Positions 1 through 64,000 of a stretch of DNA of 64,000 bases are shown here, one piece after another. Numbering within the stretch: position 1 is the stretch's first letter; each line of letters starts with the position of its first letter. The notes beneath the pieces are model-generated. The model was not told where the DNA came from, searched no databases, and saw only the letters and a list, made by a program, of their open reading frames with translations. Source of the DNA: Hemileia vastatrix (lineage: Eukaryota > Basidiomycota > Pucciniomycetes > Pucciniales > Zaghouaniaceae); contig JASXTE010000011.1 of assembly GCA_030280995.1 (NCBI GenBank), positions 25,714,817-25,778,816 of the forward strand, read 5' to 3'. The translations under genes were made by a program, and so were the position numbers.

Positions 1-625
1 TTATTCACTATGTACACACAGACCACTAACTAAGAGCCCATGCGCACCCACCAATCTGGTGCCTGTACCTGCCAGATTGCATAAAAATCCCTCCTGGAGC
101 GCTCCCCAACCTCCTAAAACAGAGGCGGGCGGGCTGCCCGACGTCGGAGATGCCGCCTGAAGCGGCCCGGCCTCCTTGAAGCCAGAAAACCAATAAAAAC
201 CACTAATCTACTTAGAAAAATTAGCTACAACTAATAAAACCTTTAAAACACAGAATTTCACTATAACAACATTGTGACATGAAATATAGAGAAAAATTAG
301 CTCTATCAAATGGTACTAAGCACTTAACCCTAAGACTTAAGGTTAGCCCGTAAAACACAAAAAACAAAATTAAACAGCAATCTTTTATAAATGAAAAATG
401 AGGAAATGACCCCTTAAAACTCAGAATATAAAATATGTCTACAAGACATAAAATATAGAGAAAAACCAGGGCTATCCAATGATAGTACCCACATACCCAT
501 GGACCCAATATCCACGGAATAAAACCAGAAAAATACCAAATTCCTTAACAGATGTCAATTAAGACATGCACAAACAGCGCCAAATCACACAACAAAGGCC
601 CCTGCCAATGTTGGAAGACCACAGC
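1..625 (-). repeat. Dispersed repeat R1, copy 1 (truncated by window edge)
   Basis: Read on the minus strand, this stretch matches 15107-15690 on the plus strand over most of its length. Shared blocks include the start (CCAACATT, then GGGGCCTTTGTT), a central CTTAGGGTTAAGTGCTTAGT and a block ending in TTTTCTGGCTTCA. No coding frame survives; the open frame at 221-508 is a shadow. It directly abuts the gag remnant at about 622, so it may act as the 3' noncoding part of that element, or it may be a separate insertion. The family is not recognised. Confidence 0.6.
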
Positions 626-2965
626 GCTCTAATAGGTGTTATTTTGTAAGTATCATGAGATACATCTTTGATAATTTCAGCTTCTTCAATGGAAGTTAAA
701 GATGTATCTGTATGAGGTATTGCATCATTCAGGAACACAATATCCTGTTCTAATACAAATATCTCATTTTCATCATCACTGTAAGAAATGTTACTTTTAC
801 AATCCTCACTAGATTCCTCTTTTTCATCTTCATGATTACTTTGTTCAGAATCTTGTTAGTTTTCAATAACATTTATTCTTTTCTTACAATTATGACCTTT
901 AGCCCAAGGTACATTACATTTGTAGCAAGTGTTATTTTCTTGTCTTTTAGGGACAAGGGGAGATTAAGGATTTTTCTTCTCCACTGGTAACCTATTTGTT
1001 GTAGGTTTTAATACCTCAACACTTTTCTTTTAATTATTATACCTGGTTTCATATTTGTGGTTCAATAATATTTCATTGCATATATTAATAAAACCAGAAG
1101 TATCTCTGATGGTTTCAGTTCTAGCTACAATAATGTCTCTGACTGATATAGGCAATTTATATATTATTTTTTCTTTCCACTCATCATAATCCATTTTTGG
1201 ATCCATGGCTTTCATTATTTTTATCAAATTCATTAAAAATACCATGCGTTTATCTCCAGCCTTTGGATTATATCTGGCTTTCTCATACAATCTTTGTTGA
1301 GTTATTCTAAATTTTGGGCAACCAAATTGCCTTTCAATTAGTGCCTTCCATTCATTCCAGGAGTAGTTAATTCCCTCACTAAATACAGATTCAAACCATA
1401 ATAAGGCCACATCTGTAAATAAAGATATCAATTTTGATGTAATTTCTTCATCAGGTAGTTTGTATGAAAATTTCAAGTTATCAATTCTTTGAATGAATTG
1501 TTGCCAATTATATTTTGAATCTCCGTCAAAAGAAGGGTACTGATCTAACTTAGGCTAGTTCTTTTGGCTAGTTTTTGCTTCCCTAACCTGAGGAATATTG
1601 AGTAATTCACTTGCTTTAGAAAGATGATTATTTATTTCATCTTTTACTGATTTTATATTCTCAGAGCCCATGACACTATGTTCATGTTCAATCATTGGTT
1701 TATCATCAGAGAGTTTCATAAAAACTGGTACTCTTTCCACATAAGAGATATTATCTTTTATTTTATCAGTATTTTTCAAAATTTTAGCTACTTCAATTTC
1801 TACTCTTTGTAACCTATCTTTTATTACAGGTACATGGGTTAAGGTATCATTCACATTTAAAAAAGACAATTTTACATGTCCTTCTATGGTAGCCATAATA
1901 TTCTGAGAACGTTCCAATTTATTTTATAAATTATTAATCTCAGAGTTTAATCTTTTGTTTTCATTGATTAATTCATTATTTAAATTGTCAAAAAAATTTA
2001 ACCTATTGGCTGTTGTACTCAATGATTGTGTGAGGTTTAATAATACACTTTATGTATTATTGTTTGACTATCTAGAGAATTCTTCCAATTTTTCAATTCT
2101 TAATAATAATTTACTAATTATTTTTTATTCCATTGGATTTTCTTTTAGAAAATATTCAATTTTTTCTGTGTCCAATTCAGAAGACTCATCATCAGGTTCA
2201 AGATTTAATTCATTTGGTTCCATTTTTTTATTTATAGAATTATCCTGGTGGTAAATAAAACTATGTACATTGTCATCATTTAAAGACAAGTTTAACATGT
2301 TATTTTCAAATGAATAATTTTTTAAATCCTTATCAGTTATATCCATTAACTCTCTATCAATTTCATTACCTATAAGTAATTCATTGTTAGGATTATATAA
2401 TTGATGCTGAGAAGATAGATGACTCACCAAGGTCTTATTCCATTTCCCCTGCCTCTCCTTGGCTTTCCCCTGTAAGGGTGACTGCTGGAGCCCTGCTGTT
2501 GAGGGTTGTTGTAGTTTTGGGTGTACCAATCCCACTTCCATTTGCTTAGAGTAATTTTTTGGTCCTCCTCTTGGGCTGGAGGTGTTGCTATGGAACTGTT
2601 GAGTGCCACTGTTGGTGGTTGAGCCTTTATTTTTACTAGAGCTTGATTGACTTCTACAAAACCCTGAGCTTCTCCTTTCTCCAGATTGTTTATCTGGTCC
2701 ACTATATTGTTGACTCTTATTGTCAAGGTGCTCATTAGAGTGGAGAGGGAGTGAATTTTTCTTGTAAGGTATTTCTTGTTTTCTCTATTGATACCTGTTT
2801 TAATAGTTTTTCCCTTTCCTCCAGAGACATTTTTGGATTGTTGCTGTTTGGGGGGGGATCCTGGCCCTCCATTTTAATGTCCTGTAACAGGTCTTTCATC
2901 TCTAGGCCTTAAGCTATAAGTTTTTGCCCTATTACTCACAATATCATTGTTGTCACACATTTTTA
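622..2965 (-). pseudogene. Gypsy-type gag of a protease-less element (broken)
   Basis: This minus-strand reading matches the gag of the chromovirus at 52.0-54.4 kb. In order it has a leader frame (about 2965-2424) with the SKWKWDW motif, a coiled, charged stretch (2541-1555), the retrotransposon gag domain (about 1545-1030, containing SYKLPDEEITSKLISLF), a complete CCHC knuckle near 930-880 (CYKC then GHNC), and an acidic linker ending at EAEIIKDVS. In-frame stops lie near 2876, 2125, 1555 and 858. The match ends just before the protease DSGA motif, and repeat R1 follows. It therefore encodes gag only, like a non-autonomous terminal-repeat-with-gag element. The leader frame and the gag frame are related by a -1 shift, as in the copy at 52 kb. 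Confidence 0.8.
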
Positions 2966-3637
2966 CGTGGAATTTAATTAAAAAAATTTAAACTTGAGAT
3001 TTTAAAACTTCAAAAAGGAGTTTTATCAGTATTTATCAATACCACAGAAGAAAATTTTATTGCTTACTTGAAGGTATGAAGTGAATGTATATGTACCAAA
3101 AGTCAAATATGCTTTTATGTGGTCACTTGATTTAACTGGTCTACAATATGTAGCTGTGTTTTTATATTTAAAAAAGAAAATCTGTCAGTAATATTCTTTC
3201 TAAATATTAAATGAATTTTACAAACCAATAAAAAGGGATTAAGAGTCCTGTTTAAAGAACACAATTAATCAGTTTAATTGGTTTATCATATGAAAAGATC
3301 ACAAATTTAATTGGTCTATTTACAGACTCCCACTAATATCAATTTTAAGTTAAATTAGTGGTAAAAAATTTATCTGAAAAGAACACAAATTTAATTGGTC
3401 TATTGACAGACCCACTAATAACAATTATATGTTAAATTAGTGGTAAAATTGTTGATTCAATATAACAATTTTATTATATAACAGGGCTTCTTTTTCTGAA
3501 ATCACTATATAAGTGACCCCAACCTGTTTTAATTATCCAAATATTTCTATAGGGATTTTATTTACTTGTAGCCTCTTTTTTTGAATTTTTACTTACTGGA
3601 AGATAACCAACAGAATACTTGAGCAAAGGCCCCCAAT
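2966..3637 (-). other. 5' leader and primer-binding region of the gag-only element
   Basis: This noncoding AT-rich leader lies between the LTR end and gag on the minus strand. Immediately after the LTR (3637 downwards) it reads ATTGGGGGCCTTTGC. The same block follows the LTRs at 50946 (ATTGAGGGCTTTCC) and about 63524 (ATTGGAGGCCTTTCC), so it is probably the primer-binding site. The leader also holds a pair of direct repeats of about 100 bp (3270-3450) that include AACACAAATTTAATTGGTC or a close variant. Confidence 0.55.
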
Positions 3638-6314
3638 TGTCAGGCTGAGGTCAAGTACAAAGAGGTGAACTAGCTTGAATGGTCAGCTGTCTAGAAGATT
3701 TTAATGGTCCTATATGAATACTGTAGTACAAATCTAATAAGTATTAAAATATAACTCAATATAAGGGTCTCAGTAATTCTAATCTCACTAATTATATATG
3801 GCTTACAATCTTTATAGTTGGTAGAAAAATAGATTTAATAAATTCAGATACTATTCAAAAACTTTATAAGTACTATTGATATGTGTTGTAATTGTATTGG
3901 TTAAATTTTTAAATTGTAATGATAAAGAATGCAGAAAATAAGACCAAAAACCTCCTCCTTTTATACACAATTACTTCCCAAATGACCCCTATGATTTTCC
4001 AGCTCAATACAAAATTAATGACGCCTCATTCTAGCCAATATATATTTTCAGAGCCAAAAAGAATGACTAGTAACATAATTAGAATGATATCACCTGCCAA
4101 AATCCTGTAGTAATAGGGATAATCCATCAAAAATAAAGAATAAGCAAAAAAGAGGGTATATGTGTATTATACATTAGTATAAAAGGCTAAAAAAGGGAAC
4201 ATTAAGACTAATTAATACTTAATATTAAGGGTGATTAACTGTAGAAATTTGGAGGCTAATCATGACATTCTACTACATGAAATCCCCAATCAAAAATAAC
4301 CGAAATTGACTGAGAAACCACCAAAAAACCCAAAAAAGGGTTTGAGATGTGGGGTAACTACATGCAGTCCTTGGCAGGTGCTTGAACGGGTAAGTCCTTG
4401 ACTAATTTAGGAAATTTAAGCATGGTAGTGAATTAAAGCGCCAAGAATGAGGTCATTAATGAAATTAGTGCATATAAAGAGGGTCAATGTAAGTATAGTC
4501 TAGTATATAAGTATGATATAATAGTGTTATTTTATGGTCCTACTACTTATTAATAAATGATTTAGTGATTAAACCTCAGGGGAAGACTAATAGAATAGTT
4601 ATACTCAAATAAAACTCACAATACTTGGATTTAAATGCGTGCTAGTGGTGGAAAATAGAAGAATAAAATATAGTTATAGCTTTTATAAAGATAATATCAA
4701 TTTATAAGGGCTTTATAATATATTTCTGAATGCTAATAATTGTATTGTAGTGTTTGTTTGAAGTGTAGTAATTGAATGATGATAATAAACCGTCAAAATC
4801 CCTCCTTACTTATACCCAAATCCACTGGAGTGCACAGACCTTCAATCCAGATGATGTCACTGCTATCCCTGGCAATTACAGCACTGTGAGGGCCCATCAC
4901 CTCCCCATGGCGTCCACTTCAAGCAGTTTCAACACCCAGACCTCCAGTAAGGACCTTCCATCACTATTAATAATAACACAGAGTCATACCATAAATAGAA
5001 AACCCAGATAAAAGCGGATACCATAAAGAAACAGGTAAAATAAATGATCAAAAAGAGATTTAATGAAACTAAAAGCATATAAAGGAAACAAATAAAATGT
5101 CCAAGCCCCCAATAACATCCCCAAGCATCCATATTAACCCAAAAACATCTTTCCAACCCATAAATCCGTGAATAACCATCCAAGGAAGTAATTTTAGTTG
5201 TCCAAACTGGGTGTATGCGCCTGATATAGGTGTCTATGCTTCTGTAGGCGTTGTGAGTCCACTGATTTTGTCCATATGACCTAAAATAAGCAGAAAAACA
5301 AAGGTTATAGGCTATTAAGGGGCTAAAACCCACTTATATACCTAAATATACATAATATACTGCATATTTCACTGAATATGAGATTTATGTATACATATAA
5401 GCTTATGTATGTCAATAATTACTTCATATCACTTAAGATAAATATATTATGACTCCATTAACACCTTAATAAGTCTTATTAGACCATGGATAAGCTATTT
5501 AAACTATTATAAATTATATAATAGAATAATAATTATATGTATATATAATAAAATAATATATATTATTATTTTAACCTTATTTTTAAGTTATAAGCTTAAT
5601 CTAGTTAAGGTTATCTTATTTTAAGCATAAGAAATACTCAGTCCTAAGGATATTTAGGCTGACAGTCAATGCATTTATAATTAAGCTAGGACACTAAATA
5701 AGCGCCTGTCACCTATTTTAGTGTGTTTCCCCACAGTGGGTGTAGAATGTGGGGTAATTATAGTGTGAAAAATCTAAATTTGCTAAAAATGAAGCTATTC
5801 ACATGGGAAAAATGCAGACAGTATGTGGCCAGTACACAGAAGCCATTTCTGGCATAAAAAACACCAAATTTTAAAATTGTTATTTTTATGCATTTTAGTA
5901 GCCAAATCAATAGTCCTAATTGAGAAAAATTGATCTGTCAAAGCGCATTTTTAATATTATTAAATTTATAGCGCATATAATCAACTTTTAAGTGATTTGA
6001 AGCGCATTTCTTGTTTTTTACATAAAACAATGAAAATAACAGCTTTAAGTGTACTTAAAAATTATTTAGCCTTATATTTAAGGTTTTTATAATTAACCTA
6101 ACATATAACAGCTTAATAATAAGTACATAAGACTTATAAAAGGTGGATTTATGCATATATATAAGGTGTTATAATGGCATTTTTTGTATATTATCATAAT
6201 TTTACTTATGTATACTATTTGTGTACTTTAATTTATTGCTCCCATGTATAGTCCATGTGTTTAACATAACTTATAAGTAATTTTTACTCATTCCTGGGAA
6301 TATCCAGGATGACA
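3638..6314 (-). repeat. 5' LTR of the gag-only Gypsy element, interrupted by a nested LTR
   Basis: On the minus strand it starts TGTCATCCTGG and ends CAGCCTGACA, then runs into the primer-binding block. Without the nested insertion and its 5-bp duplication it is about 1.49 kb long. It is a roughly 90% match, in inverted orientation, to the solo LTR at 7983-9474. A TATA-like GTGTATAAAAGGAGG lies about 320 bp before the LTR end, as in the other copy. Confidence 0.75.
4488..5664 (-). repeat. Solo LTR (1177 bp) nested in another LTR
   Basis: The boundaries are exact. The flanking 5 bp GTCAA is duplicated (4483-4487 and 5665-5669), and removing the insert restores the sequence of the uninterrupted sister LTR at 8615-8640. 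The ends are TG...CA. Read on the minus strand it begins TGTCAGCC, as the chromovirus LTRs do. The open frames inside (4772-5011, 4929-5333) are not supported as genes. Confidence 0.85.
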
Positions 6315-7977
6315 ATTTCTCTGATATCTTTAACACTTTACAGCCTCCTTTGTCTGCTGCGACTATCAAAGGAGTTGGAAACCCTAATTCCTACCTTCCT
6401 TATCCCCAAATAAATTTTCCCATACCTCCTGAACTCCATATCTTGACTCCACTCTCTTCAAACCATGTTATTCACCGACCTCAAATACCTTCTACTCCCC
6501 TTGGCTCAATCGCAGGAACCCAGTCCACCAATACTGAAGAAAGTCCTTTATTTGATGTTCTTAATACTCGACGTAGCATCCAGCAGCCACTTGTAGCTCA
6601 ATTTCACCAAACAAGTGTCACTATTCATGTGGAGTATTTGGTATATATGCTAAACAAGAACTTGCATGTCAGCAGGAAGAAGCAAAATCAACCTCCCCCA
6701 GATTCAAAAGTCACTCCATCACTCAATGCAATAACTTTTGAGTGTCCAACCTTGCATGATAAACTGATTGATTCCAAACAAGATGTGTTCATGGCAATCC
6801 ATGATGACAAAAGCAAGAAATTTTCTAAGTTTTTCAGGCAATCTACTGAAAAAAAATATTTAAAATGTAACATTTATATTCTTCACAATTCCAATATACA
6901 ACATCACACAAGAGGGATTTGGATATGCCAGGTGTTTTTGAGCTGTTCACTCAAACAGTAAAGTTATTGCCACCAAATTTTAAAATTATATTAAAACTCT
7001 TTTAAAAAGATAGGAAAGCAGTAGCAAAGGTACATTTTTTTTATAATTTTTTATTTGAATCTGAATTTTTTTTATTAGCACAATTCTTTTATAAATAATT
7101 TAGAGCATAATGGGAATACTGGATGTGAGGGAAATCCTACAATGGGTGCAGAGAACTCAAAGACGTATCATGCAAAACTTTGACTTATATTGGATACACA
7201 CCAATACCAACCTGACCTGAATGGTCAGAGTGATGTGTGCTGTTTTTGAACCCCAAGAACGCAAATGAATATTTCTTACTCACATTACAACAAGCAGCAC
7301 AATGGGCAAAAGCTATGGTAAGTGTTTTGTTTGAATTATTATCATAGTATTTATATAATTTAAATAATTTGTATATTTTTTAGGCAGACTATCTTGACCA
7401 CATAACCAAAATTATTCCCCAAAAAACCCCATTTTTTGCTTTCAAACACAAGGTTAGACATTTTTCAAGATCTCAAATCACAACATCTGTACTTCTATGA
7501 AAAAATTTTTATAGAATCACCCAAAGAGTGGAAAGTAAGCATTATGGGAGGACTAGAAAAGAGGCACATCATTCTTCACCATATACATCAGGTCACACAT
7601 CTTTTCCAAGATCCCCAAGGAATCATCATTGTCACTCTTACAGGTGCCACTATGAAAATTCAGTGAGCCCTCATTAACGGAAATGCTATCATCAGTCTCC
7701 TAAAAGCTCCTGTCTCCAACACTACCAAGAAGCTAGCACTAGTACTTGTTTATGTACTCATACTGCTGTATGTTGTGCACAAGACCAGCAAAGGAGTTGC
7801 CACCACAGCTTTCCAATGCACATCCAATTTTCACCACAACCTAATTTTATGAATACACATGAGGTTATTGTCTCTCAAGATGATGATTATGATCATACCT
7901 CAATGTAAGATTACCTTATATCTGGAAAAGTGAATCCTGATAAAACTGAAATTTAAAACAGCTTGGATAAATTTAGG
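6315..7977 (+). pseudogene. Broken multi-exon coding remnant, unknown family
   Basis: The segment between the two inverted LTRs shows coding character without a recognisable domain. One open stretch (about 6338-6961) is polar and proline-rich. A second, around 7230-7318, reads QQAAQWAKAMADYLDHIT across a good intron (GTAAGTG at 7319, TTTTTTAG ending at 7383). A third is at 7436-7666. The frames do not join into one protein and stops intervene. The reading resumes after the solo LTR at 9480-9650 (motif PLEELMQGGIPQASEIFML). A relic of a repeated fungal gene or an element-borne gene are both possible; I assign no function. Confidence 0.35.
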
Positions 7978-7982
7978 GTGAC

Positions 7983-9474
7983 TTTCAGCCTGGATATCAC
8001 CAGGAATTAGTAAAAATTACTTATAATTTATGTTAAACACATGGACTATATATGGTAGCAATTAATTAGAGTATGCAAATAGTATACATAAGTAAAATTA
8101 TGATAATATACAAAATATGCCATTATAACACCTTATATACATGCATATATCCATCTTTTATAAGTCTTATGTACTTAATATTAAGTTGGAATATGTTAGG
8201 GTAATCTTAAAAGCCTTAAATATATGGCTGCATAATTTTTAAGTACACTTAAAGCTGTTGTTTTCATTTTTTTATGTAAAAAACAAGAAATGCGCTTTAA
8301 ATCACTTAAAAGTTGATTATATGTGCTATAAATTTATAAATATTAAAAATGTTCTTTGACAGATCAATTTATCTTCATTAGGACTATTGATTCAGCTACT
8401 CAAATTCATAAAAATAACACCTTTCAAATTTGGTGTTTTTATGCCAGAAATGGCTTCTGTGTACTGGCCACATACTGTCTGCATTTTTCCCATGTCAATA
8501 GCTTCATTTTTAGAAAAGTTAGCTTTTTCACACTATAATTACCCCACATTCTACACCCACTGTGGGGAAACACACTAAAATAGGTGACAGGCGCTTATTT
8601 GGTGTCCTAGCTTAATTATAAATGCATTGACCCTCTTTATATGCACTAATTTCATTAATGACCTCATTCTTGGCCCTTAAATTCACCACCAGGCTTAAAT
8701 TTTCCTAAATTAGTCAAGGACTTACCCATGCAAGCGCCTGCCAAGGACTGCATGTAGTTACCCCACATCTCACGCCCTTTTTTGGGGTTTTTGGTGGTTT
8801 CTCAGTCAATTTTGGTTATTTTTGAATGGGGATTTCACGTAGTATAATGTCATGATTAGCCCCAAAATTTCTACTCTAAATCCCCCTTATTATTAAGTAA
8901 TAATTAGTCTTAATTTTCCCTTTTTAGTCTTTTGTATTAATGTATAATACACATATACTCTCTTTTTAGCTTATTCTTTATTTTTGATGGATTATTTCTA
9001 TTACTACAGGATTTTGGCGGGTGATATCATTCTAATTATGTTACTGGTCACTCTTTTTGTTTCTGGAAATGTCTATTAGCTAGAATGAGGCGTCATTAAC
9101 CGTGTATTGAGCTGGTAAATCAAAGGGGTCATTGGGGAAGTAATTGTGTATAAAAGGAGGGGGTTTTTGGTCTTGTTTTCTACATTCTTTATCATTAAAA
9201 TTAAACATATAACCAATACAATTACAATACATATCAATAGTACTATTAAAGTCTTTGAATAGTATCTTAATTTATTAAATCTATTATTCTACCAACTATA
9301 AGATTGTAAGCCATATATAATTAGTGAGATTAAAATTACTGAGACCCTTACATTGAGTTATAGTTTAATACTTATTGTATTTGTACTACAGTATTCATAT
9401 AGTACCATTAAAATCTTCTAGAAAACTGACCATTAAAGCTATTTCACATCTCTGTACTTGACCTCAGCCTGAAA
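7983..9474 (+). repeat. Solo LTR (1492 bp), inverted partner of 3638-6314
   Basis: It is flanked by the direct repeat GTGAC (7978-7982 and 9475-9479), which marks an independent insertion. It matches the LTR at 3638-6314 along its whole length after the nested insert there is removed. A TATA-like GTATAAAAGGAGG lies near 9149. Its ends read TTTCAG...CTGAAA in place of the family's TGTCA...TGACA. The open frames at 8356-8578 are shadows. Confidence 0.8.
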
Positions 9475-9650
9475 GTGACTCACTGGAGTCTTTTGAAAAA
9501 TATACCTCTTGAAGAACTAATGCAAGGTGGTATTCCTCAAGCTTCAGAAATTTTTATGCTGTGATCTGCTATTAGGTACTCAGCAATCAGACAGGAAGAG
9601 AGAGAAGGAGATGATTCAGGTGATGATGATTTGGGTTATAAAGAGATAGA

Positions 9651-9914
9651 CTACAACACACAATATGGGGGGTGGACTTGCTAGCGAGTCCACAACCTTG
9701 GAGCCAAACTCACCACAGATTAAACACACATTGAGATATTGAAAAAGGGACCACACAGTCAGGGATGAACACCACTCATAAGAAAAGTTTTAGGTGTATT
9801 TTCAAGCAGATCTCAGTATGGGTGCAGTATGAGTTCAGTCTGAGTTCCATCTGAGTTTGATCTGAGTTCAGGTTGGGCACTTGCTATCAAGTTGGTCCCC
9901 TATGTTTTGAAGTG
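9651..9914. mobile_element. Degenerate CACTA-type MITE (sister of 26810-27069)
   Basis: It shares the layout of the element at 26810: GGGGGGTGGACTTGC plus a TGCTAGCGA palindrome at the left end, the internal phrase ACCACAGATTRAACACACATTGAG, repeated TGAGTTC motifs near 9825-9870, and a decayed right end (CACTTGCTATCAAGTT then AAGTG). The terminal repeats are eroded and no target duplication is evident, so the boundaries are approximate. Confidence 0.65.
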
Positions 9915-10243
9915 TTAATATTTTTCTTATTAGATTTTTAATTTAATAACATGATTTAGAAATGTAAAACATGGCCTGATTACTTTACAAAAATTAAAAA
10001 AATATATACTTATAAAATATGAAAAATATATATGTCTTCCAAAATAAATTTAAAAAAATGAAAAACTTGAAAATATTATGTATGTACAACACCAACAGTG
10101 AGACTTTTGCATAAAAAGACAAGCACAATTAAAGTACAATTAATATAAGTGCACCATTTTTTGGGTGTCCTAAAAAATCTAGAAATTTAAGAAACCTGAG
10201 TTGAATGTCAAGACTTATTTTTTACTCAATAGAAACAAAATAC
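9915..10243. other. AT-rich spacer
   Basis: Nothing recognisable is seen here. The base composition is strongly A/T with poly-A tracts, and no open frame stands out. Confidence 0.5.
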
Positions 10244-10361
10244 AGCTATTTGGGAAAACCTTGCTCTTTTTTTCCCCTCATCTCCCGCCAAAAGCAGTTT
10301 AATTTCATGTTTTTGGTGGGGAGTGGAAGGAAAAAACACGCCAAGCTTTTCCCAAATAGCT
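10244..10361. repeat. Small fold-back (hairpin) element
   Basis: Two arms of about 50 bp face each other. The left starts AGCTATTTGGGAAAA and continues through TTTTTTTCCCCTCATCTCCC; the right is its imperfect reverse complement, ending TTTTCCCAAATAGCT. The loop is about 15 bp. It looks like a palindromic MITE and lies just beyond the Tc1-like relic, but a link between the two is not shown. Confidence 0.6.
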
Positions 10362-10428
10362 TTACTTTAATACCTAGCATAATCATAGACTTCTCACTCT
10401 GAAAAAGATCTTATCTCAAATTAATTTA

Positions 10429-11720
10429 TTACCAAAAAATTTTATTAAATATAAATAATACAAGTATAAATATTTTTGTTTGACAACAAAAAAAAGCAAA
10501 TACATGATTTTTTGATTTAAAAAAAATTTTATTACCAAATTTTTTTATTAAATATAAATAATACAAGCACACATATTTTTGTTTGACAACAAAAAAAAAG
10601 TAAAGTACATGTTTTTCTGATTGGCAACAAAAAAAAAGTTGTTCATTAATATACACACAACCTTTGAAGATTTTTTTCAATAAAGCAGAAGTGAATATGT
10701 AGTTTTCAAATTTTTCTATCATATCTGTATCATCTTCATTTTGCCCTAAAATTGTGTAACTTCTCAAATTGGACTTGAGCACACTAAAACCTTTTTCAAA
10801 TTAGTTTAAATCAGTGGAATAAGGAGGTAAATAAATTGAAAGACACCCAGATTGCTCAAAAGTATCTGACACTTGTCCTCAGTGATGTATCAAAGCATTT
10901 TCTATGATCAAAATACTTTTAGGCCCTGGGAATGAGCTTATCATTGGTAGCTGGGAAGTTAAACAATTGAATATTCAATTTTGTATATAACAAAAAAATT
11001 TCTTACTAAAATATGTTCAAGGTAATACTAAAAATCAAAATGTGATACTGTCTTGGGTTGCAACATGAATTCAACCAAAACTTTGAGTGAAAAAGAAGAT
11101 AGAAGATTCAAACAGTATTTTAAACAGGAGTGTGGAACCTAAGGTGTTCTAAAACAAATTGGAGCCCATCCACGAGTGCGCATAAGACTACCACAAGCAA
11201 TAACTGATTCATCCGAGGAAAGTAATGTCAACAAAATAAAAAAAATCAATATAAAAAAGAAATAATAAACAAAAAAATAAAATTCAAACACTCACCACAA
11301 AAAATTATCCAGCTCATTTCAAAGTTGTAAATGTAACTAATGTAATGATACGGTTTTGTGTGGAATTGTTGTGGATTGACCTTTTGAGTGTTCTTTTTTG
11401 AACATAGAAGATAATTATATATTTCCCTTTTCAAAATTTTTAATGAAACTTGGACTTGATATCTGTCATAAAGAGCTTGTTGAAGATTAGCAACATAAAA
11501 CACATGATGAGTGTGGAGGGTCTCTTCAAGAAACTTTTGTTGTTCACCATCCAAAATCAGGTTTCTCCCACACCAGTGGTATATTTGAGGGTTTGCAACT
11601 ACAGCTTTTGTAGCTCTATAAATTCAAAGCTAACAAGCCATGGAGTTTTCACTTATGCTACAGCCATACATATTGTTAATTTTCTACAGGCTTTTGCCTT
11701 TTAGAGCAGCTGTTACTGCC
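10429..11720 (-). pseudogene. Tc1/mariner-like DDE transposase relic
   Basis: Read on the minus strand, the N-terminal part (near 11554-11410) has a helix-turn-helix look (FYVANLQQALYDRYQVQVS). Fragments of the catalytic core follow: an SSDESV-like segment near 11215, IIENALIHH near 10890, and the family signature LPPYSTDLN near 10820, followed by FEKGFSVLKSNL. In fungal Tc1 relatives these correspond to the blocks carrying the three acidic residues. The second position appears here as E where D is usual, and stops and frameshifts interrupt the reading (for example directly after IHH and after DLN). A poly-A and lysine-poor tail runs to 10429. The gene is dead; terminal repeats were not found. 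Confidence 0.6.
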
Positions 11721-12370
11721 TGCAATTTGAAGAATGGCTCATATTTGATGAACACCATTTCCTGCATGAATAAAATTAAAAAAATAAATAAAAAATAAAA
11801 TGTAAAGTAAGAAAATAATTTAAAAAAAACTGAAAAATAAAAAGCAAGTGAAATGAAAAAAGAGAAAAAAAAAGAAAATAGAAAAAATAGAAAAAAAACA
11901 CACAAAATGAGAAAAGAGAAAAAATTATATTAAATTAAAAAAAAGTAAAATGAGAAATGAGAATAAATAAAAAAGAAAACAAAAACAAATAAATAAATTT
12001 TAGAAAAATTAAACAATTAAAGAAAAAACATTGATGGTAGAAAGAATAATAAAAGTCCAAAAACAAAAAAATAAGATGAAAGACAAAAAAAAGAAAAAAA
12101 AAGGGAAACAAAAAGAGAAAGAGAAAGAGAATAAGGGGAAAAAAAGAAACAAGGAAAATAAGTGGAAGAGGGGAAAGAAGCAAATGAGGAAAATAAGCAG
12201 TTGTGGAGTGTGGAAGTGGGAGAAGTGAAGATGCAAGGAAGCAAGGAAGCAAGAACCAGGGGGATGGGGGAACTGAAAAGCAAGGAGGGAAGGAAGGCAT
12301 GTGAAAATAGCTGTCAGAGCTTCCAAAAAGAGTCATGTGAAAGCCTAAAAAGGTAGGCAAATTTATTTTT
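11721..12370. repeat. Purine-rich low-complexity tract
   Basis: The plus strand is almost purely A and G for more than 500 bp (repeats of GAAA, AAGAAAAA, GGAAGG). This produces long Phe/Ser/Leu-rich frames on the minus strand at 11935-12360, which are artefacts of composition. Confidence 0.8.
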
Positions 12371-12527
12371 TTTTGGTTAAAAAATCTGCAAGCTTTTGGG
12401 ACTTAGCTGTATAAAATAATATTGGACCACAAACAGTCTCATTTATTGTAGAATTAATTTTTAATTTATTAATAGAGTTTATATCTTTATATTTCACCAC
12501 TTGGTTTTTAATATCTTCATCAAAATA
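12371..12527. other. AT-rich spacer
   Basis: Nothing recognisable. It ends at the GGGGTGTCAG border of the fold-back element. Confidence 0.4.
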
Positions 12528-12637
12528 TGGGGTGTCAGTTCTAGAAAATCCACACTTAACTTAAGTGCAGATTTCAACCAAATCAGCACTTAAATTTTGC
12601 AAAAATTTCACTTATTTCAAAAATGGGTGTCAGTTAT

Positions 12638-13399
12638 TGTCAGCCAGGCTGCTAGACCTACCCAGTAAAATAATTAATTATTTACTGGGATGAAGCCACA
12701 CCTTTTTTATTTCTTATGTTATTATTAATTATAGTATATTTACTTTAAAAATTACTTGTAATAAATTAACTATATACAATAATTAAATTTAGTAGATATT
12801 TAAAATTAATATTAATGTCCATTATATTTTTTATTCCCTAACACCGTGCTCAATGACAGGTTATAAGAAATAGAAATTAATACTAAAGTAAAATATATAA
12901 ATAAAAAATTCAAATTATTTATTTAAAAGTGATTTTTACTGAAACTTTGAAATAAATCAAATAATTTGACATATAAAGTAAATACATTATATTAATACAC
13001 TCTTTATAGAACAACCTTAATATTTGCAATATTTTATTCTGGAATTTTCTTTTTCTCTCATACTCCTGTATATTGGATTATTAGCTCCATAGTTTCTCTC
13101 CCTTTTTCCTATATAAGGCCTCCCATTTTGGTTGTTTTGAATCATCTTTTGCTTAAACAACAATCTATTTAATTACCAACAATAATACCTTTATTACTAC
13201 TACTTATTGCTTTAGTACTTACATCTGCATAATTCTAATCCATCTAAGTATAATAATAATTATAATTTTACCTTTTTATTGAGTAATAAAACAAATAGAT
13301 AATCTTCTATGTAACTTTACTTTGAAATCCTTCAATATCCACCTATCACTGCCGTTGGACCTCTGTTAAAATCTTCTAGTCCATTGGGACCCATTGACA
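12638..13399 (+). repeat. Solo LTR (762 bp) with target duplication GTTAT
   Basis: It begins TGTCAGCCAGGCTGC and ends CCCATTGACA, flanked on both sides by GTTAT (12633-12637, 13400-13404). Excision restores GTGTCAGTTATGACCTC, which is exactly what the uninterrupted opposite arm has near 20735. It carries the CCCTAACACCGTGCTCAA core (12836) shared by the LTRs at 32399, 50334 and 58249, and a TATATAAGG box near 13111. It belongs to the chromovirus LTR family of this window. Confidence 0.9.
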
Positions 13400-13734
13400 G
13401 TTATGACCTCAAATCAGCACTTTTTTTCCCAATTTTTTTCACAATCACATGTTGGCCACATCATTGCTTTCTTGCCCACCCATCCTTGTTACATGTGACA
13501 CTCAGACCTCAATCCTCTCATCAATTCCTCACTCAGATTTGAAAAATTTTATTTTGAAATTTTAACCAGGTTTTTTTTTCCCCCTTCTTTTTTATGTTTT
13601 CAACCTCACCAAATCAGAAGTCCACCTTCATCAAAGTTCACTTTCTTTTTGTTGATGGCAAATGAAGTAAAAAAGAAAACAAAAGGGAAAATCAACATTA
13701 ATCCTAAGAATATGAAGTAGAGGTTAAAAAGCTG

Positions 13735-13920
13735 TCAATCAAAATATAAAAAGCCTCATTTCTCTTCCATTTCTGCTGGCTTTGGTATTGATAATTATGA
13801 TGTGGAGAATGGAATTACTACTGTTTTTAAAAAGCTCAATGTCATGTATCTTCTCTATGAGGAAATGGATATTCTTTTTGGCTCCCAATTTAATAGTTAC
13901 TTTGAATCTTATCAAAAATA
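13735..13920 (+). pseudogene. Coding remnant in left arm (Myb/SANT-associated-like)
   Basis: The plus-strand reading contains GFGIDNYDVENGITTV and ends LFGSQFNSYFESYQK followed by a stop. It is the inverted counterpart of the frame at 20210-20419. This resembles the C-terminal half of small trihelix/Myb-like proteins that are repeated in rust genomes and often travel with DNA transposons. That resemblance is from memory of the family and is weak. No start, DNA-binding helices or splice sites are certain. Confidence 0.35.
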
Positions 13921-14625
13921 GTTATATCATGAGATTCTGATAACACCATTTTTCCTTACTGGACTCTAAAATATTGCACTTTTGGAATTTCAGATGGTAG
14001 AATAATACTGATACCTGTGCAAAAATCCTCATCACCAACATAATTTTATCACCTCACCACCAATTTGCATTTCTAAATAAAGCTAAGTCAACAAAATTCT
14101 ATATCTGTTTGAAAAATTTGGCAATACACTCCCCGGAATTTTATTGAAGCAAGGGGTGGGTATCACCAAATTTTTCCAAGTTATCAATTTTCCATGTCAG
14201 ATTTGAAAATTTGGCAATAACCTCCCCTGCATTTTATTGGAGTAAGGGGTTAAAATCACCAAAATTTAATATCATTCCATAAATTAATAAATAAATAAAT
14301 AAGATAAATCAAATCTAATAGTTGTAAAGTAATGAAAATTCCTCAAGCCAAAATGTGGACTAAGTCTAGAAACTAAGTTTTAGAATTTCCACAGGTATAG
14401 GCAAGATGAACCCCATGAAACAATTTAATGTTATTATGATTACTGTTTATACAACAAAAGGTTGTTGGCTCATTACTTTAGTTTAGTAAGTTGAAATATC
14501 AGATTTATTTATTAAAAATTTATGAAAGAATAAAAAATATTTGATGACTTTACAAATCCCTATACTTTTTTGATCTAATTAAAGATTTGTAAATTCATTT
14601 ATTTTACCTTCTTTTTTTACCTTGT

Positions 14626-14768
14626 TGACTCATTGGACTAACTTTTGACTGATCTAATAAGAGAAACAAAAATGAGTGAAGGGTTGGAAATATGAAAATG
14701 GTAATGAAAAGAAAAAAACACACCTCAATGTAAGGGCAGAATAATAAGTAAAGATAAAGGTAGTTTGA
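14626..14768. other. AT-rich spacer
   Basis: Nothing recognisable between the end of the left arm and the first tandem unit. Confidence 0.4.
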
Positions 14769-16860
14769 AAAATCTGGAAGGATAAATGCATGATGTAAAT
14801 GTTATTTTATGCATTATGAAATAAATAAAAGTGAAATTGGGAAACAAGGCTCAACTTTAAAGGTCAATATCTCAGCAACAACTGAAAAAAGTTCTAATCA
14901 GTTTTCTGGAAATAAAAGATAGGCTCCAGAAGTATCATTAGCTAATAGGACAGAAGATTTGAATAAACCTAACCCAAATACTGACTCTTATTTTTAAAAT
15001 TGCACAGAAACTTGATAACTGATGATGAAAATTCCAACAAGAGGGAGATAAAAGCCTAGATAATCATAGTAATCTGGAAGGATAAATGCATGATGTAAAA
15101 GTTGTGGTCATCCAACATTTTCTGGGGCCTTTGTTTTGTAGTATGTTACTGTTTGGTGATGTCTTAAATGGCATTGATATCTGTTTATGGTGTTTATTCT
15201 GATTCATGGGATGAATATTGGAGCTACAGGGATGAGGCCATTGTCATTGGATAGCCCTGGGTTTTCTCTTTATTATGTGTTCTGATGATATTTTTATATT
15301 ATAAGTTTTAAGGGCTTTTTTGGTCACTCTTCATTTTTTTCTATGACTGTTTAATTTTATTTTTTTGTTTACTGGGCTAAAATTAAGTCTTAGGGTTAAG
15401 TGCTTAGTACCAATAGATAGTCCTGATTTTTCTCTATGTTATATGTCCTGCTAATTTTGTAGTATATCTTAAGTTTTAAGGTGTTTTCTGTTGTTTTCTG
15501 GTTTTTTAGTTGTTTTTAGTGGTTTTCTGGCTTCAGGGGGTCTTCCCACCTCCACCATAGCATTTTGGGGAGTTCTTCTATAAGCGTTTTTCTGAAATTT
15601 GGCTGGAAGAAACACCAAATTAGTTATTGTAGCATATATTTTTAGATGGGTTTCTGTGTGTATATATTGAATAAGACAGTTTGGGACAACTTTAATTATC
15701 ATAAAACCATCTGGTAATTAGATCACTGTTTCTTACTCTTTTTTCACTGTTTTTTGGCCACAATTGGCTGGGTTTGTTGCAAGGTTAGTTTTTCATTTAA
15801 CTTGACTTTGGAAACTGTTTTCTTTGGTGTAGCTATGCAATCTTCATCAAGTATTATTGCTGTTTTCTGTGCAACAAGTGCACAGTGATTTGGTTTTCTG
15901 GTGTGGATCTTTATGCATTTCAGGTTTTCTTTGTTCTGTAGTCTATCTAGGGTACTGTCTTGACTTGTTTAGCAGTCAAGAAGGGTGTTGGAAGGGGTAT
16001 TGTAACAGTCTCCAATTCGCTGTAGAGAATAAATTTCAACTGATATTTCTCAAAGGGACAGGAGATTTCCTCTCTGGATTTGCTCCAACTCCCTTGGTCA
16101 AGGCCTATAGCTAGTACTATAGGATTGTCTACAACATTATGATATGCATTATGAAATAAATAAAAGTGAAATTTAGAAAAATGGCTAAGCTTTAAAGGCC
16201 AATATCTCAGCAACCACTGAACCAAATTCGAATTGGTTTTCCAGACATGAAAGATTGTCCTCAGAAGTATCTTCAGCTAAAATGACTGTTGATTCAAATA
16301 AACGTAACCCTAATTCTGACTCTGCTTTTCAAAATTTCACAAAAACTTGAAGAGTGATGATTAAAATTCCAAAGAGAGGTAGATAAAAGCCTAGATAATC
16401 ATCAGATAAGAGTTTCAGAATCCTAATTCTCTAATTATGCAATATGAAAATGTGAAATAAGATAAGTGAAATTTGGAAAAAAGGCTCAACTTCAAAGGTC
16501 AAAATCTTAGAATCAATTGAACCTAATTCAAACCTGTTTATGGAAAATGAATGATAGACTTCAGGAGAATCCTCAGTTAAAGGACATGTAAATTAAATAA
16601 ACTTAAACCTAATTTATTTTTATATAAAAAATGAAAGATAAAAAAGTTAAATTGGGAAAAAAAGGCTCAACATTTAAAATCAATATCTCAGCAACCACTA
16701 AGCCAAATTCAAATGTGTTTATAGGAAATAAAATATAGCCTTCAGAAGAAACATTAGTTAAAAGGACATTAGATTCAAATAAACCTAATTCTAATTCTAA
16801 GTCTGATTCTTAAAATTTTACAAAAACTTTGGAAGTGATAATAAAAATGAGAACATGAGG
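14769..16860 (+). repeat. Four diverged tandem units of about 200-300 bp
   Basis: Units start near 14769, 16130, 16420 and 16610. Each carries a GTGAAATTKGGAAA-type start, AAGGCTCAAC, AATATCTCAGCAACCACTGA and a GATTCAAATAAACCTAA block. The phrase AATCTGGAAGGATAAATGCA occurs at 14771 and again at 15073, giving a 302-bp period for the first repeat. Between the first and second units repeat R1 is inserted (15107 to about 16130). There is no coding potential. Confidence 0.7.
15107..16130 (+). repeat. Dispersed repeat R1, copy 2 (fuller copy)
   Basis: This is an inverted relative of 1-625 that interrupts the tandem array. It starts GTGGTCATCCAACATTT and ends near GGATTGTCTACAACATT. Its last 100 bp (AAAGGGACAGG, then CCAACTCCCTTGG) also match 25660-25745, so R1 and the sequence before the 26-kb chromovirus share an end. 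It may be an LTR or the 3' part of a retroelement. The frames at 15469-16225 are not supported as genes. Confidence 0.6.
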
Positions 16861-17199
16861 AGTTATATAAGTCCACTGTTATCCAGATATGATACCTACA
16901 TATATTCAAGTATAAAATTTTCATAAAAAGAATAATATATTATATAGACATGAAAAAAAGGAGATGAAACTTACCTTAATTGAAAGGTAGAAAAAATAGA
17001 GTGAGAAAGAGTGAAGTTGTAATTTGGGGTAAAATGAATATGGAGCAAGTTAAATGCTTAAAAAATGTGCAATTTATGCGTTTCACTGACATAGAACCAA
17101 AAAAAAGTGAGTAAAAAGGTTAATTGTATCTTTAAAATCAAAAAATAAACACTTGCTAAAAAAATTTAGATACAAAAAAAATTAATTAGCAAATATATA

Positions 17200-18160
17200 A
17201 GTAAAAATGAAAAAATGACTTACCTTGAGAGATGAGTTGAGAAAAAAATTGACTTCAAATTATTTGAGGGATGAAAGAGGAGAGAAGGAAATGGATATAA
17301 GTGATTAAAGAAAAAAAAGAATGACTGAAGAATTATGCAATTGCAGAAAGTATGCAATTTTATGTTGAAATGATGAAGGAAAACAAAGAGACTTAAAAGA
17401 AAAGACTATAACAGAAAATTCAAAATCAAAGTCAATATGCAAATATGAATAACCCTCCTAACAAAAAATTCCTGAGAAGTGCTGAACAACTGTCTAAAAC
17501 TGGGTAAAAATAGGTTAAGAAGTGTTTTGATGTTGTACCTGAGGCTTTCTTGGAAGAAGGTAACGTTTCCTGGCTATTTTTGATAAAAAAAAAACTTATT
17601 TAAGATCATAAATAAAATTGAAATCAGAGTCCAAGAGGAGATCAAGATCTATGAAATTCATTGCTTGATGTAGCTTATCACAATTTGAGGTTGAGGAAGG
17701 CATGACTCTTATATGGTATGAAAAGTAAATGATGTACAATGTTTTGAATTATGAAGTGTCGTTCTGCAGAGTGCTGTGTATGAATGGGATGATGCTGACA
17801 AATCAGTGAAATGGGAAGTTATGGTGAAATTAGCACTTTTGGTTGAGAAATTGTGGATTTAAGTGAAATAAGTGATTTATTTCATTTTAAAATCCACCTG
17901 TGTTGGGGCTAGTGTGTTTTGGAAATCCACACTTAAGTAAGTGCGGATTTGTAAGTGCAAATGTTCCAGAACTGACACCTCGTATTTAAGTGCGGATTTC
18001 CAAAACACACTAGGCCCAACACTGGTGGATTTCAAAATGAAATAAGTGACTTATTTCACTCAAATCCACACTTTTTAAACCAAAAGTGCTGATTTCACTA
18101 TAACCTCTCATTTCATAGATTTTTAAGAATCATCCTTTTGAAACTCATCTCTTAAGGTAA
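17200..18160. repeat. Inner inverted repeat with about 130-bp arms
   Basis: The arms at about 17806-17940 and 17990-18118 are reverse complements. Both contain CTAGTGTGTTTTGGAAATCC and AATAAGTSAYTTATTTCATT. The spacer contains the GGTGTCAGTTCT-type end in inverted orientation (17963-17978). Outside the arms, 17205-17240 pairs with 18145-18180. It looks like two element ends abutted head to head. Confidence 0.6.
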
Positions 18161-18289
18161 TTCATTTTTTCATTTTCATTTTTATATTTACTGGTTCTAA
18201 TTTTTTTATTTTCTTTTTATTTCTTTCTTTTTTTGTTCTATAAGTGCTTTTTTTGGTTTTCAAAGTTAGACTAATTTACTTTCTTTATT

Positions 18290-18800
18290 TTTTCCCCTCC
18301 ATCATCCCCCTTCCCCCCTTCCTTGGCTGTCTCCCACCTCTAACCCCTGTCTGAATGGGGTATTTTATGCCCCCACCTCTCCTCCACCTCACTTGCCTCT
18401 AAAATCCCATCCAGGCAGCTTGCCTACCTAGCTGGGGTACGTTAACCCTCCCCTACTGCATCACCACCTTCCACCACCTCTCCTCCCCCCCCCCTCATTG
18501 GCCTCTGAAACTCCAACCAGGAAGCTTTTCTGCCTGGCTGGGGTACATCTACCCTCCCCCACAACACCACTACCTCCCACTACCTCTCCACTCCCTCAAT
18601 GTCCTCGTCCACCTCTCCCCTTACTCTTGCCTCCTCCACCCCATCCAGGCAGCTTTGCCACCTAGCTGAGGTACATTTACCCTCCCTTAAAACACCACTA
18701 CCTTCCACCACCTCTCTCCCCCCCCTAATTGGCCTCAGAAACCCCAGCTAAGCAGAAAAGCTGCGTAGCTGGGGCTCATTTACTCTCCCCCATTGCACCA
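18290..18800 (+). repeat. C-rich minisatellite, four units of about 110 bp, each with a hairpin
   Basis: GC content jumps relative to the surroundings. Units are marked by CCAGGCAGCTT / CCAGGAAGCTT / CCAGGCAGCTT / CCAGCTAAGCAG near 18411, 18519, 18645 and 18747. Each is followed by a facing arm CTAGCTGGGG, CTGGCTGGGG or TAGCTGGGG and then CACCTCTC and ACCACTACC-rich text. The last unit folds as CCCCAGCTA.GCAG with CTGC.TAGCTGGGG. Confidence 0.7.
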
Positions 18801-19494
18801 TCACTTCCAAATCTTAATTTCTGTCTTTTTTGAATCAACAGTTATTTTTTGTGAAAATAAATCAATATTTCTTTGTGTAATTTTAAAATCTGTGCCAAAA
18901 CTGATTGATATATGTTTTAAATTGTTAGTGGCTTTGTCTTGCAGTTGAGACTGTGGATATTTTTTTAACTAAATAATAATTATTAGTAAGAAATTCTTTG
19001 CAAAATATAAATTACATGACTCCAGACTTACACAGTGGTTTTAGTATCTGTTGAATATTCACTAGCATCTTCCTTTTAGGAAATTTGAAATTTTTGAGAA
19101 GGAAATCAGACTTTCAAAATGCTAAGGCATAATCCAATTTAATTGTCATAGATATGTCATAAAGATCATTAACTTTATCCTTCCCATTCAAAATTATTTT
19201 ATGAAAAATTCCTTTCACATTGCTTGGTAAGTTTGTTTACAGATATGTATTAGAACATTTTTAAATTTTATTACTGGAAAACCTATTCCTTCACCTACTA
19301 AAAATAATGGACATGATTTATTTTTTCCAGATCATAGGTGTATAATTGATTTTGGATTATTAATTGTAATCATCAAATCTGTTTGGAACTCTTCTCACAA
19401 TAATCACCAAAAAACAAAAGCTACTCCAGGTTTGGAATCTTGTTGCAACTTTTCTCATTTTGGCTGCTCCTTCGAAATAATTCAAAAGCTAATG
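18801..19494. other. AT-rich spacer inside the fold-back element
   Basis: I see no gene or repeat here. The frame at 19440-19649 overlaps the start of the right arm and is not supported. Confidence 0.45.
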
Positions 19495-20209
19495 CAAATG
19501 ATAAAAAAGGTAAAATAAAGAAGGTAAAATTAATAAAGTTAATAAAAGTTACAGTAGATAAAAAAAGTATAGGGATTTGTAAAGTCATCAAATATTTTTT
19601 ATTCCTTGATAAATTTTTAATAAATAAATCTGATATTTCAACTTACTAAACTAAAGCAATGAGCCAAAAACCTTGTGTTTTATAAACAGTAATCATAATA
19701 ACATTAAATTGTTTTATGGGGCTCATCTTGCCTATAACTGTGGAAAGTCTCAAACTTAGTTTCTAGACTTGGTCCACATTTTGGCTTGGGGAATTTTCAT
19801 TACTTTAAAACTAGTTGATTTGATTTATCTTATTTATTTATTTATTAATTTATGGAATTATATTAAATTTTGGTGATTTTTACCCTTTACTTCAATAAAA
19901 TGTAGGGGAGGTTATTGCCAAATTTTCAAATCTGACATGGAAAATTGATGACTTGAAAAAATTTGGTGATAACCACCCCTTGCTTCAATAAAATTAAGGG
20001 GATTGTATTGCCAAATTTTTCAAACAGATATAGAATTTTGTTGACTTGGCTTTATTTAGAAATGCAAATTGGTGGTGAGGTGATAAAATTATATTGGTGA
20101 TGAGGATTTTTGCACAGGTATCAGTATTATTCTACCATCTGAAATTCCAAAAGTGCAATCATTTAGAGTCCAGTAAGAAAAATTGTGTTGTCAGAATCTC
20201 ATGATATAA

Positions 20210-20419
20210 CTATTTTTGATAAGATTCAAAGTAACTATTAAATTGGGAACCAAAACAAATATTTATTTTGTCACAGAGAAGATATATGACATTGAGATTT
20301 TTGGAAACAGTAGTAATTCCATTCTTCAAATCATAATCATCAATACCAAATCCAGTGGGAGTGGAAGCCAAATGAGGCTTTTTATATTTTGATTGATAGA
20401 TTTTTAACCTCTCCTTCAT
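20210..20419 (-). pseudogene. Coding remnant in right arm (Myb/SANT-associated-like)
   Basis: This 69-codon minus-strand frame begins MKERLKIYQSKYKKPHLAS, contains TGFGIDDYDLKNGITTV and ends NSYFESYQK. It is the better-preserved copy of the remnant at 13735-13920. The start is arbitrary and upstream sequence holds no continuation. The family assignment rests on a loose likeness to repeated rust proteins with Myb-like domains. Confidence 0.35.
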
Positions 20420-20812
20420 TTAATTGGGATTTATGTCAATTCTCCCTTTTTTTTACTTTTTTACTTCATTTTCCATCAACAAAAATCCATTGACCTTTTA
20501 TGAAGGTGGAAATCTTATTTTGAGAGGTTCAAAAAATAAAAAAAGAAGGAAAAAAACATGCCTGGTTAAAATTTTGCAATAAAATGTTTCAAATCTCAGT
20601 GAGGAGTGTGTGCCAAGGATTGATGAGGGGAAGTAAGTCTGGGTTTAACATGTGAAAGGAAGAGGGTGGGAAAGGCAGTGATGATCTTTCCAACATGTGG
20701 TTGTGAAGAAAAAACTAGGAAAAAGTGCTGATTTGAGGTCATAACTGACACCAATTTTTGAAATAAGTGACTTTTTTTCAAAATTTAAGTGCAGATTTGC
20801 CAAAACTAAAAC

Positions 20813-21060
20813 CCCCTAATTATAAATTTTTTTAAATTCTACTATAATGGCAATCAAAAACTTTTTTACAGTCTTGCAATTATCTAGGCTTACCTTACAA
20901 AATAAATTAAGGCAAGATACAAAATGAGAAATAATTGTTGGAGCTGAAAAAGAAACAAAAATTTAATATTAATATTCAATTTTTATATTAATATTAAATT
21001 TTTGAAAAATAGATAGAATTTTTTACTTTTTATTAAAGCGGAATCTTTATCTCTTTCAGG
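20813..21060. other. AT-rich spacer
   Basis: Nothing recognisable. Confidence 0.4.
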
Positions 21061-22300
21061 TTAACTTGGTATTGAAAATGACTCAGACACTTCTGATGTA
21101 TCTGACTCATCATTGGAAATATAAATTTGAGTCTTTGTATATCTTCTTGTAAATGCTTGAGGAAAGTGCTGCAAGTAACACAAAAACCTTGAGCTATTTG
21201 GCCTTACAAGTTTGTGAAGCTGTTTGCTGAGCCTTTGGAGCAGATGCAGAGTTCCATTATTTTTATTGTAATGGAAGGATGAAGTTTCATGCATAACCTG
21301 AAAAGTTTAGATTTACAAATGATTTTTATTGATTATTTTCTACCTTGTATAGTATTGAGGGCCAAAGAAATTGATACATAAAAGTATCATATACACTGTG
21401 TCAGTAAACACCTTTATTATGCATACTTTAATGAAAAACACCTGTCTTTCCCTACCACCGTCTCATTAACCCATTCAATGAATCATTAATTCATCAATTT
21501 TTTCATCAAAATGTGAAAACTTGGACATTTTCATGAAAGAATTTATTAACCCATTAACTCACACACCATTTTGTCACCAATCCATTCCACTTGTTGAGCC
21601 TTGTGTAACAAAACTTTTTATCACTACTTCTCATCCTTGAAACACAGATTTTCTTTATTACTACTATTCAACCATATCAATAAATTATACAAAAAATATC
21701 TTATATTTTTATCTCATACAACTCTATTATAGTGGCAAGTACACAAGAAACCTCCACTTTCCCAGAAACTAAGAAAGTATTTTCCCAATTGGATTCCTTC
21801 CAAAGATGAACAACTTTCCCTGCCATGGATGGATGTCAGAATGATACTGGAGTTTTCAACTTCAATCTGGAAAGAGCTTTTATAAGAAAACTGAAAATCA
21901 TTTTAATCAGTACAGCCATATGAATTACAGAGACCATTAAAAAATCCAAAAAAAGGTGAGTCTCACAGGTGTGGGGAAAAACAATTTGAATTTGATGAAT
22001 AAAATGGTGGCTTGTGTTTCTGTTTGACTCCCATTTGAATGACACAGTGCATACAGTTGTAGTTGTCCTTATTTCAGTAGTTTAATTCATGAGTAATATG
22101 CAATAAATTCTTACAGTTTTGCTGAAACAGTGGTAGATTCTCTTAACTGTGATATCTTTACAACTTTTTTTAGATGATGGATACATGGAGGAAGTAGGAG
22201 GAGGGAGGGAGGTGCCAATAGGTGCTTAAAAAGGGGCAGATTCAGATGGAAAGAGAGGAGAAATGTGCATGTTTCTGTTGTGGTCATTGTTGCCAAGATC
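21061..22300 (-). other. Possible decayed coding fragments, unknown
   Basis: Three short minus-strand frames (21294-21061, 22045-21836, 22296-22111) show mixed, protein-like composition. The first reads LVRPNSSRFLCYLQHFPQAF before an acidic, Ser-rich end. They lie in the same orientation as the broken gene at 22966-24535 and could be its downstream exons or a second relic. No domain is recognised and the joins are not resolved. Confidence 0.2.
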
Positions 22301-22965
22301 CACCTGAGGCCATCTTCTTGTTTTTGGCCAAATCAATAGATAAATATATATTAAAAATTTCTATACCTCTCATTAAAGACTCTACATATAAACTTTAGAA
22401 ATTAAAATAATAATACATTTTTTTATTTTGCTAAAAATTTCAACAGCAGATAAGCCAATCTGAAACAAATTTTCCCAAAAAAGTGCCTTTTTGCATGTGT
22501 TGTGTCATCACTTGGTTTTATATTTGCTTTTTGATCTATCTGCATTGGCTTTGATGTGATTTAAATTAAACCATAAAAAAACAAAATAATGATAATAATT
22601 TTTCTCGAATTGAGTTTTCTGGATGTCCGTACATGGTTTTTACAAAAATAAATTGGTCTAAAATCAATTTTTTTTATAATTGAAATTAATATATATAAAT
22701 ATTTAGTGTTTGCCTTGATATTCTAATGATAAATCTTAAAAAATATTTTAAACTATATAAAAAGTTGAAAAGACAGCTTAAAAAAATTCAATAAAGTAGA
22801 GCAAAAATATATTATATTTAAGACATTCATGTGTTGTATACAAGATACTATTGTTTCTAGAAACTATAGCAACTAAATCTGATTCATAACAGCATTTTTA
22901 TCTTTTATTTTTTCTTTATCCTGCTGATCATTATTTTTTCCATCCCCTTTATCATTTTCTTGTCC
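22301..22965. other. AT-rich spacer
   Basis: I see no gene or repeat here. Confidence 0.4.
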
Positions 22966-24535
22966 CTCTTTTGATCTCTAGTCATTTTCTTCATCTGAAT
23001 CAAAATCATAAAGATCACCAAATTCACCACTATCAAGAAATTTATTTGATTCACCAGCTTCCGTATCTTTTAAGTCCATTTCTGCATCACTACCACCATT
23101 TTTATCATCATCATCACCATCATTATTCTCTTCTGGAACTAGGTTGTAGCATATTAAAACTCCATCAAGATACTTGGCTGTAAATGTCCTATTGCTCATC
23201 TTCTCATCTGGTTGAGGATTTATCAAAAGAGAGTCTGATGTGTTTGGTAAGAAAGCAACTGCTGTGGTATCAGGGATAATTTACTTCTGGCTTAATGATA
23301 GACTTTTGAGCCAGCCATGGATAGAGAAATTAATCCAAAGGTTAGAAGGGGGCTCTGTGAAGATTGATTCTTGGGGAACTTGAGGAAGTTTTTTTATTCT
23401 CTTGCAGTTTTTCTTTCTCTAAATGATCTTATCATTTTGAATTACAAGATCTAATTGTCTAAAGAACTTTTTAGCATTGTTGGAACAAGAAGGAAGGTTA
23501 TTGATTTAGTATAGGTTACTTTGGTAATCAAATTTGTCATCACTATGAGCTGATACTTGGCCTCAAAACACAAAGGTAATTTTTAGGAAATTTATTGACT
23601 GTGGAATAAGTGGCACGACTATCACATAACTATTTATCATAAAAAATAAATGAAAGTCAGAAGTGTGAGTTTCAGACAAAGAAAAAAACCTTACCCTTTC
23701 ACAATTTTTCTGAATATTCATCTTAAATTCATCTTTGGAATGCTTTCCAGCTTCCTTAAGCTCCTTTTTGTACCAAGATTTTAAAACGTAGTGGAAAAAA
23801 TGGTTGTAGGCTCCAAAAATTAAAGGTATTCTCTCAACAGTTGTCAAGTAAATGTTCATGAAACTGTAGGAAACACTTGAAGCTAATTGGCAAAAGAATC
23901 AATACCTGTAAGACAACAAGCTAAGTTGAATAGTGAATCCATGGCTTCATTGAGGTTTAGTCCCCAGATACAAATTCCAACCTCTGAAAGTTTTGAGTGC
24001 AGATAGAAGATGTGAAATTCACTAATATTGGTCATACCTTTTCCTAAATTATGATTTCCCTTGAGGCCTTTTCTCAAGGTGATTATATCAGTTTTTGCAA
24101 TGATTTCAGGTGAGTTTCAACTTTGTAATGCTTGCTTGACCTCTTTAACTAATAAAAATCTTTTATAAAACTCTTTTGAGAGCTCTTTAGATGATTGAGG
24201 GGGTACCAAGTTGGATCCAAATAGGCCCCACAATAATTTCACATGGAGAAAAACAGCTTCATAAAGGCAGGAAAGTTAGTAATAATTAAAAAAAGAATCA
24301 ATAGGGCACATACCATTGTATTTCTAATTTTCAGAGGGGTTTCATCAGCTTTCAGCTTTTCTGGGTGAAGCCTACAGGAGACTGAAGTATTTTTTGGTGG
24401 AGGCAAAGAAGATTTTTGTTTTTTCTTCTTGGAATGAGGTTTGGAAACATTCAATGGTACTAAAAATGAGTTTTGATCTTTCAATTGGTTTTCAAAAGCA
24501 TTATTATCCATATGAGGGTCAAATTTATAGTTCAA
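22966..24535 (-). pseudogene. Broken multi-exon gene of a rust-lineage repeated family
   Basis: Reading on the minus strand from 24535, a basic N-terminal exon ends near 24318 at a GTATGT donor. A TACTAAC-type branch site and TATGAAG acceptor follow, then a long segment with GLFGSNLVPPQSSKELSKEF, FHIFYLHSKLSEVGICIWG and IPLIFGAYNHFFHYVLKSW. A donor GTAAGG sits at about 23694. The last part carries KKLPQVPQESIF and PDEKMSNRTFTAKYLDGV before an acidic tail ending at 22978. At least three stops and two frame breaks interrupt it. I associate this layout with large families of proteins of unknown function in rust fungi, probably element-linked; no catalytic motif is visible. Confidence 0.4.
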
Positions 24536-25080
24536 GGTGAAAAAGCTGGAAGATGTGAAAATAATTAGTTCAAAAAAAATTTGGAAGATGAGGAGAAATT
24601 ATAATGAGAGATAAGAAAAAAAATATTGTTACTTCTTTGGAGGGCTAAAGTTTAGTAGGGCACTAAATTTTATTAGAGGAGGATTTGTGGGAGATGATTA
24701 TTAAGATTTCAAAAGCCAATCTAATTTCAAAATGGTTATATTTAAGAACATGAGTATATAAAAAGTTTTTAAAAAAGGATAATTTTATGAGTCAAGATTA
24801 AACAAATAATTAATGGCCAGGAAATGCAAGTAGAGGTCTAAAAGTGCATGAAAACAAAATTCAGGATTCTCAAGAGCCTTTAAGAATTTTTGTGGAATTT
24901 TGACTATTGTTCTACTTTTTTTAATATTTTTTTAAAGTATTTTTGGTTATTTTACATTTTTCATATTTTACTTATATTCAATAAATTTTTACTGGGTGAA
25001 TAGGGATGTGAAGACTATAAAAAAAAGAATGGATTGTAAATAAAAAGTATCTCCATCATCTATATTTTTTCTAGATTTTG
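24536..25080. other. AT-rich spacer
   Basis: Nothing recognisable. Confidence 0.4.
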
Positions 25081-25760
25081 TATCAGTATTTTAAGGTTCT
25101 AATTGGGTCGGGAAGTCCGTACAAGCTCTGTACAAACTCCAGAGATCTCCGGACAAGATCCGGAACGCTCTGGTTAGGGAAAATAGGGCACATGACATAC
25201 TATGCATATAAAGCCTGTAGACTCGAAATCAGATTGAGAGAACATAAATAAAACAACTTAATCATCAACCACAATAATGCATATTTACAACAATCATTAT
25301 TATTTTAACATAACAAATTCTAAAATTGTAATACCCTTATAAATACAACACTTTTACATAACATTTTATTAAGTTCACTCATCATCACATATGATAACTT
25401 ATGGGGTACCATTTTAAAGTTTTCATAACCAGGGATCTGAATATAACAACTAAAACTCATAAAAATAAAAGCTTCATAAAATTATATTATTCAATCATTT
25501 AAATAAGTTTTCTAAATACAGTTTCACTGTTGTGTTTCTCACCCTCATTATAAAGAACACTTTTTCAAAATCTCAATACAATGAATAAAAAATATTTTAC
25601 TAGTCATTTCATAAAAAGTAGAGATTATATCTTAGTTAATTTTAAACTCTTATTTCACTGAAAGGGACAGGGTTTTCTTCTGTTTATCCAACTCCCTTGG
25701 ATTATGCTTACAGAAAGGCAACTGTAAGAATCTTTCTACACCTCCAGTGTAATATACTGA
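25081..25760 (+). repeat. Possible LTR remnant upstream of the 26-kb chromovirus
   Basis: A GC-richer block with paired GTACAAGCTCTGTACAAAC and CCGGACAAGATCCGGAA is followed by GCATATAAAGCC, a TATA-like box at about 25205. The end (AAAGGGACAGG, CCAACTCCCTTGG) matches the end of repeat R1 at 16040-16130. Position and promoter-like content suggest a 5' LTR, but no matching 3' copy was found near 31.4-31.9 kb, so this is tentative. Confidence 0.35.
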
Positions 25761-26229
25761 GTGTTTTTAGTAGGAAAGAAAGTATCTTGAATAATTTCTC
25801 TTGTTTCTTGAACAGCTTCAAGTGATTTGGAACAAAAATAGAGAAAATCTAAAAAGAAACCAAAAAATAATTGATTATTCTGCAACAAAAAGTATAAAAA
25901 GGCATCCCTTGCACACAGAAAATGCTTTACAAGTTTTCAAATTTTTTTATTGTTTAATAATCTTACTGAGTAATTTCCAGTTATGTGATAATTTGAACAT
26001 TATTTTTCAAAGGCACCTTTCTGAGAATAATTAAAAGTGCAACTTTGTGAAAAAAATGAGCAGGTAAAAAATAGAAGTGTTATGTGGAAAAAATTGGCAT
26101 TGTTGAAGGACATATTTAACTGTGGCAGAAATTAGAATCTGTTCTTTGTAATTCCTGCAGCCAGTTTTTAGCTTGTAATAAGTATGCGCAGGAAAGCCTG
26201 CGACATGACTTTCCCATGTAGTGTTAGGT
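25761..26229. other. Leader or spacer before gag
   Basis: No gene is seen. The frames at 25801-26034 and 26031-26276 are not supported. It may be the 5' leader of the chromovirus that follows. Confidence 0.35.
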
Positions 26230-28480
26230 CCTAACATTTTGTCCAATCTATAAATGGTGCACTGCAAAAAAATCATGAACCCCCCAGGTCAATCTTATGC
26301 AGAACTAATTGCTGCAATGCAAGAGCAGAATACTAGGATCATGGAATGTCTAGAAGAGGGAAAAACCTCATAATGTGGCCCCACAGAGGCAGAGTTAGAT
26401 TCTGCTGAAGCCAAAGAACAGGTGCTTCCCACCACACTAGCACCACCAATAAAAGGCCCAAAGATTGCAGTTCCAGAAATATTCAATGGAAAGATAGGCC
26501 CCCAGGCAGATTAATATGCATCTCAGGTAAACCTCTATGTCCTGCTCAATGGCTATCAGCGCCCAGACAAGCAATCAAAAATTGAATTTTTTATATCTTA
26601 CCTCAAAGATGAGGTGGCACATTTTTAAAAGACATATACAAAAGAACTCCTTGAAGGTGCCAATGCTATGACAACTTTTTTTCAATTCATGGCAGCATTT
26701 GAGCTAGCTTTTGGAAATCCTTATGTGGCTACAAACTTTTCACACGTTTTAAACCAAATACACCAAAAACACTCAGTGGCCAAGTATGTGTCAGATTTCA
26801 GGGGCCATTCACCGCGCAATACAGGGGGTGGACTTGTTAGCAAGTCCGCAACCTTGGACTCAAATTCACCACAGATTGAACACACATTGAGCTATTGACA
26901 AAGGAACCATACAATCAGGGATGAACGCCACTCAGCAGAACAGTTTTTGTGGGTCTTCAAGTAGAGCTCAGTAGGAGTTCAGTATGAGTTCAGTCTGAGT
27001 TCCATCTGAGTTCTGTCTGAGTTCAGGTTGGGGACTTGCTAGCAAGTCCACCCCCTTTATTGCGTAGTGATTCTGGTTATGTCACAACATGGGGGAAGGG
27101 GCACTCATGTTCCACTTCAGGAATGGGCTCTCACAAAAGATCAGAAACACCCTAATTAGTCACCCATTCCCAAGATCTCTTCAAGAACTCATGGAACTGG
27201 ATATCAAAATTAAAAATGGGCTTACATACTAGAAAATGGATGGTTGGAGTAGTGCTCTTCAGTGGCTTAACTATGCCTCATTGAGTGGGGCCAGTGCCAG
27301 GGACCCAAACACCATAAAAATTGATGCAGGAAATGCACATGGTGGTAGTGGAAAAAAATACTATCTGATGAAGAATACAAGAAGAATATGAGTAGAGGTC
27401 TGTGCCTCCAATGTGGGAGTGTAGAAGAAAAATAAGGGTTAGTGAGGTGGAGGATAGTGTAGGAAGGATGCAAGTAAAAGACAGTGCTTGGGAGTGAAGG
27501 TTTCCTCTCTGAAAGCAGATTAGAGGGAAATGATAAGGGTGATTTAGTATAAGAAATGTCAGTGTGTAAGCCACTTGAATTGAATGATAATCATATTATA
27601 CTGAACTTGCCTTTAATGACCCTTGACACCACAACAAATGTACAAGCCCAACTGGAATATGGGGCCCACACTGTTTTGTTTATAACAAATTTTTACAGAT
27701 AAATAAAAAGAAAAAAGAAAAATTGGACCACCCTAGGCATCTAATTATGTTGGACAGATCCCCAGGTGGGGGAGGAGAATTAAGAGAGAAGTTTTTTTGC
27801 AGGTTCTGTTGTGACAGAAGGGAGTCACAGTTTATGGCATATGTGACAAACCTGAAGGACTGGTATGACTTGATACTGGGGATGACTTGGCTTCATCAAT
27901 ATAACCTGAAAATTTATTGGATGGGAAAGAGGGTTCATATGGGAAGAAAAAGGAATTCTGGAGCTAAAGTATTGGCTCGCTGGCCCCTTCAGGGGTCAAG
28001 GGCCCATCCCCACAAGTCTTCTGATGTTTTGTTATCATCAGTTGACTTGCTTCCAGAACTTATGCCTCCTCTTTATTCTAAGCAGCAGGCTGGGGATGGG
28101 TCACCAACAGGAAGTGCCAGAGAAAACCAGAGAGGGGATGAAGCACACCAAGAGGAGGAAAAGGCCTAACAGAGAAGGGGTGAGGCACAGTATGGAAATG
28201 TGGAAGTTTCAGAGAGAGCATTTTCCCCCTGGCCCCTTCAGGGGTCAGGGAATCCTCCCACTAAGTTTTCTGGTGTTTTATTATCATCAGTAGACTTTCT
28301 TCAAGATCTGAAACTTTCTCTTGATGCTTATATTTAGGACTTGGGGGGCTCTGGAGGATGAGGAAAAACTTTAATGCAATGCAACAGCATGGAACATATC
28401 TTCCAAGATTTCATCCAAGCTCTAGCTCTCAAAGCCAAGAAAAAGCCTCCAGAAAATGAACCCTGAATCCTATTGGGAGT
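26230..28480 (+). pseudogene. Chromovirus gag and protease region (broken, split by a MITE)
   Basis: From about 26283 the frame reads PGQSYAELIAAMQEQNTRI, then KIAVPEIFNGKIGPQAD, NLYVLLNGYQRPDKQSKIEF and FELAFGNPYVATNF, the order expected for a Ty3/Gypsy gag domain. A 260-bp MITE interrupts it at 26810. Downstream, near 27390, RGLCLQCGS retains the first half of a zinc knuckle. An aspartic-protease-like region follows, with its C-terminal signature DLILGMTWLHQYNLKIYW at about 27868-27921; the catalytic DSG is lost (TLDTTTNVQAQ in its place, 27620). Many stops interrupt all frames. It is non-functional. Confidence 0.75.
26810..27069. mobile_element. CACTA-type MITE, 260 bp, target duplication ATT
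   Basis: The ends are CACCGCGCAATA and TATTGCGTAGTG, flanked by the 3-bp duplication ATT (26807-26809, 27070-27072). CACTA-type ends with a 3-bp duplication are the hallmark of the EnSpm/CACTA superfamily. The inverted repeat continues as GGGGGTGGACTTG and closes in a palindrome, GGACTTGCTAGCAAGTCC in the right arm. The right half carries about six TGAGTTC repeats (26960-27030), resembling the subterminal repeats that CACTA transposition proteins bind. It has no coding capacity and is inserted in the gag of a dead chromovirus. Confidence 0.85.
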
Positions 28481-28489
28481 TCTTACCAC

Positions 28490-29830
28490 AGTTTGAAAAT
28501 CAAGCTGTCAAAAACCTGCCACCTCATTGACCATATGACTTTTCCATTGATCCAATTCCAGGTGCAACTCCTCAATTTAGCCATATAATCCTGTTTTCAA
28601 TCTTGGAGTTAACAGTGCTAAATGATATGATTCAGGAAAATTTGAAAAATGGTTTCATCAGAGAATCAAAATCTTCTTGGAAAGCCCCTGTGATCTTTTC
28701 ATGAAATAAGGATGTTTCATTGAGATCTTTCATGGATTTAAGAAGGTTAAATGCACTGACAGTTAAAAACAGATACCCCCTTCCACTAACTAGTGATCTT
28801 ATTGATAGCCTCCAGGGTGCAGAAGCTTTCACATCCTTTGATCTTAGGGCAGGTTACCATAAAATCCATGTAAAAGAAGGTTATGAACATAAACTAGCCT
28901 TTTGCACTAAATTTGGTCATTTTAAATGGCTAGTAATGCTATTTGGTCCATGTTATGCACCCGCAACCTTCCAACACTTCACCAATAGCATCTTCAGAGA
29001 TAGGATAGGAATACATGTGGCAGTGTATCTAGAAAAAATATTGATTTACTCCAGTTAAATAGAGGAACACCAGATATGTGTAAAGGACTGTTTGAAGCAC
29101 TTTAGAGATGTTTAAGTATGATTAAAACTTGAAAAATGTGTCTTCTCAGTAAGTGAAATATCCTATCTTGGTATGATCATCTTAAAGAATAGGGTATAAA
29201 TGAACCAGGAGAAAGTAAAGGCAGTAACAGAATGGCCAACACCAGCATCAGTAAAGGAGCTCCAGTCATTTTTAGGCTTTGAATATTTTAACCACCATTT
29301 TATTGAAAATTACTCCCACATCTGCCAACCATTACACAACCTCAAAAAAAAAGAAGACAAATTTAGCTTGAGAAATAGCTAACAAGATGCATTTGACAAT
29401 CTGAAAAGAAAATTTGTGACAGCCCCTATTCTTGTGATCCCTGATTTATTAAACCCATTTGTTCTGGAATGTGACTGCTCAGATTTTACACTAGGTGCAG
29501 TATTATCCCAATACAACACTGAAAATGTCTTTCACCCAGTAGCATATTTGTCATAAACACTGCTAGGTGCTGAACTAAACTATGAAATATAAAATAAGGA
29601 GTTATTGGCACTAGTAGAGGTGGTGCGCACCTGGTGCAACTACTTGGAATCAGGGCCTCACTGATTACAAGTTATTATTTATACAGATCATAAAAACTTT
29701 GAAACTTTCCTAACCACAAACAAATTGACGCTTTGACAAGCATGCTGGGCAGAACTTCTGAGTATAATTAATTTTGTTGTTGCATTTAGACCAGGGAAAA
29801 AAAGTGGAAAACCTGATGTGCTATCACAAT
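28490..29830 (+). pseudogene. Chromovirus reverse transcriptase and RNase H (broken)
   Basis: RT landmarks run in order: FMDLRRLNALTVKNRYPLP (about 28733), FTSFDLRAGYHKIHV (28835), a YxDD-box position that reads VYLEKILIYS (about 29020), ELQSFLGFEYFNHHFI (29260), then the RNase H start FVLECDCSDFTLGAVLSQ (29458) and LVEVVRTWCNYLE. The catalytic DD pair of the RT box is replaced by EK, and at least eight stops interrupt the frame. The copy cannot make an active enzyme. Confidence 0.85.
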
Positions 29831-31395
29831 GTCCTGAATTGGGCCCAGCACTGGAGCAGCTACATACTGTTGGCGCAACTTTATTAAAGGAGGACTTTGA
29901 AGAGGGGGTACTCCTAGATGAGGTGGAATTAGCAAATGAGGAGCTGGCAGAATGGGTAAGGAGGGGGCAGAAAAATAATGAGGGAGTGCATGAGTTGGTG
30001 AAGGTGCTGTTATCCAAGGAGGTATTGGTAAGGAAAAGATTGGAGGAGTATCATCTGGAAGGGGAAGTGCTGTATTTGAAGAGGAGGATAGTGGTGCCAA
30101 ATGATAAAGAACTCAAAAGGCATGTGGTCAAATAAAGACATGATTCCCCAATGGCAGGACACCCAAGACCACTGAAGACTGTGGAGTTGGTAAATCACAA
30201 CTTTTACTGGAAGTCCATGAAGGTGTACATCCAGAACTATGTAGTGGCATGTGACTCTTGCCAAAGAAAGAAGGTCAGTCCAACCACAAAACTATTGACC
30301 CCACTGAATATTTCCAAGCAGCCATGGAAGGAGCTCTCCTACAATCTTATAGTGGAGTTACACAAGTCACAAGGGAAGAATGTGATCCTCACAGTAGTTG
30401 ACCGTTACACCAAGATGGTGCACTTTGTCCCCAGCACTACAAAAGTCACACAAGAGGGTATTTCAGACTTAATGGTGGAAAATTTCTGTAAATTACATGG
30501 ATTAACTGAAAGTATAGTATCAGATAGAGGAAGTACTTGTAACTCTAAGCTGTTAAAAGCAATGTATGAGTAACTGGATATTAAGCCCATATTTTTGACA
30601 GCATGGCACCCCCAGACTGATGGACAATCCGAGATAGTGAGCTAGGCAATTGAACAATACTTGCATCATTTCATCAACTATCAGCAAGATGATTGGGTGC
30701 AGCTTCTACCATTAGCTGAATTTTCATACAACAAAGGACTACATGTGTCAACAGGCATGTCCCCCTTTTATGCTAACTTTGGATATCACCAAGCATTCTC
30801 AATTGGTACCCCATCCATTTTACAAGTCCCAGAAGTGGAAGAGCCAATTCAAAGAATATTAAGTATATGTCAAGAACTAGAAACAGCTCTCAAGTTATCT
30901 CAACTGTCAATGAAGTGTCATCAAAATCAAGGAAGTACCCTGCATTTTGTGCCACAGGTAGGTGAAAAGGCTTGGCTAAGCTCATGTTTCCTTTCCACAT
31001 TGCGCCCCAGCTGGCATTAAATTAGATCACAAGAAAGTGGGGCCATTCAACATCAAACACAAGGTATCTGACTCAGCTCATGAACTGGAACTACCAATTT
31101 TAATGAGACAAGTACATCCAGTTTTCAAAATTTCATTTCTCACAAATCATAAAGAAGATACAATCCCAGGACATCCAGAGGAGCCACCAGCACCAATCCA
31201 AGTGAAAAATGAAGAGGAGTTTAAGGTGGAAAAAGTTATTTCTAAGAGGGTGTACAGGTGAAGCGTTCAGTACTTAGTACATTGGAAAGGATATGGTGTT
31301 GGAGATAGGTCTTGGGAACCAGTGGAAAATTTGGCAAATGCTAAGGAAAGTTTTAAGGAGTTTGAGAAGGAGTGCAGGGGGCAGGAAGGGTAAAA
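29831..31395 (+). pseudogene. Chromovirus integrase with C-terminal chromodomain (broken)
   Basis: The zinc-binding part is visible as MAGHPRPLKTVELVNHNFYW then VACDSCQRKK (30151-30270). In the catalytic core, the first acidic residue position reads SYNLIVEL with N in place of D, while the second (SIVSDRGST, 30520) and third (HPQTDGQSEIV, 30610) blocks keep theirs. After GVSTGMSPFYA-like text and a QVHPVFKISFL segment, a chromodomain follows: FKVEKVISKRVYR, a stop, then YLVHWKGYGVGDRSWEPVEN (31270-31330). Chromodomains on Gypsy integrases direct insertion to methylated heterochromatin. Stops at 30573, 30645 and 31018, among others, show it is dead. Confidence 0.85.
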
Positions 31396-31947
31396 GAGAG
31401 GGTAATGTTAGGATTTGAGTTAAGAAGCAAGGGGGAGGAGCACTATGGGTGCTATGCCTTATGGTAGGTGGGGAAGGGTATATTGCATAAGTGGGTTATA
31501 TGGGGCAAGTTCTGTGTTGCACTCCTCATTGGACAACTTATATAGTAATCCAGTTACTTCTTAGTCTCACTGCTGTATCAGCATATTCAGTCCTGCCTCA
31601 CTGTTGGAAACCCTGACATAGTCAGTCCTGTCCCAGGCTAGTGTCAGCACTAGTAGTAGTCCACCTTCTTAGGTTCTTGACAACCTGGCTCCCCCTTTTA
31701 TCCTGTTAATTACCCAGTAACCTAGCCCATTACACTCATTACTCCCCACTTGTACCTAGCCTATTAATTAACCATGCCTTCATGCCCCTAGCTGGGTGAG
31801 ATTGTAAGAAATGATATATATATATAATACATACATAAATGTAATGAATAGCATCTTTCATAAAAGCAACTCAGAAATCAATATACATCCATACATGTTA
31901 AAGCAAGAAAGTCATACACACCAACACATAAGTGTGGAGACTTCTAC
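31396..31947. other. Post-integrase noncoding region; polypurine tract, possible LTR start
   Basis: A polypurine tract (AGCAAGGGGGAGGAG) lies at 31427-31441, as expected just before a 3' LTR. The following text has a TATATAG near 31540 and TATATATATATA at 31818. No matching 5' LTR was found, so I do not set LTR borders. Confidence 0.4.
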
Positions 31948-32217
31948 CACTACGCACAAAGTAACTTATCCCTGATGGGTATATTCATGCGCAAGTTGGG
32001 GCTATTGTAGAGAGTGACATAAGGACAGAAAAATATGTGTGACAAAAATAAGTGAAAGAAAAATATGTGCAAAAAAATAGGTGTGAGAAAAATAACTTGC
32101 AACCAAACACTACGCACCAAGTGAGATATTCCTGATGGGGATATCCAGAGTGAGTTGGGGATATTCACTACGCACCAAGATATCCCTGATGGGAATATTC
32201 CGTGTGAGTTGGGGATG
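31948..32217. repeat. Stacked terminal repeats of the CACTACGCACC fold-back family
   Basis: The start CACTACGCACMAAG occurs at 31948, 32108 and 32166. Each is followed by a palindromic ATCCCTGATGGG-type core, and the first continues into the GACATAAGGACAGAAAAATATGTG arm. These are ends of elements inserted into one another. The third is the left terminus of the element that resumes at 43543. Confidence 0.75.
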
Positions 32218-32816
32218 TGTCAGCCAGGCTACTAGACTTAACCGGTAAAATAATTTATTATTTTACTGAGTTGAAGCCACACCTCTTCTTCTTACTAATA
32301 ATTAATTATCTACTTAAGTATTACTTACAATTAACTAGTTAAGTACAATAAGTAGTATAATTAATTAGTGTAAATAAAATGTCCCCTACAATTTTACTCC
32401 CTAACACCGTGCTCAATAGTATAAGTCAATGGGAATAAAATTTAATAATAAAATTATAATAAAAGAACTTTAAAACAATTATATTACCTCAGTGAGAGAT
32501 CTGGAATCCCGTGAAAGTAATATAATTAATTAATTATTGTGTAATTAATTGTGACAGTCCAAGGAACTCAAACTTTATTGCTAATAAAATTGATGCCCTT
32601 GTTGACGTACCAGTTTATTTATTTCTTATGATATATATGTACTCCTTTTCTTTTTTATCCTTTTTCTCACACTCTTACAGTAGATGGTGTAAATTCCGTA
32701 TATTTTATTCCCATATGTTTTGCCTATAAAAGGCCTCTTATTTTGTGCTTTTCAAGACATTCCTTCATCACTTACTTTCACCACGGGAAATCTAGGGGTG
32801 AATTGCTAGCAATAAC

Positions 32817-33350
32817 CTCTCTTGAAATTTAGAGTGTCCCTTAATTATGCCAGGTTTATGAATACTTTATAAACATAAGTAAATTAGAGTTAGATTTACA
32901 TTTATTCTCAGATTGATTATAGACAGAATATCAACTGATTCCAAATTATGCACAAGTTGATCCTCCAGAACTTGATTTTGGTCCTCTGATGAGCACAAAT
33001 TGAGCACAAATTGATCTAACCTAAGCTTATGCATATATAATAATTCAGGATACTTGCTCTATTAAATTTGATAATAAAATAAAATATTGATGAATTTATA
33101 TAAAAAAATTATTATGTAAGATATTAAATTATAAATTTAGGCATCATAGGAGGGCACTTAATAGAACTTAATTATACTATGTGACACCTTAATACTGTAT
33201 CACGCAGTTTGAAACATTTAAAACAAAATTTGTCATGATGGGCAATGAAATTGCTTGGACAGACACTTTCAAAATTAATACTGACCATAATACACAAGTA
33301 TGAAACCTTGGCATCTATCCAATAAAAGATTTTCCTTCTGATAAATGGAT
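32817..33350. other. Unique left flank of the palindromic array
   Basis: AT-rich sequence without a recognisable gene, apart from a short tandem TGAGCACAAAT (32992-33015). Confidence 0.4.
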
Positions 33351-34345
33351 TTTTCTCAGTTACTCCCTGCTAAAAAGTGTCCTTGTGAGGTTTGTCTGAC
33401 CTTCAGGGGGGTAATTTGGCCACATCACACTACTTCTATTTCCATGATTTACCAAAACATCATCCTCATTTCCATCTAAAGAGTTGATCTCATCTGACTG
33501 TGGCTGATCAAAGGGGTCCACCACAAGTTTAGCCAAAATTTTGGTGAACACTTTTTTGATGGATAGTGACTATCTGGTGCTTTCTGAAATTGTCCACCTA
33601 AAGTTAGGCTAAACTTCAGGAGGATAAATTTATTATGAATACCAAATTAACTGAAGAATACTTTTGCCCTAGCTACTCTGCATCATAAAAGTTTCCAACT
33701 GAGGTTTAGCCATAATTCAGGTAGACACTTTTGGAAAGGCACAGTCTGATGGGTTTAATATCTATATATGACAATAAGTATAAGTTTTTTATCAACATGG
33801 AACTAGAATTAATTTAATATGGCCAGAGTTTCCACCTGAAGTTTGGCCAAAATACAGGTGGAAATTTTTATGAGGATTACTTGATGAAATGAAGAAGACT
33901 TGCAATTACTTTCCATCATAAAATTTTCAAACTTAAGTTTATCAAAAATTGTGGTGACACTTTTGCCAGATCCAGTCATATGGGATCAACTCTCTATATG
34001 GCAATGAGAATGAATTTTTAGTCAATCATGGCATTAGAAGTAATTTGATATGTACAAACTTTCAACCTGATTTTTGGCCAAAAATAAGTTGGAAACGTTT
34101 ATGAGGAATACTAGATTAACTAAAGAAGACTTGAAACCTACTACTTTCCATCATAAAAGTGTCCACCAGAAGAATTCTCAAGCTTGTGGTTGACACCTTT
34201 GGCCTGGTCCAGCCATATGGGATCAATTCTGCATATGGAAATGAGGATTTAATTTGGTCAATCATGGTACTAGAAGTAATTTGATATAGACAAAGTGTCC
34301 AACTAAATATTGGAAAAAAATCAGTTGAAAAATTCATTTAGTTTT
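33351..34345. repeat. Short-period (about 240 bp) palindromic repeats, diverged
   Basis: Imperfect palindromes centred on a GGCC-like core recur at about 33385, 33525, 33600, 33700, 33845, 33935, 34070, 34170 and 34310, alternating about 95 and 140 bp apart. Two contexts alternate: one preceded by CCATCATAAAAG and followed by CAGTCATATGGGATCAA, the other preceded by GTAGTTTGATATGG. This is the same pair of contexts as in the 608-bp units, but without the long AT-rich spacer. Confidence 0.65.
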
Positions 34346-37300
34346 TCAAAAAATCAAATTAAGTACAATTTTATTCCTGATGATGCCCATTTTATCCAAC
34401 ACCTCTTCTGAGCCTTGAAAGTAGGCATTTAGCTTGAATTTTGAATTTCATATAAAATCCCTATTATTCAACCTATTTCTTTTTATCCCTTTTTTTTCTT
34501 TTAAATATCAATTAATTTTATGTAAAACAAATCATTTTCATAATTTTTTACCTGTATTTAATAAAATTATTAAAGGTTTAACATCACCTTGTAAGCATTT
34601 GGCACATGTTTTTTTGCTATACTAATAAAAATAATAATATACTGGTAACAAAAAATTGATCAAATGATAAAATATTAATAAAACAGAAAGATCAAATACC
34701 AGTGGATATGTTTTAAAAAAATACCAGTTGCACTGAAGAAGAGATGCACCCTAGATACTCACCATCAAAAAAGTGTCCAGCACAAGTTCCGCCAAACTTG
34801 TGCTGGACACTTTTGGTCAGTTGCAGTCATATGAGATCAATTCTTGCTATGGAAACGAAAAATATTATTTGATAAAAAACTTCACTAGAAGTAGTTTTAC
34901 ATAGCCAAATTTTCTACCTAGATTTCATCCAAACCACAGGTGCACAATTTTTTATCTTTAAAAAAAAGTCAATTTAGTACAATTTATCCTTGATGTCTCT
35001 CATTTGCTTCAACACCTCTACTGGCCTTTGATAGTAGGAATATTACTTGCATTTCTTTTTACATATTTGATCCCTTTAACTTAATTTTTTGTTCCTGATA
35101 TTGCTTTAGGATATCAATTAATAATTTTTAAAATAAACTATTTTCATATTTTTATACATTTACTTAATAATATTATAAATGGCATAACATCACCTGGTAT
35201 GCATTTGGCACATGAGTTTTTTCTATACTTATAAAATTAATAATATAATGGCGACCAAAAATTAATCAAATGATATTAATGAGTGAGGAACAAATATAAA
35301 ATACCAGTAGACATGTTTGTAAAAAATACTAGATGAACTGAAGAAAAATTCTACCCTAGCTACTCTCTATTATAAAAGTGTCCAGCACAAGTTCGGCCGA
35401 ACTTGTGCTGGACACTTATGGTCAGGTGCAGTCAGATGGGAGCAATTATCTCTATGGAAATGAAGATAAATTTTTGATATAAAATTACACTAGAAGTAGT
35501 TTGATATGGCAAAATTTTCATGCTGAAGTTTTGGTAAAGCTCAAGTGGATTTTACTTTTATTTTTACAAAAAAGAAAATTTAGTGCAAGTTTAGCCCTGA
35601 TTGTGCTAATTTGATTCAACATCTCTTTTTTCTGTTTCTGGCAGGAATTTAACTTGGATTTTAATTTTCATCTTTGATTTCTTTTATTTTACTTTATTCC
35701 TCTCATATTGCTTTTGGATAGAAGTTTATTTTTTGTAAAATAAATCCTTTTCATATTTTTTTACCTTTATTTAATAACATTATAAAAGGTGTAACATCAC
35801 CCAGTATTCATTTGGCACACAAGTTTTTGCTATACTGATAATATTAATAATATAATGGTGACAAAAAATTAATCAATTGATAAATATGAGTGAGGCACAA
35901 AGATTTAATAACAGTGGAAATGTTTATAAGAAATTTCAGATGATTTAAAATGACTTGCACCCTGGCTACTCTTCATGATAAAAGTGTCCAGCACAAGTTC
36001 GGCCAAACTTGTGCTGGACACTTTTGGTTGCATGCCATCAGACGCAATCAATTCTTTTTATGGAAATGAGACTGAATTATCACTCCATCATTGCACTGAA
36101 AGTAGTTTTATATGGACAAATTGTCCCCTGGAAGTTTGTCCAAACCTAAGGTAGACAAATTTTTACTTTGTTAAAAAGTAAATTTGATCCATGTTAATCT
36201 ATGATGGTGCCCATTTTTTCTGAAGCCTCTACTGGCTCATGATAGCAGAAATTATACTTAATATCTTTATTTCATGTTTGATCTCTTTAATTTTAATCTT
36301 ACCCTTTTATTTATCCTTTAGCTTTTAAATATCAATTTTATTTTGGTAAAACTGATAACTTTCACATTTTTTTACATTTTTTATATTATATTATTAAAGT
36401 TGTAAAATCACCCAGTGTACATTCATTACACATGTTTTTGCTATACTAAAAACATTAATAATATAATGGTGACTAAAAAATGATCAAATAATAAATATGG
36501 ATGACACAGAAAGATCAAATACCCATAGACATTTTTAAAATTAATATAAGATTAACTGAAGAAGACTTGTACCCTAGCTACTCTCCATCATAAAAGTGTC
36601 CAGCACAATTTCAGCTGAGCTTGTTCTGGACACTTTTGGTTGCATGCAGTCAGATGGGATAAATTTACTCAATGGAAGTTAAAATGAATTTTTTCTCAAT
36701 CATTGCACAAGAAGTAGCTTTATACTGCTATACTATCCTCTTGATTTTTTGGAAAACCTCAGGTGGACACTTTTATTAATTTTAAAAAAAGAAAATATAT
36801 TCCAAATCTAGAACTGGTGGTGCAAATTTGGTCTGAAAACTCAAATTATCTTTGATGGCAAAAATTTTATTTGAATGTTTAATTTCATATTTAATCACTT
36901 TTATTTTACTTTTTATTCCTCTTTTTGCTTTCAAATATCAATTTATTTATTGTAAAACGAATACTTTTCATATTTTTTTTACTTTTATTTAATAAGATTA
37001 TGAAAGATGTAGCATCTCCCAGTATGCATTTGGCTTACAAGTTTTTTCAATACTAATAACATTAATAGTATAATGGTGAAAAACAAGGAATCAAATGATA
37101 AATATGAATGACACAGAAAGATCATATACAAGTGGATTTTTTTATAAGGAATACCTGATGAACTGAAGAAGACCTGCACCTTAGATACTCACCATCATAA
37201 AAGTGTCCAGAATAAGTTTGGCTGAACTTGTGCTGGACACTTTTGGTTGCATTCAGTCAGATGGGATAAATTTACTCTATGGAAATGAAAATGACATTTT

Positions 37301-40300
37301 GCTCAATCATTGCACAATAAGTAGTTTGATATTGCCAAAATGTCCTCCTGATGATTTTTCAAAACTCATCAGGACACTTTCTTTGGTTTAACAAAAAATA
37401 AAATATAGTGCAAGTTTAGCCCTGGTGGTGCAAATTTGATCTAACACCTCTACTTGTTATTGATAGTGGGAACTTTCCTTAGATTTTTTTTCTTATTTTA
37501 TCCCTTTTATTTTACTTTTTTATTGCTCATATTGCTTTGGATATCAATTTTTAATTTTTAAAATAAATAATTTTCATACTCTTATACCTTTATTTAATAA
37601 TATATGATTAAAGGTGGAACACCACCTGGTATGCATTTTTCACACAAGTTATTACTATAGTAATAACGTTTATAATATGATGATGACAAAAAATTAATCG
37701 AATGGTAAATTTAAATGACACAAAAAGATCAAATTCCAGTGAAAATGTTTATAAGAAATCCCTTTTGAGTTTAAGAAGATTTTCTGTATGCCTACTCTCA
37801 ATTATAAAAGTGTCCAGCACAAGTTCGGCTGAACTTGTGCTGGACACTTTTGGTTGCATGAAGTCATATGAGATAAATTATCTCTATGGCAATAAAAATG
37901 ATATTTCACTCAATTATTGAAGTAAAGAATGTTTAATATTGTAAAATTGTCCCCTGGAAGTCTGTCCAAACCTCAGGTCAAAATTTTTTAGCTATACATA
38001 AAAGTAAGTTTAGACCAAGTCTTGACCTAGGGGTCCCCAACTGTCCCAACACCACTTCTGGCTCTTGATAGTAAAAATTTTACTTGTATTTTTTATTTCG
38101 TATTTGATTGCATTTATTTTCATTTTACTTTTCTATTACTCTTTTTAATTTTAAATATCAATTTATTTTTTAAAAAACTAAACATATTCCTTTTTTTTTA
38201 ACTTTATATAATAATATTATTAAATGTGTAACATCACCAATTTTGCATTTGGAATGCAGGTTTTTGCTATACTAGAAAAATTAATAATATATATGGTGAC
38301 AAAAAATTAATTATAAGATAAATATGAATGATAAAAAAAAGTTAAAAACCCAATAGAAATGTGAAAAACAAAAAACTGATGTACTGAGAAACACTTCCAC
38401 CCTAGCTACTCTCCATCATAAAAGTGTCCAGCACAAGTTCAGCCGAACTTGTGCTGGACACTTTTGTTCAGGTGCAGTCAGATGGGATCAATTCTCTCTG
38501 TGGAAATTAAATTAAAAAAATGCTAAATAATTACATTAGAAGTAGTTTGGTATGGCTGAATTATCCGCCTTGAGTTTTTCCAAACCTCAGGTGAAAAATT
38601 TTTTATCTTTAAAAAAAATTAAATTTTATCAAATTTAGCCCTGATGGCACCCATTTGTTTCAACACCTCTACTGGCTCTTGAAGGCAGGAATTTTTCTTG
38701 AATTTTTCTTTTTCATATTTGATCTCTTTTACTTTACTTTTTTATCACTCATGTTACATTTGGATATTAATTTATAATTTTGGAAAAAAAATCATTTTCA
38801 TATTTTTTTAACATTTTTTAATAATATTATAAAAGGTGTAATATAACATGGCATGCATTTGGCGCACAAGTTTTTATATACTAATAAAATTAATAATATT
38901 CTAATGACAAAAAATTAATCAGATAATAAAATATGAATAACACAGAAAGATCAAATACCAGTTGACATGTTTTAAAAAAATAACAGTTTCACTGAATAAG
39001 ACCTGCACCCTAGCTACTCTCCATCACAAAAGTGTCCAGCACAAGTTTGGCCAAACTTGTGCTGGACACTTTTGGTCAGGTGCAGTCATATGGGATCAAT
39101 TCTTTCTATGGCAATGAAAAAAATTATTTGATAAGAAACTTCACTAGATGTAGTTTGATATAGCTGAATTATCCACCTAGAGTTCATCCAAACCACAGGT
39201 ACACAATTTTTTATCTTTAAAAAACAGTCAATTTAGTACAATTTATCCCTGATGGCTCTCATTTGCTTCAAAATCTCTACTGGCCTTTGATATTAGGAAT
39301 AATACTTGGAGTTCGTTTTTCATATTTGATCCCTTTAACTTAATTTTTTCTTCCTTATATTGCTTTTGGATATCAATTAATAATTTTGAAAATAAATTAT
39401 TTTAATATTTTTATACATTTTTTTAATAATATTAAAAAAGGTGTAATGTCACTCAGTATGCATTTGGCACACAATTTTTTGCTATACTTATATAATTAAT
39501 AATATAATTAAGACAAAAAATTAATCAAACAATATGTATGAGTGAGGCACAACGATAAAATACCAGTAGACATGTTTGTAAGAAATACCAGATGAACTGA
39601 AGAAAAAATCTACCCCAGCCACTCTCCATCATAGAAGTGTCCAGCACAAGTTTGGCCAAACTTGTGCCGGACACTTTTGGTCATGTGCAGTCAGATGGGA
39701 TCAATTCTCTGTATGGCAACAAAAAAATGTTTTTATCAAATTTCACTAGAAGTAGTTTGGTTTAGCTGAATCATCCACCTGCTGTTCTGCCCAATATCAG
39801 GTGTATAATTTTTTATCTTTAAAGAAAAGGTCACTTATTACGATTAAGCCCTGATGGCTCCCATTTGCTTTAACACCTCTACTGGCTCTCAATAGCAGGA
39901 ATTTTACTAGTATTTTTTTCATATTTGAACTCTTTGACTTTTATTTTACTCTTTTATTCCTCTTTTTAATTTTAAATTTCTATTTAATTTTTGTAAAACT
40001 AATCCTTTCCATATTTATTTACATCTATTTTAAAAAATTATTGAAGGTATGACTTCACATGGTATGCATTTGGCACACAAGTTTTTGCTATACTAATAAC
40101 ATTAATAATATAATGGTGATAAAATATTAATCGGATGATAAATATGAAAGATACAGACTGATCAAATACCAGTAGACATGTTTATGAGAAATACAAGATG
40201 AAGGAACTGAAGAAAATTTCCACCCAAGCTACTCTCCATCATAAAAGTGTCCAGCACAAGTTTGGCCAAACTTGTGCTGGACACTTTTAGTCATGTGCAG

Positions 40301-41990
40301 TCAGATGGGATCAATTCTCAATATGGAAACAAAAAAACATTTTCTTATTAAACTTCACTACAAGTAGTTTTGTTTAGCTGAATCATCCACCTGTTGTTCT
40401 TCCCGACCTCAGGTGTATAATTTTTTATCTTTAAAAAAAAGGTCACTTATTACAATTTAGCCCTGATGGCTCCCATTTGTTTCAACACTTCTACTGGCTC
40501 TTGAGAGCAAGAATTTTACTAGTATTTTGTTTTTCATAATTGATCTCTTTGAGATTAATTTTACCTTTTTATCCCTCATATTGCTTTTTTATATCAATTT
40601 ATTTTTTGTAAAACAAATCATTTTCATATTTTTTTACCTTTATTTAATAATATTATAAAAGTTGTAACATCACCCAGTATGCGTTGGGCACATGAGTTTT
40701 TGCTATACTTATAATATTAATAATATAATGGTGACAATAAATTAATCAAATGATATATATGAGTGAGGCACAAAGATCAAGTACCAATGGACATGTTTAT
40801 AAGAAATACCAGATTAACTGAAGAAAAATTCTACCCTAGCTACTCTCCGTCATAAATGTGTCCAGCACAAGTTTGGCCAAACTTGTGCTGGACACTTTTT
40901 GTCTCATGCAGTCTGATGTGATCAATTCTCTCTCAATCATTGCACTAGAAGTTGTTTGATATGGCTAAATGGTTCTGCTGAAGTTTTTTAAAACCTCAGA
41001 TTGGCACTTTTTTGTTTTTCAAAAAAGCAATTATAGTCCAAGTTTAGCCTCACTGGTGGACATTTGCCCCAACATGTCTACTTGCTCTTGATGGCAGTAA
41101 TTTTATTTTAATTTTTTATTTCATATTTGATTCCTTTAATTTTACCTTTTTATCGCTCATATTGCTTTTGTATATCAATTTATTTTTTGTAAAACAAATC
41201 ATTTTCATATTTTTTTACCTTTATTTAATAATATTATAAAAGGTGTAACATCACCCAGTATGCATTGGGCACTTGAGTTTTTGCTATACTTATAATATTA
41301 ATAACATAATGGGGACCAAAAAACAATCAAATGATAAATATGAGTGAGGCACAAAGATCAAATACCAGTGGACATGTTTATAAGAAATACCAGATGAACT
41401 GAAGAAAAATTCCACCCTAGCTACTCTCCATCATAAAAGTGTCGAGCACAAGTTCAGCCAAACTTGTGCTGGACACTTTTGGTCACATGCAGTCTGATGT
41501 GATCAATTCTCTCTATTGCAATGAAAATGAATTTTTCTTCAATAATTGCACTAGAAGTTGTTTGATATGGCAAAATTGTCATCCTGAAGTTTTGGTAAAG
41601 CTCAAGTGGATTTTTTTTTATTTTTACAAAAAAGAAATTATAGTCCAAGTTTAGTGCCACTGGTGGGCATTCACCCCATCATGTCTACTTGCTCTTGATG
41701 GCAGGAATTTTACTTTAATTTTTTATTTCATATTTGATCCCTTTAATTTTATCTTTTTATCCCTCATATTGCTTTTGGGTATCAATTTATTTTTTGTAAA
41801 ACAAATCATTTTCATATTTTTTTACCTATATTTCATAATATTATAAAAGGTGTAACATCACCTGGTATGCGTTGGGCACACAAGTTTTTGCTATACTTAT
41901 AATATTAATAACATAATGGTGACAAAAATCAATCAAATGATAAATATGAGTGAGGCACAAAGGTCAAATACCAATTAATCAATAGTTCTT
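34346..41990. repeat. Tandem array of about 608-bp units, each with a 46-bp palindrome
   Basis: Twelve strong palindromes lie at 34769, 35374, 35980, 36592, 37199, 37806, 38420, 39028, 39633, 40243, 40854 and 41435. The spacings are 605, 606, 612, 607, 607, 614, 608, 605, 610, 611 and 581. The arm is AAAGTGTCCAGCACAAGTT and the core GGCC or close to it. Each is preceded by CTACTCTCCATCATAA and followed by GTGCAGTCAGATGGGATCAA. About 140 bp later comes a second, weaker palindrome, then about 370 bp of AT-rich spacer with CATCACCCAGTATGCATTTG. All frames in the array are shadows of the repeat. Confidence 0.9.
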
Positions 41991-42715
41991 TTTAATATTA
42001 TAAATTTTTTTATTAAATAAAATGGTAATAATGAATTATATTTTTCATCCACAATTCCACTCTAATGATTCCCACTGCACAAAAAGGGTTCACTCAGTCC
42101 TTTCTTTACTGCTTGTGCATATATTTTATTGCCCACAGTACTACAATTTTTTGTAGTGATTATCCCACATCTGATTCAGGAATATTTTTGAACAATATAA
42201 GTTTTTTTTACAAAAGACCTTATCATATCCAATATCCCACAAAAAATACAACCTGTTTTTGTATTAAAACCCATTAATTATTAAGAAATTGTTAAAATAA
42301 TTAGATTAGACCCTGGCACAGCTAGATCCATACCAACCGACCTAAAGTCTTTTCAATATTGAAAACAATTAAATAAAATTATGATATCATACTAAATTAT
42401 GGGCACCAACCATAATTCAGCACTTCTCATTTGCTCTGCTACAAAATGAGTGCATGTAGCATTTTTCTAACATTGGACTGTTTTTCTTCCTTCCCTCACA
42501 CCTTTAGTCCAGAATGAAAATTTAGTATGAGTTTTGGTCAAAATGGTTCGCCAGTGTTATCTGTATGCAATATGAATTCATATTGCATATTTCTATTTAT
42601 GCATAAAATATACTCGTTAAGCATCATTTTTTTGCATTTTTCAATCATTATGCATATTTATGCATATTCATATGCATATTCATTATACAGACTTATATGC
42701 ATATTAATATATTTT
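41991..42715. other. Unique right flank of the array
   Basis: No recognisable gene. The frame at 42065-42277 has no supporting motif. Confidence 0.35.
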
Positions 42716-42930
42716 ATTCATATACATATATGCACCTTTTTTTGCATATTCAATATGCATATTTTTAATGCATATTCAATATGCATATTTTTATGCATAT
42801 TCAATATGCATATTTTTATGCATATTCAATATGCATATTTTTTATGCATAATCACTATGCATATTTTTTATGCATATTATTATGCATATTTTTTATGCAT
42901 ATTTATTCTTCATAGTCATTATGCATACAC
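42716..42930. repeat. TATGCATATT minisatellite
   Basis: Runs of ATATGCATATTTTTATGCAT alternate with TATTCA over about 215 bp, with a period near 24 bp. The octamer ATGCATAT is itself palindromic. The long open frame here (42527-42970) is a by-product of the repeat. Confidence 0.8.
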
Positions 42931-43542
42931 TTTGGATAGGCATTTCACATCAATTTTTAGCATGCAATAAGTATCCACCATGCAAATTCAAATGCATATG
43001 CATCTATATCATACATGCAACATATATTCAAGTTTAATATTTGAATATTAAGGTATGCTAAGTGATGTTGTTCAACCTTTTGCCAAACCTGTGATTAACT
43101 GATGTTCAATGTGGTTCTTAAGCTCTGCTCAAGGAGGGATTGTTCTGGATTCAATCTGTGACAGTTTATTTTTTCAATGTTTTTTCATCAGATTTAAAAA
43201 CATCTTTCTGACAGTTTCAGGATGGTTTCCCAACAGTTTCCTGACAAATTCCTGATAGTTTCAAATAGAGGGAACTGCTAGCAGTTCACCCCCAGATTTC
43301 CCGTGGTGTTTATTATTACAATTACAATACAACACTTATTTCTATATTTTATAACCTAGTATTTACAACGGCGTAATTCTAATCTATAATCTATATTAAT
43401 ATTTTAAAACTACCTCTTTTATTTGAGTAAAACAATCATATTGATTTAGAAATACGTACCCTTTTGTTGAGAGACCATTAAACCCTTAAAACCCTCATAA
43501 AAACCTAGAATAAACTTCTAGACCCAAAAGGACCCCTTGACA

Positions 43543-44446
43543 ATATGTTAGGGAGGGACATAAGGTCAGAAAAATAAATGTAAGAAAAGTAAGTGCAAGA
43601 AAAATAAGTGCGAGAAAAGTAAGCGTAATAAAAATCATTTGCCACCATGAGAATTTTTTTTTTTTTTTTTAAAAAAAAAAAAATAATAATAAATTGTAAA
43701 AAATTAAAAAATATAAAAAATTAAAAAAAAAAAAAATGAAATAAAATAAAAATCATTTTTTTTTTTAAGGAAAAAAACAAAAAAACAAAAAAACAAAAAA
43801 AAAACAAAAAAAAATTTTTTTTTAAAAAAAGACAAAAATTTCCCATGGTTGCAAGATTTTTTTTTTTTTTTTTTTACTTATGTTTATTTTCTTTGCATAT
43901 TTTTTCTGCACATATTTTCTTGACACATATTTTTCTTGCACATATTTTTCTATCTTTATGTTCCTCCCTAAAATATCCTAAACTCGCGCTGGATATCCCC
44001 ATCCGGGATATCTTATTTGGTGCGTAGTGATTGTAGGGAGGGACATAAGGATATAAAAATATGTGTCAGAAAAATATGTGCAAGAAAAAAATATGTGTAA
44101 GGAAAATATGTGCAAAAAAAAAAAATATGTGAGAAAGAATATCTTGCAACCATGGGAATTTTTTTTATTTTTTTTTTTCTCCAAAAAAAAAAAAAAAAAA
44201 AAAAAATGATTTTTTAATTTCATTTTTTTTTTTTTTCCTGTTTTTTTATAAGTGTTTTTTTTGAGAAAAAAAAAAAAAAAAAAAATCATGGTTGTAAATG
44301 ATTTTTTATACACATGCTTTCCTCGCACTTATTTTTCTTGCACTTACTTTTCTTACATTTATTTTTCTGAACTTATGTCTCTCCCTAAAATATCCCTAAC
44401 TGGCGCTGGATATCCCCATCAGGGATATCTTACTTGGTGCGTAGTG
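43543..44446. repeat. Two adjacent fold-back arms with A/T homopolymer loops
   Basis: The first (to 44029) and second (44034-44446) both end in a TTGGTGCGTAGTG terminus, preceded by a GATATCCCCATCMGGGATATC palindrome. Both start TAGGGAGGGACATAAGG and share arms rich in AAAATAAGTGCGAG or TATGTG repeats. The centres are runs of A and T up to about 25 bases, where sequencing error is also likely. The second lacks its own CACTACGC left end. Confidence 0.7.
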
Positions 44447-44662
44447 TACCCCTAATACACCAACCTAACACACACACTTATTTTATTTTATTTTTTTTAT
44501 TTTATTTATTTATCTATTTTTATTTTTACATATCATCACATGCCTGTATGATTCTTTACTTAGCCTACACTCATATTCATTCACAAACATAAATAAATAA
44601 CCATCTTTCTCTCTCTATACACATACACACAGATATATATACATTTTTCATATTCTTTATTA
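44447..44662. other. Spacer and probable 3' flank of the NOL11-like gene
   Basis: AT-rich text with TTTTATTTTATTTT repeats and short ACACACA runs. It would contain the 3' untranslated region of the minus-strand gene. No separate feature is seen. Confidence 0.4.
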
Positions 44663-47600
44663 TCATAATTCAAACATTTCAAAACAATAATCTCCTTTAT
44701 TCAAATAATCTTGCCACAATTCTTTTCTCTTACTCTTTCTATTACTCTGACCACCATCATGGCTATGATTGACGTGACCCTTTTTAGTGGCTCTCCACGA
44801 GCGATTTTGGTTCCTTACAGAATCATATTTCTCTTTGGACTTTTCCTTCTTCTCATCATCATCATCATGATTATCAAGACTTTTATATTTTGAAAGATCA
44901 CCATTGACGAGATATTGTGGTTGAGGAGTTTTCTTCTTTTGATTGATCTTTGCTTTATTTTTGTCAACTTTCCGATTCATCGATAATAATCGATTTGGGT
45001 CTTCATTCATCAACCGATCTTGATCCTTTTTCATCCGTTTTTCAACCTTGGCCATCCGTTCTTGTTTTTCTGATGCTAATTTAAATCTTCCAAGAGGGCC
45101 ATATAAAATTTTTAATGGATCGGTTGATTTAATTTGTTGTGATATACTAGTATGTAAAGATGCCAATAAAGGATGCGAAGGTGTGAAACGGATGAGATCA
45201 AGAAAATGAGCATCGAAAAGCATTTGCGTAAACACTATCAACTGAAAATGTATATATATAATCTTAATTAGATAGACTATATAGCCTACAAAAAATTTTA
45301 TTTAAAAAAAAAAAAAAAAAATCACATGAATGAGTCAACTGACGTGATCAAGGTTAGGAACTTTGGTAGTTAATGGGTGAGAAGGGGAAGTTTTATCGAC
45401 AGATGTGTTGGATGGTTTTTTGCAAGATTTCACTTTTTTCATTTTTAACATATCTACAGACAACACGTCTTCATTACAGAATGAATGCCCATTGGCTTCT
45501 TGAGAAAGAGGAGCTGGATCATCTGGATCAAAACCCACTCGATACCACCACTGAATCCATTGTTCTAACAGAGTCAACATTTGAACAACGTCAGTTGTGT
45601 CTAACTGAGTTTTCAAAGCATGTCTCATTGCAACAGAGAATGATATTTGAGAAACAATTCGAGAAAAAGAAGCAGAGAAAAATGGGGAGGTTGTCTTTTG
45701 ATCAAGTCGAATGAAGACTTGAAGAGTGCGAATGATTTCCAATTCTGAAAGGTCGGTTAAGAACCAAAGAGCAAGATTGACTTTTCTCTAAAAATAAAAA
45801 TATGGGGAGGGAAAGAAAAAAAATGTTTATTATTATAATTATTTATATTAAAGAAATAAAAATAAAAATAAAAAAAGTGACCAACCCAATCTCGTGTTGC
45901 TCGAAGAGCACTTAAAACACCACCAGGAATGATTGATTGATGGACAAGACCTGAACAAATTAGACTGCTAACAATTTTCGAAGGGTATACAGCTACTTCT
46001 TGTTTAAATGAAGTAGATGTGTTAGAGAGGACGTGGTTGGTGTCAATTGAATAAAATGGGGCAAGACAAATTTCGATGATAGATTGGGTGATGTCTAATG
46101 GTAAAGAAATCTGCTCATGTATATAAAGAATTCAGCCCCTTTTCGTCGCACAAACTGAATATATATTGGTTATTGACCTGATTGAAAGATGTCGTCGGAA
46201 GATTTTTCCTCTCCTTCTTCTTCTTACCAACATCAGTTCGAGAGGTGAAATTTTGATGATGATGATGACAAGTATTAGTAAGATATTGGGACCATAATAC
46301 TTCAAGATGTTGAACAGTTTCTGAATTCCAGCCAGATGAAGGAAGAGGGAAACAATTGGAAATTGCATTAGAAAAGGGCTGTAGATGTTGACGAGACTTG
46401 GGGTCTAATAGTTGATCAACTGCCTTGGAAAGACGCTGAGAGGGTGATAGAAGGTTTGGGTGAGTCAACCATTTTTGAGTTGCTTCTCTGGCTTCAGAAG
46501 AAAGTGATTGAACCAAAGTAGGATGAGGCATATCAGGAAGAGACATAGTTTGGATGCATTGTTTGGAAGGGGATTGAAAGCAGAGGAAAGAACGGGCCAG
46601 GAGGTCGTCGGTGAAGACAGAAAGTCTTGGAAAGGAAGTAGAAGGATTAGAAGAGATGAGGGAATCAGGAAGGGGGGTAGAGATGGCAGAAAGAAGAGAA
46701 TGATGATAAGAATCGACTAGGAGAATAAGGAAGTGTGAAGAATCGGAGGGGTGAGGGGTATATATTAGTGTGAGGGGAGTGGACGAGGGCAGAGGTATGA
46801 TGGAGGTAGAAAGAGAGCTGAGTGGCTGTTTGAGGGAAGATAGTGATATAGGAGGACAACGAGCAATAGGAGCTAAGGAGAATGGGTTAGAAAGGAAATT
46901 GGAATGAGGAGTGCAATGAAGTTCAAAGGAGAGTAAAGTGCTTTGATGAGCTATTGGCCGAGACAAAGTAAAAATAAAAATAAGCAAAATAATCTTTTTT
47001 TCAAAAAAAAAAATAATAAAAAGAGAACCAACTGAGTAACGTTAGCCAGCCTTGGAGTGGATGAAAAGCAATATCAATAAATGGATGTTCATTAAAATCC
47101 AATTTGGCAAGATGTTTGATTTGAGAGCCATCGGACTCAATTGAAAAAAACTGAATAGAAAGAGCAGAGTGATGAGTTTGAGATGAAAAGGTGATGGGAG
47201 GGGTAGATTTGCGTTTTTTAGATTTAGAAGATTGATGATGATGGTCTATGAGAGGAGAATTTTTAGAGGAAGAAGAAGGAATCATGTGGATGGAGATGAA
47301 AAGGTAGGAGAGAGTCGAGTGATGGGGACCCAATAGATGTTTAGCCCATTGAGGTGAATGATGGATGGAGGAAGAGGAGGATGGATGAAAGAGAAAAGAG
47401 AGGAGGCGAGGAGATGGAAGAGATGACAGAGGAGAAGAAGGGGAGACGGGAAGACGGGCCAGGATGTTGGAGAGAGATGGATCGCAACAGAGAATTTGAT
47501 TTGAAGCAAGGAAGACGATGATGATAGGAGAAGAAGAAGAGGAGGGAAGAGGAGGAAGGATATGAAGAGCCAAGACAGGATGCTCAAAGGAACGAATGAG

Positions 47601-47999
47601 ATAAGGATCGGAAGAGTCAGAGAAGCCAGAAGGGAGTTGAATTTCGTGCCAAACCAAGACGGCATGACCTTGACGGACCAAAGGAAGAGGATGAGAAGGG
47701 GAAGAAGCAATGGGAGCATAGATGAAGCGTTGACGAGGGAGATGAAGATGATTAGTAAAAGATAAAGCGAGACAAGGATTAGAGAGGATTAGATCGGGAG
47801 GAAGAGGACGAGAAGAGAGGGGAGATTGAGAGGGGAGATGAAAAATAGACCAAGCATGATTAGGGATTGTAGTGATTGCATGATGAGAAGAAGAGGAAGA
47901 AGAGGAAGGAAAGTGGATGACGGGAAGAGTAGCCAAGAGAGGGGAAGAGTGAGGGTGAGGGTGAGTGTGTAAAGTGTAGGGAAGAGAGAGGATTGACAT
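44663..47999 (-). CDS. Probable nucleolar t-UTP protein, NOL11/Utp8-like (five exons)
   Basis: Exons on the minus strand: 47999-47033, 46950-46178, 46110-45886, 45787-45344 and 45241-44663, with GT-AG introns of 82, 67, 98 and 102 bp. The frame stays open for 995 codons. I chose the ATG at 47999 because the longer frame upstream reads through the promoter minisatellite. Residues 1-600 are Ser/Pro/His-rich with a possible beta-propeller region; residues 580-810 look helical. The C-terminal exon opens with MLFDAHFLDLIRF, continues as a charged coiled stretch and closes DYCFEMFEL. A DAHF-type block and an EVxEL-type terminus are what I recall at the end of NOL11, a t-UTP/UtpA subunit that couples rDNA transcription to pre-rRNA processing in the nucleolus. 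The family call is moderate; the gene structure is firmer. The protein would be longer than NOL11 or Utp8 (about 700). Confidence 0.6.
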
Positions 48000-48259
48000 T
48001 GAATGAAAGAGAATGAGAATGAGAATGAATAAATAAAAAAAAGACAAAAGAGTGCAAGTTGTGGTTGAAGGCAATTTGGATATGCATATGCATGTACTTC
48101 GCCATATGCATCTACTTCGCCATATGCATGTACATACTTCGCCATATGCATCTACTTCGCCATATGCATGTACATACTTCGCCATATGCATCTACTTCGC
48201 CATATGCATATATACCCCTCCCCCCTCCTTCCCCCCGCTTTTCCCTCCCTCTTCCAGCC
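48000..48259. promoter_or_regulatory. Shared divergent promoter
   Basis: The start codons of the two host genes are 260 bp apart and face away from each other, so both promoters must lie here or overlap the neighbouring 5' regions. The half next to the plus-strand gene is pyrimidine-rich (CCCCTCCCCCCTCCTTCCCCCC at about 48214-48235). The centre is the 39-bp minisatellite. Pairing a ribosome-assembly gene with a respiratory gene could allow joint growth control, which is an inference from layout alone. Confidence 0.6.
48081..48213. repeat. 39-bp promoter minisatellite with ATATGCAT palindromes
   Basis: CTTCGCCATATGCAT occurs six times (48098, 48115, 48137, 48154, 48176 and 48193), alternately followed by CTA and GTACATA. 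This makes a 39-bp higher-order unit repeated about three times. The octamer ATATGCAT is palindromic. Translated on the minus strand it gives a spurious repetitive N-terminus, which I excluded from the gene. Confidence 0.85.
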
Positions 48260-48854
48260 ATGGCATTCCGTGCAGCCCTCAAACATTGGTACGATCCTGC
48301 AGTAAGCCCATCGATCGTCATCTTGCATTATTCTCTCATCCTCTCATTTTGCATTATTTTCTTATTTATTCCCTTTAGGCTATTCCCATCTGTATGTTCT
48401 TATCTTATGTACCCCCTTACCCCCTTAACCCCTTCCTTACCCCCCCTTGCAGACGCCGTCATGGCCACCGCAATGGGCGGCGCTTCTTGGTATTTATACA
48501 GATTAGCTAAAGGTCCCGATATCGTTTGGAATCGTCATGATAACCCTCGTATGTTCTTCTTGTGATCCCTCCCTCCTTCCTTGCACTCATCCTCGCTCTC
48601 TTCCTATAAAGATCCTTGGAATGACGTCCAGCAGGGGTATTCTCTTCCTTCCTTATCTATTCTTTCTTCTATATCCTTAACCTTCTTTCTTTCCTTCCTT
48701 CCTTCCTTCCTTCCTTCCTTCCTTCCTTAGTCAAAATACAAAAATGATGTTCGTCGTCTCCTTTCCTTATACTCTCTCTCATACTCATCTACCCTCTTCC
48801 AGGAACGTCAATCAGGAATTTCCTAAAGGCGATTATAAGCGTACTAAACTTTGA
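48260..48854 (+). CDS. NDUFA4/MLRQ-like respiratory chain subunit (six exons, 81 aa)
   Basis: Exons: 48260-48301, 48379-48391, 48453-48548, 48612-48636, 48731-48748 and 48803-48854. All introns are GT-AG (77, 61, 63, 94 and 54 bp). Together they give 81 codons plus TGA with no conflict of frame. The N-terminus is MAFRAALKHWYDPAAIP. One membrane helix spans about residues 16-37 (AVMATAMGGASWYLYRLA). Then come the family signature VWNRHDNPHPWN (43-54) and NVNQEFPKGDYKR (66-78). Human NDUFA4 is also 81 residues, with the same layout (a PLFVFIG-type helix, then a WDRxNPEPWN block). The protein sits in the inner mitochondrial membrane and is associated with cytochrome c oxidase, though first described with complex I. 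Intron 4 contains a (CCTT)n microsatellite. Confidence 0.9.
48697..48728 (+). repeat. (CCTT)n microsatellite at the 3' end of intron 4
   Basis: Eight CCTT repeats run into the TTAG acceptor at 48727-48730. They serve as the polypyrimidine tract of the intron, so length changes could affect splicing of the NDUFA4-like gene. Confidence 0.8.
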
Positions 48855-49765
48855 TTCCTTCCTCTCTTGTCTTTCGACTGGCATCTGCAAACATCGGATC
48901 TGGCTGTCTTTTTTTTCATTTTAGTGGGGCTACGTTATTTTATTATCTTTACTTATCATGGTTTCTTTCTCTCTCCTCGTTGGTGCATTGGATTATGAGC
49001 ATTAAATAAAACTCTTCAATCGTATCGCGCTTTATGTTGTCCTTTGATGTTTTCCTGTTTTTGATAGATATTCATACATTACTTGCTGTGTGGTCATGCG
49101 TTTAATGATGAATCCCCTTTTTGATTTAATATAATATATCTCTTGTCGCCTCATGAGTGTTTTCTTCCAAGACCTACGTGTCAGAGTATTGAAACAAGTG
49201 TTGGCTTCAAAATATACAAACTGTCGGTCTTTATTTTCTTGAACTGTCTTCCTAGAGTTAAGTTAATGATAATCATGACTTATGGGGCATCTCAAATATG
49301 GCAATGATGGAAATATGTATTAAATTCATTTTTAGTTTACTAGTCATAAAAATGTATAATCTTTCTTTTCCTTCTTTCTTAACTAACTAACTCATCAACA
49401 AATAAAAATAAAACTAAATAAAGAATATATCTTCATCATCATATTCGACAGTTGATGATCAGTTACTATATATAGCTTATTTTGAGTTGACAACGTGTGG
49501 AAGGCCGTCAATGACTAATGAGTCACTAATTTAGCCCTGGCCTACCTAAACGTCTGTGAACAGCATTTTTTTTATCACATTTTCTTTGCATATTTCATTC
49601 ACAGTGACATTTTTTCTTTTCCCTTTCACCATGCTTTTTCAAAAAAAGGAGTCATTTTCAATGAAATTTGATCATTCCCTTGGCATGATTTGGAAATTTT
49701 TTGAATTATGTCACTTAAGCAGAATCAACATAAACAAATTGATTATCTTTTTTAATATATATATA

Positions 49766-49810
<45 letters not shown>

Positions 49811-50079
49811 GGGGGTAACAATGTTGAGCAATCTGCAATTAAATTAATTGTGGATAAAATTCATTATACCCCGATTATCTTCTGCAATTATTTTTGCTAA
49901 TAATTGGGTTATTAGACACTTTACATGTCAATGTCAACCTCTTATCCAACATTTTTCTACTCATTTTTTCATAACCACATCTTAGACAACTTTCTGTCAT
50001 AGCCACATGTTGCACAACTTTCTACCATAACCACCTCTTGGACTACTCTCTAGATATGCCTCATGGATGTGATGAGTTT
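48855..50079. other. 3' flank of NDUFA4-like gene and AT-rich spacer
   Basis: A possible polyadenylation signal ATTAAATAAAA lies at 49000-49011. No further gene is recognised. A perfect (ATT)n microsatellite fills about 49771-49810. The frame at 49556-49900 is mostly a product of that repeat. Confidence 0.5.
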
Positions 50080-50156
50080 GGGATCAGGAATTAGGAATGG
50101 AAATTGGGGTATAAGAGGCAGGATAATGCATTATTGTGGATTCCTTATCCAATAGC

Positions 50157-50945
50157 TGTCAGCCAGGCTACTAGACTTACCCGGTAAAATAATTAATTAT
50201 TTTACTGAGTTGAAGCCACGCCTTTCTTCTTAATAATATTTATTTACTTAAGTAGTACTTACAATTAACTAAAGTTAAGTACAATAAGTAGTATAAATAA
50301 ATAATATAAATAAAATGTCCCTTAGAATTTTACTCCCTAACACCGTGCTCAAAAATATATGTCAAAGGGAGTAAAATTAATAATAAATTTATAATATAAA
50401 AACTTTAAAACAATTATATTACCTCAGTGAGAGATCTGTAATCCCGTGAAAGTAATGTAATTGATTATTTATTGTGTAATAATTGTGACAGTCCAAGGAA
50501 TTCCAACTTTGTTGCTAATAAATTTGATTCCCTTGTTGACGTACTAATTTATTATTTTCTTATGTCATTTATGTACTCCTTTTTCTTGTCATTCTTTTCT
50601 CTCACACTCACAGTAGACGGTGCAAATTCCTTACATTTTATTTCCTCATATTTTGCCTATAAAAGGCCTCTGATTTTGTGCTTTTCAAACCATTCTTTTA
50701 TTAACTTACTTTATTATTACTATTTAAAACACAATACTTATTTTTATATTTTATCACATTAGTAGTTACAAGAGCGTAATTCTAATCAATAAATTATATC
50801 AATATTTAAAACCTACCTCTTATATTTGAGTAACAAATCACTTAGATTAATAAATACGTACAAATTTTTGAGAGTTCATTTAAATCCTTAAAATCCTCGT
50901 AGAAACTTCGTACCAAATCTTCTAGACCAAAAGCGTACCTTGACA
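50157..50945 (+). repeat. 5' LTR of the chromovirus
   Basis: It starts TGTCAGCCAGGCTACTAG and ends GTACCTTGACA. It has the CCCTAACACCGTGCTCAA core (50334) and a TATA box in GCCTATAAAAGGCC (50656). The small frame at 50472-50762 is not a gene. Confidence 0.92.
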
Positions 50946-52005
50946 ATTGAGGGCTTTCCGAATTATCGACAGCGCAACGATATTTGAGGTGTAATCATGG
51001 GGGACCATCGGTGTGCGAGTACCTGTAAAGGACGAGAGAGCGAGAAAACGACGAACGTCATACGTCACGTGACAAAATTTTTTGCTGCGAACGGAAATCG
51101 AACCGCGCTCCAAAAATTAAGTTCATATACTGACTAAACGTCGTATATATCGTGGTAATTATTGTTATTACTATTTGTGGGTTACTCTTCACTCTTCATT
51201 TGCTACGTATTTCCTTTTACTCAGCACTCTGTAAGTGGCATTAATTTGCTCATTTTTCAGGGGGAGGTGTCTGGTAATTGGACTTTATTTTTATTATTAT
51301 ATATTTTTTTTTATTTTTCCTGGTAGACCATAATAGAGCAATAAGTGTTCTTAGTCCCAGAGGTAATAAAATAATTATATTTTAATATTAATTATTATAA
51401 TTTTTCAGTTGACATTTGTCCTGATTAATTTAATTGTTCCAGTTGACAAATTGTCCTGACAATAATATTTTTAATTAATATATAATTAATATTTAATTAC
51501 TTCAGTTGACTTTGAGTCCTGGTAATTCAATAAATATTTTAATTAATAAAACTCATATTTAATTATTTCAGTTGACATTAAGTCCTGGTAATTAAGTGAT
51601 CAAGCTTAATAAAATTTTAAAATAAAAATTTATATTTAATTACTTCAGTTGACATTAAGTCCTGGTAGTTAAGTTATCAGTTTAATAAAATTTTGTTAAA
51701 TTAATAAAGTCTCATATTTGATTACTTCAGTTGACAATAAGTCCTGGTAATAAATTAGTTGATTTAAATCCTGAAAATAATTAATTAAAAATTATTAATA
51801 AAAATTCTAATTTATTTCTACAGTTGATTATATTATAATCCTGGTTTTAAATTTTTTTTTATTAATAAATTAATTTTATTTAAGTTGATTTTTATCCTGA
51901 AAAAAGATTTTTTTATTTATTTTATTTTATTTTTTTAATAAAAAATCAAAAATAAAGACTAATTAATCTTATTGTCTCTTTTCTTCATTTCAGTAAAATC
52001 TTAAA
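50946..52005 (+). other. Primer-binding block and tandem-repeat leader
   Basis: ATTGAGGGCTTTCC follows the LTR directly and is shared with the two other elements here, so it is the likely primer-binding site. From about 51325 the leader contains at least eight repeats of the form TTCAGTTGACATTAAGTCCTGG at 50-90 bp spacing, each separated by AT-rich text. The related element at 63.8 kb has the same kind of block. Packaging or translation control is possible but unproven. Confidence 0.65.
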
Positions 52006-52570
52006 ATGACTGACCAAAGTGGTTCTGCTGCACGTGAAGAAGAACTAGACTTAATTGATTATGATGAGCCTACTTCTGTAAGTTCTCCTTTAACAAGAAG
52101 AATTTCTCAAACTAATAAATTCTTTCCCCAAACAGGATGTAGAGATGGAAGAAGTAGAAATCCTAGTGGACACAACTCAGGATCAGAAGCCTATGATAAA
52201 CCCACCAGAAGAGCTTCCAAAAGGCTTCAGGATAAAAAAGATGCCATTGTCTCAGCAGGTAAAGAATCTGTCTACTCACATAAAGGAGTTAAGGACAGAA
52301 AGCTTGAGACTAAAGGTAAGGGTAGATGCTTTGGAAGAAAAGGTGAGAAGAACAGATACTTTTCTCCAAGAGAAGAAGAAACCTCTTCCTCCCAGGGATC
52401 AACAAAAATTGGCTCCCCAGTCCCAAGAGAAGGTGGAAGTGTCCAAGTGGCAGTGGGACTGGCTAAACACTAAGTGGGACTACCTGGCTCAAAACCAGCA
52501 TCAGTTACCTCAGGCAGGTCCATCAAGGCCCAACCAGGTCAACCCCACTCCTCCCCACCCTTATCAATGA
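52006..52570 (+). CDS. Leader (pre-gag) frame with a probable 58-bp intron
   Basis: From the ATG at 52006 (MTDQSGSAAREEELDLIDYD) the frame reaches a good donor (GTAAGT, 52078). An acceptor (CCCAAACAG) ends at 52135, and splicing joins DEPTS to DVEMEEVEILVDT in the second frame. That frame runs to a TGA at 52568-52570 and contains a coiled stretch and SKWQWDWLN. The gag-only copy at 2.4-2.9 kb has the matching SKWKWDW segment. Introns in Gypsy elements are uncommon because the genomic RNA must stay unspliced, so this could give a separate subgenomic product. The stop overlaps an ATG (ATGA, 52567-52570) of the next frame. Confidence 0.5.
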
Positions 52571-54351
52571 GGCAAAAGAAGAAGAAAGCCCAATATGGTG
52601 ATACCCAGAAAACCCTGGTACGTCCCTCTATTGATTCTCAAGTGCCTTTTCTTGTGGCTGACTCTGTTCTTTCAGGTAAATCTGGAAGGGAGGATGAAAC
52701 CTTGAGACCTATAGAGGCTGGGAGTAGTAGACAAATCACTCATGTATCTAATCCTTTACTTTTAATTGCTACCTCAATGATTAATCCTGATATGGCTGTG
52801 ATTGATGAAACTCTTGACCCTGAGTTCTATGAGAGTCTAGAAAGTTACTCAGTTTCCTTATTGAGAAACACTCCAGATGTAGCAAGAATTAATGATGAGC
52901 ACTTGAGAGATATTATTGCCAAGCAAAATCATATAATGAACAATATGCAATTGACTCAGAGATATAATAGTTTGTTAACTGGTCAGGGTTATCAAGCATT
53001 AAGAAGTGAATCACAGAGAGTCTCTGATGAATTGTCTCATTACAAAGCAACCCATGAAAAGAAAGTTGCTTTATGGTAAAATATAAAAAATGATTTGTCT
53101 AAACTAAAAGATACTGTATCTGCCTGTTGCCAGGAGGTAGAGATAGATAAGATAAATCTGAAAAGATTGAATGACCATTTGTCATCTTTTCAAAATAAAA
53201 ATCAGTTATCTTTTGCAACTATCAATGAGAGTTTATCTAGTCTTCCAAGAATGAAAACAAGACTAACAACCATTGAAGAAAAATTGAACTCATTGTTAAA
53301 TGACCAAAAATATTCTGACATTTCTGTGAAGGAACATATAGTGTAGGATGCTCAAATAGTACCTGTGGCTAGTTCATCTAAAGTAAAAATAGCTCCAGAG
53401 ATACCTGTTGATAACACTGAGTTTCCATCAAAAACTGATGATGCACCAGGATCTGCAACAGAAGGATTAAACAATGAGATTTCAGCCCAATTAGAGAAAT
53501 TACAGCTGCTTCTTACTCAGAAACAAGCTAGTACTAAGGAGACTCCTTCAAATCAAAAGAATTGGTCAAAACTTGACCAGTACCCAACATTTGATGGTGA
53601 TTCTTCTTCTGATTGGCAACAATTTATTTGCAGAATTGATAACTTAAAAAATTCTTACAAACTCCCAGATGAGGAAATTGTGTCCAAGTTAATTTCTTTG
53701 TTCACTAATATTGCCCTGATGTGGTATGATTCTGTTCTCCTGGATGGGAATGACTACTCATGGGAGGATTGGAAAAAATTAATTAAAGCACAATTTGGTG
53801 GCTCCAAGTTCAGAATGGCTCAACAAAGTCAGTATGAGGAAACTAGATATAGCTCTTCTACTGATAAACCTATTGAGTTTTTAATGAAACTTGTAAAAAT
53901 CATAAGGGCAATGGACCCAAATATGGAGTTTGATTTATGGAAGGACAGGATCCTCTATAAATTACCAATGTCTCTGAGAGACTTGATAGTGGCTAGGACT
54001 GAGTTATCCAAAGAACCCTCTTCTTTCATTAATACTTGCAATGAGATACTTCTAAACAATAAGTATGATGCCAGAAGATTCATTCCTAGGACCCCTTTGG
54101 AGAAACCCTCCACTTACCAACAGAAACCTCTGGAAAATGTTGGTAAACCTTCTGCCCCTGTTGCACCAAAGAAGTATGCAACAAACACTTACTTCAAGTG
54201 CAACAAGCCTTGGAAGAAAGGCCATGTTTTTGACAAGAAGATAAATCTTGTAGAACAAACAGAGGAGCATGCTGATGACACAGTGGCACTGGATGATACA
54301 TCAAGTGATTGTGCCAGAATATTTCATATGAATCTCAACAAGAAATCTTGA
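52474..54351 (+). pseudogene. Chromovirus gag with two in-frame stops
   Basis: One frame runs through this region, interrupted by TAA (53077-53079) and TAG (53344-53346). The N-terminal half is coiled and charged. The retrotransposon gag domain lies at about 53570-54070 with WSKLDQYPTFDGDSSSDW, SYKLPDEEIVSKLISLF and NTCNEILLNNKYD. The zinc-knuckle region (54190-54240) reads TYFKCNKPWKKGHVFDK. Compared with the copy at 0.9 kb (CYKC...GHNC), the first Cys has become Tyr and the last Phe, so two of four metal ligands are lost. The frame ends at TGA 54349-54351. Confidence 0.8.
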
Positions 54352-55076
54352 TGCTGGAAGAGGATATCCATTATTTAAACACTATTGATATTGATAATAA
54401 TGATTTATCTACAGTTGAAGATGCTGAGATCATAAAGAACATTGAGGATAGCTCAATTATTATTGCCCCTCTCAAGGCACCAGTCTTGATCAATGGAACC
54501 AGCATTGAAGTTGTTCTGGATTCTGGAGCTGGAGGAAGTATAGTATCTGAAAGAGCACTTGCTTCAGTAGATCAAGACTATAAATCTAAACTGATGCCTA
54601 TCATTTCTGAAAATTGGAGAGGGTATGGCTCTGTTTTGTCCCCCATTGGTAAATACAAAGCCACAGTGTTTTTTAAATATAACCATGGTTTTGTAAGAGC
54701 TATTTGTGATTTTGTTGTCATGAAAAATGATAACTTGAGCAATTGGTTTATTGTAGGGAATGATATTTTAACCAAGAATGGCATAAAATTGGATCCTTCA
54801 AACCAATGTTTCACAATGGGGATGAATGGGAAGAGAAAATTTAAGATTTCCTCCCCTAAAAAATTATTAAAACCAGAATTGAACACATGTAATTCTGTGG
54901 TTCAATATAAAGGAAGATCTAAAAAGGAAATGCATGCCCTTATGTCTGAAATTGACAATGCTTCTTTTGGAGAACAACTTTCTGGTGAGGATAAAGATTC
55001 CATCATTAACTTGATAAAATCTTTTCCTATGGCCTTTGCTCATGGGTCACATGAACTGGGATTAGTTAAAGAGTAA
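54309..55076 (+). pseudogene. Chromovirus protease segment of pol
   Basis: The frame carries the aspartic protease active site VVLDSGAGGSIVSERAL (about 54513-54560) and a second block FIVGNDILTKNGIKLD, both expected for retroviral-type proteases that cut the Gag-Pol polyprotein. It lies at -1 relative to gag. In the related copy near 0.8 kb the same segment is in the gag frame, so a one-base deletion near 54318 probably separated them here. A TAA at 55074-55076 interrupts the reading into reverse transcriptase, which continues in the same frame. Confidence 0.8.
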
Positions 55077-57950
55077 ATGAAACTTTCATTGTCTTGCCCA
55101 TTAACTGATATACCACCTAGTTTAAAGAAGAAGCCTTATCCTGCTTCTCCCACAAAGAGAAAAGATATTGAAGACAATATCTCTACCCTTTTAAAAATGA
55201 ATATTATTGAAAAGGTAGTTGAAACACCTAAACATTGTGTTATCTCACCTGTCCTAATTTCTTATGAGAAAGATAAAGCCAGGTTATGTGGTGATTATAG
55301 AGCACTAAACACTTATACTGTTGATGATATCTACCCTTTACCTAGAATTAGCTCTATACATGCTACTTTACAGGGTGCTAAATATATCAGCTGTTTGGAT
55401 GGTAACAAAGGATATCACCAGGTACCTGTTGAGAAAAATTCTCAAAACTTTCTGATGATTGCCACTCATATGGGTATTTATAAGTATATTAGGATGCCAT
55501 TTGGCCCTAAAAATTCCCCTTCAGTTTTCCAAAAATTAATGGATAACAAATTCCATCAAGAGATAATTGAAGGATGGCTGATGGTTTATATTGATGATAT
55601 CATTATATTCTCAAAAAAATTTGAGGACCATCTTAAAAACCTGTGTAAAGTATTCCAGAAAATCTATGAAATAAATATGACACTTGCTTTGAAGAAATGT
55701 AAATTTGGTTTCCATTCTTTAAAAGTTCTTGGTCATGTTGTTTCAGGCTTACAGATATGTGTTGACCAGAACAAAGTGGCAGCCATACAACAGGTTAAGG
55801 CTCCAACAACAGTGAGAGAGCTCCAAAGTTTTTTGGGAATGTGTGGATACTATAGACAGTATATTAAAAATTACCAAGTCATAGCTTTACCCCTTACCCA
55901 ATTAACTAGAAAGGATGTTGCTTTTGTCTGGAATAGTGAAAGACAAAGAGCCTTTGACACTATGAAACACTGTTTGATGTCAGCACCAATTCTTGCTTTA
56001 CCTGACTTTAATCAACCATTTGTTTTGTACACTGATGCCAGTTTCATTGGTCTTGGTGCTGCCCTCCATCAAAAACAAGTGATAAATGATAAAGTTTCAG
56101 AAGTAGTAATTTGTTATATTTCAAGAACCTTGAGAAATAGTGAATTGAAATATGGTGCTACTCAATTAGAGTGTTTAGCTGTAGTATGGGCTCTGGAAAA
56201 GCTTCATTATTACCTAGATGACCAGAAATTTGAACTTGTCACTGACTGCAGTGCAGTTAAATCCCTTTTAAACTTGAAAACACCTAACAGACATATGTTC
56301 AGATGGCAGTTGGCTGTTCAAGAGTACAGAGGGAGAATGACAATTATTCATAGGGCTTGTATTATTCACTCAAATGTGGATATGTTATCTAGGTTACCTT
56401 TGCCAAATAATGACTCTAATCCTGCGTATGATCCTGAGGAAAAAATTATTCATATACATGGGATATATGTGGTTGATATGGATGAAGAGCTATTACAGCT
56501 TATTCTGGAATCATATGATAAGGACACTGACTTGAAAAAGTTATGCACCATATTAAATGATCCAAAGAATACTTCAATACAAGCATTAATTAAAACCCTT
56601 CCACCAAAGTACCAAAAAGCTTTGGAAAAAGGTAAATTTTCAATTGATGAAGGATATCTATATTATAGAAGAAAGTTGAGTAATTTTATTGTTATTCCTC
56701 CTTCTATGAAAGAAATCATCTTGAAAATTTGTCATGATGACATATTAGCTGGACATTTTGATCTTGACAAAACAATGATCAGAATTAAGAACACTGCTTG
56801 GTGGGCTAATATGTCTGAAGACACAAAATTATATGTTGAATCTTGTGATTCTTGCCAAAAATCAAAAATATTAACTGGTAAAAGAGCAGGATTAATGCAA
56901 CATATTGAACCTCCTGATGCTCCATGGCAAATAATAAACATGGATTTTGTAACAGGATTACCTATTGCTGGTAAAGACAGTTATAACTCTTGTTGGGTTA
57001 TTGTGGACAGATTCACAAAAATGTGTAAATTTATCCCTACCCACAAGGATTTTTCCACTAAAGAATTAGCTTTCTTATGGTGGTCTCATATGTTTAATAC
57101 TGCTGGTTTTCCTAAAGTCATAATCTCTGACAGAGACCCTAAATTTACTTCTGAATTTTGGATGTCTCTGATGGATGTTTGTGGTTGTGATCTGAAACTT
57201 TCTACTGCCCATCACCCTCAGACTGATGGTTTAGCTGAAAGAATAATTCAGACTTTAGAGGACATGATAAGAGGATATTGTGCCTTTGGCCTTGAGTATA
57301 AAGATAATTACAGATTCACTCATGATTGGGTTACCTTACTTCCTGGGTTAGAATTTGCTTATAATAGCACTGTTCATTCTGTTACTCAAAGAAAGCCTTT
57401 TGAGCTCTGGCTTGGATATGTTCCCAATACTCCTGCCCAAATTCTCAATAACAAAATACCTAAATTGGATATACATCCTGGTGTAAAATCTTTTCTTCAA
57501 ATGCAACAACTATGTGGAAATAATGCTCAAAAATGTATTGAAAAATCATTTGAATATGAGAAGAAAAGATGGGACAAATCCCATAAAGAATACACTTATA
57601 AAAAGGGTGATGAAGTGTTGATTTCTACAGTCCACTTCAACTTACAAGGTAATAACAAATTGAAAGATCCATTTGTTGGTCCATTTGTTGTCAGAAGAAT
57701 GATTGGAGATAATGCAGTTGAAGTTATTCTGTATTCTCCATATGACAGAAAACATCCTGTTTTTCCAATATCTCTTTTGAAACCTTACACATCTAATAGT
57801 GATTTATTTCCAAAAATGAGGGGAAGACCAAAGAAAACCCCAAATGAAATCACTGAAACAGCAGAAATTGAAAAAATTCTAAATGACAGAATAGTCACTG
57901 CTGAAAAAGGTACAGAATACTTATTGAGATTCAAGAAAAAAATCATCTAA
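55077..57950 (+). CDS. Chromovirus pol: reverse transcriptase, RNase H, integrase
   Basis: 957 codons are open. Reverse transcriptase: DYRALNTYTVDDIYPLP and a YIDD box at about residue 171 (MVYIDDIIIFS). RNase H: FVLYTDASFIGLGAAL near 317, ECLAVVWALEKL, and NVDMLSRLP. Integrase: HHCC zinc site at about 552-593, then the D,D35E core with D near 623 (NMDFVTGLP), D 684 (ISDRDPKF) and E 720 (QTDGLAERI). The enzymes copy genomic RNA into DNA and insert it. The catalytic residues are all present, unlike in the copy at 28-31 kb. The initiator Met is simply the first codon after an in-frame stop; the native product would be a Gag-Pol polyprotein. The frame ends early inside the chromodomain. Confidence 0.9.
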   Translation: MKLSLSCPLTDIPPSLKKKPYPASPTKRKDIEDNISTLLKMNIIEKVVETPKHCVISPVLISYEKDKARLCGDYRALNTYTVDDIYPLPRISSIHATLQGAKYISCLDGNKGYHQVPVEKNSQNFLMIATHMGIYKYIRMPFGPKNSPSVFQKLMDNKFHQEIIEGWLMVYIDDIIIFSKKFEDHLKNLCKVFQKIYEINMTLALKKCKFGFHSLKVLGHVVSGLQICVDQNKVAAIQQVKAPTTVRELQSFLGMCGYYRQYIKNYQVIALPLTQLTRKDVAFVWNSERQRAFDTMKHCLMSAPILALPDFNQPFVLYTDASFIGLGAALHQKQVINDKVSEVVICYISRTLRNSELKYGATQLECLAVVWALEKLHYYLDDQKFELVTDCSAVKSLLNLKTPNRHMFRWQLAVQEYRGRMTIIHRACIIHSNVDMLSRLPLPNNDSNPAYDPEEKIIHIHGIYVVDMDEELLQLILESYDKDTDLKKLCTILNDPKNTSIQALIKTLPPKYQKALEKGKFSIDEGYLYYRRKLSNFIVIPPSMKEIILKICHDDILAGHFDLDKTMIRIKNTAWWANMSEDTKLYVESCDSCQKSKILTGKRAGLMQHIEPPDAPWQIINMDFVTGLPIAGKDSYNSCWVIVDRFTKMCKFIPTHKDFSTKELAFLWWSHMFNTAGFPKVIISDRDPKFTSEFWMSLMDVCGCDLKLSTAHHPQTDGLAERIIQTLEDMIRGYCAFGLEYKDNYRFTHDWVTLLPGLEFAYNSTVHSVTQRKPFELWLGYVPNTPAQILNNKIPKLDIHPGVKSFLQMQQLCGNNAQKCIEKSFEYEKKRWDKSHKEYTYKKGDEVLISTVHFNLQGNNKLKDPFVGPFVVRRMIGDNAVEVILYSPYDRKHPVFPISLLKPYTSNSDLFPKMRGRPKKTPNEITETAEIEKILNDRIVTAEKGTEYLLRFKKKII

Positions 57951-58029
57951 ATATGATTCTTGGATACCTGGGAAGGAGATATCTAATTTTCCTACTCTAC
58001 TAAAAAAGTATAAAAAGAAAAAATCATAG
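57860..58029 (+). pseudogene. C-terminal chromodomain, split by a homopolymer frameshift
   Basis: The pol frame begins a chromodomain (EIEKILNDRIV, TEYLLRFKK) and hits TAA at 57948-57950. In the next frame the domain continues as YDSWIPGKEISNFPTLL to TAG at 58027-58029. The change of frame falls at an A7 run (57936-57942), so one extra A explains it. Chromodomains on integrases read heterochromatin marks and steer insertion. Confidence 0.75.
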
Positions 58030-58062
58030 CATTTTTTTTATTGTTTTTTTAGATTGAGGGAG

Positions 58063-58859
58063 TGTCAGCCAGGCTACTAGACTTACCCGGTAAAATAATT
58101 AATTATTTTACTGAGTTGAAGCCATGCCTTTCTTCTTAATAATAATTATTTATTTATTTACTTAAGTAGTACTTAAAATTAACTAAAGTTAAGTACAATA
58201 AGTAGTATAAATAAATAATATAAATAAAATGTCCCTTACAATTTTACTCCCTAACACCGTGCTCAAAAGTATATGTCAAAGGGAGTAAAATTAATAATAA
58301 ATTTATAATATAAAAACTTTAAAACAATTATATTACCCCAGTGAGAGATCTGTAATCCTGTGAAAGTAATGTAATTGATTATTTATTGTGTAATAATTGT
58401 GACAGTCCAAGGAATTCAAACTTTGTTGCTAATAAATTTGATTCCCTTGTTGACGTACTAATTTATTATTTTCTTATGTCATTTATGTACTCCTTTTTCT
58501 TGTCATTCTTTTCTCTCACACTCACAGTAGACGGTGCAAATTCCTTACATTTTATTTCCTCATATTTTACATATAAAAGGCCTCTGATTTTGTGCTTTTC
58601 AAACCATTCTTTTATTACCTTACTTTATTATTACTATTTACAACACAATAATTATTTTTATATTTTATCACATTAGTAGTTACAAGAGTGTAATTCTAAT
58701 CAATAAATTATATCAATATTTAAAACCTACCTCTTATATTTGAGTAACAAATCACTTAGATTAAGAAATACGTACAAATTTTTGAGAGTTCATTTAAATC
58801 CTTAAAATCCTTGTAGAAACTTCGTACCAAATATTCTAGACCAAAAGCGTACCTTGACA
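58063..58859 (+). repeat. 3' LTR of the chromovirus
   Basis: It is nearly identical to 50157-50945, starting after the polypurine tract and ending GTACCTTGACA. In it the TATA-box context reads ACATATAAAAGGCC in place of GCCTATAAAAGGCC. Confidence 0.92.
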
Positions 58860-58935
58860 CTAGCCCTGGGGCTAGTGGATAAGAATCTTCCGCAATTAAT
58901 AATGACTGATCCCAGGAAAAAAAATTCCTGATCCC

Positions 58936-61860
58936 TTATTGCAGATCCCTGAACATTGATACCCTCTAATGGACTATAGGACAAGAAAATATGGTATGTA
59001 CTTGCAGAGTCAGGAACAGCAATGGAACTCAAAATGAACTCACACTGAACTCAGACTGAAATCTTCCTGAAATAAGCTTGAAATATTCACAAAACATGGG
59101 TGATTTTTTATTGAAAGCATTATGAAAAACTATTCAAATCTGAATGGAAATAAAAATATAAAAGCTTTTGAAATCTTATCAATAAACAATACTTTTTGAT
59201 GAAATGTAATCAGATGATCTTTTTGAATGAAAATTTAAGAATAAAAATACATGAAATTAAATTCCTTTTTCTTAAGTATAAATTATAATCATTATAAGAA
59301 ATATACTACATATTTTTGAAAAAATTTAAAAAATATTTCATGACTTCTTAATGTAGAAAACATCCATTTTTTCATAATACTAATCTTTCATTTTTTTATA
59401 GAGACCATGTAAACTGAATTATTCTCAATTTTTTTTACAGAATTTTAAGCTTATGCAATACATTTTTTTTATAAAAATTAATTATATCACTAAAAAATTA
59501 AGCCATAGTTCCTATCACATATTATATTCTAAATTTCTGTATAAAAGACACAAAATTATAAAAATTAAATGCAGTAAGATTTTATTTTCAAAAGATGGAC
59601 ATGATGAAGCACCCTCATTTCTCCTTACTCCAAATAAATAAAAATTGAAGAATGAGATTATATATGTTAAACAAACAAAAAATTCTTCAAGTGGTAAAGT
59701 CTAATATTTTTTTTATAAAATTCAAAAATGCAAGAAAATGATACAAACAGTAAGTAAAGTACTTTTGGTCTTTTTTAGGATAAAATGTGCTCAAATTCAA
59801 AAGCATTTTATGTTAGATTTTTAGTAAATCCAATACTTTTCATAATTATGAAGCAATTTCTATCAAATCCATAAATATTCTTTAGGTCAATTTTCATTCT
59901 TTAAATTAATTTGATCAAGTCACAAAAATTAACTTCTACTCAGTGAAATTTTTCTCTTAAAATTATTTAATTAAAAGGAATACAAAATATCAAAGGGAAT
60001 ATTAATATAAATCACCAAACATTCTTTATAAATGTAAGCTGAATGCTTTATTATTCTTGAATTCAATAAATGAAGATATCAATATTTTTCACCTGGGAAT
60101 ACAAAGCACAAACTAAACAGATTTCTATCATGCACTATGAGAGTTTTTGAATTTAAATATCAAGTTCTACTATTTTTCACAGACTCTATATTATGTATTA
60201 AAGTAAATTTTTATGTATCAATGCATTATTATATTTATAGAAGAATCAATATATGAGAGTATAGTTTGAAATGAGAAAAATTATATATTTATAGTGATAC
60301 TCATAGAAAAGGCTAATATTAGAATAATTGAATTTTTATTAATTAAAAGTTAAGAGAATATTTTAAATAGAAGCATGAAATATTTCAATTTTTTCTTTTT
60401 GTCCTTTAAATTGAGTATAGTAGTGCAAAAATACCTTCTTTTTTTCAAGAATAAGAGTATTGACCATGTTAATTTACAATACAAAATGCAAACATTATAG
60501 TCAAGTGAAAAAATACAGATTAATAATTAATTGTTAGTAATATGATTTTAACACTAATATTCAAAAAAAAAGTTCTTTATTAGCAAATAAAAACTTAAAT
60601 AAATTTATTTTTATTAAAATGAATTTGAATGGAATAGTTTTTGATATTTTCATTTAATTTCAAAAGAACAATTTAAGGCTGTAAGTTGAAATCATCTTCA
60701 AGCTCAAATTGATGAATTTTTTTTTTTTACATTTTTAAACTATCTGAATTCATAACTTGAGGTTTTCTATAAAATTTGAAGTAAAAATATATGATTTTTT
60801 TTTGATAATCAAAAGGAGCTAAATAATGTTTAATAAATACAAAAATAATATTCCTCAAATTTAGTTTAAATAAAAAAAGAAACAGTTATGTCTTTTCATG
60901 TGCATTGTAGATAAAAACATTGAAATATAGAAGCTTTTTTAATCTATCATATGAGAAAACTCACATTATTAATTAAGAAGAAACTTAAAAATTTTATTAT
61001 TAAAACAAAAATCAAATTAATTTAAAATTTTTATTTATGTTCAGTGTTTCCTAGTATTTGGTATAAATCTTTTCAATAAAAAGATAAAACTGGGCATGCA
61101 TTAACAAATTTACAATTCAATTTTAAATAAAAAAAATTCTCACAGATTAACTTATCTTTAACATGGTCAGGAACAGAATATCATTTGGAGCTCAATCCAA
61201 GTCTCATCACAACTAAGATTTTTATCATTATAAAATTGTATATAATTCTGTGTGAAAAAAGTTAAGCAATAAAAAGGGCTCAAGGGGCTTATTATTTTAC
61301 TAAATCAATATAATTAAATATATTGGAACATATTTATTATTTAATTTTCTTAAATTTTTATTTATTAATTATAATTATTCATATATTTATATTAATGATA
61401 GAACAAACAAAAAAATATAAAAGGTAAAATATAGCAATTAATTTTTTGTTCAAGTCTCATCTGCACTCTATAAGGAAAGCCATAGCTGTTTTTCATCTCA
61501 CCAACAGCATTTAATATTAAATTAAAAGATAAATAATTTCACCTCATAATGTAGAAAAGAGATATTTATTTTTAATATCACAGGCACTTTTTCAATTTTT
61601 CAATTTTTTTTCTAAAATTTACCTGTAAAATTAATTTTTTTATCTTATGTATAACTATGACAACTATTCCATGATATGATTTTTTATAAAATGTACTAAG
61701 GCTTTACTGCTAGTTTTTATATTTTTATAATTCTTCTACTTTGAATACAAGTATTTATGAAAAACAGCCAATATATGTGTATTTTGAATTAATTAAGGAT
61801 GTAAAATAGCCATACAACAGATTTAAGTATTGTTTTTATAAGTGGAAGAAAAAAATCATA
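58936..61860. other. AT-rich region without recognisable genes
   Basis: About 2.9 kb of very AT-rich sequence. A short cluster of TGAACTCA motifs (59030-59060) resembles, inverted, the TGAGTTC subterminal repeats of the 26810 MITE, so an element remnant may start here. Otherwise I see no gene, tRNA or repeat. Confidence 0.5.
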
Positions 61861-61865
61861 TCATT

Positions 61866-61905
61866 GCAGGGTGGACTCTATCCTTTGGCCAAAAGATAGA
61901 GTTCA
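61866..61905. repeat. Isolated palindrome, possible element-end remnant
   Basis: GGACTCTATCCTTTGG is followed by its near-inverse CCAAAAGATAGAGTTCA. It is preceded by GGGT, recalling the GGGTGGACTT...palindrome termini of the CACTA-type elements here, but no partner end was found. Confidence 0.4.
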
Positions 61906-62257
61906 TCTTCTGTTTTTCACAAGATTTTTTGATACTAAATCAACTCCTTTGTACATACTTTTCTGACTCCACCTGTTTCATTTCTATTCCCTCCCCTTTC
62001 CTTTTTCTCATCATCCTTTTAACTTTGTTTTGCTTTTGATGCCTTCAAACCTGAACTTTTACTTTTCTCACCGTTCCTCACCTGTTTTTCTCACACTACT
62101 TCCTCTTCCCTTTCATGTTTCAGCCAATTTCTCCACTTTATCTCCAATCATGACCCTTCTAACTCTTTCTTTTTCCTCTTTCTACCCCACCCCACCCCTT
62201 ATGATTACCACATTACCCCACCACACCCTTTGGGCTCCCACTCCACACCACCATACC
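61906..62257. other. Pyrimidine-rich spacer
   Basis: A C/T-rich stretch (CCTCCCC, CTTTTCC runs) before the LTR. The frames at 61842-62039 and 62030-62314 are unsupported. Confidence 0.4.
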
Positions 62258-63520
62258 TGTGAGCCAGGCTATAACAGGAGCCCAGTAAATGATATGAATA
62301 TTTATTGGACCTGAAAGAGGGTGTAAGAATTGCATTTGATGTATATAAATTAATATTTTATTGCATAATAAAATTATATAAGTATCTTATTAAATATAAG
62401 TGTTATATTAATTTTATTGTTATATAAATTATTTATACATTTAAATTAAGCATAATATATTTTATATTCTTCAAATAATGGCGCATTTTTATGTATTTAA
62501 TAATTATAAATTAATAATTAATTAATTACAAACATATATTATAATTATATGTGTAAAATTGACTTATAATTTAATTAAATTAATTAATTAAATTTATGTA
62601 TTAAATGAAACTTTTCATATATTATTAAACAATAATATTGGGCGCTTTTTTGACCCTTAATTGTGTCAGTAAAATTACTAAATAAATTATAACACTTATT
62701 TAATAACATGGTATTAAAATTCACAATTTAAATAAGGAATATCATTAAACTAATTATATGTTTCATTTAAAATAATTAGTGAATTAATTACATAGTTACA
62801 AAAATTAATTAAAATTTCTTTATACTGGATTGAATTGATTACATGGATCTTGGTGTGAAAATGATTTTAATTGTTTTATTTAAATCCTTTATATCTCACT
62901 GTAATAACTTTTTTGGGTTATTTTACTAACTGTTCTCATGTTTCAGACTTACTTGGTTACTAATTATTTTATTTAAGTGTTTTAGGAAGTTATGGTGGGA
63001 AAATGGGTAATTACTCACGGGTTTAGCTAATTGTTTCATGTTTTTCTCTTAATATCTATGTTTCATTTCTATTCTTTTATATTCTTGTTTTAGCTTATTA
63101 CTATTTTGTATATACTGATTTGTGGCGCTTCAGAGGTCCCCTGGTCTAGAAAAGGGCTTTGGGTAATCCCCTTTAACGCATCACTTATTATACACTCAAC
63201 TCAAATACAAATTTAAATATATTACATTTATTTTATTTTTTATTAGCATTAGAAGTCTAAATTTAAAAGTAAATAAATTATCTAAGGTTTCTATAAGTCT
63301 AATAATAATTATAAGTTAGAACCGCGCACTACTATATAACTTACAAGATTTAAACATTATAACTTTAACCTCACTGTTTTGTCACTACTCAAATATCATT
63401 GTAGCATTTCTTTAATTCTCTCTCTTACTTTCTTAAATTATCAATTCTTATAAAAAATCTACTTTATTACCTTCCTATTACTTTCCTCCTTTTTTCCTCC
63501 TTCTTCTAGACAACTGTCCA
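62258..63520 (+). repeat. 5' LTR of a second Gypsy-type element
   Basis: It starts TGTGAGCCAGGCTATAAC, a variant of the TGTCAGCCAGGCTA start of the other LTRs. It is placed as a 5' LTR because the primer-binding block ATTGGAGGCCTTTCC follows near 63524. I place the end at CTGTCCA (63520), which is approximate. At about 1.26 kb it is longer than the 790-bp family. Confidence 0.6.
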
Positions 63521-64000
63521 ATAATTGGAGGCCTTTCCAAACAACGACAATGATATTCCACCTTGCGACGAACAACATTGCGCATGGACCACCCAAGCCA
63601 AAAAGTAAATTTTTTGCCGCAGCCGTGTTTTGAACTTGGGTTCGATCATTTGGGTTTATATTAAATTAAAGTATATATAATTTTGAAGTGATTTTATGAT
63701 CACTATAGTAATTTAACCTTTGCACCTCTCACTCATATTATTATATTTTTACTGGAATAACAGTGTTTGTGGCTTAATTGCTGATTCACTGAGTGTAAGT
63801 GTTCATTATTTTTTAATTTTTTTTCCTAGTTGACCATAATAGAGTAAAACTTTTAGTCCTAGAAGACAATTAATTTTAATAAATTATTAAATTAATTTTA
63901 TTATTATTTTTTGTTTATTGGTTGACCATAATAGTACTCAGTACTTAGTCCCAATATTGCCAATATATTAATTTTGGTATTAATTTTTTGGTTGATTTAT
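63521..64000 (+). other. Leader of the second Gypsy-type element (runs off the window)
   Basis: It parallels the leader at 50946-51400: the primer-binding block, then TTTTTTGCCGCAGCCGTG (compare TTTTTTGCTGCGAACGG at 51080). Then come repeats of TTGACCATAATAGAGTAAAA...TTTAGTCCTAG near 63830 and 63925, matching TAGACCATAATAGAGCAATA at 51327. Gag and pol would lie beyond 64000. Confidence 0.65.

Follow-up and report, generated by a model that had tools for sequence, protein, structure and literature searches.

EnSpm/CACTA transposons are known to carry subterminal repeats that are bound by a TnpA-like protein. The EnSpm elements of rust fungi have CAC..GTG ends and 3-bp target-site duplications (PMC12730594). 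The Jozin CACTA elements of Chenopodium quinoa contain a 5.5-kb satellite array near their 3' end, composed of 171-bp monomers whose consensus is 97.7-98.8% alike between elements; the array was found in four elements, all bearing Transposase_21 (PMC8978399). Tetris carries internal tandem repeats, and the repeats of Galileo hold additional transposase-binding sites (PMC4079207). The oyster Helentron Cg_HINE is non-autonomous, carries satellite-like arrays and makes no target-site duplications (PMC7492417). Satellite-like arrays inside DNA transposons are easily taken for captured passengers.

Borders, coding content and family size

The window is a stretch of 64,000 nucleotides from the rust fungus Hemileia vastatrix. 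It contains a 10.5-kb element (32779-43308) that has CAC..GTG ends and inverted repeats, and that starts with CACCA rather than with the name-giving CACTA. The left terminal inverted repeat (TIR), CACCACGGGAAATCTAGGGGTGAATTGCTAGC..., lies on the plus strand at 32779-32816 and the right TIR, CACCACGGGAAATCTGGGGGTGAACTGCTAGC... when read inward, lies on the minus strand at 43271-43308; both were defined by end comparison, by the copies and by genome-wide TIR counts. When the left end is compared with the reversed right end, 33 of the first 38 bases match, as do 30 of the first 32. The TIRs read CACCACGGG...TGCTAGC. End comparison and the empty site place the TTT target-site duplication at 32776-32778 on the left and at 43309-43311 on the right. 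Joining the flanks with a single TTT gives ...CTTACTTTATTATTAC..., which is uninterrupted in two LTR copies in the same window (50.2-50.9 and 58.1-58.9 kb; 83% identity over 298 bp in both). The precise borders, 38-bp TIRs and TTT duplication described in an earlier sequence-only reading of this DNA therefore hold, and its assignment to the CACTA type agrees with published rust EnSpm elements in both the CAC..GTG ends and the 3-bp duplication.

The surroundings of the element hold other features. An LTR element at 50157-58862 has LTRs of 97% identity together with a long pol frame (55077-57950); the palindrome element is inserted in another LTR of this family, one that has diverged further. 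On the minus strand, 44663-48191 contains serine- and proline-rich open frames; three of these have no Pfam match, and the one that was searched gave no protein match. These frames are possibly exons of a host gene.

The only open reading frame of at least 100 aa inside the element (42527-42970) is AT-rich, and the tandem-repeat finder placed an AT-rich TATGCATATTCA minisatellite in the right arm at 42648-42927. A Pfam scan of eight out of 14 ORFs of the two arms (one overlapping the array edge) gave no match over the cut-off and one sub-threshold match with an E value of 0.11. The proposal that the element has no recognisable gene is thus upheld for these ORFs, and no Transposase_21-type enzyme was found among them or in the single longer frame. 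Since no transposase was found in the element, it is filed only as non-autonomous EnSpm/CACTA.

A search of the 747.6-Mb genome with the TIR pattern, allowing up to two mismatches, returned 2,007 forward and 2,016 reverse matches, 4,023 in total, and none for the control. This number of ends corresponds to about 2,000 elements; two-ended copies have 1.94 detected ends each, which gives an estimate of ~2,100 elements. From the TIR counts, the family is estimated to occupy ~21 Mb, or ~3% of the genome. Copies were sampled by array similarity, using two units as the query. There were 3,096 first-look candidates, of which 40 were scored, and 20 of the 39 non-window matches were read together with the window. 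Both ends were found in 16 of these 21 copies, only the left end within the stretch read in three, and neither in two. Exact 3-bp duplications flank 13 of the 16 two-ended copies at 13 different sites (tat in six, aat in four, and ttt, aga and tga), and by these duplications the family falls outside the Helentron/HINE elements, which have no target-site duplication. PIF/Harbinger elements duplicate TWA or TA. Harbinger was set aside as the mobiliser because the duplications observed here (tat, aat, ttt, aga, tga) are not the TWA or TA of that superfamily.

The reverse check started from the ends. Twenty TIRs were picked by hand among 100 exact ones listed of the 4,023, all on contig C2, and the sequence 3 kb inside them was the array in 14 (94-99% identical) and other sequence in six. 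Thirteen of the 14 lay near the expected element coordinate and one was 3.7 kb off. These results demonstrate the mobility and the copy number of the palindrome element. The element in the window is a mobile, non-autonomous EnSpm/CACTA element, as the earlier reading had supposed; the TIR pair, which might have been confined to this locus, is spread over the genome and is flanked by duplications at the 13 sites.

The palindrome lattice and its relation to transposases

The body of the element is a plus-strand array which extends from ~34090 to ~41975 and contains 12 units of ~607 bp, each consisting of an old ~235-bp palindrome pair and a ~370-bp insertion. The 12 main palindromes (34769-41480; centres 34792, 35397, 36003, 36615, 37222, 37829, 38443, 39051, 39656, 40266, 40877 and 41458) are 46 bp in length and 581-614 bp apart, with 19-23 of the 23 arm bases paired. 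One of them, folded as DNA, gave -25.9 kcal/mol (z = -9.3). A motif scan added 12 degenerate second sites (34906-41617), which lie 137 bp past the main site in nine units and 134, 136 and 112 bp past it in the remaining three. It also found nine decayed palindromic sites in the plus-strand left arm (33373-34337; centres 33396, 33533, 33609, 33710, 33847, 33943, 34078, 34178 and 34314), spaced 137, 76, 101, 137, 96, 135, 100 and 136 bp apart. The weakest accepted site matched 29 of the 46 motif bases, and the best match in 20 simple shuffles was 26. The twelve near-perfect palindromes that the sequence-only reading had seen at a 608-bp period are present as the main sites, but the palindromic sites number 33 in all. 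Its tandem array is present too, with the extent given above and with units that are on average only 75% identical to one another (91% in the palindrome and 74% elsewhere). The tandem-repeat finder was limited to periods of 500, and the 608-bp array is absent from its list. The decay of the second sites indicates that not all sites are needed.

Aligning the left arm with the unit revealed one homologous cell of ~235 bp, and the ~370-bp insert of the unit falls in the interval that runs from the second site to the main site of the following unit. The alignment thus demonstrates a nested origin of the 608-bp unit from an older palindrome pair: a single cell of an older palindrome lattice gained ~370 bp, and the resulting cell of 608 bp was then duplicated to 12. 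The first left-arm spacer (33396-33533) is inverted with respect to the unit, with an identity of 0.77 when reversed and 0.60 when forward, the highest value in 300 shuffles being 0.64. Of the remaining left-arm spacers six have the forward orientation; the one of 30 bp at 33533-33609, which scored 0.38 forward and 0.47 reversed against a shuffle maximum of 0.42, was assigned to neither orientation.

Odd spacings among the genome palindromes led to a second lattice, L075 (C2:836801-839300). It has 21 palindromes, each matching 39-45 of the 46 motif bases, at a pitch of 101-102 and 134-137 bp that alternates strictly in all 20 intervals. The spacers of L075, either short (55-56 bp) or long (88-91 bp), resemble those of the left arm in the window in length, but no relation in sequence was detectable between the two sets (forward 0.60-0.61, reverse 0.57, shuffle maxima 0.64-0.70). 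Relative to the first of their kind, two of the ten short spacers and five of the ten long ones run in the opposite orientation. Recombination between palindromes can produce such flips as a by-product, and the strict alternation suggests that they involve single spacers or odd runs of spacers. With L075 as the query, 2,307 first-look candidates were obtained, of which 40 were scored; the listed ones among its 357 matches were grouped manually into 40 loci.

Transposase_21 is abundant in this genome, with 2,198 first-look candidates and 150 scored, all of them over the cut-off; the same profile matched in none of 14 control genomes. An L075-type array lies within 20 kb of a scored Transposase_21 match at eight of the 40 loci, and in all eight the array is on the 3' side of the transposase, at a distance of 4.7-5.9 kb in six and 15-16 kb in two. 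Examples of Transposase_21 loci that have such an array lie around C2:22738099-22747244, C103:15336717-15345312 and C84:7640134-7649056. Random placement on the same contigs, for which the lengths of some contigs were approximated, gave a mean of 0.36 loci and a maximum of 4 in 20,000 trials. The other 32 L075-type loci have no transposase within 20 kb among the 150 scored of 2,198 candidates, and none of 40 window-type loci lies within 20 kb of a scored match. These data show that spacers are flipped in these lattices and that, at some loci, the palindrome and pitch recur on the 3' side of transposases with different spacers in between.

A transposase-bearing partner with the same TIRs as the window family is hinted at on C2. 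Two of the three transposase-near arrays on this contig have an exact left-form TIR of the window family at a distance of ~15-16 kb and are located on the inner side of that TIR. For the third, the exact left-form TIR is 20.9 kb away and the nearby transposase points the other way. The comparison draws on 100 TIRs listed of 4,023, so that the shared TIR is only a hint. Inspection by eye of the listed stretches between listed TIR pairs 8-12 kb apart found no Transposase_21. At C2:7163228 and 7167184 the arrangement is an unusual one, with palindromes 5' of the transposase: a Transposase_21 match lies ~4 kb from an exact palindrome, and two more palindromes, oddly spaced, occur ~10 kb away.

Several candidates for the autonomous partner were discarded. 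An 18.1-kb TIR pair on C19 turned out to enclose a copy of the element itself, enlarged by a nested insertion of ~7.4 kb, and the 5 kb that were read of an 18.06-kb TIR pair on C2 consist of the array and other repeats. A coding-looking stretch 3 kb inside a TIR at C2:7373507 has a cysteine-cluster ORF of which 379 bp match other repeats, and nothing in it looked like a transposase on inspection. That locus (L059) and L060 (C2:7399855) contain the same 250-bp stretch; the two copies are separated by 26.3 kb and each is located 3 kb from an exact right-form TIR, which suggests that a segment was duplicated recently. The element copy on C19 (C19:6378096-6396434, loci L050-L052) hosts its nested insertion with an ORF that by eye resembles a Harbinger transposase. 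The insertion also holds the gene of a Tet-like 2OG-Fe(II) oxygenase (PF20515, E 9e-30), and its Myb/SANT match is weak, the 17.5 bits falling short of the cut-off of 27. Harbinger families that carry TET have been published for rusts, where they are reported to lack a Myb/SANT domain (PMC12730594).

A fixed block and its possible function

Two-ended copies of the element are on average 96.9% alike, compared with 75% from unit to unit inside the element. The spacing series is the same from copy to copy save for lost units and insertions, and the order of the units is fixed. This is not the behaviour of a homogenising satellite, and the long free arrays and concerted evolution of classical satellites do not describe units that differ more within an element than between copies. 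The array is not simply a captured satellite; it was multiplied as a fixed block together with the element. The earlier description of a satellite packaged as cargo must be revised to that extent, since the blocks are fixed, satellite-like homogenisation is not seen and there is limited room for free arrays.

The best explanation, which we consider probable, is a high-copy non-autonomous EnSpm/CACTA element whose body is an enlarged cis-acting palindrome lattice of the transposon system, serving as a putative binding array. Transposase_21 enzymes encoded elsewhere in the genome would move the element in trans. Each 46-bp palindrome would be a putative two-fold-symmetric binding site for a TnpA-like protein or for the transposase, and many such sites at a fixed pitch of ~102 and 137 bp may assemble or attract the transposition complex. 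Any two palindromes are related to each other as direct and as inverted repeats at once, so that recombination or replication slippage between sites could flip, delete or duplicate spacers. The same palindrome and pitch recur beside transposases with other spacers, which indicates that the palindrome and the pitch are what is kept; together with the higher identity of the palindromes between units (91% as against 74%), this favours putative binding sites of the transposition system. The suggestion of a binding array in the sequence-only reading thus gains from the second lattice beside transposases, but binding itself, like a role in transposition, mobilisation in trans and the sharing of TIRs with a transposase-bearing element, is something that we infer. 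Several observations count against this explanation: the second sites are decayed, 32 of the 40 L075-type loci have no transposase within 20 kb among the 150 scored, and, unlike the subterminal repeats known from EnSpm elements, the palindromes in the window start 617 bp inward from the left end, the motif scan finding none in the right arm.

Copy-to-copy comparison bears on the rival in which an ordinary satellite array was taken up by a non-autonomous CACTA element, the palindromes having spread as passengers with no function in transposition. Outside CpG, the palindromes diverge between copies no more slowly than the rest (0.0178 vs 0.0167), as this rival would have it. Among the 16 copies, variants common to at least two copies were only weakly rarer in the palindromes, being found at 4 of 492 palindrome sites and 127 of 6,270 other sites (p = 0.06; p = 0.05 when tested against singletons). 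In a larger copy set the figures were 12 of 486 and 242 of 6,234 (p = 0.14; 0.11 against singletons), and only four of 104 shifted placements were as low as the palindromes. Selection on the palindromes, suggestive with 16 copies, was therefore unsupported with more, and there is no clear constraint on the palindromes between present copies, which counts against the binding-array explanation. The data are compatible with constraint in only a few source copies, without showing such constraint. Satellite capture has also been published for a CACTA element (PMC8978399). Against this rival, the 24,625 palindromes in the genome (control 0) correspond to 6.1 per TIR end, compared with 6.2 in the 21 copies read (211 to 34) and 5.4 in those 16 that have both ends, which average 10.4 palindromes to 1.94 detected ends. 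Free arrays can thus be only a minor part, and part of this modest surplus must be truncated copies and L075-type arrays, which the count takes in. Additionally, the element's own left arm keeps an older form of the lattice, and a lattice with other spacers lies 3' of transposases at the eight loci. Satellite capture is for these reasons unlikely.

We are similarly doubtful that the palindromes are products of recombination or replication, hairpin-prone sequences that stay symmetric through copying from arm to arm and were spread by template switching, with spacer flips arising on the side and no protein bound to them. The two orientations of the L075 spacers, the inverted first spacer of the left arm and the very stable fold of the palindrome all agree with such an origin. 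However, it would be expected to flip two adjacent spacers, which would break the alternation seen in all 20 intervals, and it does not account for the persistence of the 46-bp sequence and of both spacer lengths (~55 and 91 bp) in two lattices whose spacers are unrelated. The position 3' of transposases is also left unexplained. It is quite unlikely, if conceivable, that the palindromes are recombination nodes, where a protein encoded by the transposon would bind adjacent sites and cut or pair them, so that individual spacers are inverted and the alternation of the pitch is preserved; the lattice would then be a shufflon-like or transpososome-loading device common to autonomous and non-autonomous EnSpm elements.

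In the 16 two-ended copies C to T changes affect 18.6% of CpG positions and 1.2% elsewhere, and this strong CpG-to-TpG decay suggests that the family is or was methylated. A hairpin small-RNA locus, whose array transcripts would fold and feed silencing RNAs acting on the family, would fit this decay, as expected of methylated repeats, and the near-perfect 46-bp inverted repeats, but is very unlikely because loop-less hairpins with arms of just 23 bp, such as these palindromes would form, are poor Dicer precursors, and because spacer flips and a fixed DNA pitch point to DNA and not to RNA.

Comparison with known systems

A lattice of phased palindromes with flipped spacers was found in no EnSpm element in the literature searched, a limited collection of papers represented partly by excerpts. 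The claim that the element matches no known class was nevertheless too strong, as a CACTA element with a satellite array has been published in Chenopodium quinoa (PMC8978399). Like Jozin, the element in the window is a CACTA element that holds kilobases of tandem repeats, with the array near the 3' end. Unlike it, Jozin elements bear Transposase_21 and have 171-bp monomers, and the excerpted text mentions no palindromes (PMC8978399). The internal tandem repeats are a feature shared with the foldback transposons Tetris and Galileo, although the repeats of the latter two lie inside long TIRs (PMC4079207), whereas the element in the window has TIRs of 38 bp and carries its repeats internally. Like Cg_HINE, the window family is a non-autonomous carrier of dispersed tandem arrays, but it differs in having TIRs and exact 3-bp duplications, the latter in 13 of 16 copies (PMC7492417).

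Another close comparison is with the rust EnSpm elements (PMC12730594). The element in the window starts with CACCA, has no transposase that was found, and has a palindrome-lattice body that the excerpted description of those elements does not mention. It shares with them the CAC..GTG ends and the 3-bp duplications, in a genome where Transposase_21-type enzymes are abundant. The natural spacer flips are a record of recombination at short palindromes, and the family offers a testable case in which arrays of binding sites could evolve into satellite-like DNA and make non-autonomous elements successful. Where captured satellites might be suspected, the repeated part here looks like a lattice that belongs to the transposon system itself, and a gene-less form has spread to ~2,000 copies.
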